A stretch of 64,000 bases of DNA, from contig NZ_FXAM01000001.1 in assembly GCF_900155475.1 (NCBI RefSeq), forward strand, positions 2,157,501 to 2,221,500, read 5' to 3'. Below are positions 1 to 64,000 of this stretch, in pieces; the first letter of the stretch is position 1; each line of letters opens with the position of its first letter. The translations under genes were made by a program, and so were the position numbers. The notes under the pieces are model-generated. The model was not told the origin of the DNA and made no database searches. It saw only the letters and a list, made by a program, of their open reading frames with translations. The stretch comes from Methylomagnum ishizawai. Lineage in GTDB: Bacteria > Pseudomonadota > Gammaproteobacteria > Methylococcales > Methylococcaceae.

Positions 1-143
1 TGGCCTTGGGCAGGTTGACCGTGATGCCCTGCACCGTGGCCGTGGTCATGATGATGAAGATCAACAGCAGCACATAGGCCACGTCCAGCATGGGCGTGAT
101 GTTGATGTCGTCGTAGACCTTCTCTTCGGATTCGACTTTCATG
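1..143 (-). CDS. exbD: ExbD/TolR-type biopolymer transport protein, N-terminal part (runs off the window)
   Basis: The visible 47 residues start MKVESEEKVYDDINITPMLD and continue into one hydrophobic segment (VAYVLLLIFIIMTTATV), which is the classic ExbD/TolR N-terminus: a short cytoplasmic tail, the conserved N-I-T-P-M-x-D stretch and a single transmembrane helix whose aspartate takes part in proton flow. ExbD partners ExbB to energise TonB-dependent or related outer-membrane processes. It lies 51 bp downstream of the ExbB-like gene on the same strand and is most likely co-transcribed with it. The C-terminal periplasmic domain lies beyond the left edge, so completeness cannot be judged. Confidence 0.9.
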
Positions 144-194
144 GGGAGGCGCTCCTGGGTGTGGTGGCGTCATGGCTGGGCCTGGGAATGGCGT

Positions 195-1997
195 TCATAT
201 CCCGTCGCCGCCGATGCCGACGCCGCGCTGCCGTACCGCCACCCGCATGGCGAGCAGGGCCAGGAATTCGTCGGTGAACACCCGCATATCGGCGGTGATT
301 TCCTTGATGCGGGTCAGCAGGTAGTTGTAGGCAAACAGGGCCGGGATCGCGACCGCTAGCCCGGCCACCGTGGCCAGCAAGGCCGCCGCGATGCCGGGGG
401 CGATGGAATTGATGTTCACGTCGCCGGTGGCGGCGATGGTGGCGAAGGTGATCATCACGCCCATCACCGTGCCGAGCAGGCCCAGGAACGGCCCGCCGGC
501 GATGGCGATGGTCAGCAAGACCATATTGCTGTTGAGACGCTGGCTTTCCCGCACCACTTGCGAATCCAGCCGCACCCGCAACAGGTTCCAGGCTTCGGGC
601 GGCACCGGCTGGTCGTCGGCATCGCCCACGAAGATTTTCAGTTCGCGTATGCCGGTGTGGTACAGGTGGTAGAGCGTGGAGCTTTGGAAATGGTCGTGTT
701 TGCCGATTAGGGCGGTTAGGAGGTCGGAATCGCCGATGTCCTGTTCTTCCTCGGTTTCCTCCTGGTCGAGGGCGCTGAGATGGGCGGCGTCGAGCTTGTG
801 GTAGCGGGCCAGGAACGCCCGGTTGTCCTTGGCGATGCGGGAGATCACCACGCCCTTGACCACCATGACCAGCACCGCCACCACGAACATGATCCCGGTC
901 AGGCCGATCACGACCCAGCCGTCGAGGGTGACGTTTTGAACGATCACCCTGAAATGGCCGCCGCCCTCGCTGGCGTTGGCTTCGTCCTGGCCATAGGCCA
1001 ATACCGCGAAATCCGGGCTTTGGCTGCGGTAGCTGAGCTTGATCCAATCGGCGGGGCGGGCGGTGGCGGCGATTTGGACTTCGTCCAGGAGGCCGGTGAA
1101 ACCCTTGCCGATGGCGAGGCTGGGATTCAGTGCCGCGAGCTTGATCGCCGCGCTCCCGGCCAGTGCGCCATCCACATAGAGTTCCAACTGGTCCGGGCGG
1201 GCGACGAGGGCGATATGCTGCCAACGCCCAGGCGTGAGCTTGGCGGCGGGGGTGGCGATGCCTTGGTAACGGGCCGAGAGCGCCGTGCCGTCCAGATTGA
1301 GTTCCAGGGCGTTGGCGGCGTCGCGGGCTTCGAGCAGGCTGGCGGTGGCAGGCGGCGCGTCGAATTTGACCCAGGCCGAATAGGTCCAGCCCTTGGCCGG
1401 GTCCACCGCCAGTTGCGGGGCCGGATTGACCGTGATCGGTCCCGCCCCGGTGAATTGGGCCGCCGCGCCGATCCAGCCGCCCGGATCGATGCCGGCCTTG
1501 GAATCCGCCGCATGGGTGGCGTAGGCCGTGGCGTCCTGCGGCAGGGTTTCGCCTTCGGTGAAGTGGTAGGCCAGCCCTTGGGCCACGTCGTACAGCCCCT
1601 TGCTGTCCGAGCCATCCGGCGCGTTGGCGTTGCCGTAATAGAACCACACGGCGTCGGTCGCCACCCCGCCGCGCACTTCCGGCAGCTTCACCCAGACCAA
1701 GCCCATTTCGTTGAGGGCGTCGATTTTTTCGACTTGGTGCTTGAGCGCGATCTTATCGTCCTTGAGGAAACGGATATCGCGGCCCTGTTCGGCCAGTTCC
1801 CCGAAATAGCCGAAGTTGCCGCCATGTAGACGGATTAACAGCGGGAAATCGGCCAAGGTGTTTTGGATGTCCGCGCCGGTGGCGCTGGCGTCCACCGTGA
1901 GCTGGCGGCGCGAGGTCCATTCTTCGTTCCACCAGCCCAAGGCCAAGGCCGGAATCAGGAGCAAGGCCAGCCCCAAGGGCAGTTGTTTTCTGGTCAT
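195..1997 (-). CDS. DUF2341/LamG-like periplasmic domains fused to MotA/TolQ/ExbB proton channel
   Basis: A 600-residue protein with a signal peptide (MTRKQLPLGLALLLIPALALG). Residues about 25-150 look like DUF2341 (WWNEEW start, a 'FPLLIRL' strand, 'WFYYGN'), and about 190-330 look like a LamG/concanavalin-type lectin fold (GWTYSAWVKF, GRWQHIALV, LYVDG). A transmembrane helix follows near 365-385. The C-terminal 130 residues are an ExbB/TolQ channel (AGGPFLGLLGTVMGVM, then PGIAAALLATVAGLAVAIPALFAYNY as two runs). Ordinary ExbB is about 230-250 residues, so the periplasmic half is an added module. It precedes exbD and follows the TpsA gene, suggesting an energised envelope complex linked to that surface protein; that link is inference. 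No strong ribosome-binding site is visible before the ATG. Confidence 0.88.
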   Translation of the reverse strand: MTRKQLPLGLALLLIPALALGWWNEEWTSRRQLTVDASATGADIQNTLADFPLLIRLHGGNFGYFGELAEQGRDIRFLKDDKIALKHQVEKIDALNEMGLVWVKLPEVRGGVATDAVWFYYGNANAPDGSDSKGLYDVAQGLAYHFTEGETLPQDATAYATHAADSKAGIDPGGWIGAAAQFTGAGPITVNPAPQLAVDPAKGWTYSAWVKFDAPPATASLLEARDAANALELNLDGTALSARYQGIATPAAKLTPGRWQHIALVARPDQLELYVDGALAGSAAIKLAALNPSLAIGKGFTGLLDEVQIAATARPADWIKLSYRSQSPDFAVLAYGQDEANASEGGGHFRVIVQNVTLDGWVVIGLTGIMFVVAVLVMVVKGVVISRIAKDNRAFLARYHKLDAAHLSALDQEETEEEQDIGDSDLLTALIGKHDHFQSSTLYHLYHTGIRELKIFVGDADDQPVPPEAWNLLRVRLDSQVVRESQRLNSNMVLLTIAIAGGPFLGLLGTVMGVMITFATIAATGDVNINSIAPGIAAALLATVAGLAVAIPALFAYNYLLTRIKEITADMRVFTDEFLALLAMRVAVRQRGVGIGGDGI

Positions 1998-2222
1998 TTT
2001 GCAGTGCCGTGTTTTTTCAAGTCTTTGTTTATTTTTAGCTATTTTTCAAACCGGGCTTGGAAGCGCCACTTCAACGCGTGGCCGCGCAATAGGATTTCCG
2101 GGCCTTGGATTCCCCGGCGGAGCTTGGGAATCGGCGGTTGGTGGGAGCGGCGGGGATTTTTCGCCACCGGCTTTAGCGTATCGCTAAACGCGCCCACGCT
2201 ATATACCTTATGTGGAAACGGT

Positions 2223-5200
2223 CTAGTTGGTCGCCGTGGGGTCGCCGCCGCAGCCCGGTTTGCCGTTGCGTACATCGGTCACGCTGCACTGGCCGTAACC
2301 CACCACATCGGCGTTGAGCAGGCTGTTGCCGACGGCCTGGGCCTTGGCGAGGCTCTCGTTCTCCGCCTGGGCCTTGCCTGGGTCGTCGAGCCCGCCCGAC
2401 TGGGTCGCGGCCTTGGCCGCGCCCGCCGCCGCGCCCGCGACGCCGCCGGGTATCACCGGGGGCGCGACCGCCGTGGGTACGCCCACCGTGCCGCCCGACG
2501 CCTGGATGTTGGAAGCGCCGATCACCGCGCTGGCGGCGATTACCACCCGCCCGCCGCTGATGCCGGCCTCGCCCGCGTTGACCACGCCCGCCGGGGCCGC
2601 CAGATAGACATTGCCTTGCTTGCCGCTGCCATCGGCAGGGGTGATGGCCTGGATGCCGCTGCCCGAGACGATGGGCGGGAAGAGGGTGACGATGTTGCCC
2701 TTGTCGTCGAGGGTGGTGGTGGGCGGCGGGGCGGAGATGGCCGATTTGGCCCCCTTGCCCGCGTCGATGCTGCCCGCCGAGGACCAGAGGGCGATATCGC
2801 CGCCGCCCATGGTGAACACCCGTGATTGGTTGACGTTGAAATCGCCCTTGGCGAAGGCGTTGAGGTCGCCCTGGCCCTGGACCACGATGCCGAGTTGGTC
2901 GGCGCTTTTCTGGAGTCCCGCCACCTTGCCCGCCAGCCCTACGTCCACCTTGCCACCGGGCGTTGCGAGGTTGATATCGCCGCCGCTGAAACTCTTGATC
3001 TGGCTGAACACCAAGCCTAAATCGCCGCTGTATTGGTCGCCGGGGAACAGCTTGGCGATGGCGTCGAAGCCGCGTTGATAGAGCGCCTTGCGCTGGCCTT
3101 CGGGCGCTTTGGCGGCGGCGGCGGCGGCGAGCTTGATCTCGCTGAACAGGATTTTCTGGACCAGGCCGAGTTGGGTGGTGTTGGGCAGGCTTTCGAGATA
3201 GGCCAGCTTGTCCGCTGGGGAAAGCTGGGCGAAGGTATCGTCGCCCGGAAGCGCCAGCGTCTTGAGATAAGCGCTGTCCGGCGCGAGATAGGCGTCGAAG
3301 AAGCTCTTGAGGTCGAGCGGGTCCGAGAGTCCCGCCAGAATGTCGATGGATGCGCCGGTGCTGGACAGGGCCGGGTTGGACAGGTTGCCGACGCTCAGGA
3401 TGCCCACCGAACTGCCCAGGTTGATATCGCGCCCGGCCAGTACTTGCAGCCGCCCCGGCCCGGATTGCTGGATGCGTTGATCCAGGCCGTTGACATTGCC
3501 GTTGTTGTCCAGGCTGGTGTCGAAGCCGATATCGCGCTGGGCTTGGATCAGGCTGATATCGCCCGCCGCAAGGTTCTGGGTGTAGAAGCTGACGTTGCGG
3601 ATATCGCGCCCGGCCTGGACCTGGGTGGGCTTGGACAGGAAGAAGCGGATGCGGCTGCCGCCGGACACGGCGATATCGCCCTGGCCCGCCACCAGCAGGG
3701 CCGGCGGGGTATCGCCGCTATGCACCGGGGTGGCGGCGTGGATCACGCTGGTGGCCGGGTTGGACGGGTCCAGCCGTTGGTTCAGCAGGATGGGATTGTC
3801 GGCGTTGCCCACCAACTGCGTGACCGGGAGCGCCACGCTGGGGAAACTGGCCGGATCGGCGTCCGAGAGGTTTACCGTCAGGGCGTTGTCGTCCGGGTTG
3901 TCGGTGGTGAGGTCGTTCCCGGCCAGGAGTTCGAGTTGGCCCTGGGGCGATGGATAGAGGTTGATGGAACCGTCGATGCGGATATCGCCCCGCGCCGCCA
4001 CGGCTTTGAGCGTGCCGGGGTACAGCGCCAGGTTGAATTCGGCCAGTTCGTCCTGGGAATAATTCTTGACGGTCTTCCAGGCGTCCAAACCGCCTTGCAA
4101 GGTGATATGGCCCGCCGCCGACCACAGGTTCACCGCGCTCGTGGGGTCGTAGGTGATGAAATCGGCGGTCTGGCCGCTGGCGGCGTCGGGGATGACGCGC
4201 TGCGGGAGCAGGGTGGGGTTCAAGGCCGTGCCCAGGACCACATCCTGCCGCGCCTTCAGGTCGAAGCGGGCATCGCCCAGTTCCACGATGCTGGCCAGCC
4301 CGGAATCCGCCGCCCGGATCGAGCCGCCCGCTTCCAACAGCCCCGCGCCCTGGCCGGTATAGAACTCGCCGCCCCGGATATCGCCGCCCGCTTGCACGGC
4401 GAGGTTGCCGCCGCCCTGGACCACGGTGCCGTTTTCCAGCCATTGGCTGTCGAGCCCGGCAGTGGGTCCGGTGTTGGGTTTGCCGCCGTTGCCGGGGGTG
4501 GTGAGGACGCCCATGGGCTTGCCGGTGGTGGGGATCATCACCGACAAATCCGCCACGTCGCCGCCCGCCCGCACCGTGACATCGCCGCCGCCCAGGGCGC
4601 CGACGTTCTGGTTGAAATAGCGGTTGCCCTGCTCGTTGAGCGCGATGGGGTTGCCGTGTTCGTCGGTGATGGGATTGCCAGAGGCATCGGTGATGGGCGT
4701 GCCGGTGCTATCGGAATTGGGCTGGCCGTCGTCGCCCACCGTGATATTGGTGGTATTGGCCGTGGTGCCGCTGATATTGATGCCCCAGGCGGTGGGGGTT
4801 TTGCCGGTGTCGTTGGGGTCGTCGTTCCAGGTGCCGGAGCGCACCAGCCAATCGCTGCTCAACTGGCCGGTCTGGATGCCGCGGATATCGCCCCCGGCGC
4901 TCAGGTCGATATTGCCGCCGTGGGTGGGATATTCGGCCAGGAAGGCCCAGGCCACTTGGTATTCGTTGAGATAGCCCCAGCGCAGCAAGCTCGCCATCTG
5001 GGTGGAATCGAGGCCGCGCAGATAATCGGCGAGCTGCATATTGGGATCGGGCTTGGGCACGCCGGGAATATTGCCCAGCAGCAAATCGCCCCAGGAATAA
5101 TCGGCGGGACGGCCCATCGTGTAGACGGCGGCGGCCTTGGTGGAATCCTGGGCGTCGGCGACGAAGGTGATATCGCGGCCCGCCTGGATATCGATATCGC

Positions 5201-8200
5201 CGGTGCCGGTCCTCACCACCACTTGCTTGGACAGGGCCGTGGTGGCGTCCAGCGAATTGGGCACCTGATACTGGTTCGCCAGCAGCACATCGCGCCCGGC
5301 CTGGAGCTGGTAGCTCCAGGAATAGCCCGGCTGGATCACATCCTGGAAGCGCAGGGTGCCGGGCTGGTCGGGTAGGACGATATTGAGCGGATCGGGCAGG
5401 GCCGCGATGGCGAAGCCGTCGCTGAGGGCGGCGTTGATCTTGAGGTCGCCGCCCGCGTCCAGGCGCAGATAACCCGGCACGCCGTCCCAGCGCCATAGCG
5501 CCGTTTGGGTGCCGGTGGCGGGGTCGGTGGCTTTCGCCATGAAATCCCACACGCTGTTGAGCGCGAGGTCGCCGCTATTGCGGATATCGAGGCCCGGTGC
5601 CAGCAACACGCCCGCGCCGGAATGATCCGCCGGGGCTTGCGCCTGGGCCATGAAGGCGGCGGTGTCGGCTTGGTATTGGGCGATGGCGGCGGCATCGATC
5701 ACGCCGACGCCGGTATAGACCCGCGTGGCTTCCAGCACGGTGCGGGCGCTGCCGGTGATCCGGGTGTCGATGGCGCTGGCGTTGACCGCGCCCGTCGCCT
5801 CGTCGCGCCCGGTGCGTAGATGCACCGAGCCGCCATCCCCACCCGCGCCGCCGGAAACATCGAGGGTCGAAGCCGCCGCCAGGTCTAGCCGCCCGGAATG
5901 GGTGTCGTCCAGGCCGGTCGCCACGGTGTCCAGGGTGACGCTGCCGCCTTTTTCCCCGGCGCTATGGGCATGGGCGTCGATGGCCGCGCCGGAGGTGAGG
6001 GCGATGCCTTGGGCAGCCTGGACCGAGACCGTCCCGGCGGTCGCGCCCGAGGCGTCGATGCGGCCCGCGATCCGGGCCGAGCCTTGGTCCACCGCGAGAT
6101 CGAAGCGGTGCGCGGTCAGGGTTTGTCCCGCCGCCAACATCACATTGCCGGTGCGCTGGCGGATCGACACCATGTCGGTGAAGCCCGCCGCCGCCAGTTT
6201 GGCGTTGAGGCCGGACAAGGCCGCGCCGCTGTCCTGGTCGGCGGTGGAGCCGGTCGCCACCACATCCAGCGTGAACCGGCCCGCCCGCGAACCCGTCGCC
6301 GGAGCGTTGGCGCTGAGGTTTCCATTCCAATCGAAACGGCCTTGCGGAGCTTGCACGGCGAGGCTGCCCGCATCGCTGGTCTGGTCGCTGCCCGCCGCGA
6401 CCGTGGCTCCCGCAAGCTTGAGACTGGCCCCGCTCTCCAGGGCGATATTGCCCTGCGTGGCGCTCAGGGTAACTTGGCCCGCCGGGACATAGCGGGTTTG
6501 GCTGCCGATGGCGACCGCCCGCCCTGAAACGTCAATCGCCGTGCCGGAAGCCAGGGTTAAATCGCCGCTCCGGGCCGTGAGGTTCAGCAGGCCGGCAGGC
6601 AGGTCGAAGCGCCCGGCTCCGGCGATGCTGTCCGCCGTGAGCTTGAGGCTGACGCCCAGGCCGGTGGTTTGGGCCGCATCGGTCGGGGCCGGGGTCGCAC
6701 CCAGGGTAAGCTTGTGGCCGCTGGCGTCGATGGCGAGGGTCGCGCCGCTGTCTCCGCTGATATGCCCGGCGTTCAGGGTCAAATCGCCCGCGACCGCGAG
6801 CTGGCCTACGGTGGGGCCGGTGCTGGTGCTACCCGCCGCGGTCTGGGGAGCGGCTTGGGCCAGCAAGGCTTCGTTGGCGTTGAGGTTGACTTGGCCGAAG
6901 CCGGTGATGGCGTATTGGCCGCCGCCCAGTTCGATGCGTCCGGCGTCGAGGTTCAAGCTGCCGTCGCCGCTGCCGGTCGCGTGGGTGGTGGCGGCGGCGG
7001 GGTTGCTCCACGCCAAGGTTCCGGCGCTCAGGTGGGCCGTGTTGCCTGTGCCATAGCCATTGAGGGCGGCGGCCTCCAGGCTCAGGGTTTTGGCCGAGAC
7101 CGACACCTCGCCATAGAGGTTGATGGCCCCGGCGCTGATGAGGCGTAAATCGTCCACGGCGAGCTGGGTGCCGGACAGCGCCAAGCCGCCGGTATGGGCG
7201 GGGGCATCGCCCAGGCTGATCTGGCTGGACTTGAGCGAGAGCGCCCCGCCCCGCATGGCGAAACTGCCCGCGAAACGGGTGTCCTGGGTGGAATCGAGCA
7301 GGATGGAGCCTGCCGATTGCAACCGCGCCCCGCGGGCGACGCTGAGGACGCCGGTATCGCCGGTGGTGGTGGGGTCGCGGACGACTTCGACTTGATCCAG
7401 GGAGGACACCCGCAGCAAAGCGCCGTCGCTATTGGCCGGGGCGTCGCCCGCGACCCGGTTCGATACCAGCAGAGTGTCGGCCTTGCCGCCGGTGCTGCCG
7501 GTGCTGGCCACCACCGCCCCGGCTTCGATTTTCACCTCGTCCTTGGCGGCCAGGATGATTTCCCGGCCCGCGAGGTCGGCATCGCCGGAAACCGTCACGC
7601 TGTCCGCCGTCACGCTGATGCGCTGGCCCTTCGCTTCCTGGCTGCGCAAACCGCCCAGCAACAGGCTTTCCACGCCCAGCCGGTCCAGATCGTCGGCCAG
7701 CACGGCCACCGTGCCTTGCGGCTGTTGGGTCAGCCCGGCGGCTTGGCCGACCACGGCCAGATGGTCGGCGCTGATATCGACCCCGCCGCCCCGGCCCCCC
7801 ACGGCGGCGGGGGCGTAGACGCTGGCGTCCAGGGTCAGGGCCGTGGCGGCGGACAAGGCGAGGCTGCCCGCGTCCATGGGCAGGCGCGGCACCGTGCCGT
7901 TGTCGCTTTTCGCGGCCTGGGCGGTGAAGAAGCTATTGGCCGAATAATCGTGGTATTCCGAATAGAGGCGGGCGGTGGCACCCGGCGCGACCGCGAAGCC
8001 CTGCCAGCGGGCGTCGCGCAGGCCGGTGTCGGCGACTTGATAGCGGCCCGCCACCACGGTGGAGCCGTCCGCCAGTTGGTAGGATTGGCCGGGGTTCAAG
8101 TCCCGCGTGCCGGTTTCCGGCGTTACCAGATAGGCGCCGGGCAACAGGGCATAGTGCGCGGGCAGCAAGGTGTAATCCCCGGCGGGCAGGCCCGAGCCGC

Positions 8201-11200
8201 CGCTCAAATGCACGCTATCGCCCACTTGCAGGCCGGAAGCCGGGAATTCCAAAGGATCGTAGGGCGTGGAAATTCCCCGCACGCCCGGAATCACCGCGAA
8301 CTTGGCGGAGAACGCGGCGTCGGTCGGGTCCAGCACATCGTTGGAACCGCCCGGCCCGGTGATGAATTCGTAGGCGAGCAAATCGCCGCCGCCCGCAAGG
8401 TCCACGATGGCGTCGGGTTGCAGGCGCACGGTCTGGCCGTCCAGGGCGATGCGCTTTTCCGGCGGGGTGTCGATGGCCCGGTTGATCAGTCCGGTGGAAT
8501 CCAGCGGATAGAGCCAGTTCAGCCCGCCCGAACCGCGCCCGAACGGCACGGTCAGCCCCGCGCCCGACACCGAGGTCAGGCTGCCCGAGGACAATTGCAA
8601 GAGCTTGGCGGCATTGAGCTTGATCTGGCCGAAGGGGGCCACGACCACGCCGGCCTGGACGATATTGCCCGCGTTGACGGTCAGGCTGCCGCCCGCCGAA
8701 TAGACCGGGGCGCGTTCGCCGCCCGAGCTTTGGACCGACAAGGTGGCTGCGTCGCCGGTGAGGGTCAGGGCGTAGTCGCTCAGGGTGGTGGGATAGACCT
8801 GCTGGGCCAAGAGGCTCAAATCCCCGGCCAGATGCAATTCGCCCCGGTAATCCTTGGCTTCCTTGGCTTGGCGGATGCCGATGGCGCGGATATCGCCCGC
8901 GCTATTGAGCGCGACCTGGCCGAAGCCGTCGAAACTCAGCCCGCCCACTAAGTCGATGCCCTGGGCGGAAACCTGCAACCGGCCCGCGCCCGCGACCGCG
9001 TCCGGGGCCAGTTTGGACGCCAGCACGCTGGAGCCGGACAAGGTATCGACCCGGCTTTGGGTCGAACCGAGCTGGACCAGGGGCGCGACCAGCCCGACCG
9101 TGCCGCCGCTGTCCGCCGACCAGGCCAGGGTCGGGGAATCCAGGGTGATTTGCCGGTCGGCGGTCAGTTGCGCCGCGCCCTGGAAGCGGATGCTGCCGAC
9201 ATAGGCGTTGTTGATATTGACGGCGTCGGTGCGCAGGGTGAGGGTGCCGAAGCCTGCCGCGTCGATCCGCTCGGCGGAAAGTTGGCCGAGTCCGCTGAAA
9301 TCCGCCGTCGGTAAGTCCTGACCGAAGTTGAGGGTGGACGGCAGGGCCGGGCTGGCATCCGCCGCGACGATCAAGCTGCGCGGGGCGTCGGGGTTGCGGT
9401 CGTCGGGGAAGACACCGCCCGGAATCAAATCGGTGGGTTTGCCGCGCAGGGTGCCGTTCAATTCCAGCTTGAGGCTGCCGCCGCTGGCTCCGGCTCCGCC
9501 GCCCTGGGCCAGGAACGCGCCGTCGGCCACCAGTCCTTCGCCCGCGGTCAGGTGGATGCTGCCGCCATCGGAGGGGATGCTGCGCTCGCCGATGTGGGGG
9601 GTGTCGGGATCGTCGCGGAATTGCAGGGTGGCGGCGGTGCCGGAGACATCGATGCGCGAACCCGTTTCGGCCACGATGTAGCCGCGCCGCGCCGTCAGGT
9701 CCACGCTGCCGCCCGGCAAGACTTCGCCGGTGCGGAGTCCGGTGGCGTCGCGGGCCGGGGCGAAGACGCCCCGCGCCGACAAGCGGCTGTCGCGGCCCAG
9801 CCAAATCGCCTGCGCCGCGTAGAAACCATGGTCGCCCGCCGTGGGCTTGACCAGATCGAGCGCGATTGACCCGGCGGGGGCGTCGATGCCGCCCTCGACA
9901 TGGATCGAGGTGTCGGAGGTCAGCTTGACCGCGCCCAGCCGGTCCACCGCGATTTGGGCATTCTTGCCGACGCTCAGCACGCCGTCGCGGTTCTGCTCGG
10001 CGCTGTGGGCGACTTGCAGGCTCAGATTGGCCGCGCCGCGCAGGTCGTCGGGCAGGGTGATGGCATGGGTACCGGCGGGCAGATGATCCAGGGAATGCAG
10101 GCCGGTGGCGTTATCGGGCAGGGCCAGATTCCGCTGTAGCGGATGGAGTTCCAGCCCATCGGCCACGGTCAGGCCGTCGAGGTTGGCCGTGAGGCTGTAA
10201 TTGGCGAAGCCGCCGCGCCGGAAGCTGGCGGGCGACACCACCAGGGGCACCACGCCCGGTGTTTGCGGCGGGGGCGCGTCCCGGTCCGCGCCGATGAACA
10301 CCGCGCCCGAGGCCAAATCCAGGCTGCCGCCTTGTTTGAGTCCCCAGGCCGATACCGTGCCGCCCAGGCTCAAATTCGAGGGAGGGCCGCCCTGGACCTG
10401 GGTTTGGGCACGGAGTTGGATCGACCCGCCTCGCCCCGCCGTGAGTTGGGTATTCCCGGCCAGCCACGCCCCGCCGCTGGCATCGATGCGGCTGCCCGGC
10501 AATAGGGTCAAATCACCCTGCTCAGTGACGAGGCTGACGCTGCCGCCCGCGATATCCACGGTCCAGGGCTGGCGGGATTGTCCCACCGGGTCGGCGAGGT
10601 CGTTCACCCAGCGGCCTGCCACCGAAATAGCCGCTTGCGGACCCAGCACGATGGCGCTGGCTTGCGGGAGGGGTTTGCCATCGACCTCGATGGCGATGGG
10701 TTTCAGATCGACCTCGCCGCCGGGAGCGCTGATCTTGCCTTCGATATCGAAGCCGCCCGCCGCGAGGTCCAGCTTGCCGCCGCCGGGCAAGGCGAGCCGG
10801 GCGCCGCGTTCCAGGCTGAGTTTGCCATTGGTCGCGATGGCGACCTGGGTGAAGCCGGTGCCGCGCAAAGCCGCCGCGCTTAGGGTCAACGCGGCGGCGG
10901 TGGCGCTGCCGTCCGCCGCCGGGACCGTGGGGAAAACCCCGTCCGCGCCGAGGCTCGCCGCCGCTTGGGTGGCCTTGGCGAACACCACATCCTGCTGGCC
11001 CTGCAAATTGCCCTGGTTCAGGTCGATGGACAATTCTGCCCCCGGTGTCCTCGTGCCGGATTGGCGTTGCAGCCTGCCGTTGACCGTCTGGCCTTTGAGA
11101 TAGCCGTCCAACATGGCGTTATAGGCCGAGAGATTGAGCTTGCCGCCGTCCTGGCCTTCCACATAGCCCGGCTCGTAGCGCTGTAGGCCCACGCCCGCCC

Positions 11201-12977
11201 GCGCCCAGCGTTCGGTGACGCCCCATTTGCTGTGGACCCGCACGATATCGCCAAGGATGCCGGTGTAATGGCGGTTGGGATCGGCCTGGCCGATGTCGTA
11301 GAGGCGGTGGCCCGAAATCAACTGCGTGGTCTGAATGTAGCCCGAACGATAGGCCATCGAACCGCCCGAGACATCCAGCACGCTGCCGGGGCGGGCGATC
11401 AAATCGCCGCTGGAGGCGATGTTGAGGGTGCCGCCCGTGGTGCTGCGTTCGTCGATGTTGCGGGCGATGCGGGCCAGGGCGCCCGAAATATCGGCGATGG
11501 GGATATGGCCGTCGGCGTCCACGTCGCGGAGGTCCACCGCGACGGTTTTGCCGTGCAGCACGCCGTCGCGCTGCAAGGGCGCGTCGCGCAATTCGTTGTT
11601 ACGGAGTTCGACCTTGACCACGTTGCGCGACATGGGCAGGGCCACATTCTTCCCGGACACATCGATGCGGCTGCCCCGGTCCAGGTAGACGCGGCTGTCG
11701 CCTTTGACGGCGGCATTGTTGGGGTCGTCGCTGGCGGTCAGATCGACCACGCCGGAATAGGCTCGCACGCTGGACTGCGCCTGGGCCAGGATGCGCTGTC
11801 CGGCGATTTCGATGTGCGAGCGGCCCTGGGTCTGGGCATCGACGGCGGTTTCCGCTTTGTTGGCGTCGAGTTCGACCGAGGTCAGGCTGTTGGGGCCGAG
11901 CGTGACCTGGGCTTTGAGCCCGAGGCCATCGCCCGCGTCCAGGGCGCGGCGGGTGGAGAGGGGTTGCAAAGCCCCTTCGGTGTTGGCCTGCGCCCCTTCC
12001 CGCGCCAACAGCCGCACCGAGCCGTTGAGCTTGACCGAGGTGCTGGCCGAGACCAAGCCGTTCTGGTTCACCGCGAAGCCGATCAGGCTGGCGTTGCCGT
12101 GCTGGGCGATGATCTTGCCGATGTTGTTGACATCGCCGCCGGTGCCGACTTCGACCAGGAGGCCGCGGATACCGGAATCGGCGTCGGCCTGTTGCAGATA
12201 GACCTTGTCCTGGGACGCGGCCACGATGACCTGGCCGTCCGGGGCTTCGATAACGCCTTGGTTGGTGATCGAGGGCGCGGCCAGGATGATGCGGCCATTG
12301 GCGGCGTGGGTGGCGATGGTCGCCCCTTGGTCCACGAAAATCTGGATTTTGACCTTCTGGCCGTGCTGGTCCAGCACCGGATTCCCGGCGGCGTCCTTGA
12401 GGTAAAGCTGCTGGGTGGTCAGGCCCTGGGCGTCGGTGGCGGAGAGGGCGGCGCTGCCGTCCTTGCCGAAACCCTGGGCCAGGCCGAGTTGCAACACCGA
12501 GTCGCTGATGTTCAAGGTGCTGGCGACCAGGGAATTGACGTTGACCTGGGCGCTTTTGCCGAACACGAAGCCGTTCTGGTTGACCAGGTAGATTTGGCCG
12601 TTGGCGGTCAGGGTGCCGTAGATGCGGCTGGGGTCGGCTTGGTGGATGTGGTTGAGCGCCACCGAGGTGGCGGCGGGTTGCTGGAATTTGACCGTGTTGC
12701 CGACGCCGATATTGAAGCTTTTCCAATCGAGGGTGGCTTTGTCGGAGAGTTGGCGGATGGTCATGGTGTTGCCCTGCACCACCGGAGCCTGGACTTGGCC
12801 CGCGCCGGGCGCGACCAGGATATCGGCGGGCACCGGCAATTCCGCCCGGCCTGGGCGCGGCCCGCCGCCGAACAACAAACCGCCCGCCAATAGGCCACGG
12901 ATGGCCACGGCCAAGGGCAGCGGCGGACTCACCCGCGCGGCGGGGAACAGGGGATGTAGGAGGTGCTTGCGCGTCAT
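2223..12977 (-). CDS. Very large filamentous haemagglutinin-family exoprotein (TpsA of two-partner secretion)
   Basis: A 3584-residue protein. After an extended signal region (hydrophobic AVAIRGLLAGGLLFGGG) comes a TPS/haemagglutination-activity domain: 'QGNTMTIRQLSDKATLDWKS', 'NIGVGNTVKFQQP', 'HIHQADPSRIYGTLTANGQI', then the diagnostic 'VNQNGFVFG' near residue 145. The rest is a long low-complexity beta-helix with repeated GD-I/L strands (GGDIR, AAGDISL, GRDI), as expected for a TpsA fibre. Such proteins are exported through a TpsB (FhaC/ShlB-like) pore; no TpsB is in this window. An AGGTGA ribosome-binding site lies before the chosen ATG. It is followed 225 bp later by the ExbB-like gene. 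The C-terminus (NGKPGCGGDPTATN) shows no obvious CdiA-type toxin domain, so an adhesin or biofilm-matrix role is more likely than contact-dependent killing. Confidence 0.93.
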   Translation of the reverse strand: MTRKHLLHPLFPAARVSPPLPLAVAIRGLLAGGLLFGGGPRPGRAELPVPADILVAPGAGQVQAPVVQGNTMTIRQLSDKATLDWKSFNIGVGNTVKFQQPAATSVALNHIHQADPSRIYGTLTANGQIYLVNQNGFVFGKSAQVNVNSLVASTLNISDSVLQLGLAQGFGKDGSAALSATDAQGLTTQQLYLKDAAGNPVLDQHGQKVKIQIFVDQGATIATHAANGRIILAAPSITNQGVIEAPDGQVIVAASQDKVYLQQADADSGIRGLLVEVGTGGDVNNIGKIIAQHGNASLIGFAVNQNGLVSASTSVKLNGSVRLLAREGAQANTEGALQPLSTRRALDAGDGLGLKAQVTLGPNSLTSVELDANKAETAVDAQTQGRSHIEIAGQRILAQAQSSVRAYSGVVDLTASDDPNNAAVKGDSRVYLDRGSRIDVSGKNVALPMSRNVVKVELRNNELRDAPLQRDGVLHGKTVAVDLRDVDADGHIPIADISGALARIARNIDERSTTGGTLNIASSGDLIARPGSVLDVSGGSMAYRSGYIQTTQLISGHRLYDIGQADPNRHYTGILGDIVRVHSKWGVTERWARAGVGLQRYEPGYVEGQDGGKLNLSAYNAMLDGYLKGQTVNGRLQRQSGTRTPGAELSIDLNQGNLQGQQDVVFAKATQAAASLGADGVFPTVPAADGSATAAALTLSAAALRGTGFTQVAIATNGKLSLERGARLALPGGGKLDLAAGGFDIEGKISAPGGEVDLKPIAIEVDGKPLPQASAIVLGPQAAISVAGRWVNDLADPVGQSRQPWTVDIAGGSVSLVTEQGDLTLLPGSRIDASGGAWLAGNTQLTAGRGGSIQLRAQTQVQGGPPSNLSLGGTVSAWGLKQGGSLDLASGAVFIGADRDAPPPQTPGVVPLVVSPASFRRGGFANYSLTANLDGLTVADGLELHPLQRNLALPDNATGLHSLDHLPAGTHAITLPDDLRGAANLSLQVAHSAEQNRDGVLSVGKNAQIAVDRLGAVKLTSDTSIHVEGGIDAPAGSIALDLVKPTAGDHGFYAAQAIWLGRDSRLSARGVFAPARDATGLRTGEVLPGGSVDLTARRGYIVAETGSRIDVSGTAATLQFRDDPDTPHIGERSIPSDGGSIHLTAGEGLVADGAFLAQGGGAGASGGSLKLELNGTLRGKPTDLIPGGVFPDDRNPDAPRSLIVAADASPALPSTLNFGQDLPTADFSGLGQLSAERIDAAGFGTLTLRTDAVNINNAYVGSIRFQGAAQLTADRQITLDSPTLAWSADSGGTVGLVAPLVQLGSTQSRVDTLSGSSVLASKLAPDAVAGAGRLQVSAQGIDLVGGLSFDGFGQVALNSAGDIRAIGIRQAKEAKDYRGELHLAGDLSLLAQQVYPTTLSDYALTLTGDAATLSVQSSGGERAPVYSAGGSLTVNAGNIVQAGVVVAPFGQIKLNAAKLLQLSSGSLTSVSGAGLTVPFGRGSGGLNWLYPLDSTGLINRAIDTPPEKRIALDGQTVRLQPDAIVDLAGGGDLLAYEFITGPGGSNDVLDPTDAAFSAKFAVIPGVRGISTPYDPLEFPASGLQVGDSVHLSGGSGLPAGDYTLLPAHYALLPGAYLVTPETGTRDLNPGQSYQLADGSTVVAGRYQVADTGLRDARWQGFAVAPGATARLYSEYHDYSANSFFTAQAAKSDNGTVPRLPMDAGSLALSAATALTLDASVYAPAAVGGRGGGVDISADHLAVVGQAAGLTQQPQGTVAVLADDLDRLGVESLLLGGLRSQEAKGQRISVTADSVTVSGDADLAGREIILAAKDEVKIEAGAVVASTGSTGGKADTLLVSNRVAGDAPANSDGALLRVSSLDQVEVVRDPTTTGDTGVLSVARGARLQSAGSILLDSTQDTRFAGSFAMRGGALSLKSSQISLGDAPAHTGGLALSGTQLAVDDLRLISAGAINLYGEVSVSAKTLSLEAAALNGYGTGNTAHLSAGTLAWSNPAAATTHATGSGDGSLNLDAGRIELGGGQYAITGFGQVNLNANEALLAQAAPQTAAGSTSTGPTVGQLAVAGDLTLNAGHISGDSGATLAIDASGHKLTLGATPAPTDAAQTTGLGVSLKLTADSIAGAGRFDLPAGLLNLTARSGDLTLASGTAIDVSGRAVAIGSQTRYVPAGQVTLSATQGNIALESGASLKLAGATVAAGSDQTSDAGSLAVQAPQGRFDWNGNLSANAPATGSRAGRFTLDVVATGSTADQDSGAALSGLNAKLAAAGFTDMVSIRQRTGNVMLAAGQTLTAHRFDLAVDQGSARIAGRIDASGATAGTVSVQAAQGIALTSGAAIDAHAHSAGEKGGSVTLDTVATGLDDTHSGRLDLAAASTLDVSGGAGGDGGSVHLRTGRDEATGAVNASAIDTRITGSARTVLEATRVYTGVGVIDAAAIAQYQADTAAFMAQAQAPADHSGAGVLLAPGLDIRNSGDLALNSVWDFMAKATDPATGTQTALWRWDGVPGYLRLDAGGDLKINAALSDGFAIAALPDPLNIVLPDQPGTLRFQDVIQPGYSWSYQLQAGRDVLLANQYQVPNSLDATTALSKQVVVRTGTGDIDIQAGRDITFVADAQDSTKAAAVYTMGRPADYSWGDLLLGNIPGVPKPDPNMQLADYLRGLDSTQMASLLRWGYLNEYQVAWAFLAEYPTHGGNIDLSAGGDIRGIQTGQLSSDWLVRSGTWNDDPNDTGKTPTAWGINISGTTANTTNITVGDDGQPNSDSTGTPITDASGNPITDEHGNPIALNEQGNRYFNQNVGALGGGDVTVRAGGDVADLSVMIPTTGKPMGVLTTPGNGGKPNTGPTAGLDSQWLENGTVVQGGGNLAVQAGGDIRGGEFYTGQGAGLLEAGGSIRAADSGLASIVELGDARFDLKARQDVVLGTALNPTLLPQRVIPDAASGQTADFITYDPTSAVNLWSAAGHITLQGGLDAWKTVKNYSQDELAEFNLALYPGTLKAVAARGDIRIDGSINLYPSPQGQLELLAGNDLTTDNPDDNALTVNLSDADPASFPSVALPVTQLVGNADNPILLNQRLDPSNPATSVIHAATPVHSGDTPPALLVAGQGDIAVSGGSRIRFFLSKPTQVQAGRDIRNVSFYTQNLAAGDISLIQAQRDIGFDTSLDNNGNVNGLDQRIQQSGPGRLQVLAGRDINLGSSVGILSVGNLSNPALSSTGASIDILAGLSDPLDLKSFFDAYLAPDSAYLKTLALPGDDTFAQLSPADKLAYLESLPNTTQLGLVQKILFSEIKLAAAAAAKAPEGQRKALYQRGFDAIAKLFPGDQYSGDLGLVFSQIKSFSGGDINLATPGGKVDVGLAGKVAGLQKSADQLGIVVQGQGDLNAFAKGDFNVNQSRVFTMGGGDIALWSSAGSIDAGKGAKSAISAPPPTTTLDDKGNIVTLFPPIVSGSGIQAITPADGSGKQGNVYLAAPAGVVNAGEAGISGGRVVIAASAVIGASNIQASGGTVGVPTAVAPPVIPGGVAGAAAGAAKAATQSGGLDDPGKAQAENESLAKAQAVGNSLLNADVVGYGQCSVTDVRNGKPGCGGDPTATN

Positions 12978-13076
12978 CGCGTTTTCACCTGGCGTCGGCT
13001 GGCCTGGGCCATTCGGTTTCCGTTATCGATGGGGTGTCGCCGGTGCTGGGGACCGGCGGTCCATGGGGATGCGGGT

Positions 13077-13100
13077 GGGGGGGCGGAAGCCCGCCCCCCG
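13077..13100 (-). terminator. Strong GC hairpin after the exported protein gene
   Basis: A G-run/C-run inverted repeat (GGGGGGCGG / CCGCCCCCC with a 4-base loop) sits about 25 bp past the stop of the upstream minus-strand gene. There is no T-run after it, so it is a stability or attenuation hairpin or a weak terminator. A second smaller inverted repeat (CGCCGGT/ACCGGCG, 13038-13058) lies in the same gap. Confidence 0.45.
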
Positions 13101-13122
13101 GTCCTGCCTTGGGCGGGTTTCC

Positions 13123-14751
13123 TTAGGGAAGCTTCACCGTGCCCAGCTTGCCGCCGTTGACGACCGGCAGCAGCCAGTCGTTCAACGCGCCATTGACATG
13201 GGTGTAGGGGATGATCGGGTTGTTGGGATCGAAGGCCGCGCTGAGGGTCTTGACGCTGGAATCGGTGCTGACGCCGAACAGGCCGGTCGCGCCGATGACA
13301 CTGCCCAACTGGGCGTTGACCTGGGCGGCGGCGCTGGGCGAACCCAGGACGGCGGCCAGTTTCTTGAGGATCAGCAACTTGTCGCCGGTGGGGATTAGGC
13401 CGGTGAAGGTCGCGGTCGCGCCGGTATAGGTTTTACGCCATTGCAGGGTTTGTTCCGCCCACAGCGGGTAGCCGCCGATATGGATGTTCGCCAGGGTCGG
13501 GGCATAGCTGTCGATGCGGACGTAGCGGTAATCCTTGGCGTAGCTCGGGTTCCAGTCGGTGCTTTGCTCGGCCACGCCCCAGCGCTTGGGCGGGGTGCCG
13601 CCGGAAACCGCGGGCGGGTTCAGGCCGCTGACGTTGGTGCCGTTCTGCCAATCCAGCAAGACCTGTTCTTGCTGGGAAGCGCCCGGTGCCTGGGTGACAT
13701 AGGGCAGGGCCAAGGGGTTCAACAAGGTCGGTTGGCTGGCGGGCGGAAAGGCGCTGGCGAGGGTGGGATAGTTCAGGAGCTTGGCGCTGAAGGCGGCACC
13801 GACCGCGGCCCCCTTGTTGCGGTTGCCCATGCTGACCGGGGAGACGGCGCTGGAGCCGCTACCGACCTGGGTGGGGAGGGTGATGCCATTGGCCGAGGCG
13901 ATCTCCGGCAGGGTTTTCCCGACCCCGGCCGAATTGAACACTACCACGCTATCCCAGGACTTGATCTTGCCGGCGATGAGCGAGGCCGCGAACTGGCGGG
14001 TCAGGGTCGGGATGCGGGCCGCTTGGTTATACGAGCCCAAGGGGGTGGTGGAAGGCAGGGTGCCGCTATAAATCTGGGCCGCCTGCAACACCTTGTAGAA
14101 ATCTTTGGTCACGGCGAGGCCATAGGTCAAGCCGCCCGCCGGGGTGACGGCGAGGCGCGCGCTCACTTCGCTGGGCACGGTTTCCGTGGTGCTGAACACA
14201 TCGCCCACCCCGGTGCCGGACGGCTGCGGGTAGTTGCCGCCGGTCAGGATGCTCGGGTTCACGCCAGTGATGCCCGCGTCGGCATACTGGCCGGTCTGGG
14301 TGCCCGAGACCACGTAGCGGTTGTTGGTCGCGTCGAAGGTCCAGGAATTGGCCGGGGTGAAATCCAATTGCTTCACGGTCGGGGGCGGGTCTTGGATCAG
14401 GGGGATCACGCCATAGCCGGCCCCGCCGTTGGAACGCTTGTAGATGAGGACGTTGACCGAGGCACTGGACAGGCCCGGCACCTTGCTGGTGTTGGTGGTG
14501 AAGAAATAGGCGCGGTATTTGGAGCCGTTGGGGTTGCCGTTGTCGTAGTAGATGTCCAGGGTGCCGGAGGCGGCGAGGTTGTCGGCGATGAGCTTGTCCA
14601 GGGCGGGGTCTTGCGCGGCCCCGCCGGCCAGGTAGATGGTGTGGGCCGCGTCGGGTAGCGGGGTGGTGGGCGGCAGGGCGAGGGCGCTTTGCGCTCCCAC
14701 CCAAAGGCCCACCGCCGCCGCCGATTGCTTCAGGCCGTTGCTTTGTTTCAT
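13123..14751 (-). CDS. Exported protein of unknown function, possible periplasmic-binding-protein fold
   Basis: A 542-residue protein with a signal peptide (MKQSNGLKQSAAAVGLWVGAQSALA). I chose the ATG at 14751 because a GAGGAA ribosome-binding site precedes it; an in-frame start 30 bp upstream has none. The body has features loosely like phosphate/substrate-binding proteins of the PstS type ('HTIYLAGGAAQDPALDKLIADNL' region; 'GGNYPQPSGTGVGDVFS'; 'VGSGSSAVSP'; a hydrophobic C-terminus with 'LLPVVNGGKLG'), but no diagnostic motif is certain. It lies between the PKD-protein pair and the TpsA gene on the same strand and may belong to that surface operon. Function is not assigned. Confidence 0.75.
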   Translation of the reverse strand: MKQSNGLKQSAAAVGLWVGAQSALALPPTTPLPDAAHTIYLAGGAAQDPALDKLIADNLAASGTLDIYYDNGNPNGSKYRAYFFTTNTSKVPGLSSASVNVLIYKRSNGGAGYGVIPLIQDPPPTVKQLDFTPANSWTFDATNNRYVVSGTQTGQYADAGITGVNPSILTGGNYPQPSGTGVGDVFSTTETVPSEVSARLAVTPAGGLTYGLAVTKDFYKVLQAAQIYSGTLPSTTPLGSYNQAARIPTLTRQFAASLIAGKIKSWDSVVVFNSAGVGKTLPEIASANGITLPTQVGSGSSAVSPVSMGNRNKGAAVGAAFSAKLLNYPTLASAFPPASQPTLLNPLALPYVTQAPGASQQEQVLLDWQNGTNVSGLNPPAVSGGTPPKRWGVAEQSTDWNPSYAKDYRYVRIDSYAPTLANIHIGGYPLWAEQTLQWRKTYTGATATFTGLIPTGDKLLILKKLAAVLGSPSAAAQVNAQLGSVIGATGLFGVSTDSSVKTLSAAFDPNNPIIPYTHVNGALNDWLLPVVNGGKLGTVKLP

Positions 14752-15381
14752 AGTGATTCCTCGATGTTTTCCAAGGCCCAAGCTACCGGGCCGTCAATAT
14801 CTCGATTAAGTCGAACCAATCAGTATGCGCCCAGGAATATTGGGGAGCTTGCCGCTCATTGATAATCCCTTGTTTAAACCTTTTTATGGGTTTATGTTTT
14901 TCCTGTTCAAAGCGCTGTTAGCCGCCAAGAGGGTCCACCGTTGCAAGTCGGAGCTGGGGTCTTGGCTCGGTTTATAATATAAAAGCCTAAAAACCAGTCG
15001 GCCAAGAATTTCGGGTTATAAACATAGTTGGTTGGGTGGGTGATCCAGTTTGATTGTCCGTCTATCCAATATAATGGATTGATATTGCGTACCGGGCTAT
15101 CCAGGGTATTCCCATCGCGGGGCCTATAAAATTATCTACGCACCCGGTTCGATCTGAATCCGATATTTCGGCAGGGATGGCGAACGTGCCGAATCCACCG
15201 CTATAGCTTGATCCGCGCCGCCCTGCGAACCGCGAAACCTTGCCGTCCGTGGCCTGGATTCCGGCGTTCCCTGCCGGAGTGACGTAAAAGCGTTGCGCGA
15301 ACCTGTTCGATAATCCCGGCATCGCGGGGCACGGGAATGTCCCGGCCTGTATTCCCGCGTGGAATTGAAGGGCGATGTTGT
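14752..15381. other. 630-bp gene-free interval with promoter-like and palindromic sequence
   Basis: No credible gene is seen. The part nearest the exported-protein gene is AT-rich (TTTATAATATAAAAG near 14970) and probably holds its promoter. The part nearest the PKD gene (about 15240-15360) is rich in short inverted repeats: CCGGC/GCCGG at 15261-15277, CGAAC/GTTCG near 15297-15308, and CGGGAAT/ATTCCCG at 15332-15357. These resemble the dispersed palindromic 'CTCCGGCAGGG…GGAATCCAGG' type repeats found between genes in many proteobacteria. An open frame at 15062-15430 crosses this repeat and is judged spurious. Confidence 0.5.
15256..15357. repeat. Cluster of short inverted repeats, probable dispersed intergenic repeat
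   Basis: Three nested or adjacent palindromes lie within 100 bp. One of them includes ACGGGAATGTCCCG (15331-15344), which recurs with one change at 35357-35370 in another intergenic space. That it is a genome-wide repeat family is inference from its look and from this single recurrence. Confidence 0.45.
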
Positions 15382-17352
15382 TTAGCCGCCGGGTATGGCC
15401 TGCACGGAGATATTCGACACCTCGTCGCAACTCGCGGGATTTTTAATATCCTGGCACGCCTGGATCACCCCTTGCCGGGTAATATCGCGCTTGCCGGGTT
15501 TCCAAAGGTAGGTGCCTTTTTTCAGGGAAACCCGCGCCAAGGGTTTGAAACGCCGTCCGTCGGGGGAGAATCTCAAGGCCACCTTGGCTTTGTTCCCCAA
15601 TTGGAAGCCGGTGATGGCGATGGTTTGGGCGCGGCCCGCCAGCCAGGTGGTCGGGGCGTTCAGGACCACGCCGGGGCCGGCTTTCACCTGGATTTCGGTC
15701 GAGGCGTCGGCTCCGAGCCCGTCGGCCACGATCAGCTTGAAGCGGTAGATGCCGGGGGCGGCGGCGGTGAAACGGGCCACGGCGGCATCGGCGGGATCGG
15801 GCCGGGCCGTGGTCGGGCCCGCGAGCGGAATCCAGGCGTAGACCAGGGCGTCGCCGTCGGGATCGCTGCTGCCGCTGCCGTCCAGCACCACGGCGGCTCC
15901 TTGGCCGACACGGGCGTCGGCGCTGGCCCGCGCCACCGGGGCGTGGTTGGGGTCCACCGTGATGGTGGCGGTGGCGCTGGCGCTGGCCCCGTGGTTGTCG
16001 ATGACGGTGAGCTTGAAGACGTAAGCGCCCACCACCTCGGCTTTGAACCGGGCGCTGGCGCTATCGGCCCCGTTCAAGACCGGCGTGGCCGGTCCCGAAA
16101 CCCATTCCCAGCGGTAGGCCAGGCTGTCGCCCGCGTCGGGGTCGGTGCTGGTGCCGCCGTCCAATGTGACCAGGGTGCCGGTGTTGACCGTGGCCTGGGC
16201 GGGGGTGGCGTTTGCCACCGGCGGATGGTTGACCGGGGGCGTGAGGGTCACGGTGACGCTGGCCGAGGCGCTGGCCCCGTGGTTGTCGGTGACGGTCAGG
16301 CTGAAGCTGTAATCGCCGATGGCCGTGGCCTTGAAGCTGGCGGTGGCGGTGTCCGCCCCACCCAGGTTGACCGTGGCGGGACCGCCGGTCTGGGTCCAGG
16401 CATAGCTCAGGGTGTTGTTGCGGTCGGGGTCGGTGCTGGCGCTGCCGTCCAGGGCGACCGGGGTGCCGGTGACCGCCGTGTCGGGGGCCGCGATCTTGGG
16501 TTCGGGCGGGTGGTTGGTCGGCGGGGGCGGGGGTTCGCCGCCCGCCGGGACGTAGACCAATTGTCCGGCCTGGGTCAGTTGGATGGTGCCGAGCGGGGTG
16601 ATGGCGTTGGGGTTGCCGGGTTGGAGCGAGGGATTGGTGATCCAGAACACCTGGCCCTCGGTGCCCGCGCCCGCGATGGCGGTGTTGCCGGTGCCGTCGG
16701 CGTTGCCCACGACGATCCCGGAACCGCCCAGATTGTTCCATGAGGCGGCATCCCAGGCGGCGGCGTCGTCCGGGCCGATCAGGACGGTGTCCGTGCCCGC
16801 GGTGGGGGTGGCTCCCGCCGCGGCCAGGGCGGTGTTCACCGCGTTCCAATAGGACTGGACGCCGTTGTTCAGGGTGTTGTTGAGGTCGTTGACATCGGTG
16901 CTGAAGATGTCGGCCGCCGTGCCGGACGCGACCAGGCCCCATTGCGCGTTGCCGTCGATGGAATCGTCGAAGGGCAGTTCCACGCCGTTCTGGTCGAGGT
17001 TGGCCTTGCCGTTGTCCGGGTTCTGGTAGAGGGCGTAGGCGGCGACCAGGTTGAAGGTCAGCGGGTCTTGGCTGATGGCGAGGTAGTTGGGATCGGCGGA
17101 CAGGTCGAACTGGGGGACCGCGTTGCCTTGCACCAAATCGGAATAGCGCCAATGGGTATTGACCAGCAGGGTTTTGCCTTGGTTGGGGGAAGCGCCGGCG
17201 GCGGTATCGACGATGACCACCAGCGTATCGCCCGGACTCGGGATGCCGGAACCGCCGAGGGTGACGCCATCGTTCAAGGTGCTGGCCGTCGCGGTCCCGG
17301 CCAGGGTCCAGCAGAACGCGCCGGTCAGGAGTCCGGTCCAGTGGTATTTCAT
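15382..17352 (-). CDS. PKD-repeat exported protein, shorter of a tandem pair (three PKD domains)
   Basis: A 656-residue protein with a signal peptide (ending TATAS), then an uncharacterised N-terminal domain of about 235 residues (STLNDGVTLGG, GKTLLVNTHWRYSDLVQG, NGKANLDQNG, VNDLNNTLNNGVQSYW). A proline-rich linker (EPPPPPTNHPP) leads to three PKD beta-sandwich domains, each with a NHPP/NHAP start, LDGSASTDPD core and an AYVFKLTVIDNHG-like end. A C-terminal domain of about 95 residues (PTTWLAGRAQTIAITGFQLG, YLWKPGKRDI, then two cysteines) closes it. The start overlaps the stop of the upstream paralogue (ATGA), so translation is coupled. Both ends match the paralogue, so they are a duplicated family with a variable number of PKD repeats. 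A surface or matrix role is inferred. Confidence 0.85.
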   Translation of the reverse strand: MKYHWTGLLTGAFCWTLAGTATASTLNDGVTLGGSGIPSPGDTLVVIVDTAAGASPNQGKTLLVNTHWRYSDLVQGNAVPQFDLSADPNYLAISQDPLTFNLVAAYALYQNPDNGKANLDQNGVELPFDDSIDGNAQWGLVASGTAADIFSTDVNDLNNTLNNGVQSYWNAVNTALAAAGATPTAGTDTVLIGPDDAAAWDAASWNNLGGSGIVVGNADGTGNTAIAGAGTEGQVFWITNPSLQPGNPNAITPLGTIQLTQAGQLVYVPAGGEPPPPPTNHPPEPKIAAPDTAVTGTPVALDGSASTDPDRNNTLSYAWTQTGGPATVNLGGADTATASFKATAIGDYSFSLTVTDNHGASASASVTVTLTPPVNHPPVANATPAQATVNTGTLVTLDGGTSTDPDAGDSLAYRWEWVSGPATPVLNGADSASARFKAEVVGAYVFKLTVIDNHGASASATATITVDPNHAPVARASADARVGQGAAVVLDGSGSSDPDGDALVYAWIPLAGPTTARPDPADAAVARFTAAAPGIYRFKLIVADGLGADASTEIQVKAGPGVVLNAPTTWLAGRAQTIAITGFQLGNKAKVALRFSPDGRRFKPLARVSLKKGTYLWKPGKRDITRQGVIQACQDIKNPASCDEVSNISVQAIPGG

Positions 17353-20183
17353 GGGTGGGCCGCCGCGACTTCGATGTCCACGCTGTCGCAGACGGGTTGC
17401 TTGGCACCGGGCGGGGCGCAGACCTGGAGGATGCCCTGGGCGGCGATGTGCTGTTTGGCCGGTTTCCAGCGGTAGCGGCCTTTGGCCACGGTGGCGCTGC
17501 CCAGCACTTGGAAACGTCCGCCGTTCTTGGAGAAACGCAGCTTAGCCTTGGTTTGGCCCTTGAGGCCCAGTCCTTGGAACGTCACGGTCTGGGCTTGGCC
17601 GACCCGCCAGACCGTGGGCACCTGGGTGAAGGCGATGCCCGGCCCCGGCAGGGTCGCCGTGACTTGCACGCTGGCCTCGGAGGCCAGCCCCGCGCTGTCG
17701 GTGACGGCCAGCTTGAAGGCATAGGTGCCCGCGCCACCCGCGATGAAGATGGGCCGGTCGGTGTCGGCGCTGCTCAGGGTGGTGGCCGGTCCCGACACCT
17801 GGGTCCAGCGGTAGGCGAGGTGGTCGCCCGTGTCCGGGTCGGCGCTGGCGCTGCCGTCCAGGGCCACCACCGCGCCGACCTCGACCGTTGTCGGGGCGGT
17901 CGCGGCTGCGGTCGGGGCGTGGTTGACCGGGGTGTCCACCGTGACCTTGACCGTGGCTAGCGCGGCCAGTCCTTGCGGATCGGCGACAGCGAGTTGAAAG
18001 ACATAATCGCCCGGCTGCGTGGCGCCGAAGCTGGCGGTGGCGGCATCGGCCCCGCCCAGGTTCACGGCCACCGGGCCGGAGAGTTGGCTCCAGTGGTAGC
18101 TGAGGTTATCGCCTTCGGGATCGGCGCTGGCCTCGCCGTTCAAGGCCACCACTGCGCCGGGGTTCACGGTTTGGTCCGGGCCGGGATGGGCGCTGGGCGC
18201 TTGGTTGCGGTGCTTGACCTGGATATCCACCGTCGCGGCCGCGCTGGGCGCGCTATCGGCATCGGTTACGACCAGGGAGAAGCGATAGGTTTGGTCGCCC
18301 AGCGCGGTCGGGGCGGTGAAGCTGGGTTTTTGCGCGGTGGGATCGCTGAGGCTGATCCCGTCCGGGGCGGTCCAGCGATAGGCCAGGGTGGCGGCCTGGC
18401 CGCTGTCGGGATCGCTGCTGGCGGAGCCGTCCAGGGTCACGCGCTCGCCTTCGTCCACGGTCTGGGTGCCGCCGGCGTTGGCGGTGGGGGCGCGGTTGCG
18501 GTGTTTGACGGCGATGTCCACGCTGGCGGGGGCGCTGGCCGCGCCTTGGCGGTCGGTGACGACCAGGGTGAAGCGGTAACTGGCGTCGGCGTTGCCGGTC
18601 GGGGCGGTAAAGCTGGGTTTCTGCGCCGTGGGGTCGCCGAGGCTTAGTCCTGCCGGGGCGGTCCATTGATAGGTCAGGGTGGCGGTCTGGCCGGTGTCGG
18701 GGTCGCTGCTGGCGGAGCCGTCCAGGGTCACGCTATCGCCTTCGTTGACGCTCTGGGCGCTGCCGGCGTTGGCGGTGGGGGCGCGGTTGATATGGCGCAC
18801 CAGGACCGCCACCGTGGCCGGGGCGCTGGCCGCGCCTTGGCTGTCGGTGACGACCAGGGTGAAGTTATAGGTCCGGTCGGCGTCGGCGGTCGGGGCGGTG
18901 AAGCTGGGTTGCTGCGCCGTGGGGTCGCTGAGGGTTATTCCCGCTGGGGCGGTCCATTGATAGGTCAGGGTCGCGGTCTGGCCGGGGTCCGGGTCGCTGC
19001 TGCCGGAGCCATCCAGGGTCACGCTATCGCCTTCCTTCGCCACTGCGGGCTGGGCGATCTGGGCGGTGGGCGCGTGGTTGCTGAGGTGCTGGACGGTGAT
19101 GGCGACCGTGGCCGGGGCGCTGGCGGTGCCGGCGGGATCGGTCACGACCAGGGTGAAGGTGTAGACCCGGTCGGCCTCGGCCACCGGGGCGGTGAAGCGG
19201 GGTTTTGGGGCGGTGGGATCGCTGAGGGCGATGCCGTCCGGGGCGGTCCATTGATAGCCGAGCTGGGCCGTCTGGCCGCTGTCGGGGTCGCTGCTGGCCG
19301 AGCCGTCCAGGGTCACGTCCGCGCCTTCGTCCACCGTTTGCGCGGGGCCGGCGTCGGCGGTGGGGGCGTGGTTGGCACCGGCGGCGGAATAGCTCAGGAC
19401 GCCCGCCGCCGAGAGTTGCAGCGTGCCCAGCACGGCGACCGCGTTGGGATGGCCGGGGTCGAGCGAGGGGTTGGTGATCCAATACAGCTTGGCGATATCG
19501 CCGACGCCGTTGACGGTGCTGGCGTCGGGGGTCAGTCCCAGTCCCGTGCCGCCGAAATTGCCGCTCCAACTGGCTCCCCAATCGGCGGCGTCGCCCGAAT
19601 CGACCAGGACCGTGTCCGGTCCCGAGTTCTCGGTGGCCCCGACCCCGGCCAGATCGGCGTTTACGTTGTTCCAATAGGTCTGGACACCGCTCAGCAGTGA
19701 ATTGTTGAGATCGTTGACATCGTGGCTGAACGCGGCTTCGTCGTGGCCGCTGGCGACGACGCCCCAGGGTGCGTTGTTCGGCACCCCGTCGTCGAAGGGG
19801 AAGGTGGCACCGTCCCGGTCGAGGTTGGCCTTGCCGCTGTCGGGGTCCAGGTAGAGTCCATACGCCCCCACCACGTTGTATTGCAGGGCGTCGCCCTGGA
19901 TGGCCTGGAAATCCGGGTGGGCCGCCAGGTCCAGCGGGATCACGGCCACGCCGTTCACCAAGTCGGCGTAGCTCCAGCGGGTGTTCACCAACAGGGTCTT
20001 GCCCGCGTTGGGGGAATCGCCGGGCCCGGCGTCGAAAATCGCCAACAACACCGTGCCGGGGCTGGGGGTGTCGGGGTTGGGGTTGCCGAACACGCCCAGG
20101 CCCAGGCCGTCGTTCAGGGTGTTGGCGGTCGCGCCCTGGCCGAACGCCACGCATCCGGCCAAGGCCCAAGCCTGCAAATTCAT
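17349..20183 (-). CDS. PKD-repeat exported protein, longer of a tandem pair (six PKD domains)
   Basis: A 944-residue protein. The start at 20183 (MNLQAWALAGCVAFG, a signal peptide) has an AGGAAA site upstream and is preferred over an upstream in-frame start that lacks one. The N-terminal domain (ANTLNDGLGLG, GKTLLVNTRWSYADLVNG, NGKANLDRDG-like, VNDLNNSLLSGVQTYW) is clearly homologous to the neighbour downstream. Six PKD domains follow, each opening N-H/R/Q-A-P-T and holding LDGSASSDPD; repeats 3 and 4 are almost identical. The C-terminal domain (PTVWRVGQAQTVTFQGLGLKG, YRWKPAKQHI, two Cys nine residues apart) matches the paralogue. It follows the XRE/cupin regulator by 28 bp, so the regulator may control the pair. 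Confidence 0.86.
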   Translation of the reverse strand: MNLQAWALAGCVAFGQGATANTLNDGLGLGVFGNPNPDTPSPGTVLLAIFDAGPGDSPNAGKTLLVNTRWSYADLVNGVAVIPLDLAAHPDFQAIQGDALQYNVVGAYGLYLDPDSGKANLDRDGATFPFDDGVPNNAPWGVVASGHDEAAFSHDVNDLNNSLLSGVQTYWNNVNADLAGVGATENSGPDTVLVDSGDAADWGASWSGNFGGTGLGLTPDASTVNGVGDIAKLYWITNPSLDPGHPNAVAVLGTLQLSAAGVLSYSAAGANHAPTADAGPAQTVDEGADVTLDGSASSDPDSGQTAQLGYQWTAPDGIALSDPTAPKPRFTAPVAEADRVYTFTLVVTDPAGTASAPATVAITVQHLSNHAPTAQIAQPAVAKEGDSVTLDGSGSSDPDPGQTATLTYQWTAPAGITLSDPTAQQPSFTAPTADADRTYNFTLVVTDSQGAASAPATVAVLVRHINRAPTANAGSAQSVNEGDSVTLDGSASSDPDTGQTATLTYQWTAPAGLSLGDPTAQKPSFTAPTGNADASYRFTLVVTDRQGAASAPASVDIAVKHRNRAPTANAGGTQTVDEGERVTLDGSASSDPDSGQAATLAYRWTAPDGISLSDPTAQKPSFTAPTALGDQTYRFSLVVTDADSAPSAAATVDIQVKHRNQAPSAHPGPDQTVNPGAVVALNGEASADPEGDNLSYHWSQLSGPVAVNLGGADAATASFGATQPGDYVFQLAVADPQGLAALATVKVTVDTPVNHAPTAAATAPTTVEVGAVVALDGSASADPDTGDHLAYRWTQVSGPATTLSSADTDRPIFIAGGAGTYAFKLAVTDSAGLASEASVQVTATLPGPGIAFTQVPTVWRVGQAQTVTFQGLGLKGQTKAKLRFSKNGGRFQVLGSATVAKGRYRWKPAKQHIAAQGILQVCAPPGAKQPVCDSVDIEVAAAHP

Positions 20184-20211
20184 CGGGCGCACTGTGTTTC
20201 CTGAGGGTCGT

Positions 20212-20862
20212 TCATACGGGGGGTAGGGGGCGGTAGCGGGGTTCGGCATAGGCCATGACCAGATAGAACCGCGTCTCGGTCGGGCCGGGATTGCGATAGC
20301 TGCGCGGCAGGTCCGCCGCGAAGCAGATCGCGTCGCCGGCCGAGAGCGGATACCGCTTTTGTTCGATGAGCAATTCCAATTGGCCCTGGCAGACCACCAG
20401 ATTGGCCCTGGAACCCTGGGGATGGGGTTCCGCCGCTTCGCTGGCCCAGGCGTCCAGGGTCGATTCGTAGAACTCGACCTTGCCGGCCATGTCCGGGGTG
20501 AACAGCGCCTGCGAGCGCAGCCATCCCGAAGGCGAGGACACGATGCGGGCCTGGCCGGCGGCGATGGTGCGCGGGCCTTCCTGCATGTCGCGGTTGAGCA
20601 GGGCGGAGATCGGCACGTCCAGGGCGCGGGCGATCTTCCACAGCACGGTGATGGTGGGGACGCTGCGGCTCAGTTCGATCTGGCCCAGCATGGCCCGGCT
20701 CACCTTGGCGAGCCGCCCGAACTGCTCCAGGGACCAGCCCCGTTGCTTGCGGAAGCGGCGTAGGTTGTCGCCGATTACCCCGGCGAGTTCGGTTTCCTGG
20801 CCGGCCACCGCGGCGGGAGGAGTCCGCGCCGGGGTGGTCGGCCCTATGGCTGCGGCTTTCAT
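20212..20862 (-). CDS. XRE-family regulator with C-terminal cupin sensor domain
   Basis: A 216-residue protein. Residues about 28-85 form a helix-turn-helix XRE domain (GDNLRRFRKQRGWSLEQFGRLAKVS, then RAMLGQIELSRSVPTITVLWKIARALD). Residues about 135-205 form a cupin-2 fold (FYESTLDAWASEAAEPHPQG, VCQGQLELLIEQKRYPLSAGDAICF). This layout is that of regulators which sense a small ligand through the cupin. I chose the ATG with a GGGAGGCGG site upstream; a TTG one codon earlier is less likely. It lies 28 bp upstream of the PKD pair on the same strand. Phased CTGTTG repeats upstream (21044-21082) may be its own operator; that is inference. Confidence 0.9.
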   Translation of the reverse strand: MKAAAIGPTTPARTPPAAVAGQETELAGVIGDNLRRFRKQRGWSLEQFGRLAKVSRAMLGQIELSRSVPTITVLWKIARALDVPISALLNRDMQEGPRTIAAGQARIVSSPSGWLRSQALFTPDMAGKVEFYESTLDAWASEAAEPHPQGSRANLVVCQGQLELLIEQKRYPLSAGDAICFAADLPRSYRNPGPTETRFYLVMAYAEPRYRPLPPV

Positions 20863-21043
20863 CAAGTCCGCCTCCCGCCGCCGGTAAGCGTCGGCATCGG
20901 GCTGGAGCCGGGAGAAGTGGGGGTGGGGGTTTGCATGGGGAGGCTCCTGAAGCGGGGGGGACGGTACGGACTACTGGGCAGACAGCGTGCCAAAATAAAA
21001 AGGCTTTGATAACAGAGGCTTGCGAGGCTTTGCCGGAGGAACG

Positions 21044-21082
21044 CTGTTGTCCTGGCAGCAGGGTTCTGTTGATCCGCTGTTG
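21044..21082. promoter_or_regulatory. Three phased CTGTTG repeats upstream of the XRE/cupin gene (possible operator)
   Basis: CTGTTG occurs at 21044-21049, 21066-21071 and 21077-21082, so the starts are 22 and 11 bp apart, two and one helical turns. AACAG flanks the set on both sides (21011-21015 and near 21090). Same-face spacing is typical of cooperative repressor sites. The link to the neighbouring regulator is a guess from position. Confidence 0.35.
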
Positions 21083-21131
21083 AGCTGGGAACAGTGGCGG
21101 GCGGGGCCGGGCGACAGCGCGGAGGCGGGGG

Positions 21132-21344
21132 TTATGTCGGGGACGGCGCGATTTTCGGACCCAGGCCGGAAACGGCGTCGCGGCCTGGATAGAGCCGTTG
21201 CCTGCGTTCGATTTGGACCACCCGGCCTTCGTGGACGACCACTTCGAGGGTGCCGGAATCGATGCCGCGCAGGGCGTGCTGTAGATGGTCGAACAGGGTG
21301 TCCTGGGTCGGCCTGTAGGGATGGGACGGGGGTTTGGATGCCAT
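21132..21344 (-). CDS. YezD-family (DUF2292) small protein
   Basis: A 70-residue protein. The middle (LFDHLQHALRGIDSGTLEVV, then VHEGRVVQIERRQRL) fits the YezD/DUF2292 pattern of an amphipathic helix followed by a two-strand 'G-x-V-x-L-x-V-x-x-G-x-V-V-Q-I-E-x-x-x-R' unit. In other bacteria this family is often found near sulfur-assimilation genes, but none is here. A GGAG site precedes the ATG. The gene sits between the XRE/cupin regulator and the divergent sensor kinase. Confidence 0.7.
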   Translation of the reverse strand: MASKPPSHPYRPTQDTLFDHLQHALRGIDSGTLEVVVHEGRVVQIERRQRLYPGRDAVSGLGPKIAPSPT

Positions 21345-21810
21345 GGGGGAATACTCCGATGATGGGATGGATCGGCGGTCATCATGGCAAAGCCCATAGC
21401 CTGCTGGAAAGAATAATTCGGCGCTTATTTATTCCGGCGGGATGGGATAATAAATCCCTTTATCGGCTGGGCGGAGATAGGGTGTATAAATCCGGTATCC
21501 AGGATATTTTTCCGTGTTAAAAGAAAATTATCGGCGGGGCGGGCTGGAACGGCTCCCCGGCTTCCGGTGCAAGCCAAGCGGGGGGTTTGACTTGGGCGGG
21601 GTGCCTGATCCCGCCAGCATTCCGTGGTCATCTCGCCTATGCTGGAAGCCAGGGGCACCCAATGCAATCGCATGGGTGGCATGGGCTGGCGGGGCCGTAG
21701 GCCAGCAAAAGGTGGGCGGTGCCGTCCTGCGAAGCCTTACGCCATGGCAGGACTGGCGGTATCCGGGGGGGTCGCCGCACTGGATCAACAATAATCTCCG
21801 GGACCGAGAG
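21345..21810. other. 466-bp divergent intergenic region between YezD-like gene and sensor kinase
   Basis: No convincing gene is seen, though the kinase frame stays open back to 21514. The stretch around 21410-21530 is AT-rich compared with its surroundings and holds a possible plus-strand promoter, TTATTT (21425-21430) and TAATAA (21448-21453) 17 bp apart, and a small GGGAT/ATCCC hairpin. It would give a leader of about 350 bases to the kinase mRNA. Confidence is low because the -35 is weak. Confidence 0.35.
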
Positions 21811-24800
21811 ATGTCAGACCCGATTTTCAATCCGTTCTCCCTGGGTGGCTTCATACCGCATGGCTATTGCTTAAACTGGTCGCCGTGGCTGCTATGGACC
21901 ATGGCGTTGAGCGACGCCGTTATTTTCGTCTCCTATCTGTCCCTGCCGGTCGCCCTGGGTTATTTCGCCCGGCACCGCGCCGATTTCCCCTATACACGGC
22001 TACTTTGGCTATTCGTGGCGTTCATTCTGGCTTGCGGCATGACCCATCTGATGGGGGCGGTCGTTTTGTGGAAGCCGTTCTACTGGCTGGATGCTTTATT
22101 CCGGGCCATCACCGCCGTGGTTTCCGCCTTGACGGCCGGGATGCTGTGGCCCTTGATGCCGCAACTGCTCAAGTTTCCCAGCCGCTTCGCCCTCCAGGAG
22201 GCCAACGAGCGGCTCCGGCGGGAAGTCGCCGAACGGGGCCGGGCCGAGGCGGCCTTGAGGGAGGCCAAGGCGCTGCTGGAGCGCGGCCTCGCGGCGGAGC
22301 GCATGCGGATGGCCGCCATCGTCGAATCCTCCGGCGACGCCATCATCGGCATCGACCTGGACGGGGCCATCACCAGTTGGAATGCCGCCGCCGAAAGGAT
22401 TTTCGGCTATGCCGCCGGGGAGGCCATCGGCCAGCCGTTCCAGATGATGGTTCCCCCCGAATGGGCCGACTGGGACGGCGAGACCACGCGGCGCATCCTC
22501 GCCGGGGAAACCATCCAGAATTTCGAGACCGCGCTGCTGCATAAAAGCGGGCGCCGGATCGAGATTTCCAAGACCCTCTCGCCGATCCGGGACGGCCAGG
22601 GGCAGGTGGTCGGACTCTCCCGCATCCTCCGCGATATCACCGAGCGTAAGCGGGCCGAGGCGGCGCTGGCCGAGAGCGAGGCGCTGCTGCGCCTGTTCAT
22701 CGAGCATAGCCCGGTCGCCCTGGCGATGTTCGACCGCGAATTGCGCTATATCGCCGCCAGCCAGCGCTGGATAGCGGATTACGATTTGGGGGGGCGGGAC
22801 ATCATGGGCCGGTCCCACTACGAAATCTTCCCGGACCTTCCCGAGCACTGGAAGGCCGCCCATCGCCGCGGTTTGGCGGGCGAGGTGGTCCGTATCGACG
22901 AGGACCGTTTTTTGCGCCGGGACGGCAAGACGCTGTGGTCCTGCTGGGAAGTCCGGCCCTGGAGCCGGAGCAGCGGCGCGACGGCGGGCATCATCATCTT
23001 CAGCGATGACATCACCGACCGGAAACTCGCGGAGGAGTCTTTGCGGGCGAGCCAGCGCAAGTTATTGCAGGCCCAGTACATCGCGGGGATGGGCGATTTC
23101 GAGTGGGATATCGGCAGCAACGAGATCGCCTGGTCGGATGGCATGTACCACCTGCTGGGCTACGATCCCGGCGAAGCCATCGACTACGCCAAGGTCAACG
23201 CCAGTATCCACCATCCCGACGACTTGGCGCGGGTGACGCGCTGGTTGTACGAGGGCATTGCTTTCGGCGTGGACGCCCTCGCCCCCCATGAACACCGCCT
23301 GATCCGCAAGGATGGGACGGTCATCCATGTCCAGGCCAATGGCTGGATCGTCCGGCAGGACGGCAAGGCCGCCAAACTGTACGGCACCTGCCTCGACATC
23401 ACCGGGCGCAAGCAGGCCGAGGAAGGGCTGCGGAAGCTGTCCTTGGCGGTGGAACAAAGTCCCGCCAGCGTGGTGATTACCAACACCCGCGCCGAGATCG
23501 AGTACGTCAACGAAGCCTTCGTCAAGGTGACCGGCTATGCCCGCGAGGAAGCCCTGGGCCAAAACCCGCGCATCCTCCAGTCGGGCAAGACGCCCCGCGC
23601 GCATTTCGAGGCGCTGTGGAAAGTGCTGCGCCAAGGCCGGTCCTGGCACGGGGAATTCGTCAACAAGCGCAAGGATGGCGTCGAATACACCGAAACGGTG
23701 GTCATCGCGCCCCTCCGTCAAGCCGACGGGGAGATCACCCATTATGTGGCGGTCAAGGAGGATATCACCGACAAAAAACGCGCCCTCGACGAGCTGGAAC
23801 GCTATCGCTGCAAGCTGGAGGAACTTGTTTCCGAGCGGACCGCGCAGCTCGAAGAGGCGCGGCGGCAGGCCGAAGTCGCCAACCAGGCCAAGAGCGTGTT
23901 CCTGGCCAACATGAGCCACGAAATCCGCACGCCCTTGAACGCCATCCTGGGCCTGGTCCATACCTTGCGGCGCGATCAGCCCACGCCCGGGCAGGCCGAA
24001 CGGCTGGGCAAGGTCGATGCCGCCTCCCGCCATCTGCTCGGCGTCATCAACGATATCCTCGACATTTCCAAGATCGAGGCGGGCCGCTTGCAACTGGAGA
24101 AGGTCGATTTCCCCCTGGGGGCCATCCTGGAGCATGTGCGCTCCTTGATCGCCGAGCAAGCGCGGGCCAAGGGGCTGGATTTGAAGATGGATGGCGACAG
24201 CGTGCCGTTGTGGTTGGTGGGCGATCCGACCCGGCTGCGCCAAGCCCTGCTCAACTACGCCGGGAACGCGGTCAAATTCACCGAGACGGGTTCCATCGCC
24301 CTGCGGGCCGTCCTCCTGGAGCAGGACGCCCAGGATTTGCTGGTGCGCTTCGAGGTGGAGGACACCGGCATCGGCATCGCGCCGGAGGATTTGCCCAGGT
24401 TGTTCGGCGCGTTCGAGCAGGCCGATGCCTCCACCACCCGCAAGCACGGGGGGACCGGCCTGGGGCTGGCCATCACCCAGCGCTTGGCGCAGCTGATGGG
24501 CGGCGAAGCGGGCGCGGAAAGCCTGTTGGGCCGGGGCAGCCGGTTCTGGTTCACGGCCCGGTTGGAACGGGGGCGGGAAGACGCGCCCTTGGATGCCAGG
24601 GTTTCCTGGGAGCAAGCCGAGGCCGAATTGCGGAGGAAGCACCTGGGCGCGAGATTGCTGCTGGCGGAGGACAATGCCATCAACCGCGAAGTCGCCATCG
24701 AACTGCTGCAACGCGCCGGATTGGCGGTGGATATCGCGCTCGACGGACGCCAAGCGGTGGAGAAGGCGGAGGCCTATCCCTACGACCTCATCCTCATGGA

Positions 24801-25440
24801 TATGCAGATGCCGGAAATGGATGGCTTGGAAGCGACCCGCACGATCCGCGCCATGCCCGACCGCCGGGAGGTTCCCATCGTCGCCATGACCGCCAACGCC
24901 TTCGACGAACACCGCCGCAACTGCCTGGACGCGAAGATGAACGACTTCGTGGCCAAGCCCGTGGACCCGGAAATCCTCTACGCCATCCTGCTCAAATGGC
25001 TGCCGCCCACCGCCCCGAGGCCGGTATCCGCGCCTGCTGGCGGTGCCGTTCCGCCGGACCGGGACGGCCTGGAGCGGCGGCTCGCGGCGATTCCGGGTTT
25101 CGATGCCGGGTTCGGCTTCGCCAGCGTGCAGGGCAACATCGGTATGTATCTCCGCCTGCTGGGGATGTTCGTGCAATATCATGGCGCCGACCCGGAGCGC
25201 TGCGCCGGATATATGGCCCAGGGCGATCTCGCCGGTCTCGGGCGGCTCGCCCATACCTTGAAAGGATCGGCCGGGGCTTTGGGGGCGAAGCGGGTGCAGG
25301 AACTGGCGGGCGGCTTGAGCGAGGCCATCCGCCACGGGGTGGATAGGGCGGAAATCGGGCGGCGTTGCGCCGCGCTCGGGGATGAATTGGCTGCCTTGCT
25401 GGCGGCGTTCCAAGACGTGCTGGCGGCGCTGGAATATTGA
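21811..25440 (+). CDS. Hybrid sensor histidine kinase with ethylene-receptor-like N-terminal domain
   Basis: A 1209-residue protein from the ATG at 21811. Residues 20-125 form three membrane helices like the ETR1 ethylene-binding domain: D35, Y42, P46, C75 and H79 sit exactly ten residues on from ETR1 D25, Y32, P36, C65 and H69, and the 'ACGMTHL' stretch holds the Cu(I)-ligand Cys-His pair. Then come a coiled coil, four PAS domains (about 170-290, 294-405, 420-540, 545-660), HisKA with phospho-accepting H703 ([12 protein letters not shown]), HATPase_c ([21 protein letters not shown]), a receiver with D997 ([12 protein letters not shown]) and an HPt domain with H1148 ([10 protein letters not shown]). 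All phosphorelay residues are present. Output partner unknown. The N-terminal match is seen in the sequence; ethylene or copper binding is inferred. The ETR1 N-terminal disulfide cysteines are not conserved. Confidence 0.93.
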
Positions 25441-25447
25441 TCCGGGC

Positions 25448-27406
25448 CTAATCGGTTTCGCCCGGCTTGCAGATCAAATACCCCTGGATACCGTCCACCA
25501 AGATCGCCGCCAAGGCTTCCCGCTCCTCGGCGGTCTCGACGCTCATGGCGATGACCTTCATGTCGATCTCGTGGGCGGTCCGCGTCAGTTCCCGCAGGAA
25601 GAACTGGTTGTCCTGGTCGAGGTGGAGGTTGCGGACGAAGCTGCCGTCGATCTTGATATAGGCCGCGCCGATGGAATGCAGATAGGCGAAAGAGGCGAAA
25701 TTGCGCCCGAAATGGTCGATGGAGAAGCGGCTGCCGAAGGGCCGCAGCCGTTGGACGAAGCGCTTGGCCGCTTCGACATCGCCCACCACGCCGTATTCGG
25801 GCACTTCGAAGGTGAGGCGCTTGGCCCGCTCGGGGAAGGCTTTCAATTGCTGGCACAGCCAGTCCACGAAACCGGCGTCGCGCAGCGAACCGGGCGTGAG
25901 GTTCACCGCGTAGGCTTTGGCGAGGCTGGGGGTTCGGCCCATCCGCTCCAACACGGCCTGGACCGCGATGCGGTCGAATTCCGGGGCCAGCCCCACCCGC
26001 TCGGCCATGGGCAGGAACGTCCCCGCCGTCAGCATCTCGCCGGACTCGCCGCGCAAGCGCAGCAGGACTTCGCGGTGCATCGCCTCGCCGGGAGCCGCGC
26101 CCAGGGGCAACACCGGCTGGAAACTGAGTTCGATCCGTTCCTCGCGCACCGAGTCCTCCAGGAATTTGCGCCAGTTCCGGGCGCCGCTGGGCACGTCTTG
26201 TGGTTGGGCCGGGCTGTGGAGGTGCCAAGCGCAGGCACCCTGGGCCTGGGCCGTGCGCAGGGCGTGGTCGGCGTGGCCCAGCAGTTCCGAGGCCGTTTGC
26301 CCGGTGGCGTACATCGCCACGCCGATATGGCCCAGACTCTGGCCGTCCAGTCCGCCCTGGTCGCGCAATTGCACCAAGCCCGCGGCCAGGCGTTGGGCCA
26401 GGGCTTCCACCGTTTCCTTCTGGCCATGCGTCACGATCACGCCGAAACTGCCCCCGGCCAGGCGGGCCAAGAGGCAGCCGGTTTCCGCGGGGCAGGCTGC
26501 GCGGATCGATGCCGCCGCCTTCCTGAGCAGTTCGTCGCCGCTGACATAGCCGTGGCGATTGTTGAACTCCTTGAAATCCGCCAGTTCCATCAGCAACAAC
26601 GCGCCGCCCGCGAATTCGTCGGGGTATTGGATCAACTGCCCGAGTTGGGCATCGAAATAGCGGCGGTTGCCGAGTCCGGTCACTTCGTCCACATAGACCT
26701 GGGCACGCAGGGCGTCGGCGATGGCCGATTGGTCCGCGAACGCCTGCTTCACCCGCGCCGACATGCGGTTCATGGCCAGCACCATGTGGCGTAGTTCCCG
26801 CGTCTTAGGAATATCGTCCTGGATCGGATAGCGCCCGTCGCAAATGGCCTCGGCCTGCGCTTCCACCGAGCGCAGGCGTTTGAGGATGATATGGATCAGT
26901 CCCAGGCCCAGCCCCAGGGCGGCGGCGGTGCAGGCTGACAGCCACAGCAGGGTGTCGGCGCTGGTGCGCCAGAGTTCGGCATAGGCGAGGCCGGGATGGC
27001 TGGTCACCCGGAGCGTGCCCAGTTCCATCCAGCCATCGACCAGCAGTGCCGTGCCGGGCGGTGTTTCCAGGGGAGTCAGCTCGACGAACCAAGCCGGCAC
27101 CCCGGCGATGCCCGCCGGGTTGTTGCGTTCCAGCAGCCGCTGGCCGTCCACGCCCTCGATCACCAATTCGCGGTAATAACCCCGGTCGAAGATGGCATCC
27201 ACCATGGAGCGCGTGGTGGTCGTGTCCTTCCGCGCCAGGACCGGCGACAAAGACAGGCCCAGCGCGGTCGCGGTGTCCTGGGCGTGGGATTCCAGTTGCC
27301 GGGCCAGGTAATGGCGGGCGTTTTCGAGGCTGATGGCGAAGGTTCCCATGAAGATGAAAACGAACGACACCAGGATGATGAACACCATCTGCCGGGATAA
27401 AGTCAT
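25448..27406 (-). CDS. lapD: LapD-like inner-membrane cyclic-di-GMP receptor with degenerate GGDEF and EAL domains
   Basis: A 652-residue protein. It has a transmembrane helix (IILVSFVFIFMGTFAISLE), a LapD/MoxY-type periplasmic domain (about 30-160; RYYREL-like and 'VPAWFVELTPLETPPG'), a second helix (WLSACTAAALGLGLGLIHII), a HAMP domain, a GGDEF domain whose signature is AGGSF (inactive) and an EAL domain. The EAL has EVLLR for EALLR, DHFG for the metal-binding DDFG and an altered 'FEVPE', so it should bind but not cut cyclic-di-GMP, as LapD does. LapD holds the LapG protease when c-di-GMP is high. lapG lies 16 bp upstream on the same strand. The start at 27406 fits the membrane helix; a longer frame upstream overlaps lapG. 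Confidence 0.92.
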   Translation of the reverse strand: MTLSRQMVFIILVSFVFIFMGTFAISLENARHYLARQLESHAQDTATALGLSLSPVLARKDTTTTRSMVDAIFDRGYYRELVIEGVDGQRLLERNNPAGIAGVPAWFVELTPLETPPGTALLVDGWMELGTLRVTSHPGLAYAELWRTSADTLLWLSACTAAALGLGLGLIHIILKRLRSVEAQAEAICDGRYPIQDDIPKTRELRHMVLAMNRMSARVKQAFADQSAIADALRAQVYVDEVTGLGNRRYFDAQLGQLIQYPDEFAGGALLLMELADFKEFNNRHGYVSGDELLRKAAASIRAACPAETGCLLARLAGGSFGVIVTHGQKETVEALAQRLAAGLVQLRDQGGLDGQSLGHIGVAMYATGQTASELLGHADHALRTAQAQGACAWHLHSPAQPQDVPSGARNWRKFLEDSVREERIELSFQPVLPLGAAPGEAMHREVLLRLRGESGEMLTAGTFLPMAERVGLAPEFDRIAVQAVLERMGRTPSLAKAYAVNLTPGSLRDAGFVDWLCQQLKAFPERAKRLTFEVPEYGVVGDVEAAKRFVQRLRPFGSRFSIDHFGRNFASFAYLHSIGAAYIKIDGSFVRNLHLDQDNQFFLRELTRTAHEIDMKVIAMSVETAEEREALAAILVDGIQGYLICKPGETD

Positions 27407-27422
27407 GGCTTGTTCTCGTCGG

Positions 27423-28079
27423 TCATCGGGGTTGGCCGGGCGGCACGCCCATCCGCGCCAGCAAGCCGCGCCACAGTCCGATCCGTTCGGGGCCGCCGAC
27501 CCGTTCCTTCGCCAGCCACAGGCCCTGGACGTTGAAACTATAGATCGGTTGGAGGTCGGTTCTTTGGGTGGCGGGTTTGATGGCCGGGTCCAGGTTGTCC
27601 AGCACCCAGGGCACGGCACCGGGCGTGGCGGTATAGGTCAGCACCATATGGGCCTGGTCGAGCTTCAGCGCCTTGACGTAGACCAAGCGCAGCCGCTCTT
27701 CCGGCACCCCGAGCGATCTTAGGGTGAAGTATTTGGCGATGGAGAAATCCTCGCAATCGCCGCCGTTGGTGGCGAGCGTCTCGACCGGCGTGGCCCAGTA
27801 ATCGGCCTGGCCCCAGTGTTCGTCGTCGCCCACGAATTCGAGGCGGTTGAAGAAGGCGTTGACCTGGGCGATTTGCTCCGGCTCGGGCTTGCCCTGGTTC
27901 TGGGCGATCAAGCCCAGCCAAGCGTCGACCCGGCCACGGGCTTCCGGGCCGTAGCGTTTCCCGACCTCGGCCAGGAGACCCTGGGCCGTTCCGAGCCAGT
28001 CGGGTGGGGTGGCCGCGAATCCGGCGGTGATCAGCAAAAACAGGCAACCGATAAGCGCGGTGGTTTTGGATGGGGTCAT
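27423..28079 (-). CDS. lapG: LapG-like periplasmic cysteine protease (bacterial transglutaminase-like)
   Basis: A 218-residue protein with a signal peptide (ALIGCLFLLITAGFA). The catalytic triad is C109 (NGGDCEDFSIAKY), H144 (DQAHMVLTY) and D161 (VLDNLDP); D108 and E110 match the calcium ligands next to the cysteine in LapG. The family clips large adhesins between two alanines near their N-terminus and so releases them from the cell. The start at 28079 has a GGAAA site, and an upstream ATG does not. It is followed by lapD; the gene before it encodes a Calx-beta metzincin protein with an SSAAGG stretch after its membrane anchor, a possible substrate. Confidence 0.92.
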   Translation of the reverse strand: MTPSKTTALIGCLFLLITAGFAATPPDWLGTAQGLLAEVGKRYGPEARGRVDAWLGLIAQNQGKPEPEQIAQVNAFFNRLEFVGDDEHWGQADYWATPVETLATNGGDCEDFSIAKYFTLRSLGVPEERLRLVYVKALKLDQAHMVLTYTATPGAVPWVLDNLDPAIKPATQRTDLQPIYSFNVQGLWLAKERVGGPERIGLWRGLLARMGVPPGQPR

Positions 28080-28142
28080 GTATTTCCGGCGCTTAAGGGC
28101 CATGACAATCGAAATACACCGCGCATGGCCCTCAAGCCGGGA

Positions 28143-28209
28143 CCGCCGTCCGCGCCCTGGGCACGGACGGCGGTTCCTACGATAACACCGCGGCCTTGGG
28201 CGGCGGTGT
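28143..28209. terminator. Two hairpins between the Calx-beta protease gene and lapG
   Basis: CCGCCGTCCG/CGGACGGCGG (28143-28173) and ACACCGC/GCGGTGT (28185-28209) are perfect inverted repeats just after the stop of the minus-strand protease gene. Neither has a T-run. They may slow or end the upstream transcript or protect its 3' end. Confidence 0.45.
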
Positions 28210-28215
28210 CCCGCC

Positions 28216-31200
28216 TCAATCGTCGTTGATGATGCTGCCGGTGGCCGTGGCGATTTTCAGGATGTAGGGCGAGGGCGAGGAGAGGTTGCCCAAGATCAAG
28301 CCGAGGGTCTCGGTCGCCTCCCTGACATTATCGCCGATCACCGGGACCAGGATGGTTTGGGTGAGTTGCCCAGGCTGGAAGCTGAGGGTGCCCGAGGTGG
28401 CGGTGTAGTCGGAATCCGCCGTCGCGGTGCCATCCTGGGTGGCGTAATCGACCGTGATGGTTTCGGTCGGGGCTTTGCTCAGGGTGACTTTGAACGGCAG
28501 GGAACTGGTGGTGCCGTCCATGCCTTCCTTGACCGAGCCATTGGCCACGATGAGGGTCGGGTTGATGAAGTTCGCGATGCTGCCCTTGCCCACGGCGGTT
28601 CTGAGGATGTAGGGCGAGGATGGGTTGCCGAGGGCCAGGGTGAAGGTTTCCGCCGCCTCCGCGATATTATCGCCGATCACCTCGACCAGGATCGTCTGGG
28701 TCAGTTGGCCGGCCTCGAAGGTCAGGGTGCCGGATTGCGCGACGTAGTCCTGCCCCGCCACTGCGGTGCCGTCCTGGGTGGCGTAATCGACCGTGATGGC
28801 CTGGGTCGGGGCCTTGCTCAGGGTGATTTTGAACGGCAGGGTGCTGGTGGTGCCGGCGTAGCTTTCGCTGGCCGCGCCGTTGGAGACGCTGACGGTGGGG
28901 TTGATGAAGTTCGCGATGCTGCCCTTGCCCACGGCGGTTCTGAGGATGTAGGGCGAGGATGGGTTGCCGAGGGCCAGGGTGAAGGTTTCCGTCGCCTCCG
29001 CGATATTATCGCCGATCACCTCGACCAGGACCGTCTGGGTCAGTTGGCCGGCTTCGAAGGTCAGGGTGCCGGATTGCGCGACGTAGTCCTGCCCCGCCAC
29101 TGCGGTGCCGTCCTGGGTGGCGTAATCGACCGTGATGGCCTGGGTCGGGGCCTTGCTCAGGGTGATTTTGAACGGCAGGGTGCTGGTGGTGCCGGCGTAG
29201 CTTTCACTGGCCGCGCCGTTGGAGACGCTGATGGTGGGATTGACGAAGTTCGCGATGCTGCCGGTGGCCGTGGCGGGTTTGAGGAGGTAGGGCGAGGATG
29301 GGTTGCCGAGGGCCAGGGTGAAGGTTTCCGTCGCCTCCGCGATATTGTCGCCGATCACCGTGACCAGGACCGTCTGGGTCAGTTGGCCGGCCTCGAAGGT
29401 CAGGGTGCCGGATTGCGCGACGTAGTCCTGCCCCGCCACCGCGGTGCCGTCCTGGGTGGCGTAATCGACCGTGATGGCCTGGGTCGGGGCCTTGCTCAGG
29501 GTGATTTTGAACGGCAGGGTGCTGGTGGTGCCGGCGTAGCTTTCGCTGACCGCGCCGTTGGCGATGCCGAGGGTGGGGTTGACGAAGTTCAGGATGCTGC
29601 CGGTCACGCTGGGAGTCCTGGCCGTATAGGCCGCATAGCTGCCGACCGGGTTGCTGAGCAGCAATTGGAAGGTTTCCGTGGGTTCGACCAGGGCGTCGCC
29701 GAGGATCGCGATTTGCACGGTCTGGGTGGTCTGGTTCGGGGCGAAGGTCAGGGTGCCGGATTGGGCGATATAGTCTTGCCCCGCCGTCGCGGTGCCGTCC
29801 TGGGTGGCGAAATCGACGGTGGTGGGGGCCGTGGAGGGGACGCTCAGGGTGACTTTGAAGGCCATGTAATTGGTGGTGCCGGTCGGTCCTTCGGTCAGCG
29901 ACGCGGCGGTGGCGATGAACGTGCTGGCGACCGCGAAGTTGGTGATGCTGCCGGTGCCGGGGTTGGTCTTGAAGGTATAGCCCGCGCTCGGGTTGCTCAG
30001 CACTAGGCTGAGGGTTTCGGTCGGTTCCTGCACGCTGTCGCCGAGGACTTGGACCCGCACCGTCTGCGTGATCTGTCCGGGGAGGAAGGTCAGGGTGCCG
30101 GACTGGGCGACGTAGTCGGAACCCGCCGTCGCGCTGCCGTCCTGGGTGGTGTAATCGACGGTCACGGTCTGGGTGGCCTTGGCGCTGAGGCTGACCGGGA
30201 ACGACAGGTAGCTGGGGGTCGCCCTGGTTTCCGCGACCTGGGCGTTGCCGACGCTGATCCCGGAGAAGCCCGCCTGGGTGAGGGTCGCGATGGCTTGGTT
30301 GTCCGCGCCGACCGTGAGCTTGGCGGTGCGGGCGACGAAGCCGGGATTCGGTTCGATTTGGTATTCCACCGTGCCGCTGCCCTGGCCGCTGGCACCGCTC
30401 GACACGGTCAGCCAGGGCGAATCGCTGGCGACGGTCCAGGCGCATTGGCTGGGCGCGGCGATGTTCAGGACCGGCCCGGTGCCGCCTTCTGGCTGTACGC
30501 TCGGGTCGGCGGGCGTCACGGAGACCTTGCAACTCGTGGAGACCCGGAAGTTCGCTACGGTGTAGGCGGTGTCGTTGAGGACGCGGGCGTTGTCGGCGTC
30601 GCAGTCGGGATTGCTCGGATTGCCGAACTGGCAGGAAGTGTTGGTGCCTTCCGCCGCGCCCAGCGGCTTGTTGCTGTAGGTCTTGAGCGGGTTGGACCAA
30701 TAGGGCAGGCGGGTGCAATTGAAGCCGCTGTTGGCGCATTCGTTGTTATACGCCATCACGGTGCGCCAACGGCCCTCGGGGTTCACGTAGCCTTTGTTGT
30801 AGGTGTAGGGCGAATTCTTGGAGGTGTCCACGAACCAGTCGTGGGTGGCTCCCATGATGTGGCCGAGTTCATGGCCGAAGGAATAGTAGCCGGTGGCGCA
30901 ATCCTGGCTCACCAGGGCATAGGCGTATTCGCTGAAGCCGGTGGAAACCGAACTCATTTGCCAGGACATCCCGCAATAGGCGGTGTTGGCGACCAGCAGC
31001 ACGGTCGCGTCGGCGTTGTAGGTATCGCGCAGGATGGGGACGTTGTCGAGGTATTGGTCGGTCTTGTTGCTGAGGCGGTAGAGGGTGTTGACCCAATCGA
31101 AACCGGTCTCGTCGTAGACGATTTCTTCGGCGTGGGCTAGCTTGATCCGCTGGTTGATCCCGCTGTTGGCGTAGTTGGTGTTGGTTTCGCTGATGGCCAG

Positions 31201-32136
31201 GTCGATCAGGGCCTGCATGGCCAGGTCGCCGCCGGCCGCCTGTTTCGCCGCCGCGTCATAGACCACCAGCACGTCGATCTGCGAGCCGTCGTCGCTGGGT
31301 GGGGCAGTCTCGTCGGCGGACGGCGCGGCGATGCCCGTCCGCGCCTGGTCCCGCGCCGGCTTGGGCTGGGTTTCTGGCAGGGTGACGGGGAGCGGGTCGC
31401 CTTCGGGGGGCAGGCTGGATTGGTCGATTTCGCGGATGCTGTGTAGTCCGTTGCCGACGTAGCGGATTTGGTAGGCACCGCCCGGATGGACCACGTTGGC
31501 CATCATCACATCGCCCTCGACCACCATGTTCACCGTGCTGAGCTGGATACCGCTCAAGCGGCCCACATAGGCCGTCTTATCCGGCCCAAGTTTGTCCACC
31601 TGCTTGATCTTGGCTTTGAAGGCGGCGTCGTTGAACAGGTTCAGGGGCAGGCTGTCGCCCTGTTTGAGCTGGGCCGCGTTCAGCCCTTGGAGATTGACCC
31701 GGACATGGCGGGTGCGGGTGGCTTCCCTGGGGGAGGCCAGGGCGCTGCGGGCCGTTTTATCGGCCACGTCGCTGAATAATTCCAGCCCAACTTCCCTGCC
31801 GCCCGCCGCCGACGAGGGCAGTTGATTGATCCTGTCGAACACGGCCCGCTGCCAGGGTTCTTCGAGCGCCCAGGAAGCCAGGACGCCGACGAGGGCACCC
31901 GTGGCGGCCCAGTATAAGGGCGCGAACCTGCCCGCCGCGTCCTGGGGCCGCCCACGGCGGTAAGCCAACCAGCACAACAGGAACGCCCCGGCGGAAAGGG
32001 CGGTTATCCCAAGCGCCAACAGCCAATCCGGCAAGGTATATGCCCAGGGGAGGTCCGTGGCCGGAGTCTCGGCTATAGCAGCGCCATGCGTTACGGCCAT
32101 CGCCAGGATAGCCGCGATCCGGGTCAAGATTTTCAT
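28216..32136 (-). CDS. Membrane-anchored metzincin metalloprotease with six Calx-beta repeats
   Basis: A 1306-residue protein. The ATG at 32136 has an AAGGAA site; a TTG two codons upstream is too close to it. It has a signal peptide (to about 22), two membrane helices (36-58 and 74-90) with a basic loop between them, then SSAAGG (108-113). Residues about 270-540 hold a reprolysin-like zinc protease with H422-E-L-G-H426-IMG-ATH432-D, a full metzincin site. After a BACON-like domain (about 540-630) come six Calx-beta domains, each with T-V-D-Y/F-A-T-Q-D-G-T-A-x-A-G-x-D-Y. Repeats 3-5 are nearly identical at the DNA level. Calx-beta domains often bind calcium, which LapG also needs. It lies just upstream of lapG and lapD on the same strand. 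No RTX or type I secretion signal is seen. Confidence 0.88.
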   Translation of the reverse strand: MKILTRIAAILAMAVTHGAAIAETPATDLPWAYTLPDWLLALGITALSAGAFLLCWLAYRRGRPQDAAGRFAPLYWAATGALVGVLASWALEEPWQRAVFDRINQLPSSAAGGREVGLELFSDVADKTARSALASPREATRTRHVRVNLQGLNAAQLKQGDSLPLNLFNDAAFKAKIKQVDKLGPDKTAYVGRLSGIQLSTVNMVVEGDVMMANVVHPGGAYQIRYVGNGLHSIREIDQSSLPPEGDPLPVTLPETQPKPARDQARTGIAAPSADETAPPSDDGSQIDVLVVYDAAAKQAAGGDLAMQALIDLAISETNTNYANSGINQRIKLAHAEEIVYDETGFDWVNTLYRLSNKTDQYLDNVPILRDTYNADATVLLVANTAYCGMSWQMSSVSTGFSEYAYALVSQDCATGYYSFGHELGHIMGATHDWFVDTSKNSPYTYNKGYVNPEGRWRTVMAYNNECANSGFNCTRLPYWSNPLKTYSNKPLGAAEGTNTSCQFGNPSNPDCDADNARVLNDTAYTVANFRVSTSCKVSVTPADPSVQPEGGTGPVLNIAAPSQCAWTVASDSPWLTVSSGASGQGSGTVEYQIEPNPGFVARTAKLTVGADNQAIATLTQAGFSGISVGNAQVAETRATPSYLSFPVSLSAKATQTVTVDYTTQDGSATAGSDYVAQSGTLTFLPGQITQTVRVQVLGDSVQEPTETLSLVLSNPSAGYTFKTNPGTGSITNFAVASTFIATAASLTEGPTGTTNYMAFKVTLSVPSTAPTTVDFATQDGTATAGQDYIAQSGTLTFAPNQTTQTVQIAILGDALVEPTETFQLLLSNPVGSYAAYTARTPSVTGSILNFVNPTLGIANGAVSESYAGTTSTLPFKITLSKAPTQAITVDYATQDGTAVAGQDYVAQSGTLTFEAGQLTQTVLVTVIGDNIAEATETFTLALGNPSSPYLLKPATATGSIANFVNPTISVSNGAASESYAGTTSTLPFKITLSKAPTQAITVDYATQDGTAVAGQDYVAQSGTLTFEAGQLTQTVLVEVIGDNIAEATETFTLALGNPSSPYILRTAVGKGSIANFINPTVSVSNGAASESYAGTTSTLPFKITLSKAPTQAITVDYATQDGTAVAGQDYVAQSGTLTFEAGQLTQTILVEVIGDNIAEAAETFTLALGNPSSPYILRTAVGKGSIANFINPTLIVANGSVKEGMDGTTSSLPFKVTLSKAPTETITVDYATQDGTATADSDYTATSGTLSFQPGQLTQTILVPVIGDNVREATETLGLILGNLSSPSPYILKIATATGSIINDD
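28561..29577. repeat. Three near-identical 339-bp tandem repeats inside the Calx-beta gene
   Basis: The stretch opening GTTGATGAAGTTCGCGATGC recurs at 28561, 28900 and (as ATTGACGAAG…) 29239, exactly 339 bp (113 codons) apart, with very few changes between copies. Each copy is one Calx-beta domain. The near identity suggests recent duplication or gene conversion, and the number of copies may vary between strains. Confidence 0.85.
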
Positions 32137-32423
32137 GGTCAATTCCTTAATAGTTAGAACTGTACTGTTTAGTGTAGCTCATGTTACGCGGTTTCATGGG
32201 TGTGGATATGCCGGGATTTCTTGTATGGTCCGGCGCAGGACTTGGCTCGGGTGCGGGAGATATGCATCATATACGATTGGTGGAATGTTACAAACGGCGA
32301 CGGCGCAAATTTTATGGACATAGCGCGGAAACCAGGGGAGAGCGCCATTTTTTCCGGCGCTGCCGAATGAATCCCGCCGCGCCTTTGATTTTTCCGACGT
32401 GGGCTGGAGAGGCCCCGACCGGG

Positions 32424-32834
32424 TTATCGCAACATCAACAATACCCGGACCGTCCCATCCACATGCGTGGCGTCGATATAGCCGAGCGCGTCCTGGTTTG
32501 CCCTGACGGTCTGCAACATCGCCGCGTCGTCCGGCAATTGGGGTGGGGGGGAGGATTGGCCGGTGAACAACAGCCGCGCCCAATAGGCGTCGATCTGCTC
32601 GATGGGCCGTCCGGTCAGCCTTTGGTAGAACTCGGCCCGTAGCGGCGAGGCTTGGTCGAGGGGCAGGGCGAAGTGCTGGTTGGGGAACAAACGGGTACGG
32701 CCCAGGAAAATATCCCGCGCCTCGCGCTCCGACAGCGCCGCCAAATCGTTCCCCGGATGCGCGATCACCGCCACATCGGCCAAGGCCGGCAACGCGAATC
32801 CTCCTAACAGTAAGGCGAGGAAGGATGTCTTCAT
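32424..32834 (-). CDS. Small PstS-like periplasmic phosphate-binding-type protein
   Basis: A 136-residue protein with a signal peptide (MKTSFLALLLGGFALPALA). The rest (VAVIAHPGNDLAALSEREAR, DIFLGRTRLFPNQHFALPLDQ, AEFYQRLTGRPIEQIDAYWARLLFTG, DALGYID) matches the short PBP-like 'phosphate ABC transporter substrate-binding' proteins that are often encoded next to an outer-membrane protein. It starts within 3 bp of the stop of the porin-like gene upstream, so the two are coupled. No transporter membrane or ATPase subunit is nearby, so uptake of phosphate is not implied. Confidence 0.8.
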   Translation of the reverse strand: MKTSFLALLLGGFALPALADVAVIAHPGNDLAALSEREARDIFLGRTRLFPNQHFALPLDQASPLRAEFYQRLTGRPIEQIDAYWARLLFTGQSSPPPQLPDDAAMLQTVRANQDALGYIDATHVDGTVRVLLMLR

Positions 32835-32836
32835 GG

Positions 32837-34090
32837 CTAGAACACGAAATCCACGCCCACCGACCACACATTGACCTGCGTGGGGATCGGTGGCTCCGGG
32901 TTGGTCCAGTACAGCGCCCCGTCCCGGCCCAGCCAGAAATGGCTCCATTGCGCCTTGAGGGCGATGTTTTCATAGACATCCCAGCGCAGTCCCAGCGAGG
33001 CCGATTGCTGGTCGGCCTGGATGCCGTCGAGCAAGGTGTTGACATAGCTCCGCAAGGTTTCGACCGAGGCCAACGGGATCGCGGTCTTGGGCAGGGTCTT
33101 GTGGTCGTTCAGTGATTCCGCCACGCCATACAGGCCATACACGGTGACATGGCCGAAGCGGCGGCCCAGGCTCAGGTAGCCGCTCACCAGCGAGGGGAAT
33201 TGCTGGATGTTGGAGGAACCGGCATAGCTGGCCTCGGTCTGGATTTGCCACAGGCCGTCGTCGTAGGCCAGCCCGACCGAGCCGTAATGGATTTGCTTGT
33301 GTTCGACCTTGAGCGTCGGGATCAGGCTTTGCGCGCCGGGCCAGAGCAGGTTCACCCAGGGGTCTTCCAGGGTTTGGTACAGGCTGCTTTGGCCCAGGTC
33401 GTTCAGGGTATCGACCTGGGCATAGCCGAGGCGGGCCCGCCAGTCGCCGGATTCGTAGGCGAGGTTGCCGCCGTAGAGGACGGTGCGCAGGCTGGCATCG
33501 CGGGTATGTTGGAGCAGCGACGACATCTGGTTGAGGCTGTAGCCGCCATAGGCCTTGACCGAGAGATAGCCCTCGCCCAAGGCGAAGCGCTGGGTGATAT
33601 CCGCCCCGTTGAAATGGTAGGGCACCAGCAGGGCGTAGAACTCGTGCGGGGGCCGCATCCAGGGGTAGGCGTAGCCCAGGTTGCGGTGGTCCGAGAGCAT
33701 GAAGGCGTCGGCACCGATGCGGCCCGCCCGGATATCCAGGTCGTCGCGGGGCCGCCAACGCAGGAAGGCCCATTCCAGGTTCTGCTCGAAGAAATCGCCG
33801 GCGTGGTTGCGGGCGACCCATTGCACCGTGGCGTGGAAGGCGCGGTTGAAATCCGCGTCCACCTGGAGGCCCAGGCGGGAATCGATATCGACGGTTTCGG
33901 CGTTGCCGTGATAGGTCGCGCCACCGGTTTGGGTGAAATCGCGGCGGAAGCCGATACGGTCGGTATCGGTGCCGATCACGCCGAGGGTGCCGAAGCCCTT
34001 GAAGCTGAAGGCCGGGCCGTCCGCCCAGGCAGGCGCGCCGAGCGCGGCCAGCAGGGCCAGGACGGGCGGGAGGGAAGGGAAGCGATGCAT
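32837..34090 (-). CDS. Outer-membrane beta-barrel (porin-like) protein
   Basis: A 417-residue protein with a signal peptide (PPVLALLAALGAPAWA). It shows alternating aromatic and charged strands (FSFKGFGTLGVIG, LGLQVDADFNRAFHATVQW, LEWAFLRWRP, LDIRAGRIGADAFML), ending in an aromatic C-terminal residue (VGVDFVF), the usual outer-membrane signal. Barrels of this type are found with a short PstS-like protein, which here lies directly downstream and overlaps in operon fashion. Substrate is not known. Confidence 0.85.
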   Translation of the reverse strand: MHRFPSLPPVLALLAALGAPAWADGPAFSFKGFGTLGVIGTDTDRIGFRRDFTQTGGATYHGNAETVDIDSRLGLQVDADFNRAFHATVQWVARNHAGDFFEQNLEWAFLRWRPRDDLDIRAGRIGADAFMLSDHRNLGYAYPWMRPPHEFYALLVPYHFNGADITQRFALGEGYLSVKAYGGYSLNQMSSLLQHTRDASLRTVLYGGNLAYESGDWRARLGYAQVDTLNDLGQSSLYQTLEDPWVNLLWPGAQSLIPTLKVEHKQIHYGSVGLAYDDGLWQIQTEASYAGSSNIQQFPSLVSGYLSLGRRFGHVTVYGLYGVAESLNDHKTLPKTAIPLASVETLRSYVNTLLDGIQADQQSASLGLRWDVYENIALKAQWSHFWLGRDGALYWTNPEPPIPTQVNVWSVGVDFVF

Positions 34091-34238
34091 AGCTGGGCAC
34101 CCCGGTTGCCCACGGGAGCTGGTTTTTTAATGGGCCTCCCGGATTCTGGCGGGGGCGGCCAAGGATAATCGAAGCCGCCGCGCTTGCCGAGAACGCCGGA
34201 CGCTAAAATAGCCGATTTCCACGCCGGGCCGCCGTCAG

Positions 34239-34442
34239 ATGAATCCCACCGAACTCCAGTCCAAACCCGAAGTGATCTGCCGATGCAGCGGCACCACCAC
34301 GGCACAAATCCAGCGCCAGATCGACCGGGGCGTGACCGACCTCGACGCGATTTCCCAGGCCACCGGGGTGTGTTCGGGTTGCGGGGGGTGCGAGGCGGAG
34401 GTGTTGGAGTTCTTGGCGGGGTGTGTGAGCGGGGCGGGGTAG
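34239..34442 (+). CDS. Stand-alone BFD-like [2Fe-2S]-binding protein
   Basis: A 67-residue protein. C14-R-C16 followed by 28 residues and C45-S-G-C48 (then C51) fits the BFD domain (bacterioferritin-associated ferredoxin), where four cysteines hold a [2Fe-2S] cluster; the 'ICRCSGTT…ISQATGVCSGCGGCE' pattern is typical. The full-length family is about 60-70 residues, so this is complete. No bacterioferritin gene is adjacent. It is divergent from the porin-like gene and convergent with the slipin. Confidence 0.88.
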   Translation: MNPTELQSKPEVICRCSGTTTAQIQRQIDRGVTDLDAISQATGVCSGCGGCEAEVLEFLAGCVSGAG

Positions 34443-34521
34443 GGCGGGCGTTTGGCCCGGCCCGATCCAGACGTATGCCCCCGATCCTTAGGCATGGTCG
34501 GGGATCGGCGGCGATTCCGCC

Positions 34522-35274
34522 TCAATCCGCCTTCCGCGCCAGCGCCCCGGCGAATTCCCGCGCCAAATTCACGAAATCCGACGGCAGCAGCACGATGGTG
34601 GTGGTGTTCTGCTCCGCGCCCACCTCGGCGATCATCTGCATCCGCCGCAGTTCCAGGGCGATGGGGTTCTCGGCGATTTGGCGGGCGCCGTCCGAGAGCT
34701 TGAGCGAGGCTTCCTGTTCGGCCTCGGCCTTGATGATCCGCGCCCGCTTCTCGCGCACTGCTTCCGCCTCCCGCGCCATGGCCCGCTGCATGGCCTCGGG
34801 AATCTCCACATCCTTCATCTCCACCATCTCGATCTGGATGCCCCAGGCCTCGGTGGCCCCGTCCACGATGCCCTTGAGCGCCCGGTTGATCGAATCGCGC
34901 GATTTCAACACCTCGTCCAGCACATGCTGGCCGATGATATTGCGTAGGCTGGTGAGGGCGATCTGATGCACGGCGACCGCGTAGTTCTCGACGGCGATGA
35001 CCGCCTTGGCCGGATCGACGATGCGGTACCACAACACCGCGTCCACCTTCACGGTGACGCTGTCCTTGGTGATGGTCTCCTGGCGCTCGACCGTGACCGT
35101 GCGGGTGCGGATATCGATGCGCGTTTGCCATTCGATCAGCGGGACCAGCCAATACAGGCCCGGTCCCTTGATGCACCGGTAGCGTCCCAGCCGGAACACC
35201 ACGCCGCGCACGTATTCGTTGGCGATGCGGAAGCCAGAGAGCAGGATGAGGGCGAAGATGAGGGTGGAGGTCAT
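34522..35274 (-). CDS. Slipin (stomatin-like SPFH protein)
   Basis: A 250-residue protein: a short N-terminal membrane helix (TSTLIFALILLSGF), then the SPFH/Band 7 domain (VVFRLGRYRCIKGPGLYWLVP, TRTVTVERQETITKDSVTVK, VDAVLWYRI, ALTSLRNIIGQHVLDEVL), and a charged coiled-coil (AMAREAEAVREKRARIIKAEAEQEAS). This is the size and form of a slipin, which forms oligomers at membranes. It is usually followed by an NfeD protein but none lies here. It is convergent with the BFD-like gene. Confidence 0.93.
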   Translation of the reverse strand: MTSTLIFALILLSGFRIANEYVRGVVFRLGRYRCIKGPGLYWLVPLIEWQTRIDIRTRTVTVERQETITKDSVTVKVDAVLWYRIVDPAKAVIAVENYAVAVHQIALTSLRNIIGQHVLDEVLKSRDSINRALKGIVDGATEAWGIQIEMVEMKDVEIPEAMQRAMAREAEAVREKRARIIKAEAEQEASLKLSDGARQIAENPIALELRRMQMIAEVGAEQNTTTIVLLPSDFVNLAREFAGALARKAD

Positions 35275-35356
35275 GGCGTGACTCCGGGGGTTGGCGAGGC
35301 TGTCAATTGTAGCCGCCGTCTTGCCCGCCGGATGCGAACCGCCGGGCGTTCCGGGA

Positions 35357-35370
35357 ACGGGAATATCCCG
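35357..35370. repeat. ACGGGAATATCCCG palindromic motif, second copy
   Basis: It differs by one base from 15331-15344 (ACGGGAATGTCCCG). Both copies are intergenic. Confidence 0.4.
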
Positions 35371-35375
35371 CCCGC

Positions 35376-35410
35376 AAAAAAGCCCCGCCCGGTGCGCCGC
35401 CGGACGGGGC
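35376..35410 (-). terminator. Rho-independent terminator of the DUF1501 gene
   Basis: On the minus strand GCCCCGtCCGG…CCGGgCGGGGC forms a strong stem and is followed by TTTTTT (the A-run at 35376-35381). It lies 29 bp past the stop of the DUF1501 gene. Confidence 0.9.
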
Positions 35411-35438
35411 CATACCAGCCGGGTTTACCCGGCGCACT

Positions 35439-36773
35439 TCACAGCATGAATCCCACGTCGGCGCTCGGGAACAAGCCCAGGTTGGGGAACACCTGCGCCA
35501 GTTCGCTATCGGTCGCCCCGAACCAGTGGCCCAAGGTCGCGCCGAATTGCGCCGTGCCGATCTTGGGAATCCACACGCCCCGGCCATTGGCGTCGTCCGG
35601 CCCGTTCAGCACGAACTGCGGCATCTGCCCATAAATCCCGCCTTTCACCGCTCCGCCCAGCACGAGGTGATGGTTGCCCCAGGCGTGGTCGCTGCCGCTG
35701 CCATTGGATTGCAGGGTGCGGCCAAATTCCGATTGGGTGAACGCGGTCACGTTCTGGGCCAAGCCGACCTCGCCGCAAGCGTGGTAGAAGGCATCCAGCG
35801 CCTGCGAGAGCTGGATGAACAAATCCCATTGCTGCCAATCCTGCGAGCCGTGGGTGTCGAAGCCGTCCAGCGAACAGAAGAACACCTGCCGTCCCGGTCC
35901 CTGCTGCGAGCGTAGCCGGATCAGGCGCATCACCTCCTTGAGCTGGTTGCCCAGCGCAGTGCCGGGAAACACCGTGTTCAGGGGCGAGAGGTTGGCGTTG
36001 GATTTGAGCGCGTCGGCCAGTTGCAAACCGTCCAGCATGGCTTGGTTGGCGGCCTGCCGCACCGCGCTGCCGGCGTCCAAGCCCAGGATTTGGTTCAGGG
36101 CTTGCCGCCGGGCCAGGGCGGCGGAACTCGGCCACATGTCCATGCCCGACAGGCTCAAATCGGTGCCGGGCGTGACCACGTTGCCGACCACCTGGTTGCC
36201 TTGCAGCAAGGGCGCGGGCGAGGATACCGAGATGGCCGCGAGGCTGTCGTTCGCGGTCAAATGATCCAGCAAGCGCCCGCCCCAGCCGCTGCTGCTCCCG
36301 GCGGGCAGGCCGTTCTGGGCCTGCATGGTCTGGTCCGGGTGCGAGAACAGGCTGGTCGGCACGTTCGCGCCCTGGAGGTATTGGGCGCGGGTCAGGGGTT
36401 GCTGCAACATGCCGGTGTTCAGCACCACGGCCATGTGTCCTTGGTTGAACAGCGCGTTCAACTCCGGGAGGCCGTAATGCAGGGCGTAGGGATTGCCATA
36501 GCCGTCGCTGATGGGCGAGAGCAGCTTGCCCGCGCCCAGGGCCAGATTGCCCCGGATGCCCTGGTATTGGGCATAGCGGGCGTTGTCCACGGGGACGATC
36601 AGGTTGTTGCCGTCGTTGCCGCCGTAGAGGTAGATGCAGACCAGCGCCTTGTAATCGCTGACCGCGGCCTGGGCTCCGCGGATGCCTAGCCCCAGGCTCA
36701 TCAAGCCGAGGGAAGCCAGGCCGGCGCTGAGTTTCAGGAAGCCGCGGCGGTGGGGGTTGTGTGCGTGTGTCAT
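35439..36773 (-). CDS. DUF1501 family Tat-exported protein
   Basis: A 444-residue protein with a twin-arginine signal (HRRGFLKLSAGLASLGLMSLGLG). The body (KALVCIYLYGGNDGNNLIVPVDN, YALHYGLPELNALFNQGHMAVV, SHPDQTMQAQN, VFFCSLDGFDTHGSQDWQQ, TQSEFGRTLQSNGSGSDHAWG, NHHLVLGGAVKGGIYG) matches DUF1501, which has an alkaline-phosphatase/sulfatase-like fold. It follows the DUF1800 gene by 23 bp, the standard pairing. A GGAG site precedes the ATG. Function of the pair is not known. Ends at a strong terminator. Confidence 0.92.
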   Translation of the reverse strand: MTHAHNPHRRGFLKLSAGLASLGLMSLGLGIRGAQAAVSDYKALVCIYLYGGNDGNNLIVPVDNARYAQYQGIRGNLALGAGKLLSPISDGYGNPYALHYGLPELNALFNQGHMAVVLNTGMLQQPLTRAQYLQGANVPTSLFSHPDQTMQAQNGLPAGSSSGWGGRLLDHLTANDSLAAISVSSPAPLLQGNQVVGNVVTPGTDLSLSGMDMWPSSAALARRQALNQILGLDAGSAVRQAANQAMLDGLQLADALKSNANLSPLNTVFPGTALGNQLKEVMRLIRLRSQQGPGRQVFFCSLDGFDTHGSQDWQQWDLFIQLSQALDAFYHACGEVGLAQNVTAFTQSEFGRTLQSNGSGSDHAWGNHHLVLGGAVKGGIYGQMPQFVLNGPDDANGRGVWIPKIGTAQFGATLGHWFGATDSELAQVFPNLGLFPSADVGFML

Positions 36774-36796
36774 GGTCGGATGCTCCGGGAAGAGGG

Positions 36797-39112
36797 TTAG
36801 CGTTGCACCGCGTACTCGCTGGAAATCGCGGCGAGGTACAGGGCGCCCAGGGCGCGGCTCTGGTTGTCGGGGGCGGTGTTGCCCAGCGCCACCAGGATTT
36901 GGCGCAGTTCGTTCGACATCTGGCCGAAGAACAGCGTCTGGTTGATTTTCTCGGCCAGGGTGGCGGAATTCCCCGCCACCGCCACGAAGGGCGATAGATC
37001 GAAGACCAGCGAGCTACCTAATTGCCCGGTCAGGATTTGGTAGATGAAATTGGCGCGTTGAATGGAAAGGCCCGGTCCGTAGATTTGGAATTCCGGCCCG
37101 GACATCCCCGGATGGCCCGGCAAGGGGGCCAGCGGCGAATAGAAGCTGAACACGGTGTTGGGCGACAACACCAGATTCCCCAGGTTGCGGAACACATAGG
37201 CGTACATGTTGGGATCGTTGAATTGCATCCCCAAGGCCCGGCCCAGGCCCACCACATGCAGCATGGGGTCTTTCAAATGCCCGGTGTCCAGCGAGACCGG
37301 ATGGGTGGCTTCGCCGTCGGTGAGGATGGCGGTCAGCACCGCCCACAGGTCGCCGCGCACGCCTTGTCCGTTGTCCTGGAACACCTCGGCCACCCGCTGG
37401 ATATAGCCGGGGCTGGGATTGCTGGTGACGAGGCTGCGGATCAAGCGGGTGGCGATGAAGGGCGCGGTATTGGGGTGGTTGAACAGGTTGTCGATGACCG
37501 CTTCCAAATCCTGGGTGACGGTCTGTCCGGCGGGAATCACCGTGCCGTTCAACAGGGTCTTGCTGCCGGTGTCGTGGTTCTGCGGGCGTGGTTCCATCAG
37601 GCCGACGAAATATTCCCAATTGTTGGATTGCGGGGTGTTGCCGGGGGCGGTGGGATAGGTCCAGCCGGTCAGGGCGCGGGCCACTTCCCGCAGGGTGTTC
37701 TGGTCGTAGGTCAGGATCGATTGGCCCTGGCCGTCCAACTTGAGGCTGCCGTCCGGGTTCAGTTGTTTCAGGCCGATGCTGAAGAGCTGCATCACCTCCC
37801 GCGCATAGTTCTCGTTGGGCGAGGTGCTGGCACCGGCCTTCATGCTATTGGCGAGGTCCAGGTATTTGCCCATGGTGGGGCTGAGGGTCACATCGCGCAG
37901 CAGGGCGCGGTAATTGCCGAAGGCATGTTTCGATAACAGCCGCACCCAGGGGATCAGTTCTTCCCCGTTGACGTTCTTGTTGGTCGAGACCACCAGGATT
38001 TGGCTGAGGGCGTAGATCATGCGCTGGCGCAGCGAGTCCGGGCCGTTCGCCATGTTGTAGAAGGTCTGGGTCACCACCTCGTTGGCGTTGAGGCCGTCGG
38101 GGAGGGCGGTTTCCGGCAGGTTGGCCTGTTGCGCCATCCAGTATTGGAGTCCCTCGGTTTGCACGGTGGCGACGCTGGCCGATGTCGGGCCGAAGCTGGC
38201 CTGGCCCAAGAAACGCACGGCGTCGGCTTTGCTCACCGGGATCATGCTGGCGGGCAGGGCGGGCGGTTGCGGCGCGGGCGAGGGGCTGGGGTTGGCTTCG
38301 GTGGCGGGCGTACCGCTGCCAGAACCACCGGAGCCGCCGGAACCCGAGCCGCTGCCCGAACCCGTGCCCGGATCGGAACCGCCGCCCTGGGCCACTTGTC
38401 CGGTCGAGGTGATGGTGTAATGGCCGACCTCGTTCCACACGTCGTAGATCACCACGTCGATCTGGGTCTTGCCATCGCACAGCCAGGCGTTCACGGTGCC
38501 GCCGCTGCTGGCCGGGTTGCTGGATATATACAGCTTGAGATTGGGATTGGCGGCGTCCTGGGCCGGGACCGTGGCCGTGACCGGGGCCGCGCAATTGGCC
38601 GGTTGCGGCAAGGTGTATTGGGTCACGTTGGGATCGAAGGCCGGGCTGAGACCGGCGACATTGAGGGAGGTCAGCTTGCCGCTGACCGGGGGCACGGGGG
38701 GCGGTGGTGGGGCGGCATCGACCGCAGTGATGGTATAACGACCTTTCTCCACCCAATTCTGGTAGATGACGATATCGGCCTGGCCGGTGGCGTTGCAGAT
38801 ATAGGCGTTGACGGTCTGGCCGTTCTTGGCCGGGTTGTTGGCGATGTAGAACTGGCTCTTGCTGTCCAGTCCTTGCGCCGTGGCGGTGATGGCAACGCCG
38901 CAGCTACCGGCCACCTTGGGCACGGTGTACTTCTTGATGTTGGGATTGAAGGCCGGGCTGAGGTTGGGCACCGCCAAACTGGTCAATTTGCCGGTGGCGG
39001 CGGCATGGGCGGTGCCACCCAGCAACAGGCCCAGGGCGGGTAACAGCGCCAGCGCGGCGCGGGGCCGGGCGGGGGTACGCCGGGCCGGATAGGTGGATGG
39101 TTGTTGGCGCAT
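36797..39112 (-). CDS. DUF1800 family protein with two N-terminal cadherin-like beta-sandwich repeats
   Basis: A 771-residue protein with a signal peptide (ALALLPALGLLLGGTAHA). Two similar domains (about 38-133 and 144-243) each begin GKLTSL-x-V-x-x-LSPAF-x-PN and end H/R-YTIT, as cadherin-like beta-sandwich domains do. A Ser-Gly-rich linker (DPGTGSGSGSGSGGSGGSGS) leads to the DUF1800 domain (about 295-770; DAVRFLGQASFGPT, NYAREVMQLFSIG, LTGWTYP, FNHPNTAPFIATRLIRSLVT). AGGAGAGG precedes the ATG. It is the first gene of a two-gene operon with DUF1501. Confidence 0.92.
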   Translation of the reverse strand: MRQQPSTYPARRTPARPRAALALLPALGLLLGGTAHAAATGKLTSLAVPNLSPAFNPNIKKYTVPKVAGSCGVAITATAQGLDSKSQFYIANNPAKNGQTVNAYICNATGQADIVIYQNWVEKGRYTITAVDAAPPPPPVPPVSGKLTSLNVAGLSPAFDPNVTQYTLPQPANCAAPVTATVPAQDAANPNLKLYISSNPASSGGTVNAWLCDGKTQIDVVIYDVWNEVGHYTITSTGQVAQGGGSDPGTGSGSGSGSGGSGGSGSGTPATEANPSPSPAPQPPALPASMIPVSKADAVRFLGQASFGPTSASVATVQTEGLQYWMAQQANLPETALPDGLNANEVVTQTFYNMANGPDSLRQRMIYALSQILVVSTNKNVNGEELIPWVRLLSKHAFGNYRALLRDVTLSPTMGKYLDLANSMKAGASTSPNENYAREVMQLFSIGLKQLNPDGSLKLDGQGQSILTYDQNTLREVARALTGWTYPTAPGNTPQSNNWEYFVGLMEPRPQNHDTGSKTLLNGTVIPAGQTVTQDLEAVIDNLFNHPNTAPFIATRLIRSLVTSNPSPGYIQRVAEVFQDNGQGVRGDLWAVLTAILTDGEATHPVSLDTGHLKDPMLHVVGLGRALGMQFNDPNMYAYVFRNLGNLVLSPNTVFSFYSPLAPLPGHPGMSGPEFQIYGPGLSIQRANFIYQILTGQLGSSLVFDLSPFVAVAGNSATLAEKINQTLFFGQMSNELRQILVALGNTAPDNQSRALGALYLAAISSEYAVQR

Positions 39113-39390
39113 GGCTCCTCTCCTGAAGGATCGCCGTCCGGTCGGGCCGGTCGGGGCTGGGGTCGCTGGGGTGGACGGGCCGGGTCGGCCCGTCCTTGGA
39201 TTCGGGCTCCGGCTGTCGCGGGGAAGCTGTACCGGAGTTGTGAATAAGCCTAGCGATGGGGAGGGGAAACGGGCGGTGAATATTACCGGTTTGCGGTGGG
39301 GATATTCCGTCTGGCGGGAGCCGCCGGGGGACGGCGCCGGTTCCCGGACGGGGCTTGGGAACCGGCGGATTAGGAAGAGGCGGGAGCGGG

Positions 39391-40743
39391 TTAGCCGCGG
39401 TCGCTCTTGTCGAGCGAGAAGGGCGCGACCGTCTGGGGCTGGTAGTTGGGCAGGTCGGCGTCTTCGAAGGTGAACACGAAGAACTTGTTGGGACCGGCCA
39501 CGGCGGGCAGGAAATCGTTGTCGTTGGCGATGAACAAGGTGTGCTTGGTCACGCCGCCGACGCTGAGGTCGGGACCGAAAGCCACGCCTTCGATCTTGGC
39601 CGGGACTTGGTCGGCGGGGACGCCGTTGCTCCCGAGCAGGGCGACCAGGTCCAGGAACGGGGTCTTGGCGACCAGGGTGGTGGTGGCGGTATTGAGGACG
39701 GACTGGCCGGAAATATCGGTCGCGCCGCTAATATCGATCTTGTACAGTTTTTTCACCACCGCGCTGGAGCCATCGCCCAGGCCGGCCCCGTCGCGCTCAT
39801 CGACCAGGAATTCATGGTCGTTGATGGCGACGATTTCGCTGACGCCGCTGCCGTCGGTCAGCAGATAGGCGTATTCGTGGGTCGTGCCGGTTTCGGTGTC
39901 GATGGTGAAGAGGCGCAGGTATTTCTTGGTGTCCTGCAACAGATTCTGCTGCATGATGCCGACCAGGGTCTTGCCGTCGGGGGTGATGGCCAGCCCTTCC
40001 ATGCCTTTGTTGTCGATGCGGCCCACGGTGTTGTAGGGTTTTTCCTCGTTCTTGCCCATGCTGCTGGGCTTGGCGACCGCGTAATATTTGGGCGGGTTGA
40101 AGACTTTGATCCGCCTGCCGTTGACCCGGTTGAATTTGTAGATGTAGGGGCCGTATTCATCGCTGATATAGACGAATTTGCCATCGTTCGATACCCGGAT
40201 GCCCTCGGGATCGAAGCGGCCATCGAAGGCGTGGGTGCTGGGCTTGGCGGCGTTGAAATTATCCGAGCGCCCGGAGAAATAAAACTGGGTCGGGCTGTTG
40301 AGACCCGGCGCGCCGCCGGTGGCGTACACCAGGGGCAGGCCGCTGGACAGCAGGGTGGTCGCGCTGAGGGCGGGCGAGAGGATATAAGGCAGGGAGCCCA
40401 CGGTGCCGACGGTGTAATCGGGGTTGGGCGCGAGCGACAGATGGAGGGTCTGGAAGCGCGGGATATAGCTGGTGGTGTCGTCCACGTTGGCGTTGTAGGC
40501 CACGGCGTTGGGACCGCGGTCGGGCAGGCCCAGGAAGATGTTGCCGCCCGCATAGGCCAGGCCGGAGCCGATGCCGCCGAGGCGGTTGCCGGCCACGCCG
40601 TTTTCCAGCGGGGTGGCGGTGCGGGTGGAGAGGTCTTGGTAATTGCCGTCGATCTGGCCGATGGCGATCAGGTCGATCTGGGCCTGGGCGGCGCTGGCCG
40701 CGAACAGCAGCGGTAACACGCGGCAAAGCTGGGTTTTAAGCAT
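39391..40743 (-). CDS. Esterase-like activity of phytase family exported protein
   Basis: About 450 residues with a signal peptide (MLKTQLCRVLPLLFAASAAQA). The body looks like the phytase-esterase-like beta-propeller family: SGLAYAGGNIFLGLPDRGPN, FDPEGIRVSNDGKFVYISDEYGP, NKGMEGLAITPDGKTLVGIMQ, VSEIVAINDHEFLVDERDG, IEGVAFGPDL. Phosphate ester hydrolysis is the family's suggested activity. I took the ATG at 40743 for the signal peptide; ATGs at 40758 and 40791 would only lengthen it. It is divergent from the 111-residue gene. Confidence 0.85.
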   Translation of the reverse strand: MLKTQLCRVLPLLFAASAAQAQIDLIAIGQIDGNYQDLSTRTATPLENGVAGNRLGGIGSGLAYAGGNIFLGLPDRGPNAVAYNANVDDTTSYIPRFQTLHLSLAPNPDYTVGTVGSLPYILSPALSATTLLSSGLPLVYATGGAPGLNSPTQFYFSGRSDNFNAAKPSTHAFDGRFDPEGIRVSNDGKFVYISDEYGPYIYKFNRVNGRRIKVFNPPKYYAVAKPSSMGKNEEKPYNTVGRIDNKGMEGLAITPDGKTLVGIMQQNLLQDTKKYLRLFTIDTETGTTHEYAYLLTDGSGVSEIVAINDHEFLVDERDGAGLGDGSSAVVKKLYKIDISGATDISGQSVLNTATTTLVAKTPFLDLVALLGSNGVPADQVPAKIEGVAFGPDLSVGGVTKHTLFIANDNDFLPAVAGPNKFFVFTFEDADLPNYQPQTVAPFSLDKSDRG

Positions 40744-40967
40744 CGTTACGGAGTCCATGAAGTTGGAAGGGGGAAGGCGCTTCGGTCGCAATCGACAAAA
40801 GGCGTGGCATTCTGGCCGGTGCTTGTTACCGTGGCGTTAAGCTTGGAACCCGAGCCAAGCCACCGGGTCCTGGCCTCTGGCTTCGGAAATGCCGGATACT
40901 GTGGATTTGGCGCGGATCGGCCCTGTGGATACGGGCTGGTGCGGGGCATTGAAAGCGAGGTACTGCA

Positions 40968-41303
40968 ATGAAGATCATCGAACACGATTTCGGCAAGAAG
41001 GCGCGGCAGGTGGTGCGGGATTTCCGCGAGCGCCTGTCCCTGGAACCTTCGCACGAATCCAATATCCAGGCCAATCCCTTGCCCTATCTGGAGCGGGCGG
41101 CGGAGCGGATTTTCCGGCTGGAAGAGGCTTTGTTCGAGGCGGTGAAAGCGGTCGCCCCGCCCGATGGTGCCGCGCCTTGCGGGGAGACGGTCCAGGTGGA
41201 CAAGGCCGAGTACCAGCGCTTGCTGCGGTGCCGCGACATCGTCGAGCGGGCGCTGGTCGAATACGCCAGCGACGAGGCCCCGTCGCCGCCCGGACCCGCC
41301 TGA
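40968..41303 (+). CDS. Hypothetical protein, 111 residues, cytoplasmic
   Basis: Starts MKIIEHDFGKKARQVVRDFRE with a GAGG site at good distance. It is charged, helical in look, and has no signal peptide or membrane segment; it holds two cysteines (CGE and RCRD). No family is recognised. It is divergent from the phytase-like gene, and its 3' end faces the exported small protein across a shared hairpin. Confidence 0.6.
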   Translation: MKIIEHDFGKKARQVVRDFRERLSLEPSHESNIQANPLPYLERAAERIFRLEEALFEAVKAVAPPDGAAPCGETVQVDKAEYQRLLRCRDIVERALVEYASDEAPSPPGPA

Positions 41304-41312
41304 CCCGCCTGG

Positions 41313-41339
41313 AAAAGGGCGGGGCCATCGGCCCCGCCC
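41313..41339 (-). terminator. Hairpin terminator between convergent genes
   Basis: GGGCGGGGCC/GGCCCCGCCC is a perfect 10-bp stem with a 3-base loop (41317-41339). On the minus strand it is followed by TTTT. It ends the minus-strand gene stopping at 41347, and may also act on the plus-strand gene stopping at 41303. Confidence 0.8.
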
Positions 41340-41346
41340 CGGCCCG

Positions 41347-41727
41347 TCAGGGCTTCACCTCCACGAAACGGATCAACGATCCCCAGCAGCCTTCCTTGCT
41401 CTTGGCCTCGACCGCCACCCGCACCTTGCCCGGCTGGGCGATGGGCTGGGGCAGGCTGGCTTTGACCTCGTAGTCGCCGTTGCGGCGTTGGGTGATGGTG
41501 GGGGTGATTTTGCCGGTGCCGATTTCGATGCCGAGGCTGTCGATGTCGGTGTTGTCGGAAGCGATGAAGCCGAATTCGGACAGCGCGGCCACGGGACCTT
41601 CGGGCTTGGCTTCCTGGAAGCTGGGTTCGGCGCAGGCCGCCCCGCCGCCCCCGCCGCCGCCATAAGCCCAAACCCCGCCGCCATAGAGCGCAGCCGCCAG
41701 CCATGCCGTCATGATGATCGTGCGCAT
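41347..41727 (-). CDS. Small exported protein with glycine-rich N-terminus
   Basis: 126 residues with a signal peptide (MRTIIMTAWLAAALYGGGVWA) followed by YGGGGGGGAAC. The rest is a beta-rich domain (FGFIASDNTDIDSLGIEIG, GKITPTITQRRNGDYEVKAS, KVRVAVEAKSKEGCWGSLIRF) with two cysteines that could form a disulfide. I do not recognise the family. It ends at a strong hairpin. Confidence 0.65.
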   Translation of the reverse strand: MRTIIMTAWLAAALYGGGVWAYGGGGGGGAACAEPSFQEAKPEGPVAALSEFGFIASDNTDIDSLGIEIGTGKITPTITQRRNGDYEVKASLPQPIAQPGKVRVAVEAKSKEGCWGSLIRFVEVKP

Positions 41728-41870
41728 ATCGGTTCTCCTCTGTTGGATGTCGTGGTGCAGTGACCGGGCGTTTGGACTCCAACAGAAGCCGGGTTATCCG
41801 TCAATCCCGCGTGGGGCGGGCCATGGCCTTGGGCCGGATCGGGTAGAATCCAGCCCAGGAGGATCAGCCC

Positions 41871-42233
41871 ATGCCCAAGCTCTCTGGACCTTTGATTTTG
41901 TTGGCCGCGTTCGGCGGCTTCTTTCTCGCGCTGTTCTTGGTGTTCCAGGTGGTGGATAGCGAATTCTTCCGGGGCGATCCCGATCTCGGCGGCTCGGCGG
42001 TGGCGGTCAAGAACGCCAAGACCGCCGAAGCCCATGCCCAATGCGCCAAGGCCGCCCACGCCGCCCACCCGCCCGCCGATTACACCGCCTGGGATTTGGG
42101 TTTCGACCGCTATCTGGTCAAGGTCGGGGCGGGGGACGGCGCGGTCCGGCCCTATCTTTGCCGCGCCCTGAACCCCGGCGGGGCGGCAGCATGGACGGTG
42201 CAAAGCCTCGAATATCCCGGCGATCCCGACTGA
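41871..42233 (+). CDS. Hypothetical membrane-anchored periplasmic protein
   Basis: 120 residues. An AGGAGG site precedes the ATG. One N-terminal helix (LILLAAFGGFFLALFLVFQVV) is followed by a domain of about 90 residues with two cysteines. No family is recognised. It lies 6 bp upstream of the GspA/ExeA-like gene, so it may work with that envelope ATPase. Confidence 0.6.
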   Translation: MPKLSGPLILLAAFGGFFLALFLVFQVVDSEFFRGDPDLGGSAVAVKNAKTAEAHAQCAKAAHAAHPPADYTAWDLGFDRYLVKVGAGDGAVRPYLCRALNPGGAAAWTVQSLEYPGDPD

Positions 42234-42239
42234 AACCCG

Positions 42240-43967
42240 ATGTACACCCAGTTTTTTAAGTTCGCCGAACCGCCGTTCTCCATCGCGCCCAATCCGCGCT
42301 ATCTCTATCTCAGCCCCCAACACAAGGAAGCCCTGGCCCATCTCCTGTACGGCATCGGCGTCGGCGGCGGCTTCGTGGCCTTGACCGGCGAGGTCGGCAC
42401 CGGCAAGACCACGCTGTGCCGCTGCCTGTTGGAGCAGTTGCCGGAAGACGTGGATATCGCCTTGATCTTCAATCCCCGCTTGGATTCCAGGGAGTTGGTC
42501 GAGAGCCTGTGCGACGAACTGCATATCGCCCATCCCGCCGGGGCCAGCCTCAAGCCCTTGATCGACGCTTTGAACCGGCATTTGCTGGACGCTCACGCCC
42601 AGGGCCGCCGCACCATCGTCCTGATCGACGAGGCCCAGAACCTGAGTTTCGAGGTGTTGGAGCAAATCCGCCTGCTGACCAACCTGGAGACCCATCAGGC
42701 CAAGCTGTTGCAAATCATCCTGGTGGGCCAGCCCGAACTCGGGCAATTGCTGGCGCGGCGGGATTTGCGCCAGTTGGCGCAAAGGATCACGGCGCGTTAC
42801 CACCTCGATCCCTTGTCCCGCCCGGAAACCGCCGACTATGTGCGCCACCGTTTGGCGGTGGGCGGCACGGAGGAAACCATTTTCAGTCGCGCCGCGCTGG
42901 CCGAAATCCATCGCCGCACCCAGGGCGTGCCGCGCTTGATCAACGTGTTGTGCGACCGTGCCTTGCTGGGCGCGTACAGCCTGGGGCGGCGCAAGGTGGA
43001 CCGGGGCATCGTCCGCAAATCGGTTCGGGAACTGCGGGCGGAGCGGACCCCGCCGCGCTGGCCGTGGTGGGCCGCTGCCGCCGGGGTGGCTTTGGGTTTG
43101 GGGGCTTTGGCCGGGCTGGCGTATTTTCGGCCCGTGCCTGGGCCGGATTTCGCGGCTTGGCTCGGCGCGGCGCGGAAGACCGTCGTCGGCGAAGCGCCCA
43201 AGCCATCCGCAGCGGTGGCCCCATTGCCGCCGCCGGTCCCGGCCCAAGCGCCGACCCAGCCTCCCGCTCCGCCGTCCCCGACCGCCAACGCCACGCCCGC
43301 CACCCCGGTTCCAATCCAGGCCCCGGCCACCCAGCCGCCGGAGCCGCCCGCCGCCGTGCCGCTCGCCCAAGCCCTGGCCGATCCGGCACCGACCCGTGCG
43401 GCGGCGTTCGCCCGCTTGTTGGCGCTGTGGCAACGGGAACCGCCTGCCGCCAGCGAAGACCCCTGTACCTATGCCGGGCAACACGGCCTGCGTTGCCTGT
43501 CCTGGCATGGAACGTGGTTCAAACTGCGGAGCTTCGACCATCCGGCGCTGTTGGAACTGGTCTTGCCCGGCGGCGGGCGGGGCTATGCCGCCTTGACCGC
43601 CGTGGCCGCTGGCCGGGTCGAACTGGATTGGGGCGCGGGCGTCCATGGCTACGATCTGGCGGAATTGCTGCCATTGTGGAAGGGCGATGCGGTCTTGCTC
43701 TGGCAGCCGCCCTTGGGCGGGACCGCGACCCTGGTGCCCGGCGAGCGGACGCCGCTGGTGCGTTGGGTCCGGGAGCGGTTGCGGCTTCCTGCGTCGCTGG
43801 GCGGGGAAGAAGAATTCGATGCCGATTTGAAGGCCCGCGTCGTCGCCTTCCAGACCGAACACGGCTTGGTGCCCGATGGCAAGGTGGGAACGCAGACCCT
43901 GATTTATCTGGAGGCGCTGGGCGGTGATCCGGCGGTTCCGCGGCTCGAAGCCGTTCCTCCCCATTGA
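42240..43967 (+). CDS. GspA/ExeA-like AAA ATPase with peptidoglycan-binding C-terminus
   Basis: 575 residues. It opens MYTQFFKFAEPPFSIAPNPR, the ExeA hallmark, followed by Walker A (GEVGTGKTT, near 47-55), Walker B (TIVLIDEAQ) and an AAA lid (GVPRLINVLCDRALLGAY). A membrane helix (WWAAAAGVALGLGALAGLAYF) and a Pro/Ala-rich linker lead to a periplasmic C39-like domain (TYAGQHGLRCLSWHGTW) and a peptidoglycan-binding domain (VVAFQTEHGLVPDGKVGTQTL). With GspB it helps place type II secretion pores through the cell wall. The GspB-like gene follows 16 bp later; other type II secretion genes are not in the window. Confidence 0.9.
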   Translation: MYTQFFKFAEPPFSIAPNPRYLYLSPQHKEALAHLLYGIGVGGGFVALTGEVGTGKTTLCRCLLEQLPEDVDIALIFNPRLDSRELVESLCDELHIAHPAGASLKPLIDALNRHLLDAHAQGRRTIVLIDEAQNLSFEVLEQIRLLTNLETHQAKLLQIILVGQPELGQLLARRDLRQLAQRITARYHLDPLSRPETADYVRHRLAVGGTEETIFSRAALAEIHRRTQGVPRLINVLCDRALLGAYSLGRRKVDRGIVRKSVRELRAERTPPRWPWWAAAAGVALGLGALAGLAYFRPVPGPDFAAWLGAARKTVVGEAPKPSAAVAPLPPPVPAQAPTQPPAPPSPTANATPATPVPIQAPATQPPEPPAAVPLAQALADPAPTRAAAFARLLALWQREPPAASEDPCTYAGQHGLRCLSWHGTWFKLRSFDHPALLELVLPGGGRGYAALTAVAAGRVELDWGAGVHGYDLAELLPLWKGDAVLLWQPPLGGTATLVPGERTPLVRWVRERLRLPASLGGEEEFDADLKARVVAFQTEHGLVPDGKVGTQTLIYLEALGGDPAVPRLEAVPPH

Positions 43968-43983
43968 AGTTGGAAGCGCGTCC

Positions 43984-44814
43984 ATGTCCTATATCCTCGA
44001 AGCCCTACGCAAATCCGAGCGCGACCGCCAAGCGGCCCAGACGCCCACCTTGCCGCATTTGCTCAACCAGCCGCCGCCGCGGCGTCCGCATTGGATAGGC
44101 TGGTTGCTGGCCGGGTTGTTGGTGGTGAACGGCCTGGGGCTGGCTTGGCTGGCTCTCTACGACCGGGGCCGGAGCCAGCCGGATGCGCCCGTTGCCTCGC
44201 CACCGGCCCCGCCAGTGGCGCCCGTCACGCCCAAGGCATCCGCCGACGCCGCGCCCAATGCCGTCGTCAGCCTGAACCCGCCGCCCGTCGCCCCATCCAC
44301 CGTCCCGAAGCCCGCGCACCTGTCCACCGAGGCCAAAGCGCCCGCCAAGCCCGCCGTCCACACTGTCAAGCCGCATACGGCGAAACCAGCCAAGCCCGCG
44401 CCACTGACGGAGGCAGACACGCCCGAGCTGGCCTGGACGGAAGACGGCGAGGCCGCGTCTCCGGTTCTGGCGAGGCCGAAGCTGCGTCCTGCCCTGCGTC
44501 CACCGCCGCCCCGGCCCGCTGAGGAAGATCGGGGGGACGAGGCGGATCAACCCGCGCCCCAAGCGGAGCGCCTGGCCCACGACCCGATTCCTTGGCTCAG
44601 CGCCTTGCCGGGCGAATTCCGCCAGCGGTTGCCGCAGTTCAAGATCAATATCTTCGCCTACTCCAGCCTGCCGGAAGAACGCTTCGCCATCATCGATATG
44701 CGTAAATACCGGGTGGGCGACCGTATTCCGGGCGAGGCCTTGTTGCTGGATATTCGGGCCGATTGTTTAGTGCTGGAATGGGAAGGCCAAAAGTTCCGGT
44801 TTCCCCGCCCCTGA
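43984..44814 (+). CDS. gspB: GspB-like general secretion pathway protein B
   Basis: 276 residues from the ATG at 43984 (MSYILEALRKSERDRQA, the typical GspB/ExeB start, with a GGAAG site). One membrane helix (WIGWLLAGLLVVNGLGLAWLAL) is followed by a long Pro/Ala/Lys linker that would span the periplasm, then the C-terminal type II secretion B domain (INIFAYSSLPEERFAIIDMR, KYRVGDRIPGEALLLDI). It partners the ATPase encoded just upstream. Confidence 0.9.
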   Translation: MSYILEALRKSERDRQAAQTPTLPHLLNQPPPRRPHWIGWLLAGLLVVNGLGLAWLALYDRGRSQPDAPVASPPAPPVAPVTPKASADAAPNAVVSLNPPPVAPSTVPKPAHLSTEAKAPAKPAVHTVKPHTAKPAKPAPLTEADTPELAWTEDGEAASPVLARPKLRPALRPPPPRPAEEDRGDEADQPAPQAERLAHDPIPWLSALPGEFRQRLPQFKINIFAYSSLPEERFAIIDMRKYRVGDRIPGEALLLDIRADCLVLEWEGQKFRFPRP

Positions 44815-44880
44815 GCCGGGACGCCGTTTCCCGGTTTATGCGAAAATTTCCCTATTGTTGTGTTGACGAGGCGAATTTGG

Positions 44881-47800
44881 ATGGCTGTTGATGAAGGTGT
44901 CGCCGACGATTGGATGGCGAAATATCTGGCCTTGCCCGAGAAAGAGCGCGAGGCCATCAATCTGCTGGCGGTGAATTGGGGACCGCTGTCGGTTTCCCAA
45001 ATCAAGAACAGTTTGGGCATCGTTTCCAAAACCCGACTGAGTACCGAGGCTTGCGAGCGCCAGGGATTTTTGGTGCGGGTGCGGGGCCGGATGCCCAGCG
45101 CCAGCACCGGCCACCTGCTCAAGTGTGCCCCGGCCCTGGTCGAGCGGGTGGCCCGGTATCTGGCCGCCGCGGGGCGGTTTGAGTCTTTCGCCCAGCGCGC
45201 CCGTAAGGCCTGGCCGTTCGGGCGGAGCCTGACCGGATTCCGGGCCGAGCCGGGGGACTTCCTGTTCGAGAGCCCCGAGCAATTGATCCGCGAAGTGCGG
45301 ATCGGGCTTTATCTGAACGACGAGGCGTATAGCGAGCGCATGTGCGCCATGTTGCGGCGGACCCGCTATAGCTATTACGGCCCGGAATGGGGTTTGTTCG
45401 AGCATCCGCAGGTGGTGTACGCCATGATTTGCGCCAATCCTTTCGACGGCGATTGGTTCCGGGGCTTGTCGGCCAACGTCCGCAAGCTGGCCCTGCCCGG
45501 TACGGCCTATCAACTCACCATGGACTGGCAGATGGACCCGGCGGCCTACCACATGCTGGCCGAGCAAAACCGGGAGTTGGGCGGGGCCGGCCCGATCATG
45601 GCCCTGGCCGCTGTGCTGCGCGGCGAGCCACAAGCGGCGCAGAGCTGGTTGGAAGGGCTGAAGCCGGGGGTCGAAACCGCCAGCGTCCAAGGTATCTTGA
45701 GCCTGTTGCACGGCCAGGACGACGCGGCCATCAAAAGTTTCGAGGAAGCCCTGCGCCACTACCGCCGGGAAAGCGGCCAGCGCAAAGCCTTCATGCCGGG
45801 CCTGGGCGGGGTGTTCTATCTCCTGGCCCTGAGCCTGCGCAACCAGGGCAAGGATATTGAAAAAGCCCAGGGCTTGCTGGAGCAGCCTTTCGTGAACTCG
45901 CCGTTCACCGATATCCATTGGCTGTTCAAGCGCGGCCTGCCGATAGAGAGCGACGCCAAGCACCTCGACCCTTACCGGCAGCAATTGGAACACGCCCTGA
46001 AAAAAGCCGCCCCGGCCAGTCCCTGGACCCTGTGGATCGGCTTGCTCCTCCTGCACCGCTACGACGATAAGACGCAGTCCTTCGCCCCCTACCTGTCCCA
46101 ACTCGATCCATTGCGGGAGCGGGCGGAACGCCTGGAACTGGCCTGGCCCGCCGCCGAACTGGCCCAGTTGCAAGCCCGCTTGCAGCCGCATAAAGCCGGG
46201 CTGGCCGAAGCCGCCGCCGCCTTCAAACAGCGTACCGGCCTGGGCTTGGTCGTGGACCGGGTCCGCTTCCAAGCGTCCTGGGAACGGATGCTCAACGCCA
46301 TCCGCAACAGCGCCCCGTCGGCACCCACCGCCCGGCCCGAATCCGCCGAAACCGGCGGCGAATTACGGCTGGCGTGGTTGGTCGCGGAAGACTATTCCGA
46401 TACTTTTTCCTTGGAGGCCCGCGAACAAAAGCGCAGCGGCAAAAGCTGGACCAAGGGCAAGACGGTCTCCCTGAAAAGCTTGCAGGAAAACGTGTTCACC
46501 CGCCCTTATCTGACCGAACAGGACCGCCGGGTCGCCGCTTGTGTCACCATCGACCCCTACACCCGCGGCTACCGGCTGTCGGACCGGGGTTGGCTGGCAC
46601 TGGCCGGTCATCCGGCGGTGTTCTGGGAACCCAGCGGGGTGGCGGCGGAATTGGTGTTGGCACCGCCCGAACTCCGGGTCCGCCGCTTGAAGGACAGCCA
46701 GGTCTGGATCGAGTTCTGGCCCCAGCCCGGCCGGGAAGACCGCACCCTGGTCATCACCAAGGAAGGGCTGACCCGGCTCAAGCTGACCGAGTTGAAACCC
46801 GAGCATCACCGCCTGGTCCGCATCATCGGCGAAGGTTTCGAGGCACCGGCCTCGGCCCAGACGCAAATCCTGGAAGGCTTGGGCGCGGTGTCCTCCCTGG
46901 TCGCCATCCATTCCGATATCGGCACGGTGGAATCCGCCACCGCCGAGACCGTGGTGGCCGACAACTGCCCCAGGGTGCAATTGCTGCCGGAAGGCGAGGG
47001 CTTGCGGGTGGCGGTGCTGGTGCGTCCTTTCGGCGAGCAAGGTGCTTATTTCATACCGGGCAAGGGCGGGGCCGGTTTGATCGCCGAACTCGGGGGCCGC
47101 CGCTTGCAGACCGAGCGCAATTTGCGCGAGGAACGCCGCCGGGTGGCGCAATTGATCGTGGCCTGCCCCGCCTTGGAAGAATCCGCCGACCCGGACCAGC
47201 CCTGCCAATGGTTCATGGAAGATACCGAAAGCAGCCTGCAATTCTTGCTGGAACTGGGCGCGGCGGGCGCCGACAAGGCCGTGGTCGAATGGCCGCAGGG
47301 CGAGAAGTTCAAGGTCTTGGGACAGGCTGATTCGGGCCAGATGAGTGTGCAATTCCGCCAGCAGCGCGATTGGTTCGCGGTCGATGGCCAACTCAAGCTG
47401 GACAACGGCGAAGTGATCCAGATGCAAACCCTGCTGGCCTTGCTGGATGCCAGTCCGGGCCGGTTCCTGCGCCTGGACGGCGACCGCTTCCTGGCCTTGA
47501 CCGATGCCTTCCGCAAGCGGCTGGCAGACTTGCGGAGCTATACCGAGCAACATGGCCAGGGGCGGCGGGTCCATCCCCTGGCCTTGCCGGTGATGGAGGA
47601 ACTGACCGAGGGTCTGGGCCAGGTCAAGACCGATCAAGCCTGGAAGCGGCGCATCGAGCAATTGCGCGAGGCCGAGCGGTTCCAGCCACAGTTGCCCGGC
47701 ACCTTGCAAGCCGAACTGCGCGATTACCAGCGCGATGGTTACGTCTGGCTGGCCCGCTTGGCGGCTTGGGGCGTGGGGGCTTGCCTCGCCGACGACATGG

Positions 47801-49092
47801 GCCTCGGCAAGACCGTGCAGGCCATCGCCTTGATCCTCAGCCGCGCCGCCGAAGGCCCGTCCCTGGTGATCGCGCCGACCTCGGTGGGGTTCAACTGGCA
47901 TAACGAAGTGGGCCGGTTCGCACCCACCCTCAAGCCCAGAAGCCTGACCGGCGGCGACCGCCAATCCCTGATCGATGGACTCGGCCCCTACGACCTGTTG
48001 ATTTGCAGCTACGGGCTGTTACAGCAGGAAGCCGTGGGCGAGTTGCTCGCTAAGGTGCGCTGGCGCACCCTGGTCCTGGACGAGGCCCAGGCCATCAAGA
48101 ACGCTGCCACCCGCCGTTCCCAGCAGGCCATGGCTTTGCAGGCCGATTTCAAGCTCATCACCACCGGCACCCCGGTCGAGAACCATCTGGGCGAGTTGTG
48201 GAATTTGTTCCGCTTCATCAACCCCGGCTTGTTGGGCTCCCTGGCCAGCTTCAACGAGCGCTTCGCCGGTCCCATCGAGCGCGACCAGGACCGCGAGGCC
48301 CGCCAGCGGCTCAAACGCTTGATCCAACCCTATCTCCTGCGCCGCACCAAGGCCCAGGTGTTGGACGAATTGCCGCCGCGCACCGAGATCGAGCTACGGG
48401 TGGAACTGGGCGAAAAGGAAGCGGCGTTCTACGAGGCATTGCGCCGGAAGCTCCTGGACGAACTCGACGAGACCGAAGGCCCGATCCAGGACCAGCGCTT
48501 CCGGGTGTTGGCGGCCATCACCAAGCTGCGCCGCGCTTGCTGCAATCCCAACCTGGTCGCGCCGGAACTGGGTCTTTCCAGCAGCAAGCTGGACCTGCTG
48601 GGCGATGTGTTGGGCGAGCTATTGGAGAACCACCACAAGGCGCTGGTGTTCAGCCAGTTCGTGGACCATCTCGCCCTGGTCCGTGAATTGCTGGACCGCA
48701 AGGGCATCGCCTACCAATATTTGGACGGCCAGACCCCCGCGCCCGAACGCAAGACGCGGGTGGAAGCTTTCCAAGCCGGGGAGGGCGAGGTGTTTTTGAT
48801 TAGTCTCAAGGCGGGTGGGACCGGGCTGAACCTGACCGCCGCCGATTATGTGATCCACCTCGACCCTTGGTGGAACCCGGCGGTCGAGGACCAAGCCTCC
48901 GACCGCGCCCACCGCATCGGCCAGAACCGCCCGGTCACGGTCTACCGGCTGGTGGCGAAGGGCACCATCGAGGAGCAAATCGTCTCCCTGCACCGGCATA
49001 AGCGGGAATTGGCCGACAGCCTCTTGGAGGGCGGCGAGATCAGTGCCAAGATCGGGGCGGAGGATTTGTTGGAATTGATGCGGGCGGGTTGA
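44881..49092 (+). CDS. Very large SNF2-family DEAD/DEAH-type helicase
   Basis: 1403 residues. The ATG at 44881 is preferred over the in-frame GTG at 44860; the upstream sequence GACGAGGCG can serve as its ribosome-binding site. The last 460 residues hold the SNF2 core: LADDMGLGKTVQAIAL (Walker A, about 970), TLVLDEAQAIKN (DEAQ box), TGTPVENHLGELW, and the helicase C part ending HLDPWWNPAVEDQASDRAHR and IGQNRPVTVYRL. The first 940 residues are unlike RapA; they may hold a TPR-like helical part (about 250-450) and beta-rich parts. SNF2 enzymes of this size act on DNA or protein-DNA complexes. No restriction or phage-defence partner lies beside it, though the tRNA-borne island starts 417 bp downstream. 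Confidence 0.9.
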   Translation: MAVDEGVADDWMAKYLALPEKEREAINLLAVNWGPLSVSQIKNSLGIVSKTRLSTEACERQGFLVRVRGRMPSASTGHLLKCAPALVERVARYLAAAGRFESFAQRARKAWPFGRSLTGFRAEPGDFLFESPEQLIREVRIGLYLNDEAYSERMCAMLRRTRYSYYGPEWGLFEHPQVVYAMICANPFDGDWFRGLSANVRKLALPGTAYQLTMDWQMDPAAYHMLAEQNRELGGAGPIMALAAVLRGEPQAAQSWLEGLKPGVETASVQGILSLLHGQDDAAIKSFEEALRHYRRESGQRKAFMPGLGGVFYLLALSLRNQGKDIEKAQGLLEQPFVNSPFTDIHWLFKRGLPIESDAKHLDPYRQQLEHALKKAAPASPWTLWIGLLLLHRYDDKTQSFAPYLSQLDPLRERAERLELAWPAAELAQLQARLQPHKAGLAEAAAAFKQRTGLGLVVDRVRFQASWERMLNAIRNSAPSAPTARPESAETGGELRLAWLVAEDYSDTFSLEAREQKRSGKSWTKGKTVSLKSLQENVFTRPYLTEQDRRVAACVTIDPYTRGYRLSDRGWLALAGHPAVFWEPSGVAAELVLAPPELRVRRLKDSQVWIEFWPQPGREDRTLVITKEGLTRLKLTELKPEHHRLVRIIGEGFEAPASAQTQILEGLGAVSSLVAIHSDIGTVESATAETVVADNCPRVQLLPEGEGLRVAVLVRPFGEQGAYFIPGKGGAGLIAELGGRRLQTERNLREERRRVAQLIVACPALEESADPDQPCQWFMEDTESSLQFLLELGAAGADKAVVEWPQGEKFKVLGQADSGQMSVQFRQQRDWFAVDGQLKLDNGEVIQMQTLLALLDASPGRFLRLDGDRFLALTDAFRKRLADLRSYTEQHGQGRRVHPLALPVMEELTEGLGQVKTDQAWKRRIEQLREAERFQPQLPGTLQAELRDYQRDGYVWLARLAAWGVGACLADDMGLGKTVQAIALILSRAAEGPSLVIAPTSVGFNWHNEVGRFAPTLKPRSLTGGDRQSLIDGLGPYDLLICSYGLLQQEAVGELLAKVRWRTLVLDEAQAIKNAATRRSQQAMALQADFKLITTGTPVENHLGELWNLFRFINPGLLGSLASFNERFAGPIERDQDREARQRLKRLIQPYLLRRTKAQVLDELPPRTEIELRVELGEKEAAFYEALRRKLLDELDETEGPIQDQRFRVLAAITKLRRACCNPNLVAPELGLSSSKLDLLGDVLGELLENHHKALVFSQFVDHLALVRELLDRKGIAYQYLDGQTPAPERKTRVEAFQAGEGEVFLISLKAGGTGLNLTAADYVIHLDPWWNPAVEDQASDRAHRIGQNRPVTVYRLVAKGTIEEQIVSLHRHKRELADSLLEGGEISAKIGAEDLLELMRAG

Positions 49093-49319
49093 GAGAAGTG
49101 GCTCCGGAAATTTGAACAGCCGGTTAAGTGGATAAGATCAGCCCTTTCAAAGTGTAAAAATAGCCCTTCTAAATCAATGGGTTGAAAAGGCCGTTTTTCT
49201 GTGTCGAAGCGTAGGACGCCACCAACGGCGACATGGGCCACAGCAAAATCAGGGACTTACATAACCCGATTTCGCCAACCGGGTAAACCACTTTGAAAGT
49301 GGCTGGTGGATAAGATGTG

Positions 49320-49504
49320 ATGGCGCAATACCGCCGCCGGATTCTGGATTTGCGGACGACGCTATCCAAATCCCCGACCAACGCCAGGATGATTTTGAAG
49401 GAGTATCTGAAGGAAGTTCGGCTGGAAGCCGACCAGGAAGGAATTTACGCGCAGATAAAAGAAAGCCCCGCCAGCCTACTGAGTTCGGCCGACGGGGCGT
49501 TTCT
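49320..49504 (+). pseudogene. Possible C-terminal remnant of a serine recombinase
   Basis: The frame MAQYRRRILDLRTTLSKSP, then ARMILKEYLKEVRLEADQEG, then IYAQIKESPASLL resembles the tail of large serine recombinases (Y-R-x-x-x-x-x-L, A-R-x-x-L-x-x-L-L-x-x-V-R-L, Y-A-x-x). A stop codon lies directly upstream in frame, so the catalytic part is missing. The frame runs on into the tRNA fragment (VAGAGFEPTTFGL), a well-known read-through artefact. It may be the relic of another element once inserted at the same tRNA. Family call is from memory of the pattern. Confidence 0.4.
49457..49498 (-). terminator. Original terminator of the initiator tRNA gene, now 10.3 kb away
   Basis: On the minus strand GCCCCGTCGGCC…GGCTGGCGGGGC (two mismatches in 12) is followed by TTTCTTTT. 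It lies just past the left copy of the tRNA 3' end. Before insertion it would have stood 10-20 bp downstream of the intact tRNA gene. Confidence 0.75.
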
Positions 49505-49509
49505 GGTAA

Positions 49510-49559
<50 letters not shown>

Positions 49560-49737
49560 AAAACTAAGCATTTTTCGGCGTTGATCTGGATTCCAAAAAA
49601 CACATAAGTCTTTGAAAAGGTGAAAAACATATAGCCATTTCGGTTGCTTGGCGTTGATCGGGATTGATAGAATCGGGCTACATAAGGGCTGCATAAAATC
49701 CAATGTAGCCAGCCCCATCAACCTTCGGAGCAACGCC

Positions 49738-51033
49738 ATGAATCGTCAACGGCTCACCTTACAGCGGATAACCGCCTTTACCTGCGAGTCCGGCAAAGGA
49801 CAGGATTTTCTTTGGGATACCGATGTACCGCGACTCGCTGTGCGGGCAACGGGGGCCGGAGCCAAGTCCTTCATCTTCGGGGGCAAACTCGCCGGCACGT
49901 CAATCAGGGTGACGATTGGCTCGGTGTCCGACTGGCTGATCGATGACGCCCGCGCCGAAGCCCGCCACCTGCAAACCTTGGTTGACCAAGGCATAGACCC
50001 GCGTGTCGCCAAGGCCGAAAAGACCGCCGCGAGCCATGCGAAACGCGAAGAATTGATTCGCCGCGAAGTGACCATGGCCGAAGCCTGGGCGGTCTATATC
50101 GAGGCCCGCCGCCACAAATGGAGCGAGCGCCATCTTACCGACCACATCAACCTGTCCTATCAGGGCGGCGATCCGGCCAAACGAGGAAACCGCAAGAAAT
50201 TGCCCGGTGCGCTGGCATCCTTGATGCCGTTGCGGTTGATGGAAATCGACGCGGCGCGGGTAAAGGCATGGCTGCGCGATGAAACCGCCAAACGACCCGC
50301 GCAAGCCCGGCTCGGGTTCGGTGCGCTACGCGGCTTCTTGAACTGGTGCGGCGATACCCCGGAATATGCGGGGCTCGCGCAACGCGAAGCTTGCGAAAGC
50401 CGTGTGGCCCGCCAAAACCTGCCGAAAAAACAAGCCAAGCGCGATGTGCTACAGCGGGAACAGCTTGCCGATTGGTTCGCCGCTGTCCGGGGGCTCGATA
50501 ACCCGGTGATTTCGGCCTATCTCCAAGCCCTGCTGTTGACCGGCGCACGGCGCGAGGAACTGGCCGGGCTGACCTGGGATAACCTGGATTTCAAATGGAA
50601 CGCCATGACCATCCGCGACAAGGTGGAAGGAGAGCGAACCATTCCCTTAACCCCCTACGTGGCCCAACTTCTCGCCGCCCTGCCCCGCCGCAACGAGTGG
50701 GTGTTTTCCAGCCCCGCCGCCGCATCCGGTCGGCTACAGGAACCCCGCATTCCCCATAACCGGGCGCTCGCCAAGGCGGGGATAGAAGACCTGACCTTGC
50801 ACGGGTTGCGCCGTTCGTTCGGTAGCTTGGCGGAATGGATCGAATGCCCGGCGGGCATCGTGGCACAAATCATGGGACATAAGCCATCCGCGACCGCAGA
50901 GAAGCATTACCGGGTTCGCCCCCTCGATCTACTGCGCATGTGGCATTCCAAGATCGAGGCTTGGATGTTGGAACAAGCGGGTTTGCCGTTCGACGCGGAG
51001 CAAGCCAAGCCGGGTTTACGGGTGGTAGCTTGA
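49738..51033 (+). CDS. int: Tyrosine-family site-specific integrase of the element
   Basis: 431 residues from the ATG at 49738, which has a GGAG site; the frame is open further upstream but without one. The N-terminal part (RLAVRATGAGAKSFIFGGKL, DARAEARHLQTLVDQGIDPR) is the DUF4102-type arm-binding domain of P4-like integrases. The catalytic part has R in LTGARREEL (about 268), H355-G-L-R358 and Y391 (AEKHYRV), so it should be active. It lies 178 bp inside attL, reading inward. P4-type integrases normally use tRNA 3' ends, as here. Confidence 0.95.
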   Translation: MNRQRLTLQRITAFTCESGKGQDFLWDTDVPRLAVRATGAGAKSFIFGGKLAGTSIRVTIGSVSDWLIDDARAEARHLQTLVDQGIDPRVAKAEKTAASHAKREELIRREVTMAEAWAVYIEARRHKWSERHLTDHINLSYQGGDPAKRGNRKKLPGALASLMPLRLMEIDAARVKAWLRDETAKRPAQARLGFGALRGFLNWCGDTPEYAGLAQREACESRVARQNLPKKQAKRDVLQREQLADWFAAVRGLDNPVISAYLQALLLTGARREELAGLTWDNLDFKWNAMTIRDKVEGERTIPLTPYVAQLLAALPRRNEWVFSSPAAASGRLQEPRIPHNRALAKAGIEDLTLHGLRRSFGSLAEWIECPAGIVAQIMGHKPSATAEKHYRVRPLDLLRMWHSKIEAWMLEQAGLPFDAEQAKPGLRVVA

Positions 51034-51284
51034 TAAGCCTTCCCGGAAAAACCCTCCCGTATTGCTGGCATGGTGTGATAGGCAGGGCCAGCAAGCCGAT
51101 ATGACGCGGCGCTGTCTTATTGGAAGGAGTGGAATAAGCGCCTCAAGCGCAAACCGCGATGACCTGCGTTGCATCCCCACAACAAAAATAGCGTGGTAGT
51201 TGCGGAAAACCCCCCGATTTAGCCCATCCCAAGGGTTGAGGATACGTCCATACCGCGCAAGCGGGTTTATTCGGATGTATCCAC
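51034..51284. other. Intergenic region between integrase and AlpA-like gene
   Basis: 251 bp with no credible gene. It probably holds the promoter of the replication module and integrase-arm sites, but I see no clear motif. Confidence 0.4.
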
Positions 51285-51479
51285 ATGCAATTCAATCTTT
51301 CGACGGAAGCCTTCGCTTCCCAACTCAACATCAAGCCGCAATCGATCCGGGCGCGGGTATGCCGCACCGGGAGCTATTTCGGCATCCTTCCCAAAAAGCT
51401 GCCGAATGGTCGGCTCCTCTGGCCGTCCGATGCTTCGGAGCGCCTCCTGCAAATGGGCGACAAGCCCGAAGGCGCATAG
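51285..51479 (+). CDS. Small AlpA/excisionase-like DNA-binding protein
   Basis: 64 residues. 'LSTEAFASQLNIKPQSIRARVCRTG' is a helix-turn-helix and 'KLPNGRLLWP' is the wing of MerR/AlpA-type winged-helix proteins. Such proteins sit between the integrase and primase genes of satellite-type elements and act as excisionase or as activator of the integrase. Complete for the family. Confidence 0.75.
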   Translation: MQFNLSTEAFASQLNIKPQSIRARVCRTGSYFGILPKKLPNGRLLWPSDASERLLQMGDKPEGA

Positions 51480-51610
51480 GGGGCGGCGATGATGGACAGC
51501 AAAAACCCCGCCCCGGCTGGCACCGGGTACGGGGCTCATCAGAATCGAACGGCCTATCATAACCCACCCGCTTCTACCCCAAGACGCCGTTTTCCGGCGC
51601 TGGGAGGTGG

Positions 51611-54073
51611 ATGATGCGCGGCGCAACCGAGCCATTCAGGGCGGCGATGCTATCCGCCGGATTGAACCCGCCGGACTTGATCGAGCCGGGGAAATTCCAC
51701 CGCTTCCCCGGCATCGACAAGGGCCGGGGCGATGACGCCGGGTGGTGCAAGCTGTTTCCCGACGGACGCGGCGGGGTATTCGGCGATTTCAGTTCCGGCC
51801 TATCCGAGCATTGGCAGGCTGAATCCGACCGGCGTTATTCGTCGGCGGAACGCGAAGCCTTCAAGCGCCAAATCGCCGAAGCCAAGCGTCAAGCCGCAAT
51901 CGAGGAACGTCGGCAACATGAGGAGGCGGCGCAAGTGGCTGCCGATATTCTGGCGGGGGCGAATGCCGATCCGGCAGGACATGCTTATGCCATCAAGAAA
52001 TGCCTTGCCTTGGGGCCGATGGTGAAGCGCGGCGCATGGCCGCAACGGGGTTGGACGGATGCCTTGTTGATCCCGATTTATCACACCGATGGTCGGGTAT
52101 GGACTCTCGAAGCTATCAATGCCGATGGCGACAAGGACTATCTCAAGGCTGGCAAGAAGCGCGGTGGGTTTTACCCGTTTGGCCGGATTCGCGGCGCAAG
52201 CCGGGTGTTCATCGGCGAGGGACTGGCAACAGTGGCGGCGGTGGTGGCGGCGGATAGCCCGCCAGCCGCTGCGGCCATGGACAAGGACGGTCTGCTGCCC
52301 GTGGCGCGGGCGGTGCGCGAACTGGCCCCGGATGCCGAAATCGTGTTTATCGCCGACAACGACCTCAAGCCGAATGGCGGCAATCCCGGCTTGTCTGCCG
52401 CCCTGGCGGCGGCGCGTGAAATAGGCGGTCGGGTGGCGATTCCCCAACTGGACGGGCGCAAGTGCGATTTCTGGGATGTATGGCATGAGCGCGGCGCGGA
52501 CGCGGTGCGCGAAGCCCTGGCCCGTGCCGCCAGCCCACCACCGGACCCGCCAGCGCAGACCCCGGATGTTTCCGGCGCGGGCGACTGGCCGGAACCCAAA
52601 CCTTTGCCCCAAGGCTTGCCACCCGTGGCGGCATTCGATTACGCCCTGTTGCCGGAAACCTTGCGACCCTGGGCACGCGATATTTGCGAGCGCGTCCAAT
52701 GCCCGCCGGATTATGTGGCCGCGACGATCATGGCCGGATTGGGCACGGTGATTGGCCGTAAGCTAGGCATCCGTCCGCAAGCGCAAACCGATTGGACGGT
52801 GGCACCGAACCAATGGGCTTTGTTGGTCGGGCGTCCCGGTGTGCTGAAATCACCGGCCATGGAAGCCGCATTGTCGCCGCTGAAACGGCTGGCGGCGCAA
52901 GCCACCGAGTGCCACGCGGCGGCCACGGACGAATACCGGCTGGCACTGAAAGTTGCCAAGCTACGGGCCGAAGAAGGAGAGAAGGCGGCACGTAAAGCCC
53001 TGAAGAACTCTGCCGAGGCGGACCTTTCGGCTTGGCTCGGTAGCGCGGAACCGGAAGCGCCGGTCTTGCGGCGGTACATCGCCAACAATTCCACGGCGGA
53101 AGCCTTGGGCGAGCTTCACCGGCAGAATCCGAACGGCTTGATGGTGTTCCGGGATGAACTGGTATCCCTGTTGAAGAGCCTTGACCGGGAAGACCAGTCC
53201 GAAGCGCGGGGTTTCTATCTGACCGGCTGGAATGGCGACAGTCCCTACACGTTCGACCGCATCACGCGGGGCATGAACCTACATATCCCGGCGGTGTGCC
53301 TGTCCTTGCTGGGTTCGACACAACCGGGCCGGATTGCCGAATACATCCGGGCGGCGGTGCGCGGCGGTTCCGCCGACGATGGGTTGATTCAGCGCTTCGG
53401 GTTGCTGGTGTGGCCCGACATCGGCGGCGATTGGCGGGACGTGGACCGCTGGCCGGATAGCGCCGCCAGCCGCGAGGCCCATCGGGTTTTCGGGCGTCTG
53501 GATAGCCTGGACCCGGCAGCCGTCGGCGCGGTGCAAGACACCGACACCGCTACCGGCAAGCCCGATGGCCTGCCCTACCTTCGTTTCGATGTTGATGGGC
53601 TGGCGCTATTCCGGGAGTGGCGAGCCGACCTTGAGGCCAAAGTGCGCGGCGGCGATCTGCATCCGGCCATGGAATCGCATCTTTCCAAATATCGGAAGCT
53701 GGTTCCGAGCTTGGCTTTGGCGCTGCATTTGGCCGATAACCGTACCGGGCCGGTGGACCATGCGGCGACGTTGCAAGCCCTGGCTTGGGCCGAATACTTG
53801 GAAACCCACGCGCAACGCGCCTATGCCAGTGTCGCCACGCCCGAAGTGTCGGCGGCCAAGGCCATCCTGCAACGCATCCGCAAGGGCGATTTGCCCGGCA
53901 CTTTCGCAAGCTGGGAAGTCTGGCGACCGGGTTGGGCGTTGCTGTCCGACCGCGAGCAAGTGGCCGATGCCTTACGCCTGTTGGTCGAACTCGATTGGCT
54001 GGTTTGTCGGCAGCAGGAAACCGGCGGGCGTCCCCGCGGGGTCTATGAGGTTAACCCGCGGGGCTTGGGATGA
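51611..54073 (+). CDS. TOPRIM primase / DUF3987 helicase-like replication protein
   Basis: 820 residues. The N-terminal part (HRFPGIDKGRGDDAGWCKLF, PDGRGGVFGDFSSG) is the phage-type primase region, followed by TOPRIM (VFIGEGLATVAAV with the glutamate, VFIADND with the acidic pair; about 195-245). The C-terminal half from about 345 matches DUF3987 with a P-loop-like VGRPGVLKSPAM (near 405). It would prime and unwind DNA for the element's own replication. Two ATGs (51611, 51614) follow a GGGAGGTGG site; the second is better spaced. The next gene overlaps its stop by 4 bp. Confidence 0.88.
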   Translation: MMRGATEPFRAAMLSAGLNPPDLIEPGKFHRFPGIDKGRGDDAGWCKLFPDGRGGVFGDFSSGLSEHWQAESDRRYSSAEREAFKRQIAEAKRQAAIEERRQHEEAAQVAADILAGANADPAGHAYAIKKCLALGPMVKRGAWPQRGWTDALLIPIYHTDGRVWTLEAINADGDKDYLKAGKKRGGFYPFGRIRGASRVFIGEGLATVAAVVAADSPPAAAAMDKDGLLPVARAVRELAPDAEIVFIADNDLKPNGGNPGLSAALAAAREIGGRVAIPQLDGRKCDFWDVWHERGADAVREALARAASPPPDPPAQTPDVSGAGDWPEPKPLPQGLPPVAAFDYALLPETLRPWARDICERVQCPPDYVAATIMAGLGTVIGRKLGIRPQAQTDWTVAPNQWALLVGRPGVLKSPAMEAALSPLKRLAAQATECHAAATDEYRLALKVAKLRAEEGEKAARKALKNSAEADLSAWLGSAEPEAPVLRRYIANNSTAEALGELHRQNPNGLMVFRDELVSLLKSLDREDQSEARGFYLTGWNGDSPYTFDRITRGMNLHIPAVCLSLLGSTQPGRIAEYIRAAVRGGSADDGLIQRFGLLVWPDIGGDWRDVDRWPDSAASREAHRVFGRLDSLDPAAVGAVQDTDTATGKPDGLPYLRFDVDGLALFREWRADLEAKVRGGDLHPAMESHLSKYRKLVPSLALALHLADNRTGPVDHAATLQALAWAEYLETHAQRAYASVATPEVSAAKAILQRIRKGDLPGTFASWEVWRPGWALLSDREQVADALRLLVELDWLVCRQQETGGRPRGVYEVNPRGLG

Positions 54074-54357
54074 TGGGTTATTTGGAGCGGCTGAAAGCCG
54101 AATGTTGCGCCGACGGCCCGCCCCCAAATCCGCCGCCCGCCGGGTCCGATACGCCCATGGCGGCTACTGCAAAAACCGCAAAAAGCCCTTTTTACAGTTT
54201 TTGCGGTAGCCCAAGTGGGCCATTGGCTGAAATCAAAGCAGTGAAACGCGAGCCGGTTATCGCGGAACTGGCCCGCGTTCGGGCTTGGCTGGCCCATATC
54301 GGCGAAACCGATGCCGCCATCGTCGGCGATGTGCTGAGCCGTTGGCTTATTTCCTGA
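54070..54357 (+). CDS. Small protein of unknown function overlapping the primase gene
   Basis: 95 residues; the ATG overlaps the primase stop (ATGA), so it is translated by coupling. The C-terminal half (PVIAELARVRAWLAHIGETD, AAIVGDVLSRW) is helical. The middle is encoded by a large DNA palindrome (54163-54210). Short genes of this sort often follow the DUF3987 gene in related elements. Function unknown. Confidence 0.6.
   Translation: MMGYLERLKAECCADGPPPNPPPAGSDTPMAATAKTAKSPFYSFCGSPSGPLAEIKAVKREPVIAELARVRAWLAHIGETDAAIVGDVLSRWLIS
54163..54210. repeat. 48-bp palindrome inside the small overlapping gene
   Basis: GCTACTGCAAAAAC (54163-54176) and GTTTTTGCGGTAGC (54197-54210) are inverted repeats with one mismatch in 14; the spacer adds a further AAAAAGCCCTTTTT-like partial pairing. 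The full region can fold as one hairpin. It could be an origin, a regulatory hairpin or a mobile repeat in coding sequence. Confidence 0.7.
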
Positions 54358-54617
54358 ACCGGGCCGGAGAGAACCTGGTTCCGGTGGTGGTCGAGGATGA
54401 CCGGCGATGTTGCGCTCAATGCGCGAATTTGACCCCGGCGGGGCGCTGTCTGGCGGCATGGCGGGGCGAGATCGTGGCAGCGCGGCATTATGCGCCGGTT
54501 CCCGGTTTGCCCCGGCGTTGCGCGGGCTATGTGCCTAAGCCGGATGATCCCGATGGGCGACAGGGGCGGGAGCGTTGGCCGGGATTGGACGGCAAAACGG
54601 CAAATAATGCCCCATGA
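54342..54617 (+). CDS. Small cysteine-rich (zinc-ribbon-like) protein
   Basis: About 91 residues with C-C-A-Q-C, then a single C and a final R-C (VVVEDDRRCCAQCANLTPAG, RCLAAWRGEI, VPGLPRRCAGYVP, PDGRQGRERWPGL), spaced for one metal site. The pattern is one I recall from small genes near DUF3987 genes. The start is uncertain: TTG 54342 overlaps the previous gene by 16 bp; GTG codons near 54382 have a GGAGAG site. Confidence 0.55.
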   Translation: MAYFLNRAGENLVPVVVEDDRRCCAQCANLTPAGRCLAAWRGEIVAARHYAPVPGLPRRCAGYVPKPDDPDGRQGRERWPGLDGKTANNAP

Positions 54618-54693
54618 CCGGCACAGTGATACATGGGACAATTCCGCCCATAACAATCCGATCACGTTTCTAATCTGCTTCATAAGGAAAGCC

Positions 54694-57600
54694 ATGACCC
54701 CGCAAGAATTCATTGCCAAATGGAAAGACAACAAGCTCAACGAGCGGGCCGGTGCGCAATTGCACTTTATCCATTTATGCCGCTTGCTCGATGTTCCCGA
54801 ACCCCTCGACCCGGACAGTTACTGCTTCGAGCGTGGCAAACAAACCGGGCAAAATGGCAAAGAAACCTGGTGGGCCGATGTCTGGAAAAAAGGCTGCTTC
54901 GCCTGGGAGAACAAAGCGCCCGGCGTGGATTTGGACAAAGCCCTGGAACAAGTCACCCGGTATGCCGATAGGCTGGATAACCCGCCGTTGCTGGTGGTCT
55001 GCGACCGGGAAATGATCCGTATCAAAACCCGCTTCAACGGCCATCCGAGCCAGACCCACCACATTCCCATCGAAGAAATCGGACGCCCGGAGAATCTACA
55101 AAAGCTCCGCAACCTCTTTTCCGAGGATGGGGTCGAAACCTTCCGCCCCAAGGCCACCACGCTGGATGTCACCCAAGCGGTCGCCCGCGATATAGGCGGC
55201 ATCGCCACGGCGTTGATTAAGCGGGGTCATCCCAAGCCGACGGTTTCCCATTTCCTGATCCGCATCGTGTTCTGCCTGTTCGCCGAGGATTGCGGCCTGT
55301 TACCCGCCGGGTTGTTCGCCCGGATTATCGCCAATAGCCAGGGCGACCCGGCCCGGTTCGGCGGCTTCCTGAAAGAGTTGTTCCGCGCCATGAAGAAAGG
55401 CGGAACCTTCGGGGCCGATGGCATCAAGTGGTTCAACGGTGGCCTATTCAACGACAACGCCCCACCGCTGCCCTTGTTGCCCGCCGAAATCGCGGCGCTT
55501 GGCCAAGCCGCCGCCGAGAATTGGAACGCCATCGAACCTTCGATTTTCGGCACCTTGTTTGAGAACGGCTTGGAGAACCGCGCCGAGCGCGGCGCTCATT
55601 ACACCGATCCCAAGACCATTGGCAAAATCATCCAGCCGGTGGTGATCGCTCCTTTGCGGGCCGAATGGCAGGCGCTTAAAGACAAGGTCGAAGCGCCTTT
55701 GCTGGCCGCACGGGCCGAATTGGACGCGGCCCAAAAGGAAGCCAAGAAGCGCGAGAAAGCCATCCTCAAGGCCGCGCAAGCCGACACGGCGGGGGCCAAA
55801 GTGGAAATGGAAGCCTTGCGCAAACGCTTGGGCAAGGCCGAGAAAGCCCTGAACGCGGCCCGCAAAAGCGCTTTGCAAGCCATACAGGCCATGCTCAAGC
55901 GCTTGAACGGGTTCCGGGTGTTGGACCCGGCCTGTGGTTCGGGCAATTTCCTGTATCTGGCCTTGCGCGACCTCAAGAATTTGGAACACGAGGTCGGGCG
56001 CGAGGCCGAAAACTGGAATTGCGGTTTCACCCGGCAGACGCAAACCGAAACCTCGCCCGCCAATGTGATGGGCATCGAAATCGAGCCTTATGCGGCGGAA
56101 TTGGCACGGGTGACGGTATGGATCGGCGAAATCCAATGGCTGAGGGAAAACGGGTATCCGGTGCGGGAGAACCCGGTTTTGCAAAACCTCGAACATATCG
56201 AAAACCGCGATGCCTTGATGAACGAGGATGGCGGAGAGGCGGAATGGCCGGTGGCGGATGTGATCGTGGGGAATCCGCCGTTTTTGGGCGATAAGAAAAT
56301 GATCGGGGAATTGGGGGAGGATTATGTTTCCCGGTTGCGGAAGCTTTATAAGGGCCGGGTTCCGGGCGGGGCGGATTTGGTGACTTATTGGTTCGAGAAA
56401 GCGCGGGCGCAGATTGCGGGCGGGAAATTGCAGCGGGCCGGATTGGTGGCGACGAATAGCATTCGCGGCGGGGCGAGCCGGAAGGTGTTGGAAAGGATTT
56501 GCGAAAGTGGGCGGATATTTGAGGCTTGGAGCGATGAGGAGTGGGTTAATGATGGAGCAGCAGTTAGAGTAAGTCTGATAGGGTTCTCAGCCAAATCTCA
56601 AAACCCGTCTAGTTCTTTAGATGGAAAAAATGCGGAAACAATAAATTCCAACTTAACCTCTAATAATAAAAAATTCTCAGACCTTACCAAGGCAAAACGG
56701 TTATCAATTAATTTAGGAATTGCATTTATAGGGACGCAAAAAAACGGCTCTTTTGATATTCCAGGATATATAGCAAGAAAATGGATAAATTTACCAAATC
56801 CAAATAGCAAATCAAATCGTGATGTATTGCGCCCATGGGCTAATGGACTAGATATTACTAGAAGACAGTCAGATACATGGATAATTGATTTTGGGGTTAA
56901 TATGTCATTCAGTGATGCAACTTTGTATGAAAAGCCATTTTCTCATATTAAAGAACTCGTGGAAAAATTTCGCTCTACAAATCGTAGAGAAGCCTACAAA
57001 ACAAAATGGTGGATACACGCAGAAGCTCGCCCAGGCATGAGAAAAGCAATCACGGGAATAAAACGTTATATTGCCACTCCAAGAATATCCAAACATCGCC
57101 TTTTTGTTTGGTTAGTTGATTGCATATTGCCTGACTGCCAGATTGTAGTTATAGCACGATCAGATAGCTCTGTTTTTGGGATTCTTCATTCCCGTTTCCA
57201 TGAGCTTTGGTCATTACGCATGGGCACAAGCCTTGAAGACAGGCCACGCTACACCCCGGCCACCACTTTTGAGACCTTTCCTTTCCCCGAAGGCGTATTG
57301 ACCGATCCCGACCCGGACGCCCGTTTCCCGGAAATCGCCGCAGCCGCCAAAAACCTGAATCAACTCCGCGAAAACTGGCTGAACCCGGAAATCTGGGTGG
57401 ATTGGGTCCAAACCCCGGAAGAAGCCGCCGCCGGTTTTCCCAAACGCCCCGTTGCCAAGCCCGGCTTCGAGGCCGATGTTAAAAAACTCACGCTGACGAA
57501 TCTGTACAACAAACCACCTGCCTGGCTTATTAATACCCACCAAATCTTGGATAAAGCCGTCGCCGCCGCCTATGGCTGGAAGGATTACGGCCCAGAATGG

Positions 57601-57786
57601 ACCGACGAAGACATACTGAGCCGCCTGTTAGCGCTGAACCTGGAACGGGCGAAAAACCAAGCCGCGACCCCAAGCACAACCGAGGGCGAACCGGACGAAG
57701 ACGCCGATCCCCAGGACCATGAAGCACCGTCGGCGGAACCCGCCCCCAAGCGCACCAAAAAAGCAAAGCCGAAAACCCCGGATTGA
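54694..57786 (+). CDS. MmeI-like type IIL restriction-modification enzyme
   Basis: 1030 residues from the ATG at 54694, which has an AAGGAAA site. The nuclease part has D62-x9-E72-N-K74, exactly the D-x9-E-x-K of MmeI. A helical connector (to about 400, with a long Ala/Lys coiled coil) leads to an N6-adenine methyltransferase with motif I DPACGSGNF (D411) and motif IV NPPF (N527). A target-recognition part follows (about 615-850), then the C-terminal domain. Both activities look intact. Such enzymes cut and methylate with one chain and need no separate methylase. Residues about 615-850 are encoded by AT-rich DNA unlike the rest of the gene. It is the main cargo of the island. Confidence 0.9.
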   Translation: MTPQEFIAKWKDNKLNERAGAQLHFIHLCRLLDVPEPLDPDSYCFERGKQTGQNGKETWWADVWKKGCFAWENKAPGVDLDKALEQVTRYADRLDNPPLLVVCDREMIRIKTRFNGHPSQTHHIPIEEIGRPENLQKLRNLFSEDGVETFRPKATTLDVTQAVARDIGGIATALIKRGHPKPTVSHFLIRIVFCLFAEDCGLLPAGLFARIIANSQGDPARFGGFLKELFRAMKKGGTFGADGIKWFNGGLFNDNAPPLPLLPAEIAALGQAAAENWNAIEPSIFGTLFENGLENRAERGAHYTDPKTIGKIIQPVVIAPLRAEWQALKDKVEAPLLAARAELDAAQKEAKKREKAILKAAQADTAGAKVEMEALRKRLGKAEKALNAARKSALQAIQAMLKRLNGFRVLDPACGSGNFLYLALRDLKNLEHEVGREAENWNCGFTRQTQTETSPANVMGIEIEPYAAELARVTVWIGEIQWLRENGYPVRENPVLQNLEHIENRDALMNEDGGEAEWPVADVIVGNPPFLGDKKMIGELGEDYVSRLRKLYKGRVPGGADLVTYWFEKARAQIAGGKLQRAGLVATNSIRGGASRKVLERICESGRIFEAWSDEEWVNDGAAVRVSLIGFSAKSQNPSSSLDGKNAETINSNLTSNNKKFSDLTKAKRLSINLGIAFIGTQKNGSFDIPGYIARKWINLPNPNSKSNRDVLRPWANGLDITRRQSDTWIIDFGVNMSFSDATLYEKPFSHIKELVEKFRSTNRREAYKTKWWIHAEARPGMRKAITGIKRYIATPRISKHRLFVWLVDCILPDCQIVVIARSDSSVFGILHSRFHELWSLRMGTSLEDRPRYTPATTFETFPFPEGVLTDPDPDARFPEIAAAAKNLNQLRENWLNPEIWVDWVQTPEEAAAGFPKRPVAKPGFEADVKKLTLTNLYNKPPAWLINTHQILDKAVAAAYGWKDYGPEWTDEDILSRLLALNLERAKNQAATPSTTEGEPDEDADPQDHEAPSAEPAPKRTKKAKPKTPD
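56540..57240 (+). other. AT-rich target-recognition segment of the MmeI-like gene
   Basis: The base composition changes abruptly from GC-rich to AT-rich near 56540 and back near 57240, with A/T-ending codons (AAA, ATA, AAT) in between. The frame is kept. It fits replacement of the recognition domain by recombination from a low-GC source. Confidence 0.75.
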
Positions 57787-57854
57787 TGGCCTGCGGCGTT
57801 TGAACTACAGTCCCGCCAAACCCCACCCCATTAACCACTCAAGAGCCAACCCCC

Positions 57855-58079
57855 ATGTACACCGCGATTAAAGGTATCTATGAAAACGGCAAGGTAACAC
57901 TTGAAGAAGCCCCGCCAACCTTGCGGAAAACCAAGGTTGTGGTGATGTTTCTCGCCGATGACGTGAAGCCCACAGAAAGCCCGCGCAAAGGCGTCAAGAT
58001 AGGCAGCTTGGCCGGTAAAGGTTATGCCATTCCCGATAGCTTTAACGAGCCGCTGGAAGACCTGAGCGAGTATCAATAA
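57855..58079 (+). CDS. Antitoxin of a VapBC-type pair
   Basis: 74 residues. 'MYTAIKGIYENGKVTLEEAP' is a DUF104-like/AbrB-type start, and 'KIGSLAGKGYAIPDSFNEPLEDLSEY' is the toxin-binding tail common to antitoxins paired with PIN-domain toxins. It ends one base before the toxin start. Confidence 0.85.
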   Translation: MYTAIKGIYENGKVTLEEAPPTLRKTKVVVMFLADDVKPTESPRKGVKIGSLAGKGYAIPDSFNEPLEDLSEYQ

Positions 58080-58080
58080 C

Positions 58081-58479
58081 ATGCGCCATCTAATAGATAC
58101 CCAAATCCTGATTTGGACGATAATCAGCCCCGAAAAGCTGACCGCGCAGACAATAGACCTACTGCAAAATAACGAGATTTTCGTCAGTCAAATCTCGTTC
58201 CTTGAGATAGCCATAAAGCAGAAGATAGGCAAATTGCCAGAATTGGATTTATCCATAGCCGCTTTAACCACCCGTGCGGAACAAGACGGCTTCAATCTGC
58301 TTATGCTGCAAACCCGCCATATCGATACCTATGGCACTATTCCGCTATATCCAAACCACCGCGATCCATTCGACAGGATATTGCTAGCCACAGCCCTGAG
58401 CGAAAATATCCCCATCATATCGGCGGACGAAAACTTTGACCTTTACGCACCGCAGATTCAGATTATCAAAAACGCATGA
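58081..58479 (+). CDS. vapC: VapC-type PIN-domain toxin
   Basis: 132 residues with the PIN acidic residues: D6 (HLIDTQILIW), E42 (ISFLEIAIKQKIGKL), D in NHRDPFDR and D in ISADENFDLY. VapC toxins cut RNA, often initiator tRNA. It is notable that this one lies inside an element placed in the initiator tRNA gene, though that may be chance. It starts one base after the antitoxin stop. Confidence 0.88.
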   Translation: MRHLIDTQILIWTIISPEKLTAQTIDLLQNNEIFVSQISFLEIAIKQKIGKLPELDLSIAALTTRAEQDGFNLLMLQTRHIDTYGTIPLYPNHRDPFDRILLATALSENIPIISADENFDLYAPQIQIIKNA

Positions 58480-58489
58480 AGGGTAAAGC

Positions 58490-58915
58490 ATGATCCAATA
58501 TGATGCTTTCGATGCCATCCGGGATAATGCTTTGGAAAGACTGAAAGAATTCTCAGCCCATATCGAATCTGGCGGCTATTCTTGGAGTCCTATGCACGAA
58601 GCCGCTAAACTGGGACGCACGGAACTATTGAAATACATCCTTGCGCAACGATTCGTAGATATAAACGACGAATTTGAAATAGGCGAGCCCGATGATTTCC
58701 GCCGTGGAACCGCCCTGACCGAAGCGCTATTGAATGGTCATGTCGAAACCGCCGTGTTCCTGATCGAGCAAGGCGCAAACGTCAACGCGGAATATTATGG
58801 CTACGAAAACACCCACTGCCTTGGCTTGGAATTCGAGGAATCGGGCAATTGCCTAACCTTGGCTTTGGCGACAGGTAACAGCGAACTGATCCGACTCATA
58901 AAACCCTTCGAGTGA
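58490..58915 (+). CDS. Ankyrin-repeat protein
   Basis: 141 residues with about three ankyrin units (WSPMHEAAKLGRTELLKYIL, GTALTEALLNGHVETAVFLIEQGANVN, NCLTLALATGNSELIRLI). A protein-binding role is likely; partner unknown. It follows the VapC gene by 10 bp. Confidence 0.8.
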   Translation: MIQYDAFDAIRDNALERLKEFSAHIESGGYSWSPMHEAAKLGRTELLKYILAQRFVDINDEFEIGEPDDFRRGTALTEALLNGHVETAVFLIEQGANVNAEYYGYENTHCLGLEFEESGNCLTLALATGNSELIRLIKPFE

Positions 58916-58924
58916 GGCTCCAAG

Positions 58925-59659
58925 ATGACGAAGCAGGAAACAGACAAACCCTTACCGGAAAAGCCCGGCATTCCCGATAAAGCCGATACGGGAGCCAAAA
59001 AAGGGCATACCAAAACGGCGATTTGGCCCACCTTCCGGGCGGCTTATACCGACTATTTATACTCGAAAGCCCCGCCCGGAAGCCTGGATATGGCGGAAAT
59101 CACCCGCGAACTACAGGCCCGGAACGACGAGGTGTGGGATGGGGATTTACGCCAGCTTGAAGCGATGTTGAATACCCAAGCGCATAGCCTGGATGCTATG
59201 TTCCACGCCCTGGCCGAACGCGCCGCCCTGAACATGGGCAAGAACCTGGGAACCACCGAAACCTATCTGAAACTGGCGTTCCGCGCCCAAAATCAATGCG
59301 CACGGACCCTGGAAGCCTTGGCGACGATGAAAAACCCATCCGTGGTCATCGCCCAACAAGCCAACATCGCGCAAGGGCACCAGCAAGTGAACAACGGCAC
59401 GGCGACATCCACGCCCCCACGCACGCGCCCGGCAAAAAACACCGGGTCGAATCATTCCCAAGTTGCGCAAAACAAACTGATAACGGAGCCGAAGAATGGC
59501 GAGACACTGGACGGCAGAGGAACGGGCGCGGCAATCGGCACTATGCCGCCAATCGCGCCCATGGTTGAACTCGACCGGGCCAAGAACGCAGGCGGGCAAA
59601 GCCAAGGTCGCCAACAATGCATTCAAGGGCGGCGTGAGGCCCACCTTGAGGGCGCTTAG
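58925..59659 (+). CDS. Element-terminal protein of unknown function, phage-like
   Basis: 244 residues. The middle (EAMLNTQAHSLDAMFHALAE, RAALNMGKNLGTTETYLKLA, FRAQNQCARTLEALATMKNP, QQANIAQGHQQVNNG) is a pattern I recall near the right end of several tRNA-borne islands in proteobacteria. No catalytic motif is seen. The last 55 codons overlap the next gene in another frame. Confidence 0.7.
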   Translation: MTKQETDKPLPEKPGIPDKADTGAKKGHTKTAIWPTFRAAYTDYLYSKAPPGSLDMAEITRELQARNDEVWDGDLRQLEAMLNTQAHSLDAMFHALAERAALNMGKNLGTTETYLKLAFRAQNQCARTLEALATMKNPSVVIAQQANIAQGHQQVNNGTATSTPPRTRPAKNTGSNHSQVAQNKLITEPKNGETLDGRGTGAAIGTMPPIAPMVELDRAKNAGGQSQGRQQCIQGRREAHLEGA

Positions 59660-59717
59660 CCGCGAACTGCGGAAGCAGGATCAATTCCGGCGGCAAATCG
59701 AGGACGATCTCTGTTGA
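59496..59717 (+). CDS. Small basic protein overlapping the previous gene
   Basis: 73 residues: MARHWTAEERARQSALCRQS, then STGPRTQAGKAKVANNAFKG, then LRALSRELRKQDQFRRQI. A GGAG site precedes the ATG. It overlaps the 3' end of the previous gene by 164 bp in a different frame. It is basic and helical and could bind nucleic acid. The same motif follows the same neighbour in other elements I recall, so both frames are probably real. Confidence 0.65.
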   Translation: MARHWTAEERARQSALCRQSRPWLNSTGPRTQAGKAKVANNAFKGGVRPTLRALSRELRKQDQFRRQIEDDLC

Positions 59718-59800
59718 TGATGGCGGTGATTCGCCGGGAAGTGATGATTGGGATGGATCGTTGCGAGCTACACTGGGGCTACATGAACCGCCAAAAACAA

Positions 59801-59832
59801 AAAGGCTCACAGATTTTCATCTGTAAGCCTTT
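59801..59832 (-). terminator. Element-supplied terminator just past tRNA-fMet
   Basis: AAAGGCTcACAGA/TCTGTaAGCCTTT is a 13-bp stem with one mismatch and a 6-base loop, followed on the minus strand by TTTTTGTTTTTGG. It stands 9 bp past the tRNA 3' end, inside the element, and would replace the original terminator displaced to 49457-49498. Confidence 0.8.
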
Positions 59833-59840
59833 GTTTTATT

Positions 59841-59917
<77 letters not shown>

Positions 59918-59929
59918 TCAACTGCATAT

Positions 59930-59959
59930 ACTATACCAGAACCCTTCGGAATTAAGCAA
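59930..59959 (-). promoter_or_regulatory. Sigma-70-type promoter of tRNA-fMet
   Basis: On the minus strand TTGCTT (59954-59959) and TATAGT (59930-59935) are 18 bp apart; the tRNA starts 12 bp after the -10. It lies downstream of pgpA, so the tRNA has its own promoter. Confidence 0.75.
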
Positions 59960-59993
59960 GCCTTATTTTACAAATCCGCTAAATCTTTCCGCT

Positions 59994-60518
59994 TCAAGCA
60001 CTTACGTAGGGCAAAAGCAGGTGCAAACCGCAAGCCGCGAACACCCCGGCCAGCGCGTCGTCCAGCATCACCCCGAACCCGCCCGCCACGTCCCGGTCCA
60101 GCCGTGAAATCGGCCAAGGTTTCAACACATCGAACAACCGGAACAGTGCGAAACCCAACACCACCGCCGGCCACGAAAATGGCACGCCCGCCATGGTGAT
60201 CAAAAAGCCCACGATCTCGTCCCAGACGATGCCGGAATGATCGTGTATCCCCAAGCGCCGTTCACAGCGCTGACAAATCGGCACGCCCGCCGCGAACAAG
60301 CCCAGCACCAGCCCCGCATAAACCGGGAATGCCAGCCCCGCCACCAGCGCGTAGACCGGGACCGCCGCCAAGGTGCCGAAGGTTCCGGGCGCGACCGGGG
60401 CCAGCCCCGAACCGAAGCCGAACGCCAGGAAGCAATAAGGATCGCCGAATACCCGGCGGGCCGGGATACGTAGGCGAGATTTGGCCTTGGAGGCGTTAGG
60501 CGTGGGAGAAGTGTTCAT
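59994..60518 (-). CDS. pgpA: Phosphatidylglycerophosphatase A
   Basis: 174 residues from the ATG at 60518. Motifs: GSGLAPVAPGTFGTLAA (phosphate-binding loop), DHSGIVWDEIVGF and FRLFDVLKPWPI, all typical of PgpA; three or four membrane helices. It removes phosphate from phosphatidylglycerol phosphate. The start overlaps the end of thiL by 23 bp (a GTG six bases upstream is possible). Confidence 0.95.
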   Translation of the reverse strand: MNTSPTPNASKAKSRLRIPARRVFGDPYCFLAFGFGSGLAPVAPGTFGTLAAVPVYALVAGLAFPVYAGLVLGLFAAGVPICQRCERRLGIHDHSGIVWDEIVGFLITMAGVPFSWPAVVLGFALFRLFDVLKPWPISRLDRDVAGGFGVMLDDALAGVFAACGLHLLLPYVSA

Positions 60519-61458
60519 AGCCACTCGGGTTCAGGTCGATCAGGCGGCCCTCCTTCAGGAGCCGCAAGCCCGGTTCCGCTTCGATGCGCCCGATGGGGAA
60601 CGCGGCCAGGCCGGTCCCGGCCAGACGCCGCGCCAGTTCGTCCCGCTTGTCCTCGGAGACGGTGAAACACAATTCGTAATCGTCGCCTGCATGCCAGGGC
60701 ATAGCCCAATCGCCGGTCGCGGCGATATACCGCGCCACCCCATCGGTTAGCGGCAGGGCGGCGCAGTCGAGCGCCGCGCCCACACCGCTGGCCGCGAGGA
60801 TATGGCCCAGGTCGGCGGCGAGCCCGTCGGAGACATCGATGCAGGCCGAAGCCAGCCCGCGCAGTTGGAAGCCCAGCGCGACTCGTGGTTCGGGCCGTTC
60901 CAAGCGGGCCAGGGCCGCAGCGTCTTGAAGGTCGGTCTGACCCAGGCGCTGTTTGAGGCCCAACCCTGCCGAGCCGATAGGCCCGCTCACATAGATGCCA
61001 TCGCCGGGCCGCGCCCCGGAGCGGCACAAGGCCCGCCCTTCCGGCACCCAGCCCATGGCCTGGAGGGTGATCGACAAGGGACCGCGGGTGGTGTCGCCGC
61101 CGATGATCTCGACGCCATGCCGTTCGGCCAAGGCGAACAGGCCGCGGGCAAAAGCTTCCAACCAGTCCGCGTCAACCTCCGGCAAGGTCAGCGCCAAGGT
61201 GGCCCAGCGCGGTTCCGCGCCCATCGCCGCCAAATCGCTGAGGCTCACCGCCAGCGCCTTGTGACCCAGGCTGTCCGGTTCGACCTCGGGCAGGAAATGC
61301 ACCCCGGACACCAGGGTATCCACTGTCACCGCCAACGCCCCGCCCGCTTCGCAGCGCAGCAAGGCGCAATCGTCGCCGACGCCCAGCGCCGTACCCGCGT
61401 GGCGGACCGGCTGCCGGGTGAAAAACCGCCGGATCAGATCGAATTCGCCCAAGGCCAC
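60496..61458 (-). CDS. thiL: Thiamine-monophosphate kinase
   Basis: 320 residues, GTG start (MALGEFDLIRRFF) sharing one base with the nusB stop codon. Motifs: GVGDDCALL, VDTLVSGVHF, GGDTTRGP and DVSDGLAADLGHIL, the magnesium- and ATP-binding parts of ThiL. It makes thiamine diphosphate. Full length for the family. Confidence 0.96.
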   Translation of the reverse strand: MALGEFDLIRRFFTRQPVRHAGTALGVGDDCALLRCEAGGALAVTVDTLVSGVHFLPEVEPDSLGHKALAVSLSDLAAMGAEPRWATLALTLPEVDADWLEAFARGLFALAERHGVEIIGGDTTRGPLSITLQAMGWVPEGRALCRSGARPGDGIYVSGPIGSAGLGLKQRLGQTDLQDAAALARLERPEPRVALGFQLRGLASACIDVSDGLAADLGHILAASGVGAALDCAALPLTDGVARYIAATGDWAMPWHAGDDYELCFTVSEDKRDELARRLAGTGLAAFPIGRIEAEPGLRLLKEGRLIDLNPSGYEHFSHA

Positions 61459-62063
61459 TAGCGTTGCACCCGGCGACCGAATTCCGCCGCCCGATGCTTG
61501 CGGGCCAGCTTGTCCATCAGGCCGTTCACGAATTTGTGGCTCTGGCTGGCCCCGAATTGCTTGGCAAGGTTGATGCCTTCGTTGACCGCCACCCGGTAGG
61601 GCAACTCAGGCTTGAACATCAGCTCATACGCGCCCAGCCGCAGGATGGCCCGTTCCACCGGACCGAGTTCGTGGACCGGGCGGTCGGAGAATTCGCCTAT
61701 CGCGGCATCGATGACATCGATCCGGGCCGGCACCTCGTGCAGCAATTCCTTGAAATAGCCTTCGTGGATATCCGGGGTGCAGCATTGGGGCAGCAGGGCT
61801 TCCAGGGCGATGGATTCCAGGGCGTCGCCCTCGCCTTCTTCCTCGGGCCGGGAGCGGCAATATTTTTCCAAGGACTCTTCCAGCATGTCGCGCTCGGCCA
61901 CGGTCAAGACCTGCCCGGCGCGGAAACGGCGCGACAGTTCCCGCGCCACCGCCAGTTCCTCCAGGAATTGCGCCTCGATGTCGGCCAGATTGCCCTGGGC
62001 CATCTGCCATTGATACAAGGCCTGGGTGGCGCAGCGCCGGGCCAGGGTGCGTGGGTTGCTCAT
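61458..62063 (-). CDS. nusB: Transcription antitermination factor NusB
   Basis: 201 residues from the ATG at 62063 ([20 protein letters not shown]). C-terminal [14 protein letters not shown], then [30 protein letters not shown] is the NusB hallmark. It is longer than E. coli NusB (139) because of an acidic insertion in the middle ([12 protein letters not shown]). It overlaps the ribH stop by 4 bp. Confidence 0.96.
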
Positions 62064-62539
62064 CCGGCGTCGATCTCGCGCAGTAGGTTGACCATTTCCA
62101 CGGCGGACAGCGCCGCCTCGGCCCCTTTGTTGCCGGCCTTGGTGCCGGCCCGCTCGATGGCCTGTTCGATGGTATCGACGGTCAGGACACCGAAGGCCAC
62201 CGGCAGGCCGTGCTTGAGGGACACGGTCGCCATGCCCTTCACGCATTCGCCCGCCACGTAGTCGAAATGCGGGGTCGAACCCCGGATCACCGCGCCCACG
62301 GCGACGATGGCGTGGTAGCGCCCGGTTTCGGCGACTTTCTGCACCGCCAGCGGCAGTTCATAGGCACCGGGGGCTTTGACCAGATCGATATCGGCGTGCT
62401 TGGCCCCGTGGCGCAGCAAGGCGTCCACCGCGCCGCCGACCAGTTGATCGACGATGAAACTATTGAAGCGCGAGGCCACGATGCAGAACTTCGCGCCATG
62501 GATGAGGAGTTGGCCTTCGTAGGTTTTGATGTCGTTCAT
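62060..62539 (-). CDS. ribH: 6,7-dimethyl-8-ribityllumazine synthase
   Basis: 159 residues from the ATG at 62539, with an AAGGAAA site. Motifs: [26 protein letters not shown], and [20 protein letters not shown]. It joins the RibB product with the pyrimidine to form lumazine, the substrate of riboflavin synthase. A 117-bp gap separates it from ribBA. Confidence 0.97.
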
Positions 62540-62656
62540 GGGAGTTTTCCTTGGGTCGTGAATCTTGGGGAAAATCGGGTTATGGCGTCCAAAGCCCGCT
62601 TTGGGCCGCATCCGAAGCAAGCTTTGGATTCCGGGGATGGAGGCTGTGCTGCGGCG

Positions 62657-63769
<1,113 letters not shown>

Positions 63770-63847
63770 TGCCGTCGTCGGTGGAATGGGGGGCGGTAGC
63801 TTACACCATCCGGGGGCCGGTCGGGTCCGCAGGGCGGGAACCTCGGA

Positions 63848-64000
63848 TCAGGCCACGAAACCCGAAGTCCGCAGCAATGCCATCGTCACGCCGGAACCAC
63901 CCTCCGCCGCCTTGTCGCCCAGCAATAGGCGCTCGGTATAGCGGGCCAGGAGATCGACCTCCAGATTGACCCGCCGCCCGGTTTCGGTGCTGCCCAGCGT
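63848..64000 (-). CDS. ribE: Riboflavin synthase alpha chain, C-terminal end (runs off the window)
   Basis: The visible 50 residues (GRRVNLEVDLLARYTERLLL, ending TSGFVA) match the C-terminus of riboflavin synthase, in which V-N-L-E-V-D-x-x-A-R-Y-x-E-R-L-L is conserved. It is upstream of ribBA in the operon; 78 bp separate them. Confidence 0.92.
   Translation of the reverse strand, partial: TLGSTETGRRVNLEVDLLARYTERLLLGDKAAEGGSGVTMALLRTSGFVA

Follow-up and report, generated by a model that had tools for sequence, protein, structure and literature searches.

The window, meaning the whole stretch of 64,000 nucleotides of Methylomagnum ishizawai DNA that was analyzed, encodes a hybrid histidine kinase whose sequence supports its placement in the ETR1_N family of copper-dependent ethylene receptors. 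It is probably a membrane-bound, copper-loaded receptor kinase that likely reports ethylene in a methanotroph. As a molecule, it is a further member of a known family. Conservation of the site, ethylene binding by the related AzoEtr1, the methane monooxygenase genes of the host, the over-representation of the domain in methanotrophs, and a host paralog (L002) that is paired with a response regulator count for the ethylene-sensing reading. The residues L45 and R98, a neighborhood in which relevant genes were not seen, an enrichment uncorrected for phylogeny, and the Methylococcales that do without the domain count against it.

Architecture of the kinase and its copper site

The ETR1_N profile (PF25487) was matched by hmmscan against Pfam with an E-value of 2.3e-34 and 118 bits at a cut-off of 27, hence the match is not a chance one. 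The preliminary description, made from the letters alone, had suggested exactly this domain for residues 15-125 and a profile search as its check. The search bears out the domain for residues 27-121, and the wider range additionally takes in a PHGxCxxW motif outside the model. The kinase further contains four PAS stretches (NCBIfam TIGR00229) and the tripartite output of hybrid kinases (HisKA, HATPase_c and receiver, and Hpt), all with catalytic motifs. The four-PAS phosphorelay that had been described is thus recovered, with the Hpt domain in addition. Two observations speak for 21811 as the start, namely an ortholog of the same genus (L063) that is 93% identical across all 1,209 residues, and a residue numbering identical to that of AzoEtr1. 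A search by sequence for solved structures of the kinase found none. The coordinates of all features are collected in Table 1.

Table 1. Features of the kinase gene and of its downstream neighbors, in positions of the window
Feature	Position	Strand	Basis
Hybrid histidine kinase gene, ETR1_N / 4xPAS / HisKA / HATPase / REC / Hpt, 1,209 aa	21811..25440	+	translation, profiles, ortholog
PHGYCLNW, residues 16-23, conserved periplasmic PHGxCxxW motif directly before TM1	21856..21879	+	homolog counts, N-out charge pattern
ETR1_N three-helix membrane domain, residues 27-121	21889..22173	+	PF25487 match; AF2 model
TM1 residues D35, Y42, L45, P46 (AtETR1 D25, Y32, I35, P36)	21913..21948	+	translation, alignment
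TM2 residues I72, C75, H79 (AtETR1 I62, C65, H69)	22024..22047	+	translation, alignment
Four PAS domains, residues 166 to about 654	22306..23772	+	four sensory_box stretches; PAS families
HisKA residues 694-758 (phospho-His in SHEIRTPL, 702-709), HATPase_c 804-919	23890..24567	+	Pfam, catalytic motifs
Receiver domain residues 950-1059, LMDMQMP at 995	24658..24987	+	Pfam, motif
C-terminal Hpt residues 1116-1198, AHTLKGSAG at 1147	25156..25404	+	Pfam, motif
LapD-type receptor and LapG-type protease beside a 1,308-aa Calx-beta protein with a reprolysin-like domain	25448-28103 and 28216-32142	-	

An AF2 model of moderate confidence (8 sequences, mean pLDDT 70) places the three helices at residues 25-54, 61-85, and 89-120. 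Lys and Arg are absent from the N-terminal 24 residues, occur twice in the loop after helix 1, and six times after helix 3. Such a distribution is what an extracytoplasmic N terminus would lead one to expect, and it fits the topology of ETR1.

In AtETR1 of Arabidopsis, seven residues are needed for ethylene binding (PMC11819568). Five positions of the kinase, D35, Y42, P46, C75, and H79, correspond to D25, Y32, P36, C65, and H69 of AtETR1 at a constant offset of +10, as the preliminary description had stated, and the spacing of Cys and His is kept in the form C-G-M-T-H. We take I35 and I62 to be the remaining two of the seven, positions for which the source is reportedly Wang et al. 2006. The numbering of AtETR1 was verified against the published positions D25, C65, H69, and K91 (PMC11819568). 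Six of the seven binding residues are identical in the kinase (D35, Y42, P46, I72, C75, and H79), the counterpart of Ile35 being a conservative Leu45. In addition, R98 stands where AtETR1 has K91, a residue involved in receptor output. C75 and H79 are the predicted ligands of Cu(I).

Conservation of the site was counted in 186 bacterial homologs, degenerate ones excluded. H79 is kept in all 186, C75 and Y42 in 185 each, I72 in 183, P46 in 173, and D35 in 165. The near invariance of Y42, C75, and H79 shows that selection acts on the site. Position 45 is mostly Ile (163 homologs; Met in 12, Leu in 11) and position 98 mostly Lys (166; Arg in 5). Judged by its residues, the site of the kinase is intact, with the two substitutions L45 and R98 being conservative and uncommon.

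These observations bear on two other readings. L45 and R98 are lineage-specific and, together with the order-specific subclade described below, would permit an altered specificity. The main natural ligand of the intact site might then be another π-acid gas or small alkene, such as CO or the alkenes that are co-oxidized by methane monooxygenase, which the general chemistry of a Cu(I) site would allow. This is very unlikely, since the substitutions are conservative and both characterized bacterial members respond to ethylene (PMC11819568). The membrane domain could also act mainly as an anchor or dimerization unit, with the PAS domains sensing redox, oxygen, or light. The presence of four PAS domains is consistent with such a division of labor, and a degenerate host paralog (L004) indicates that the fold may be retained where the site is no longer normal. 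An anchor would have no need of C75, H79, D35, and Y42, however, and the site residues are kept in the protein and throughout its clade, which makes this a scarcely probable explanation.

The PHGxCxxW motif is common to the bacterial proteins and lies outside the Pfam match, which begins at residue 27. H17 and C20 are both present in 87 of the 93 homologs that carry both copper ligands (C20 in 92 of 93), and the pair is found in none of the 12 homologs with broken ligands. Because these 12 are divergent and come mostly from one alphaproteobacterial family, the tie between motif and copper site is an association and not proof. AtETR1 is not known to have the PHG part, and the correspondence of its N-terminal Cys to C20 depends on the alignment, with two alignments giving different answers. 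PHGxC may contribute a second pair of metal ligands, serve as an entry point for copper, or form a disulfide in a dimer.

Host, relatives, and distribution of the domain

The host genome (5.48 Mb, 8 contigs) contains three PmoA-family genes with E-values to 1e-128, two of which score identically, an sMMO gamma chain (E-value of 1e-78), and two diiron hydroxylase (sMMO) genes in one stretch. Three PmoA-type genes together with a soluble methane monooxygenase identify the host as a Methylococcales methanotroph, a point on which the preliminary description had made the interest of the sensor conditional. A best named relative of the ETR1_N domain comes from a Methylococcaceae MAG.

ETR1_N is present four times in the host genome, namely in the window kinase, L001, L002, and L004. 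L001 (L079, 8673-10094) has the order ETR1_N-PAS-GGDEF, so that a predicted ethylene or copper input would sit directly on a diguanylate cyclase. L002 (L080, 8876-11133, near G000:C1:886000) is an ETR1_N-PAS-kinase followed by a REC-GerE response regulator with a 4-base overlap, an arrangement comparable to that of AzoEtr1 and its adjacent response regulator. With its partner adjacent, this pair is a better starting point for genetics than the window kinase. L004 (L081, 6975-9098), as read from its translation, consists of a degenerate ETR1_N, PAS, GGDEF, and EAL-like sequence. Herein, Phe replaces Y42 and PHGxC is lost. A P-II-like/ammonium-transporter-like pair lies near L004. Across the four genes, one input domain is thus wired to a hybrid phosphorelay, a two-component pair, and c-di-GMP enzymes.

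The domain of the window kinase falls into a clade made up of Methylococcales only (support 99/92, 13 rows; 0.90 and 22 rows in a larger set). Its next kin are L064-L071, a group of proteins of roughly 1,300 residues that come from another family within the Methylococcales and of which L065 contains ETR1_N, PAS, HisKA, HATPase, two receivers, and Hpt. The clade, the ortholog, and these kin make the kinase an established member of the repertoire of the order.

Upstream of the kinase gene, a divergent gene encodes an HTH-cupin regulator. Downstream and convergent lie the genes of a LapD-type GGDEF/EAL protein, a LapG-type protease, and a Calx-beta/metalloprotease protein. The genes flanking the kinase include none recognized as a response regulator or as an ethylene or copper gene, and the analysis yielded neither an operon partner nor a target. 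AzoEtr1 alters biofilm formation, and effects on biofilms are likewise known for SynEtr1 (PMC11819568). Given these effects, the LapD/LapG neighborhood is suggestive. As a functional unit with the kinase it was rejected because the genes are convergent and synteny, among the loci compared, is limited to the same-genus genome. Elsewhere, the window encodes a 3,584-aa filamentous haemagglutinin-like protein of two-partner secretion (TPS, DUF3739; 2223-12977, minus strand). A SNF2 helicase, a tyrosine integrase, a DUF3987 protein, and an MmeI-type restriction-modification enzyme are encoded at 44860-57786 on the plus strand, a region that looks like an integrated defence island.

ETR1_N is not rare. 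It was found above the cut-off in 99 of 201 sampled Methylococcales genomes, that is, in half of them, and in 31 of 48 genera. Among about 365 other Gammaproteobacteria, nine genomes carry it, none of which has a PmoA match. PmoA occurs in 166 of the 201 Methylococcales genomes, and ETR1_N accompanies it in 94 of these 166 vs 8 of the 35 without PmoA, counts that, as all counts and tests of distribution given here, treat genomes without correction for phylogeny. ETR1_N is missing from the other half of the order, and in four small-genome families none of the 23 PmoA-positive genomes has it. A family from the same phylum and another class, inferred to be alphaproteobacterial, was reached via a PmoA-positive genome from the phylum draw. 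It has the domain in 14 of 20 PmoA-positive and 25 of 179 other genomes (Fisher p 2e-7, uncorrected for shared descent, with the PmoA-positive genomes limited to three genera). In the same class, the domain is found in only 5 of 100 genomes of the family around an AmoA-bearing genome with three identical AMO copies, which is probably that of an ammonia oxidizer. The counts show an over-representation of ETR1_N in methanotrophs belonging to two classes and not a causal link. This over-representation was not found in the papers searched. In the alphaproteobacterial family of G735, mostly in genus g537, weak ETR1_N matches (L103-L110) have lost Cys, Tyr, and PHGxC, and mostly His as well. By these residues, they are a non-copper branch of the ETR1_N fold.

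The signal and its possible use

AzoEtr1 of Azospirillum brasilense bound 14C-ethylene when expressed in yeast, and binding by A. brasilense depends on AzoEtr1 (PMC11819568). Since D35, C75, and H79 of AzoEtr1 recur at identical positions in the window kinase, we infer, on good grounds, that the window kinase binds ethylene via Cu(I). For copper loading, the direction of the response, and the downstream target, the following mechanism is proposed. Cu(I) would be a constitutive cofactor that is held by C75 and H79 and environed by D35, Y42, and P46, and ethylene would bind in the outer half of the three-helix membrane bundle. Binding would shift the helices and, via the four PAS domains, which may add further inputs, change the autophosphorylation of HisKA. 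The phosphate would then travel from HisKA via the receiver and the Hpt at the C terminus to a response regulator elsewhere in the genome. This methanotroph would likely use such a report on ethylene because its methane monooxygenase makes toxic epoxyethane from this gas, which roots and wet soils release. Ethylene inhibits methanotrophs, probably through epoxyethane, with 3-50 ppmv inhibiting methane oxidation in soil, and in one methanotroph an epoxide system was induced on exposure to ethylene (PMC11507031).

The host possesses both pMMO and sMMO, which is consistent with a different signal, copper itself. The kinase would report the copper supply by whether the C75/H79 site, perhaps supplied via H17/C20, is filled or empty, and the output would perhaps go to the choice between pMMO and sMMO or to other copper genes. 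ETR1_N is indeed more frequent across the order in sMMO-positive genomes (40 of 47 vs 62 of 154 without sMMO), nine of ten genomes in the core subclade of the window domain have sMMO, and PHGxC is lost along with the copper ligands. However, sMMO is found in only 11 of 20 genomes of the wider, 22-member subclade, and the core subclade comprises only two genera, so that its link to sMMO may reflect shared ancestry. This link is suggestive in the core and was not relied on. Furthermore, cyanobacteria, a planctomycete, and genomes that have no PmoA carry the domain as well, and a copper gene was not seen next to the kinase. For Cu(I) in the sensor domain of AtETR1, the dissociation constant is close to 1e-15 M (PMC6586836), as would suit a permanently bound cofactor. 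A copper sensor is unlikely, though a live alternative. If copper were sensed instead of ethylene, the kinase could be one of the inputs through which copper controls methane oxidation.

Ethylene is a poison for methane-eating bacteria, which makes a warning role of the receptor testable. A broader proposal, which is tentative and on balance doubtful, is that ETR1-type receptors form a widespread, unrecognized ethylene-warning system of gamma- and alphaproteobacterial methanotrophs. Attachment, c-di-GMP, or detoxification would be triggered before epoxyethane forms, and copper would be loaded via the periplasmic PHGxC specific to the bacterial receptors. A link between methanotrophs and ethylene receptors was not found in the openly accessible literature searched, and a 2024 article on ethylene in methanotrophs contains neither "receptor" nor "histidine kinase" (PMC11507031). 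Should ethylene sensing by methanotrophs be real, plants and wet soils could be sending a signal to the very bacteria that hold methane release in check. In that case, the sensor would be a single deletable gene family in culturable species.

Comparison with known systems

The output half of the window kinase, HisKA-HATPase-REC-Hpt, is that of the BarA/ArcB/TorS-type tripartite hybrid kinases, to which partial NCBIfam matches exist. Their sensor is unrelated, and the window kinase scores far below the equivalog cut-offs. AtETR1 shares the three-helix domain with the copper ligands C65 and H69, followed by a kinase and a receiver. As opposed to the window kinase, it has a GAF domain in place of the four PAS domains, has no Hpt, and resides in the ER membrane. 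SynEtr1 from Synechocystis, compared by its description, is likewise bacterial and combines an ethylene-binding domain of the copper-site type with phosphorelay signaling (PMC11819568). It differs in being cyanobacterial, in acting as a light receptor too, and in having other partner genes. AzoEtr1 is, with 525 residues and one PAS domain, considerably smaller than the window kinase, contains neither receiver nor Hpt, has its response regulator adjacent, and carries Lys98 in place of Arg98. Like the window kinase, it is a proteobacterial ETR1_N-PAS-histidine kinase, and D35, C75, and H79 are identically numbered in both (PMC11819568). This coincidence of numbering is a useful check, since AzoEtr1 is a proteobacterial receptor with measured ethylene binding.
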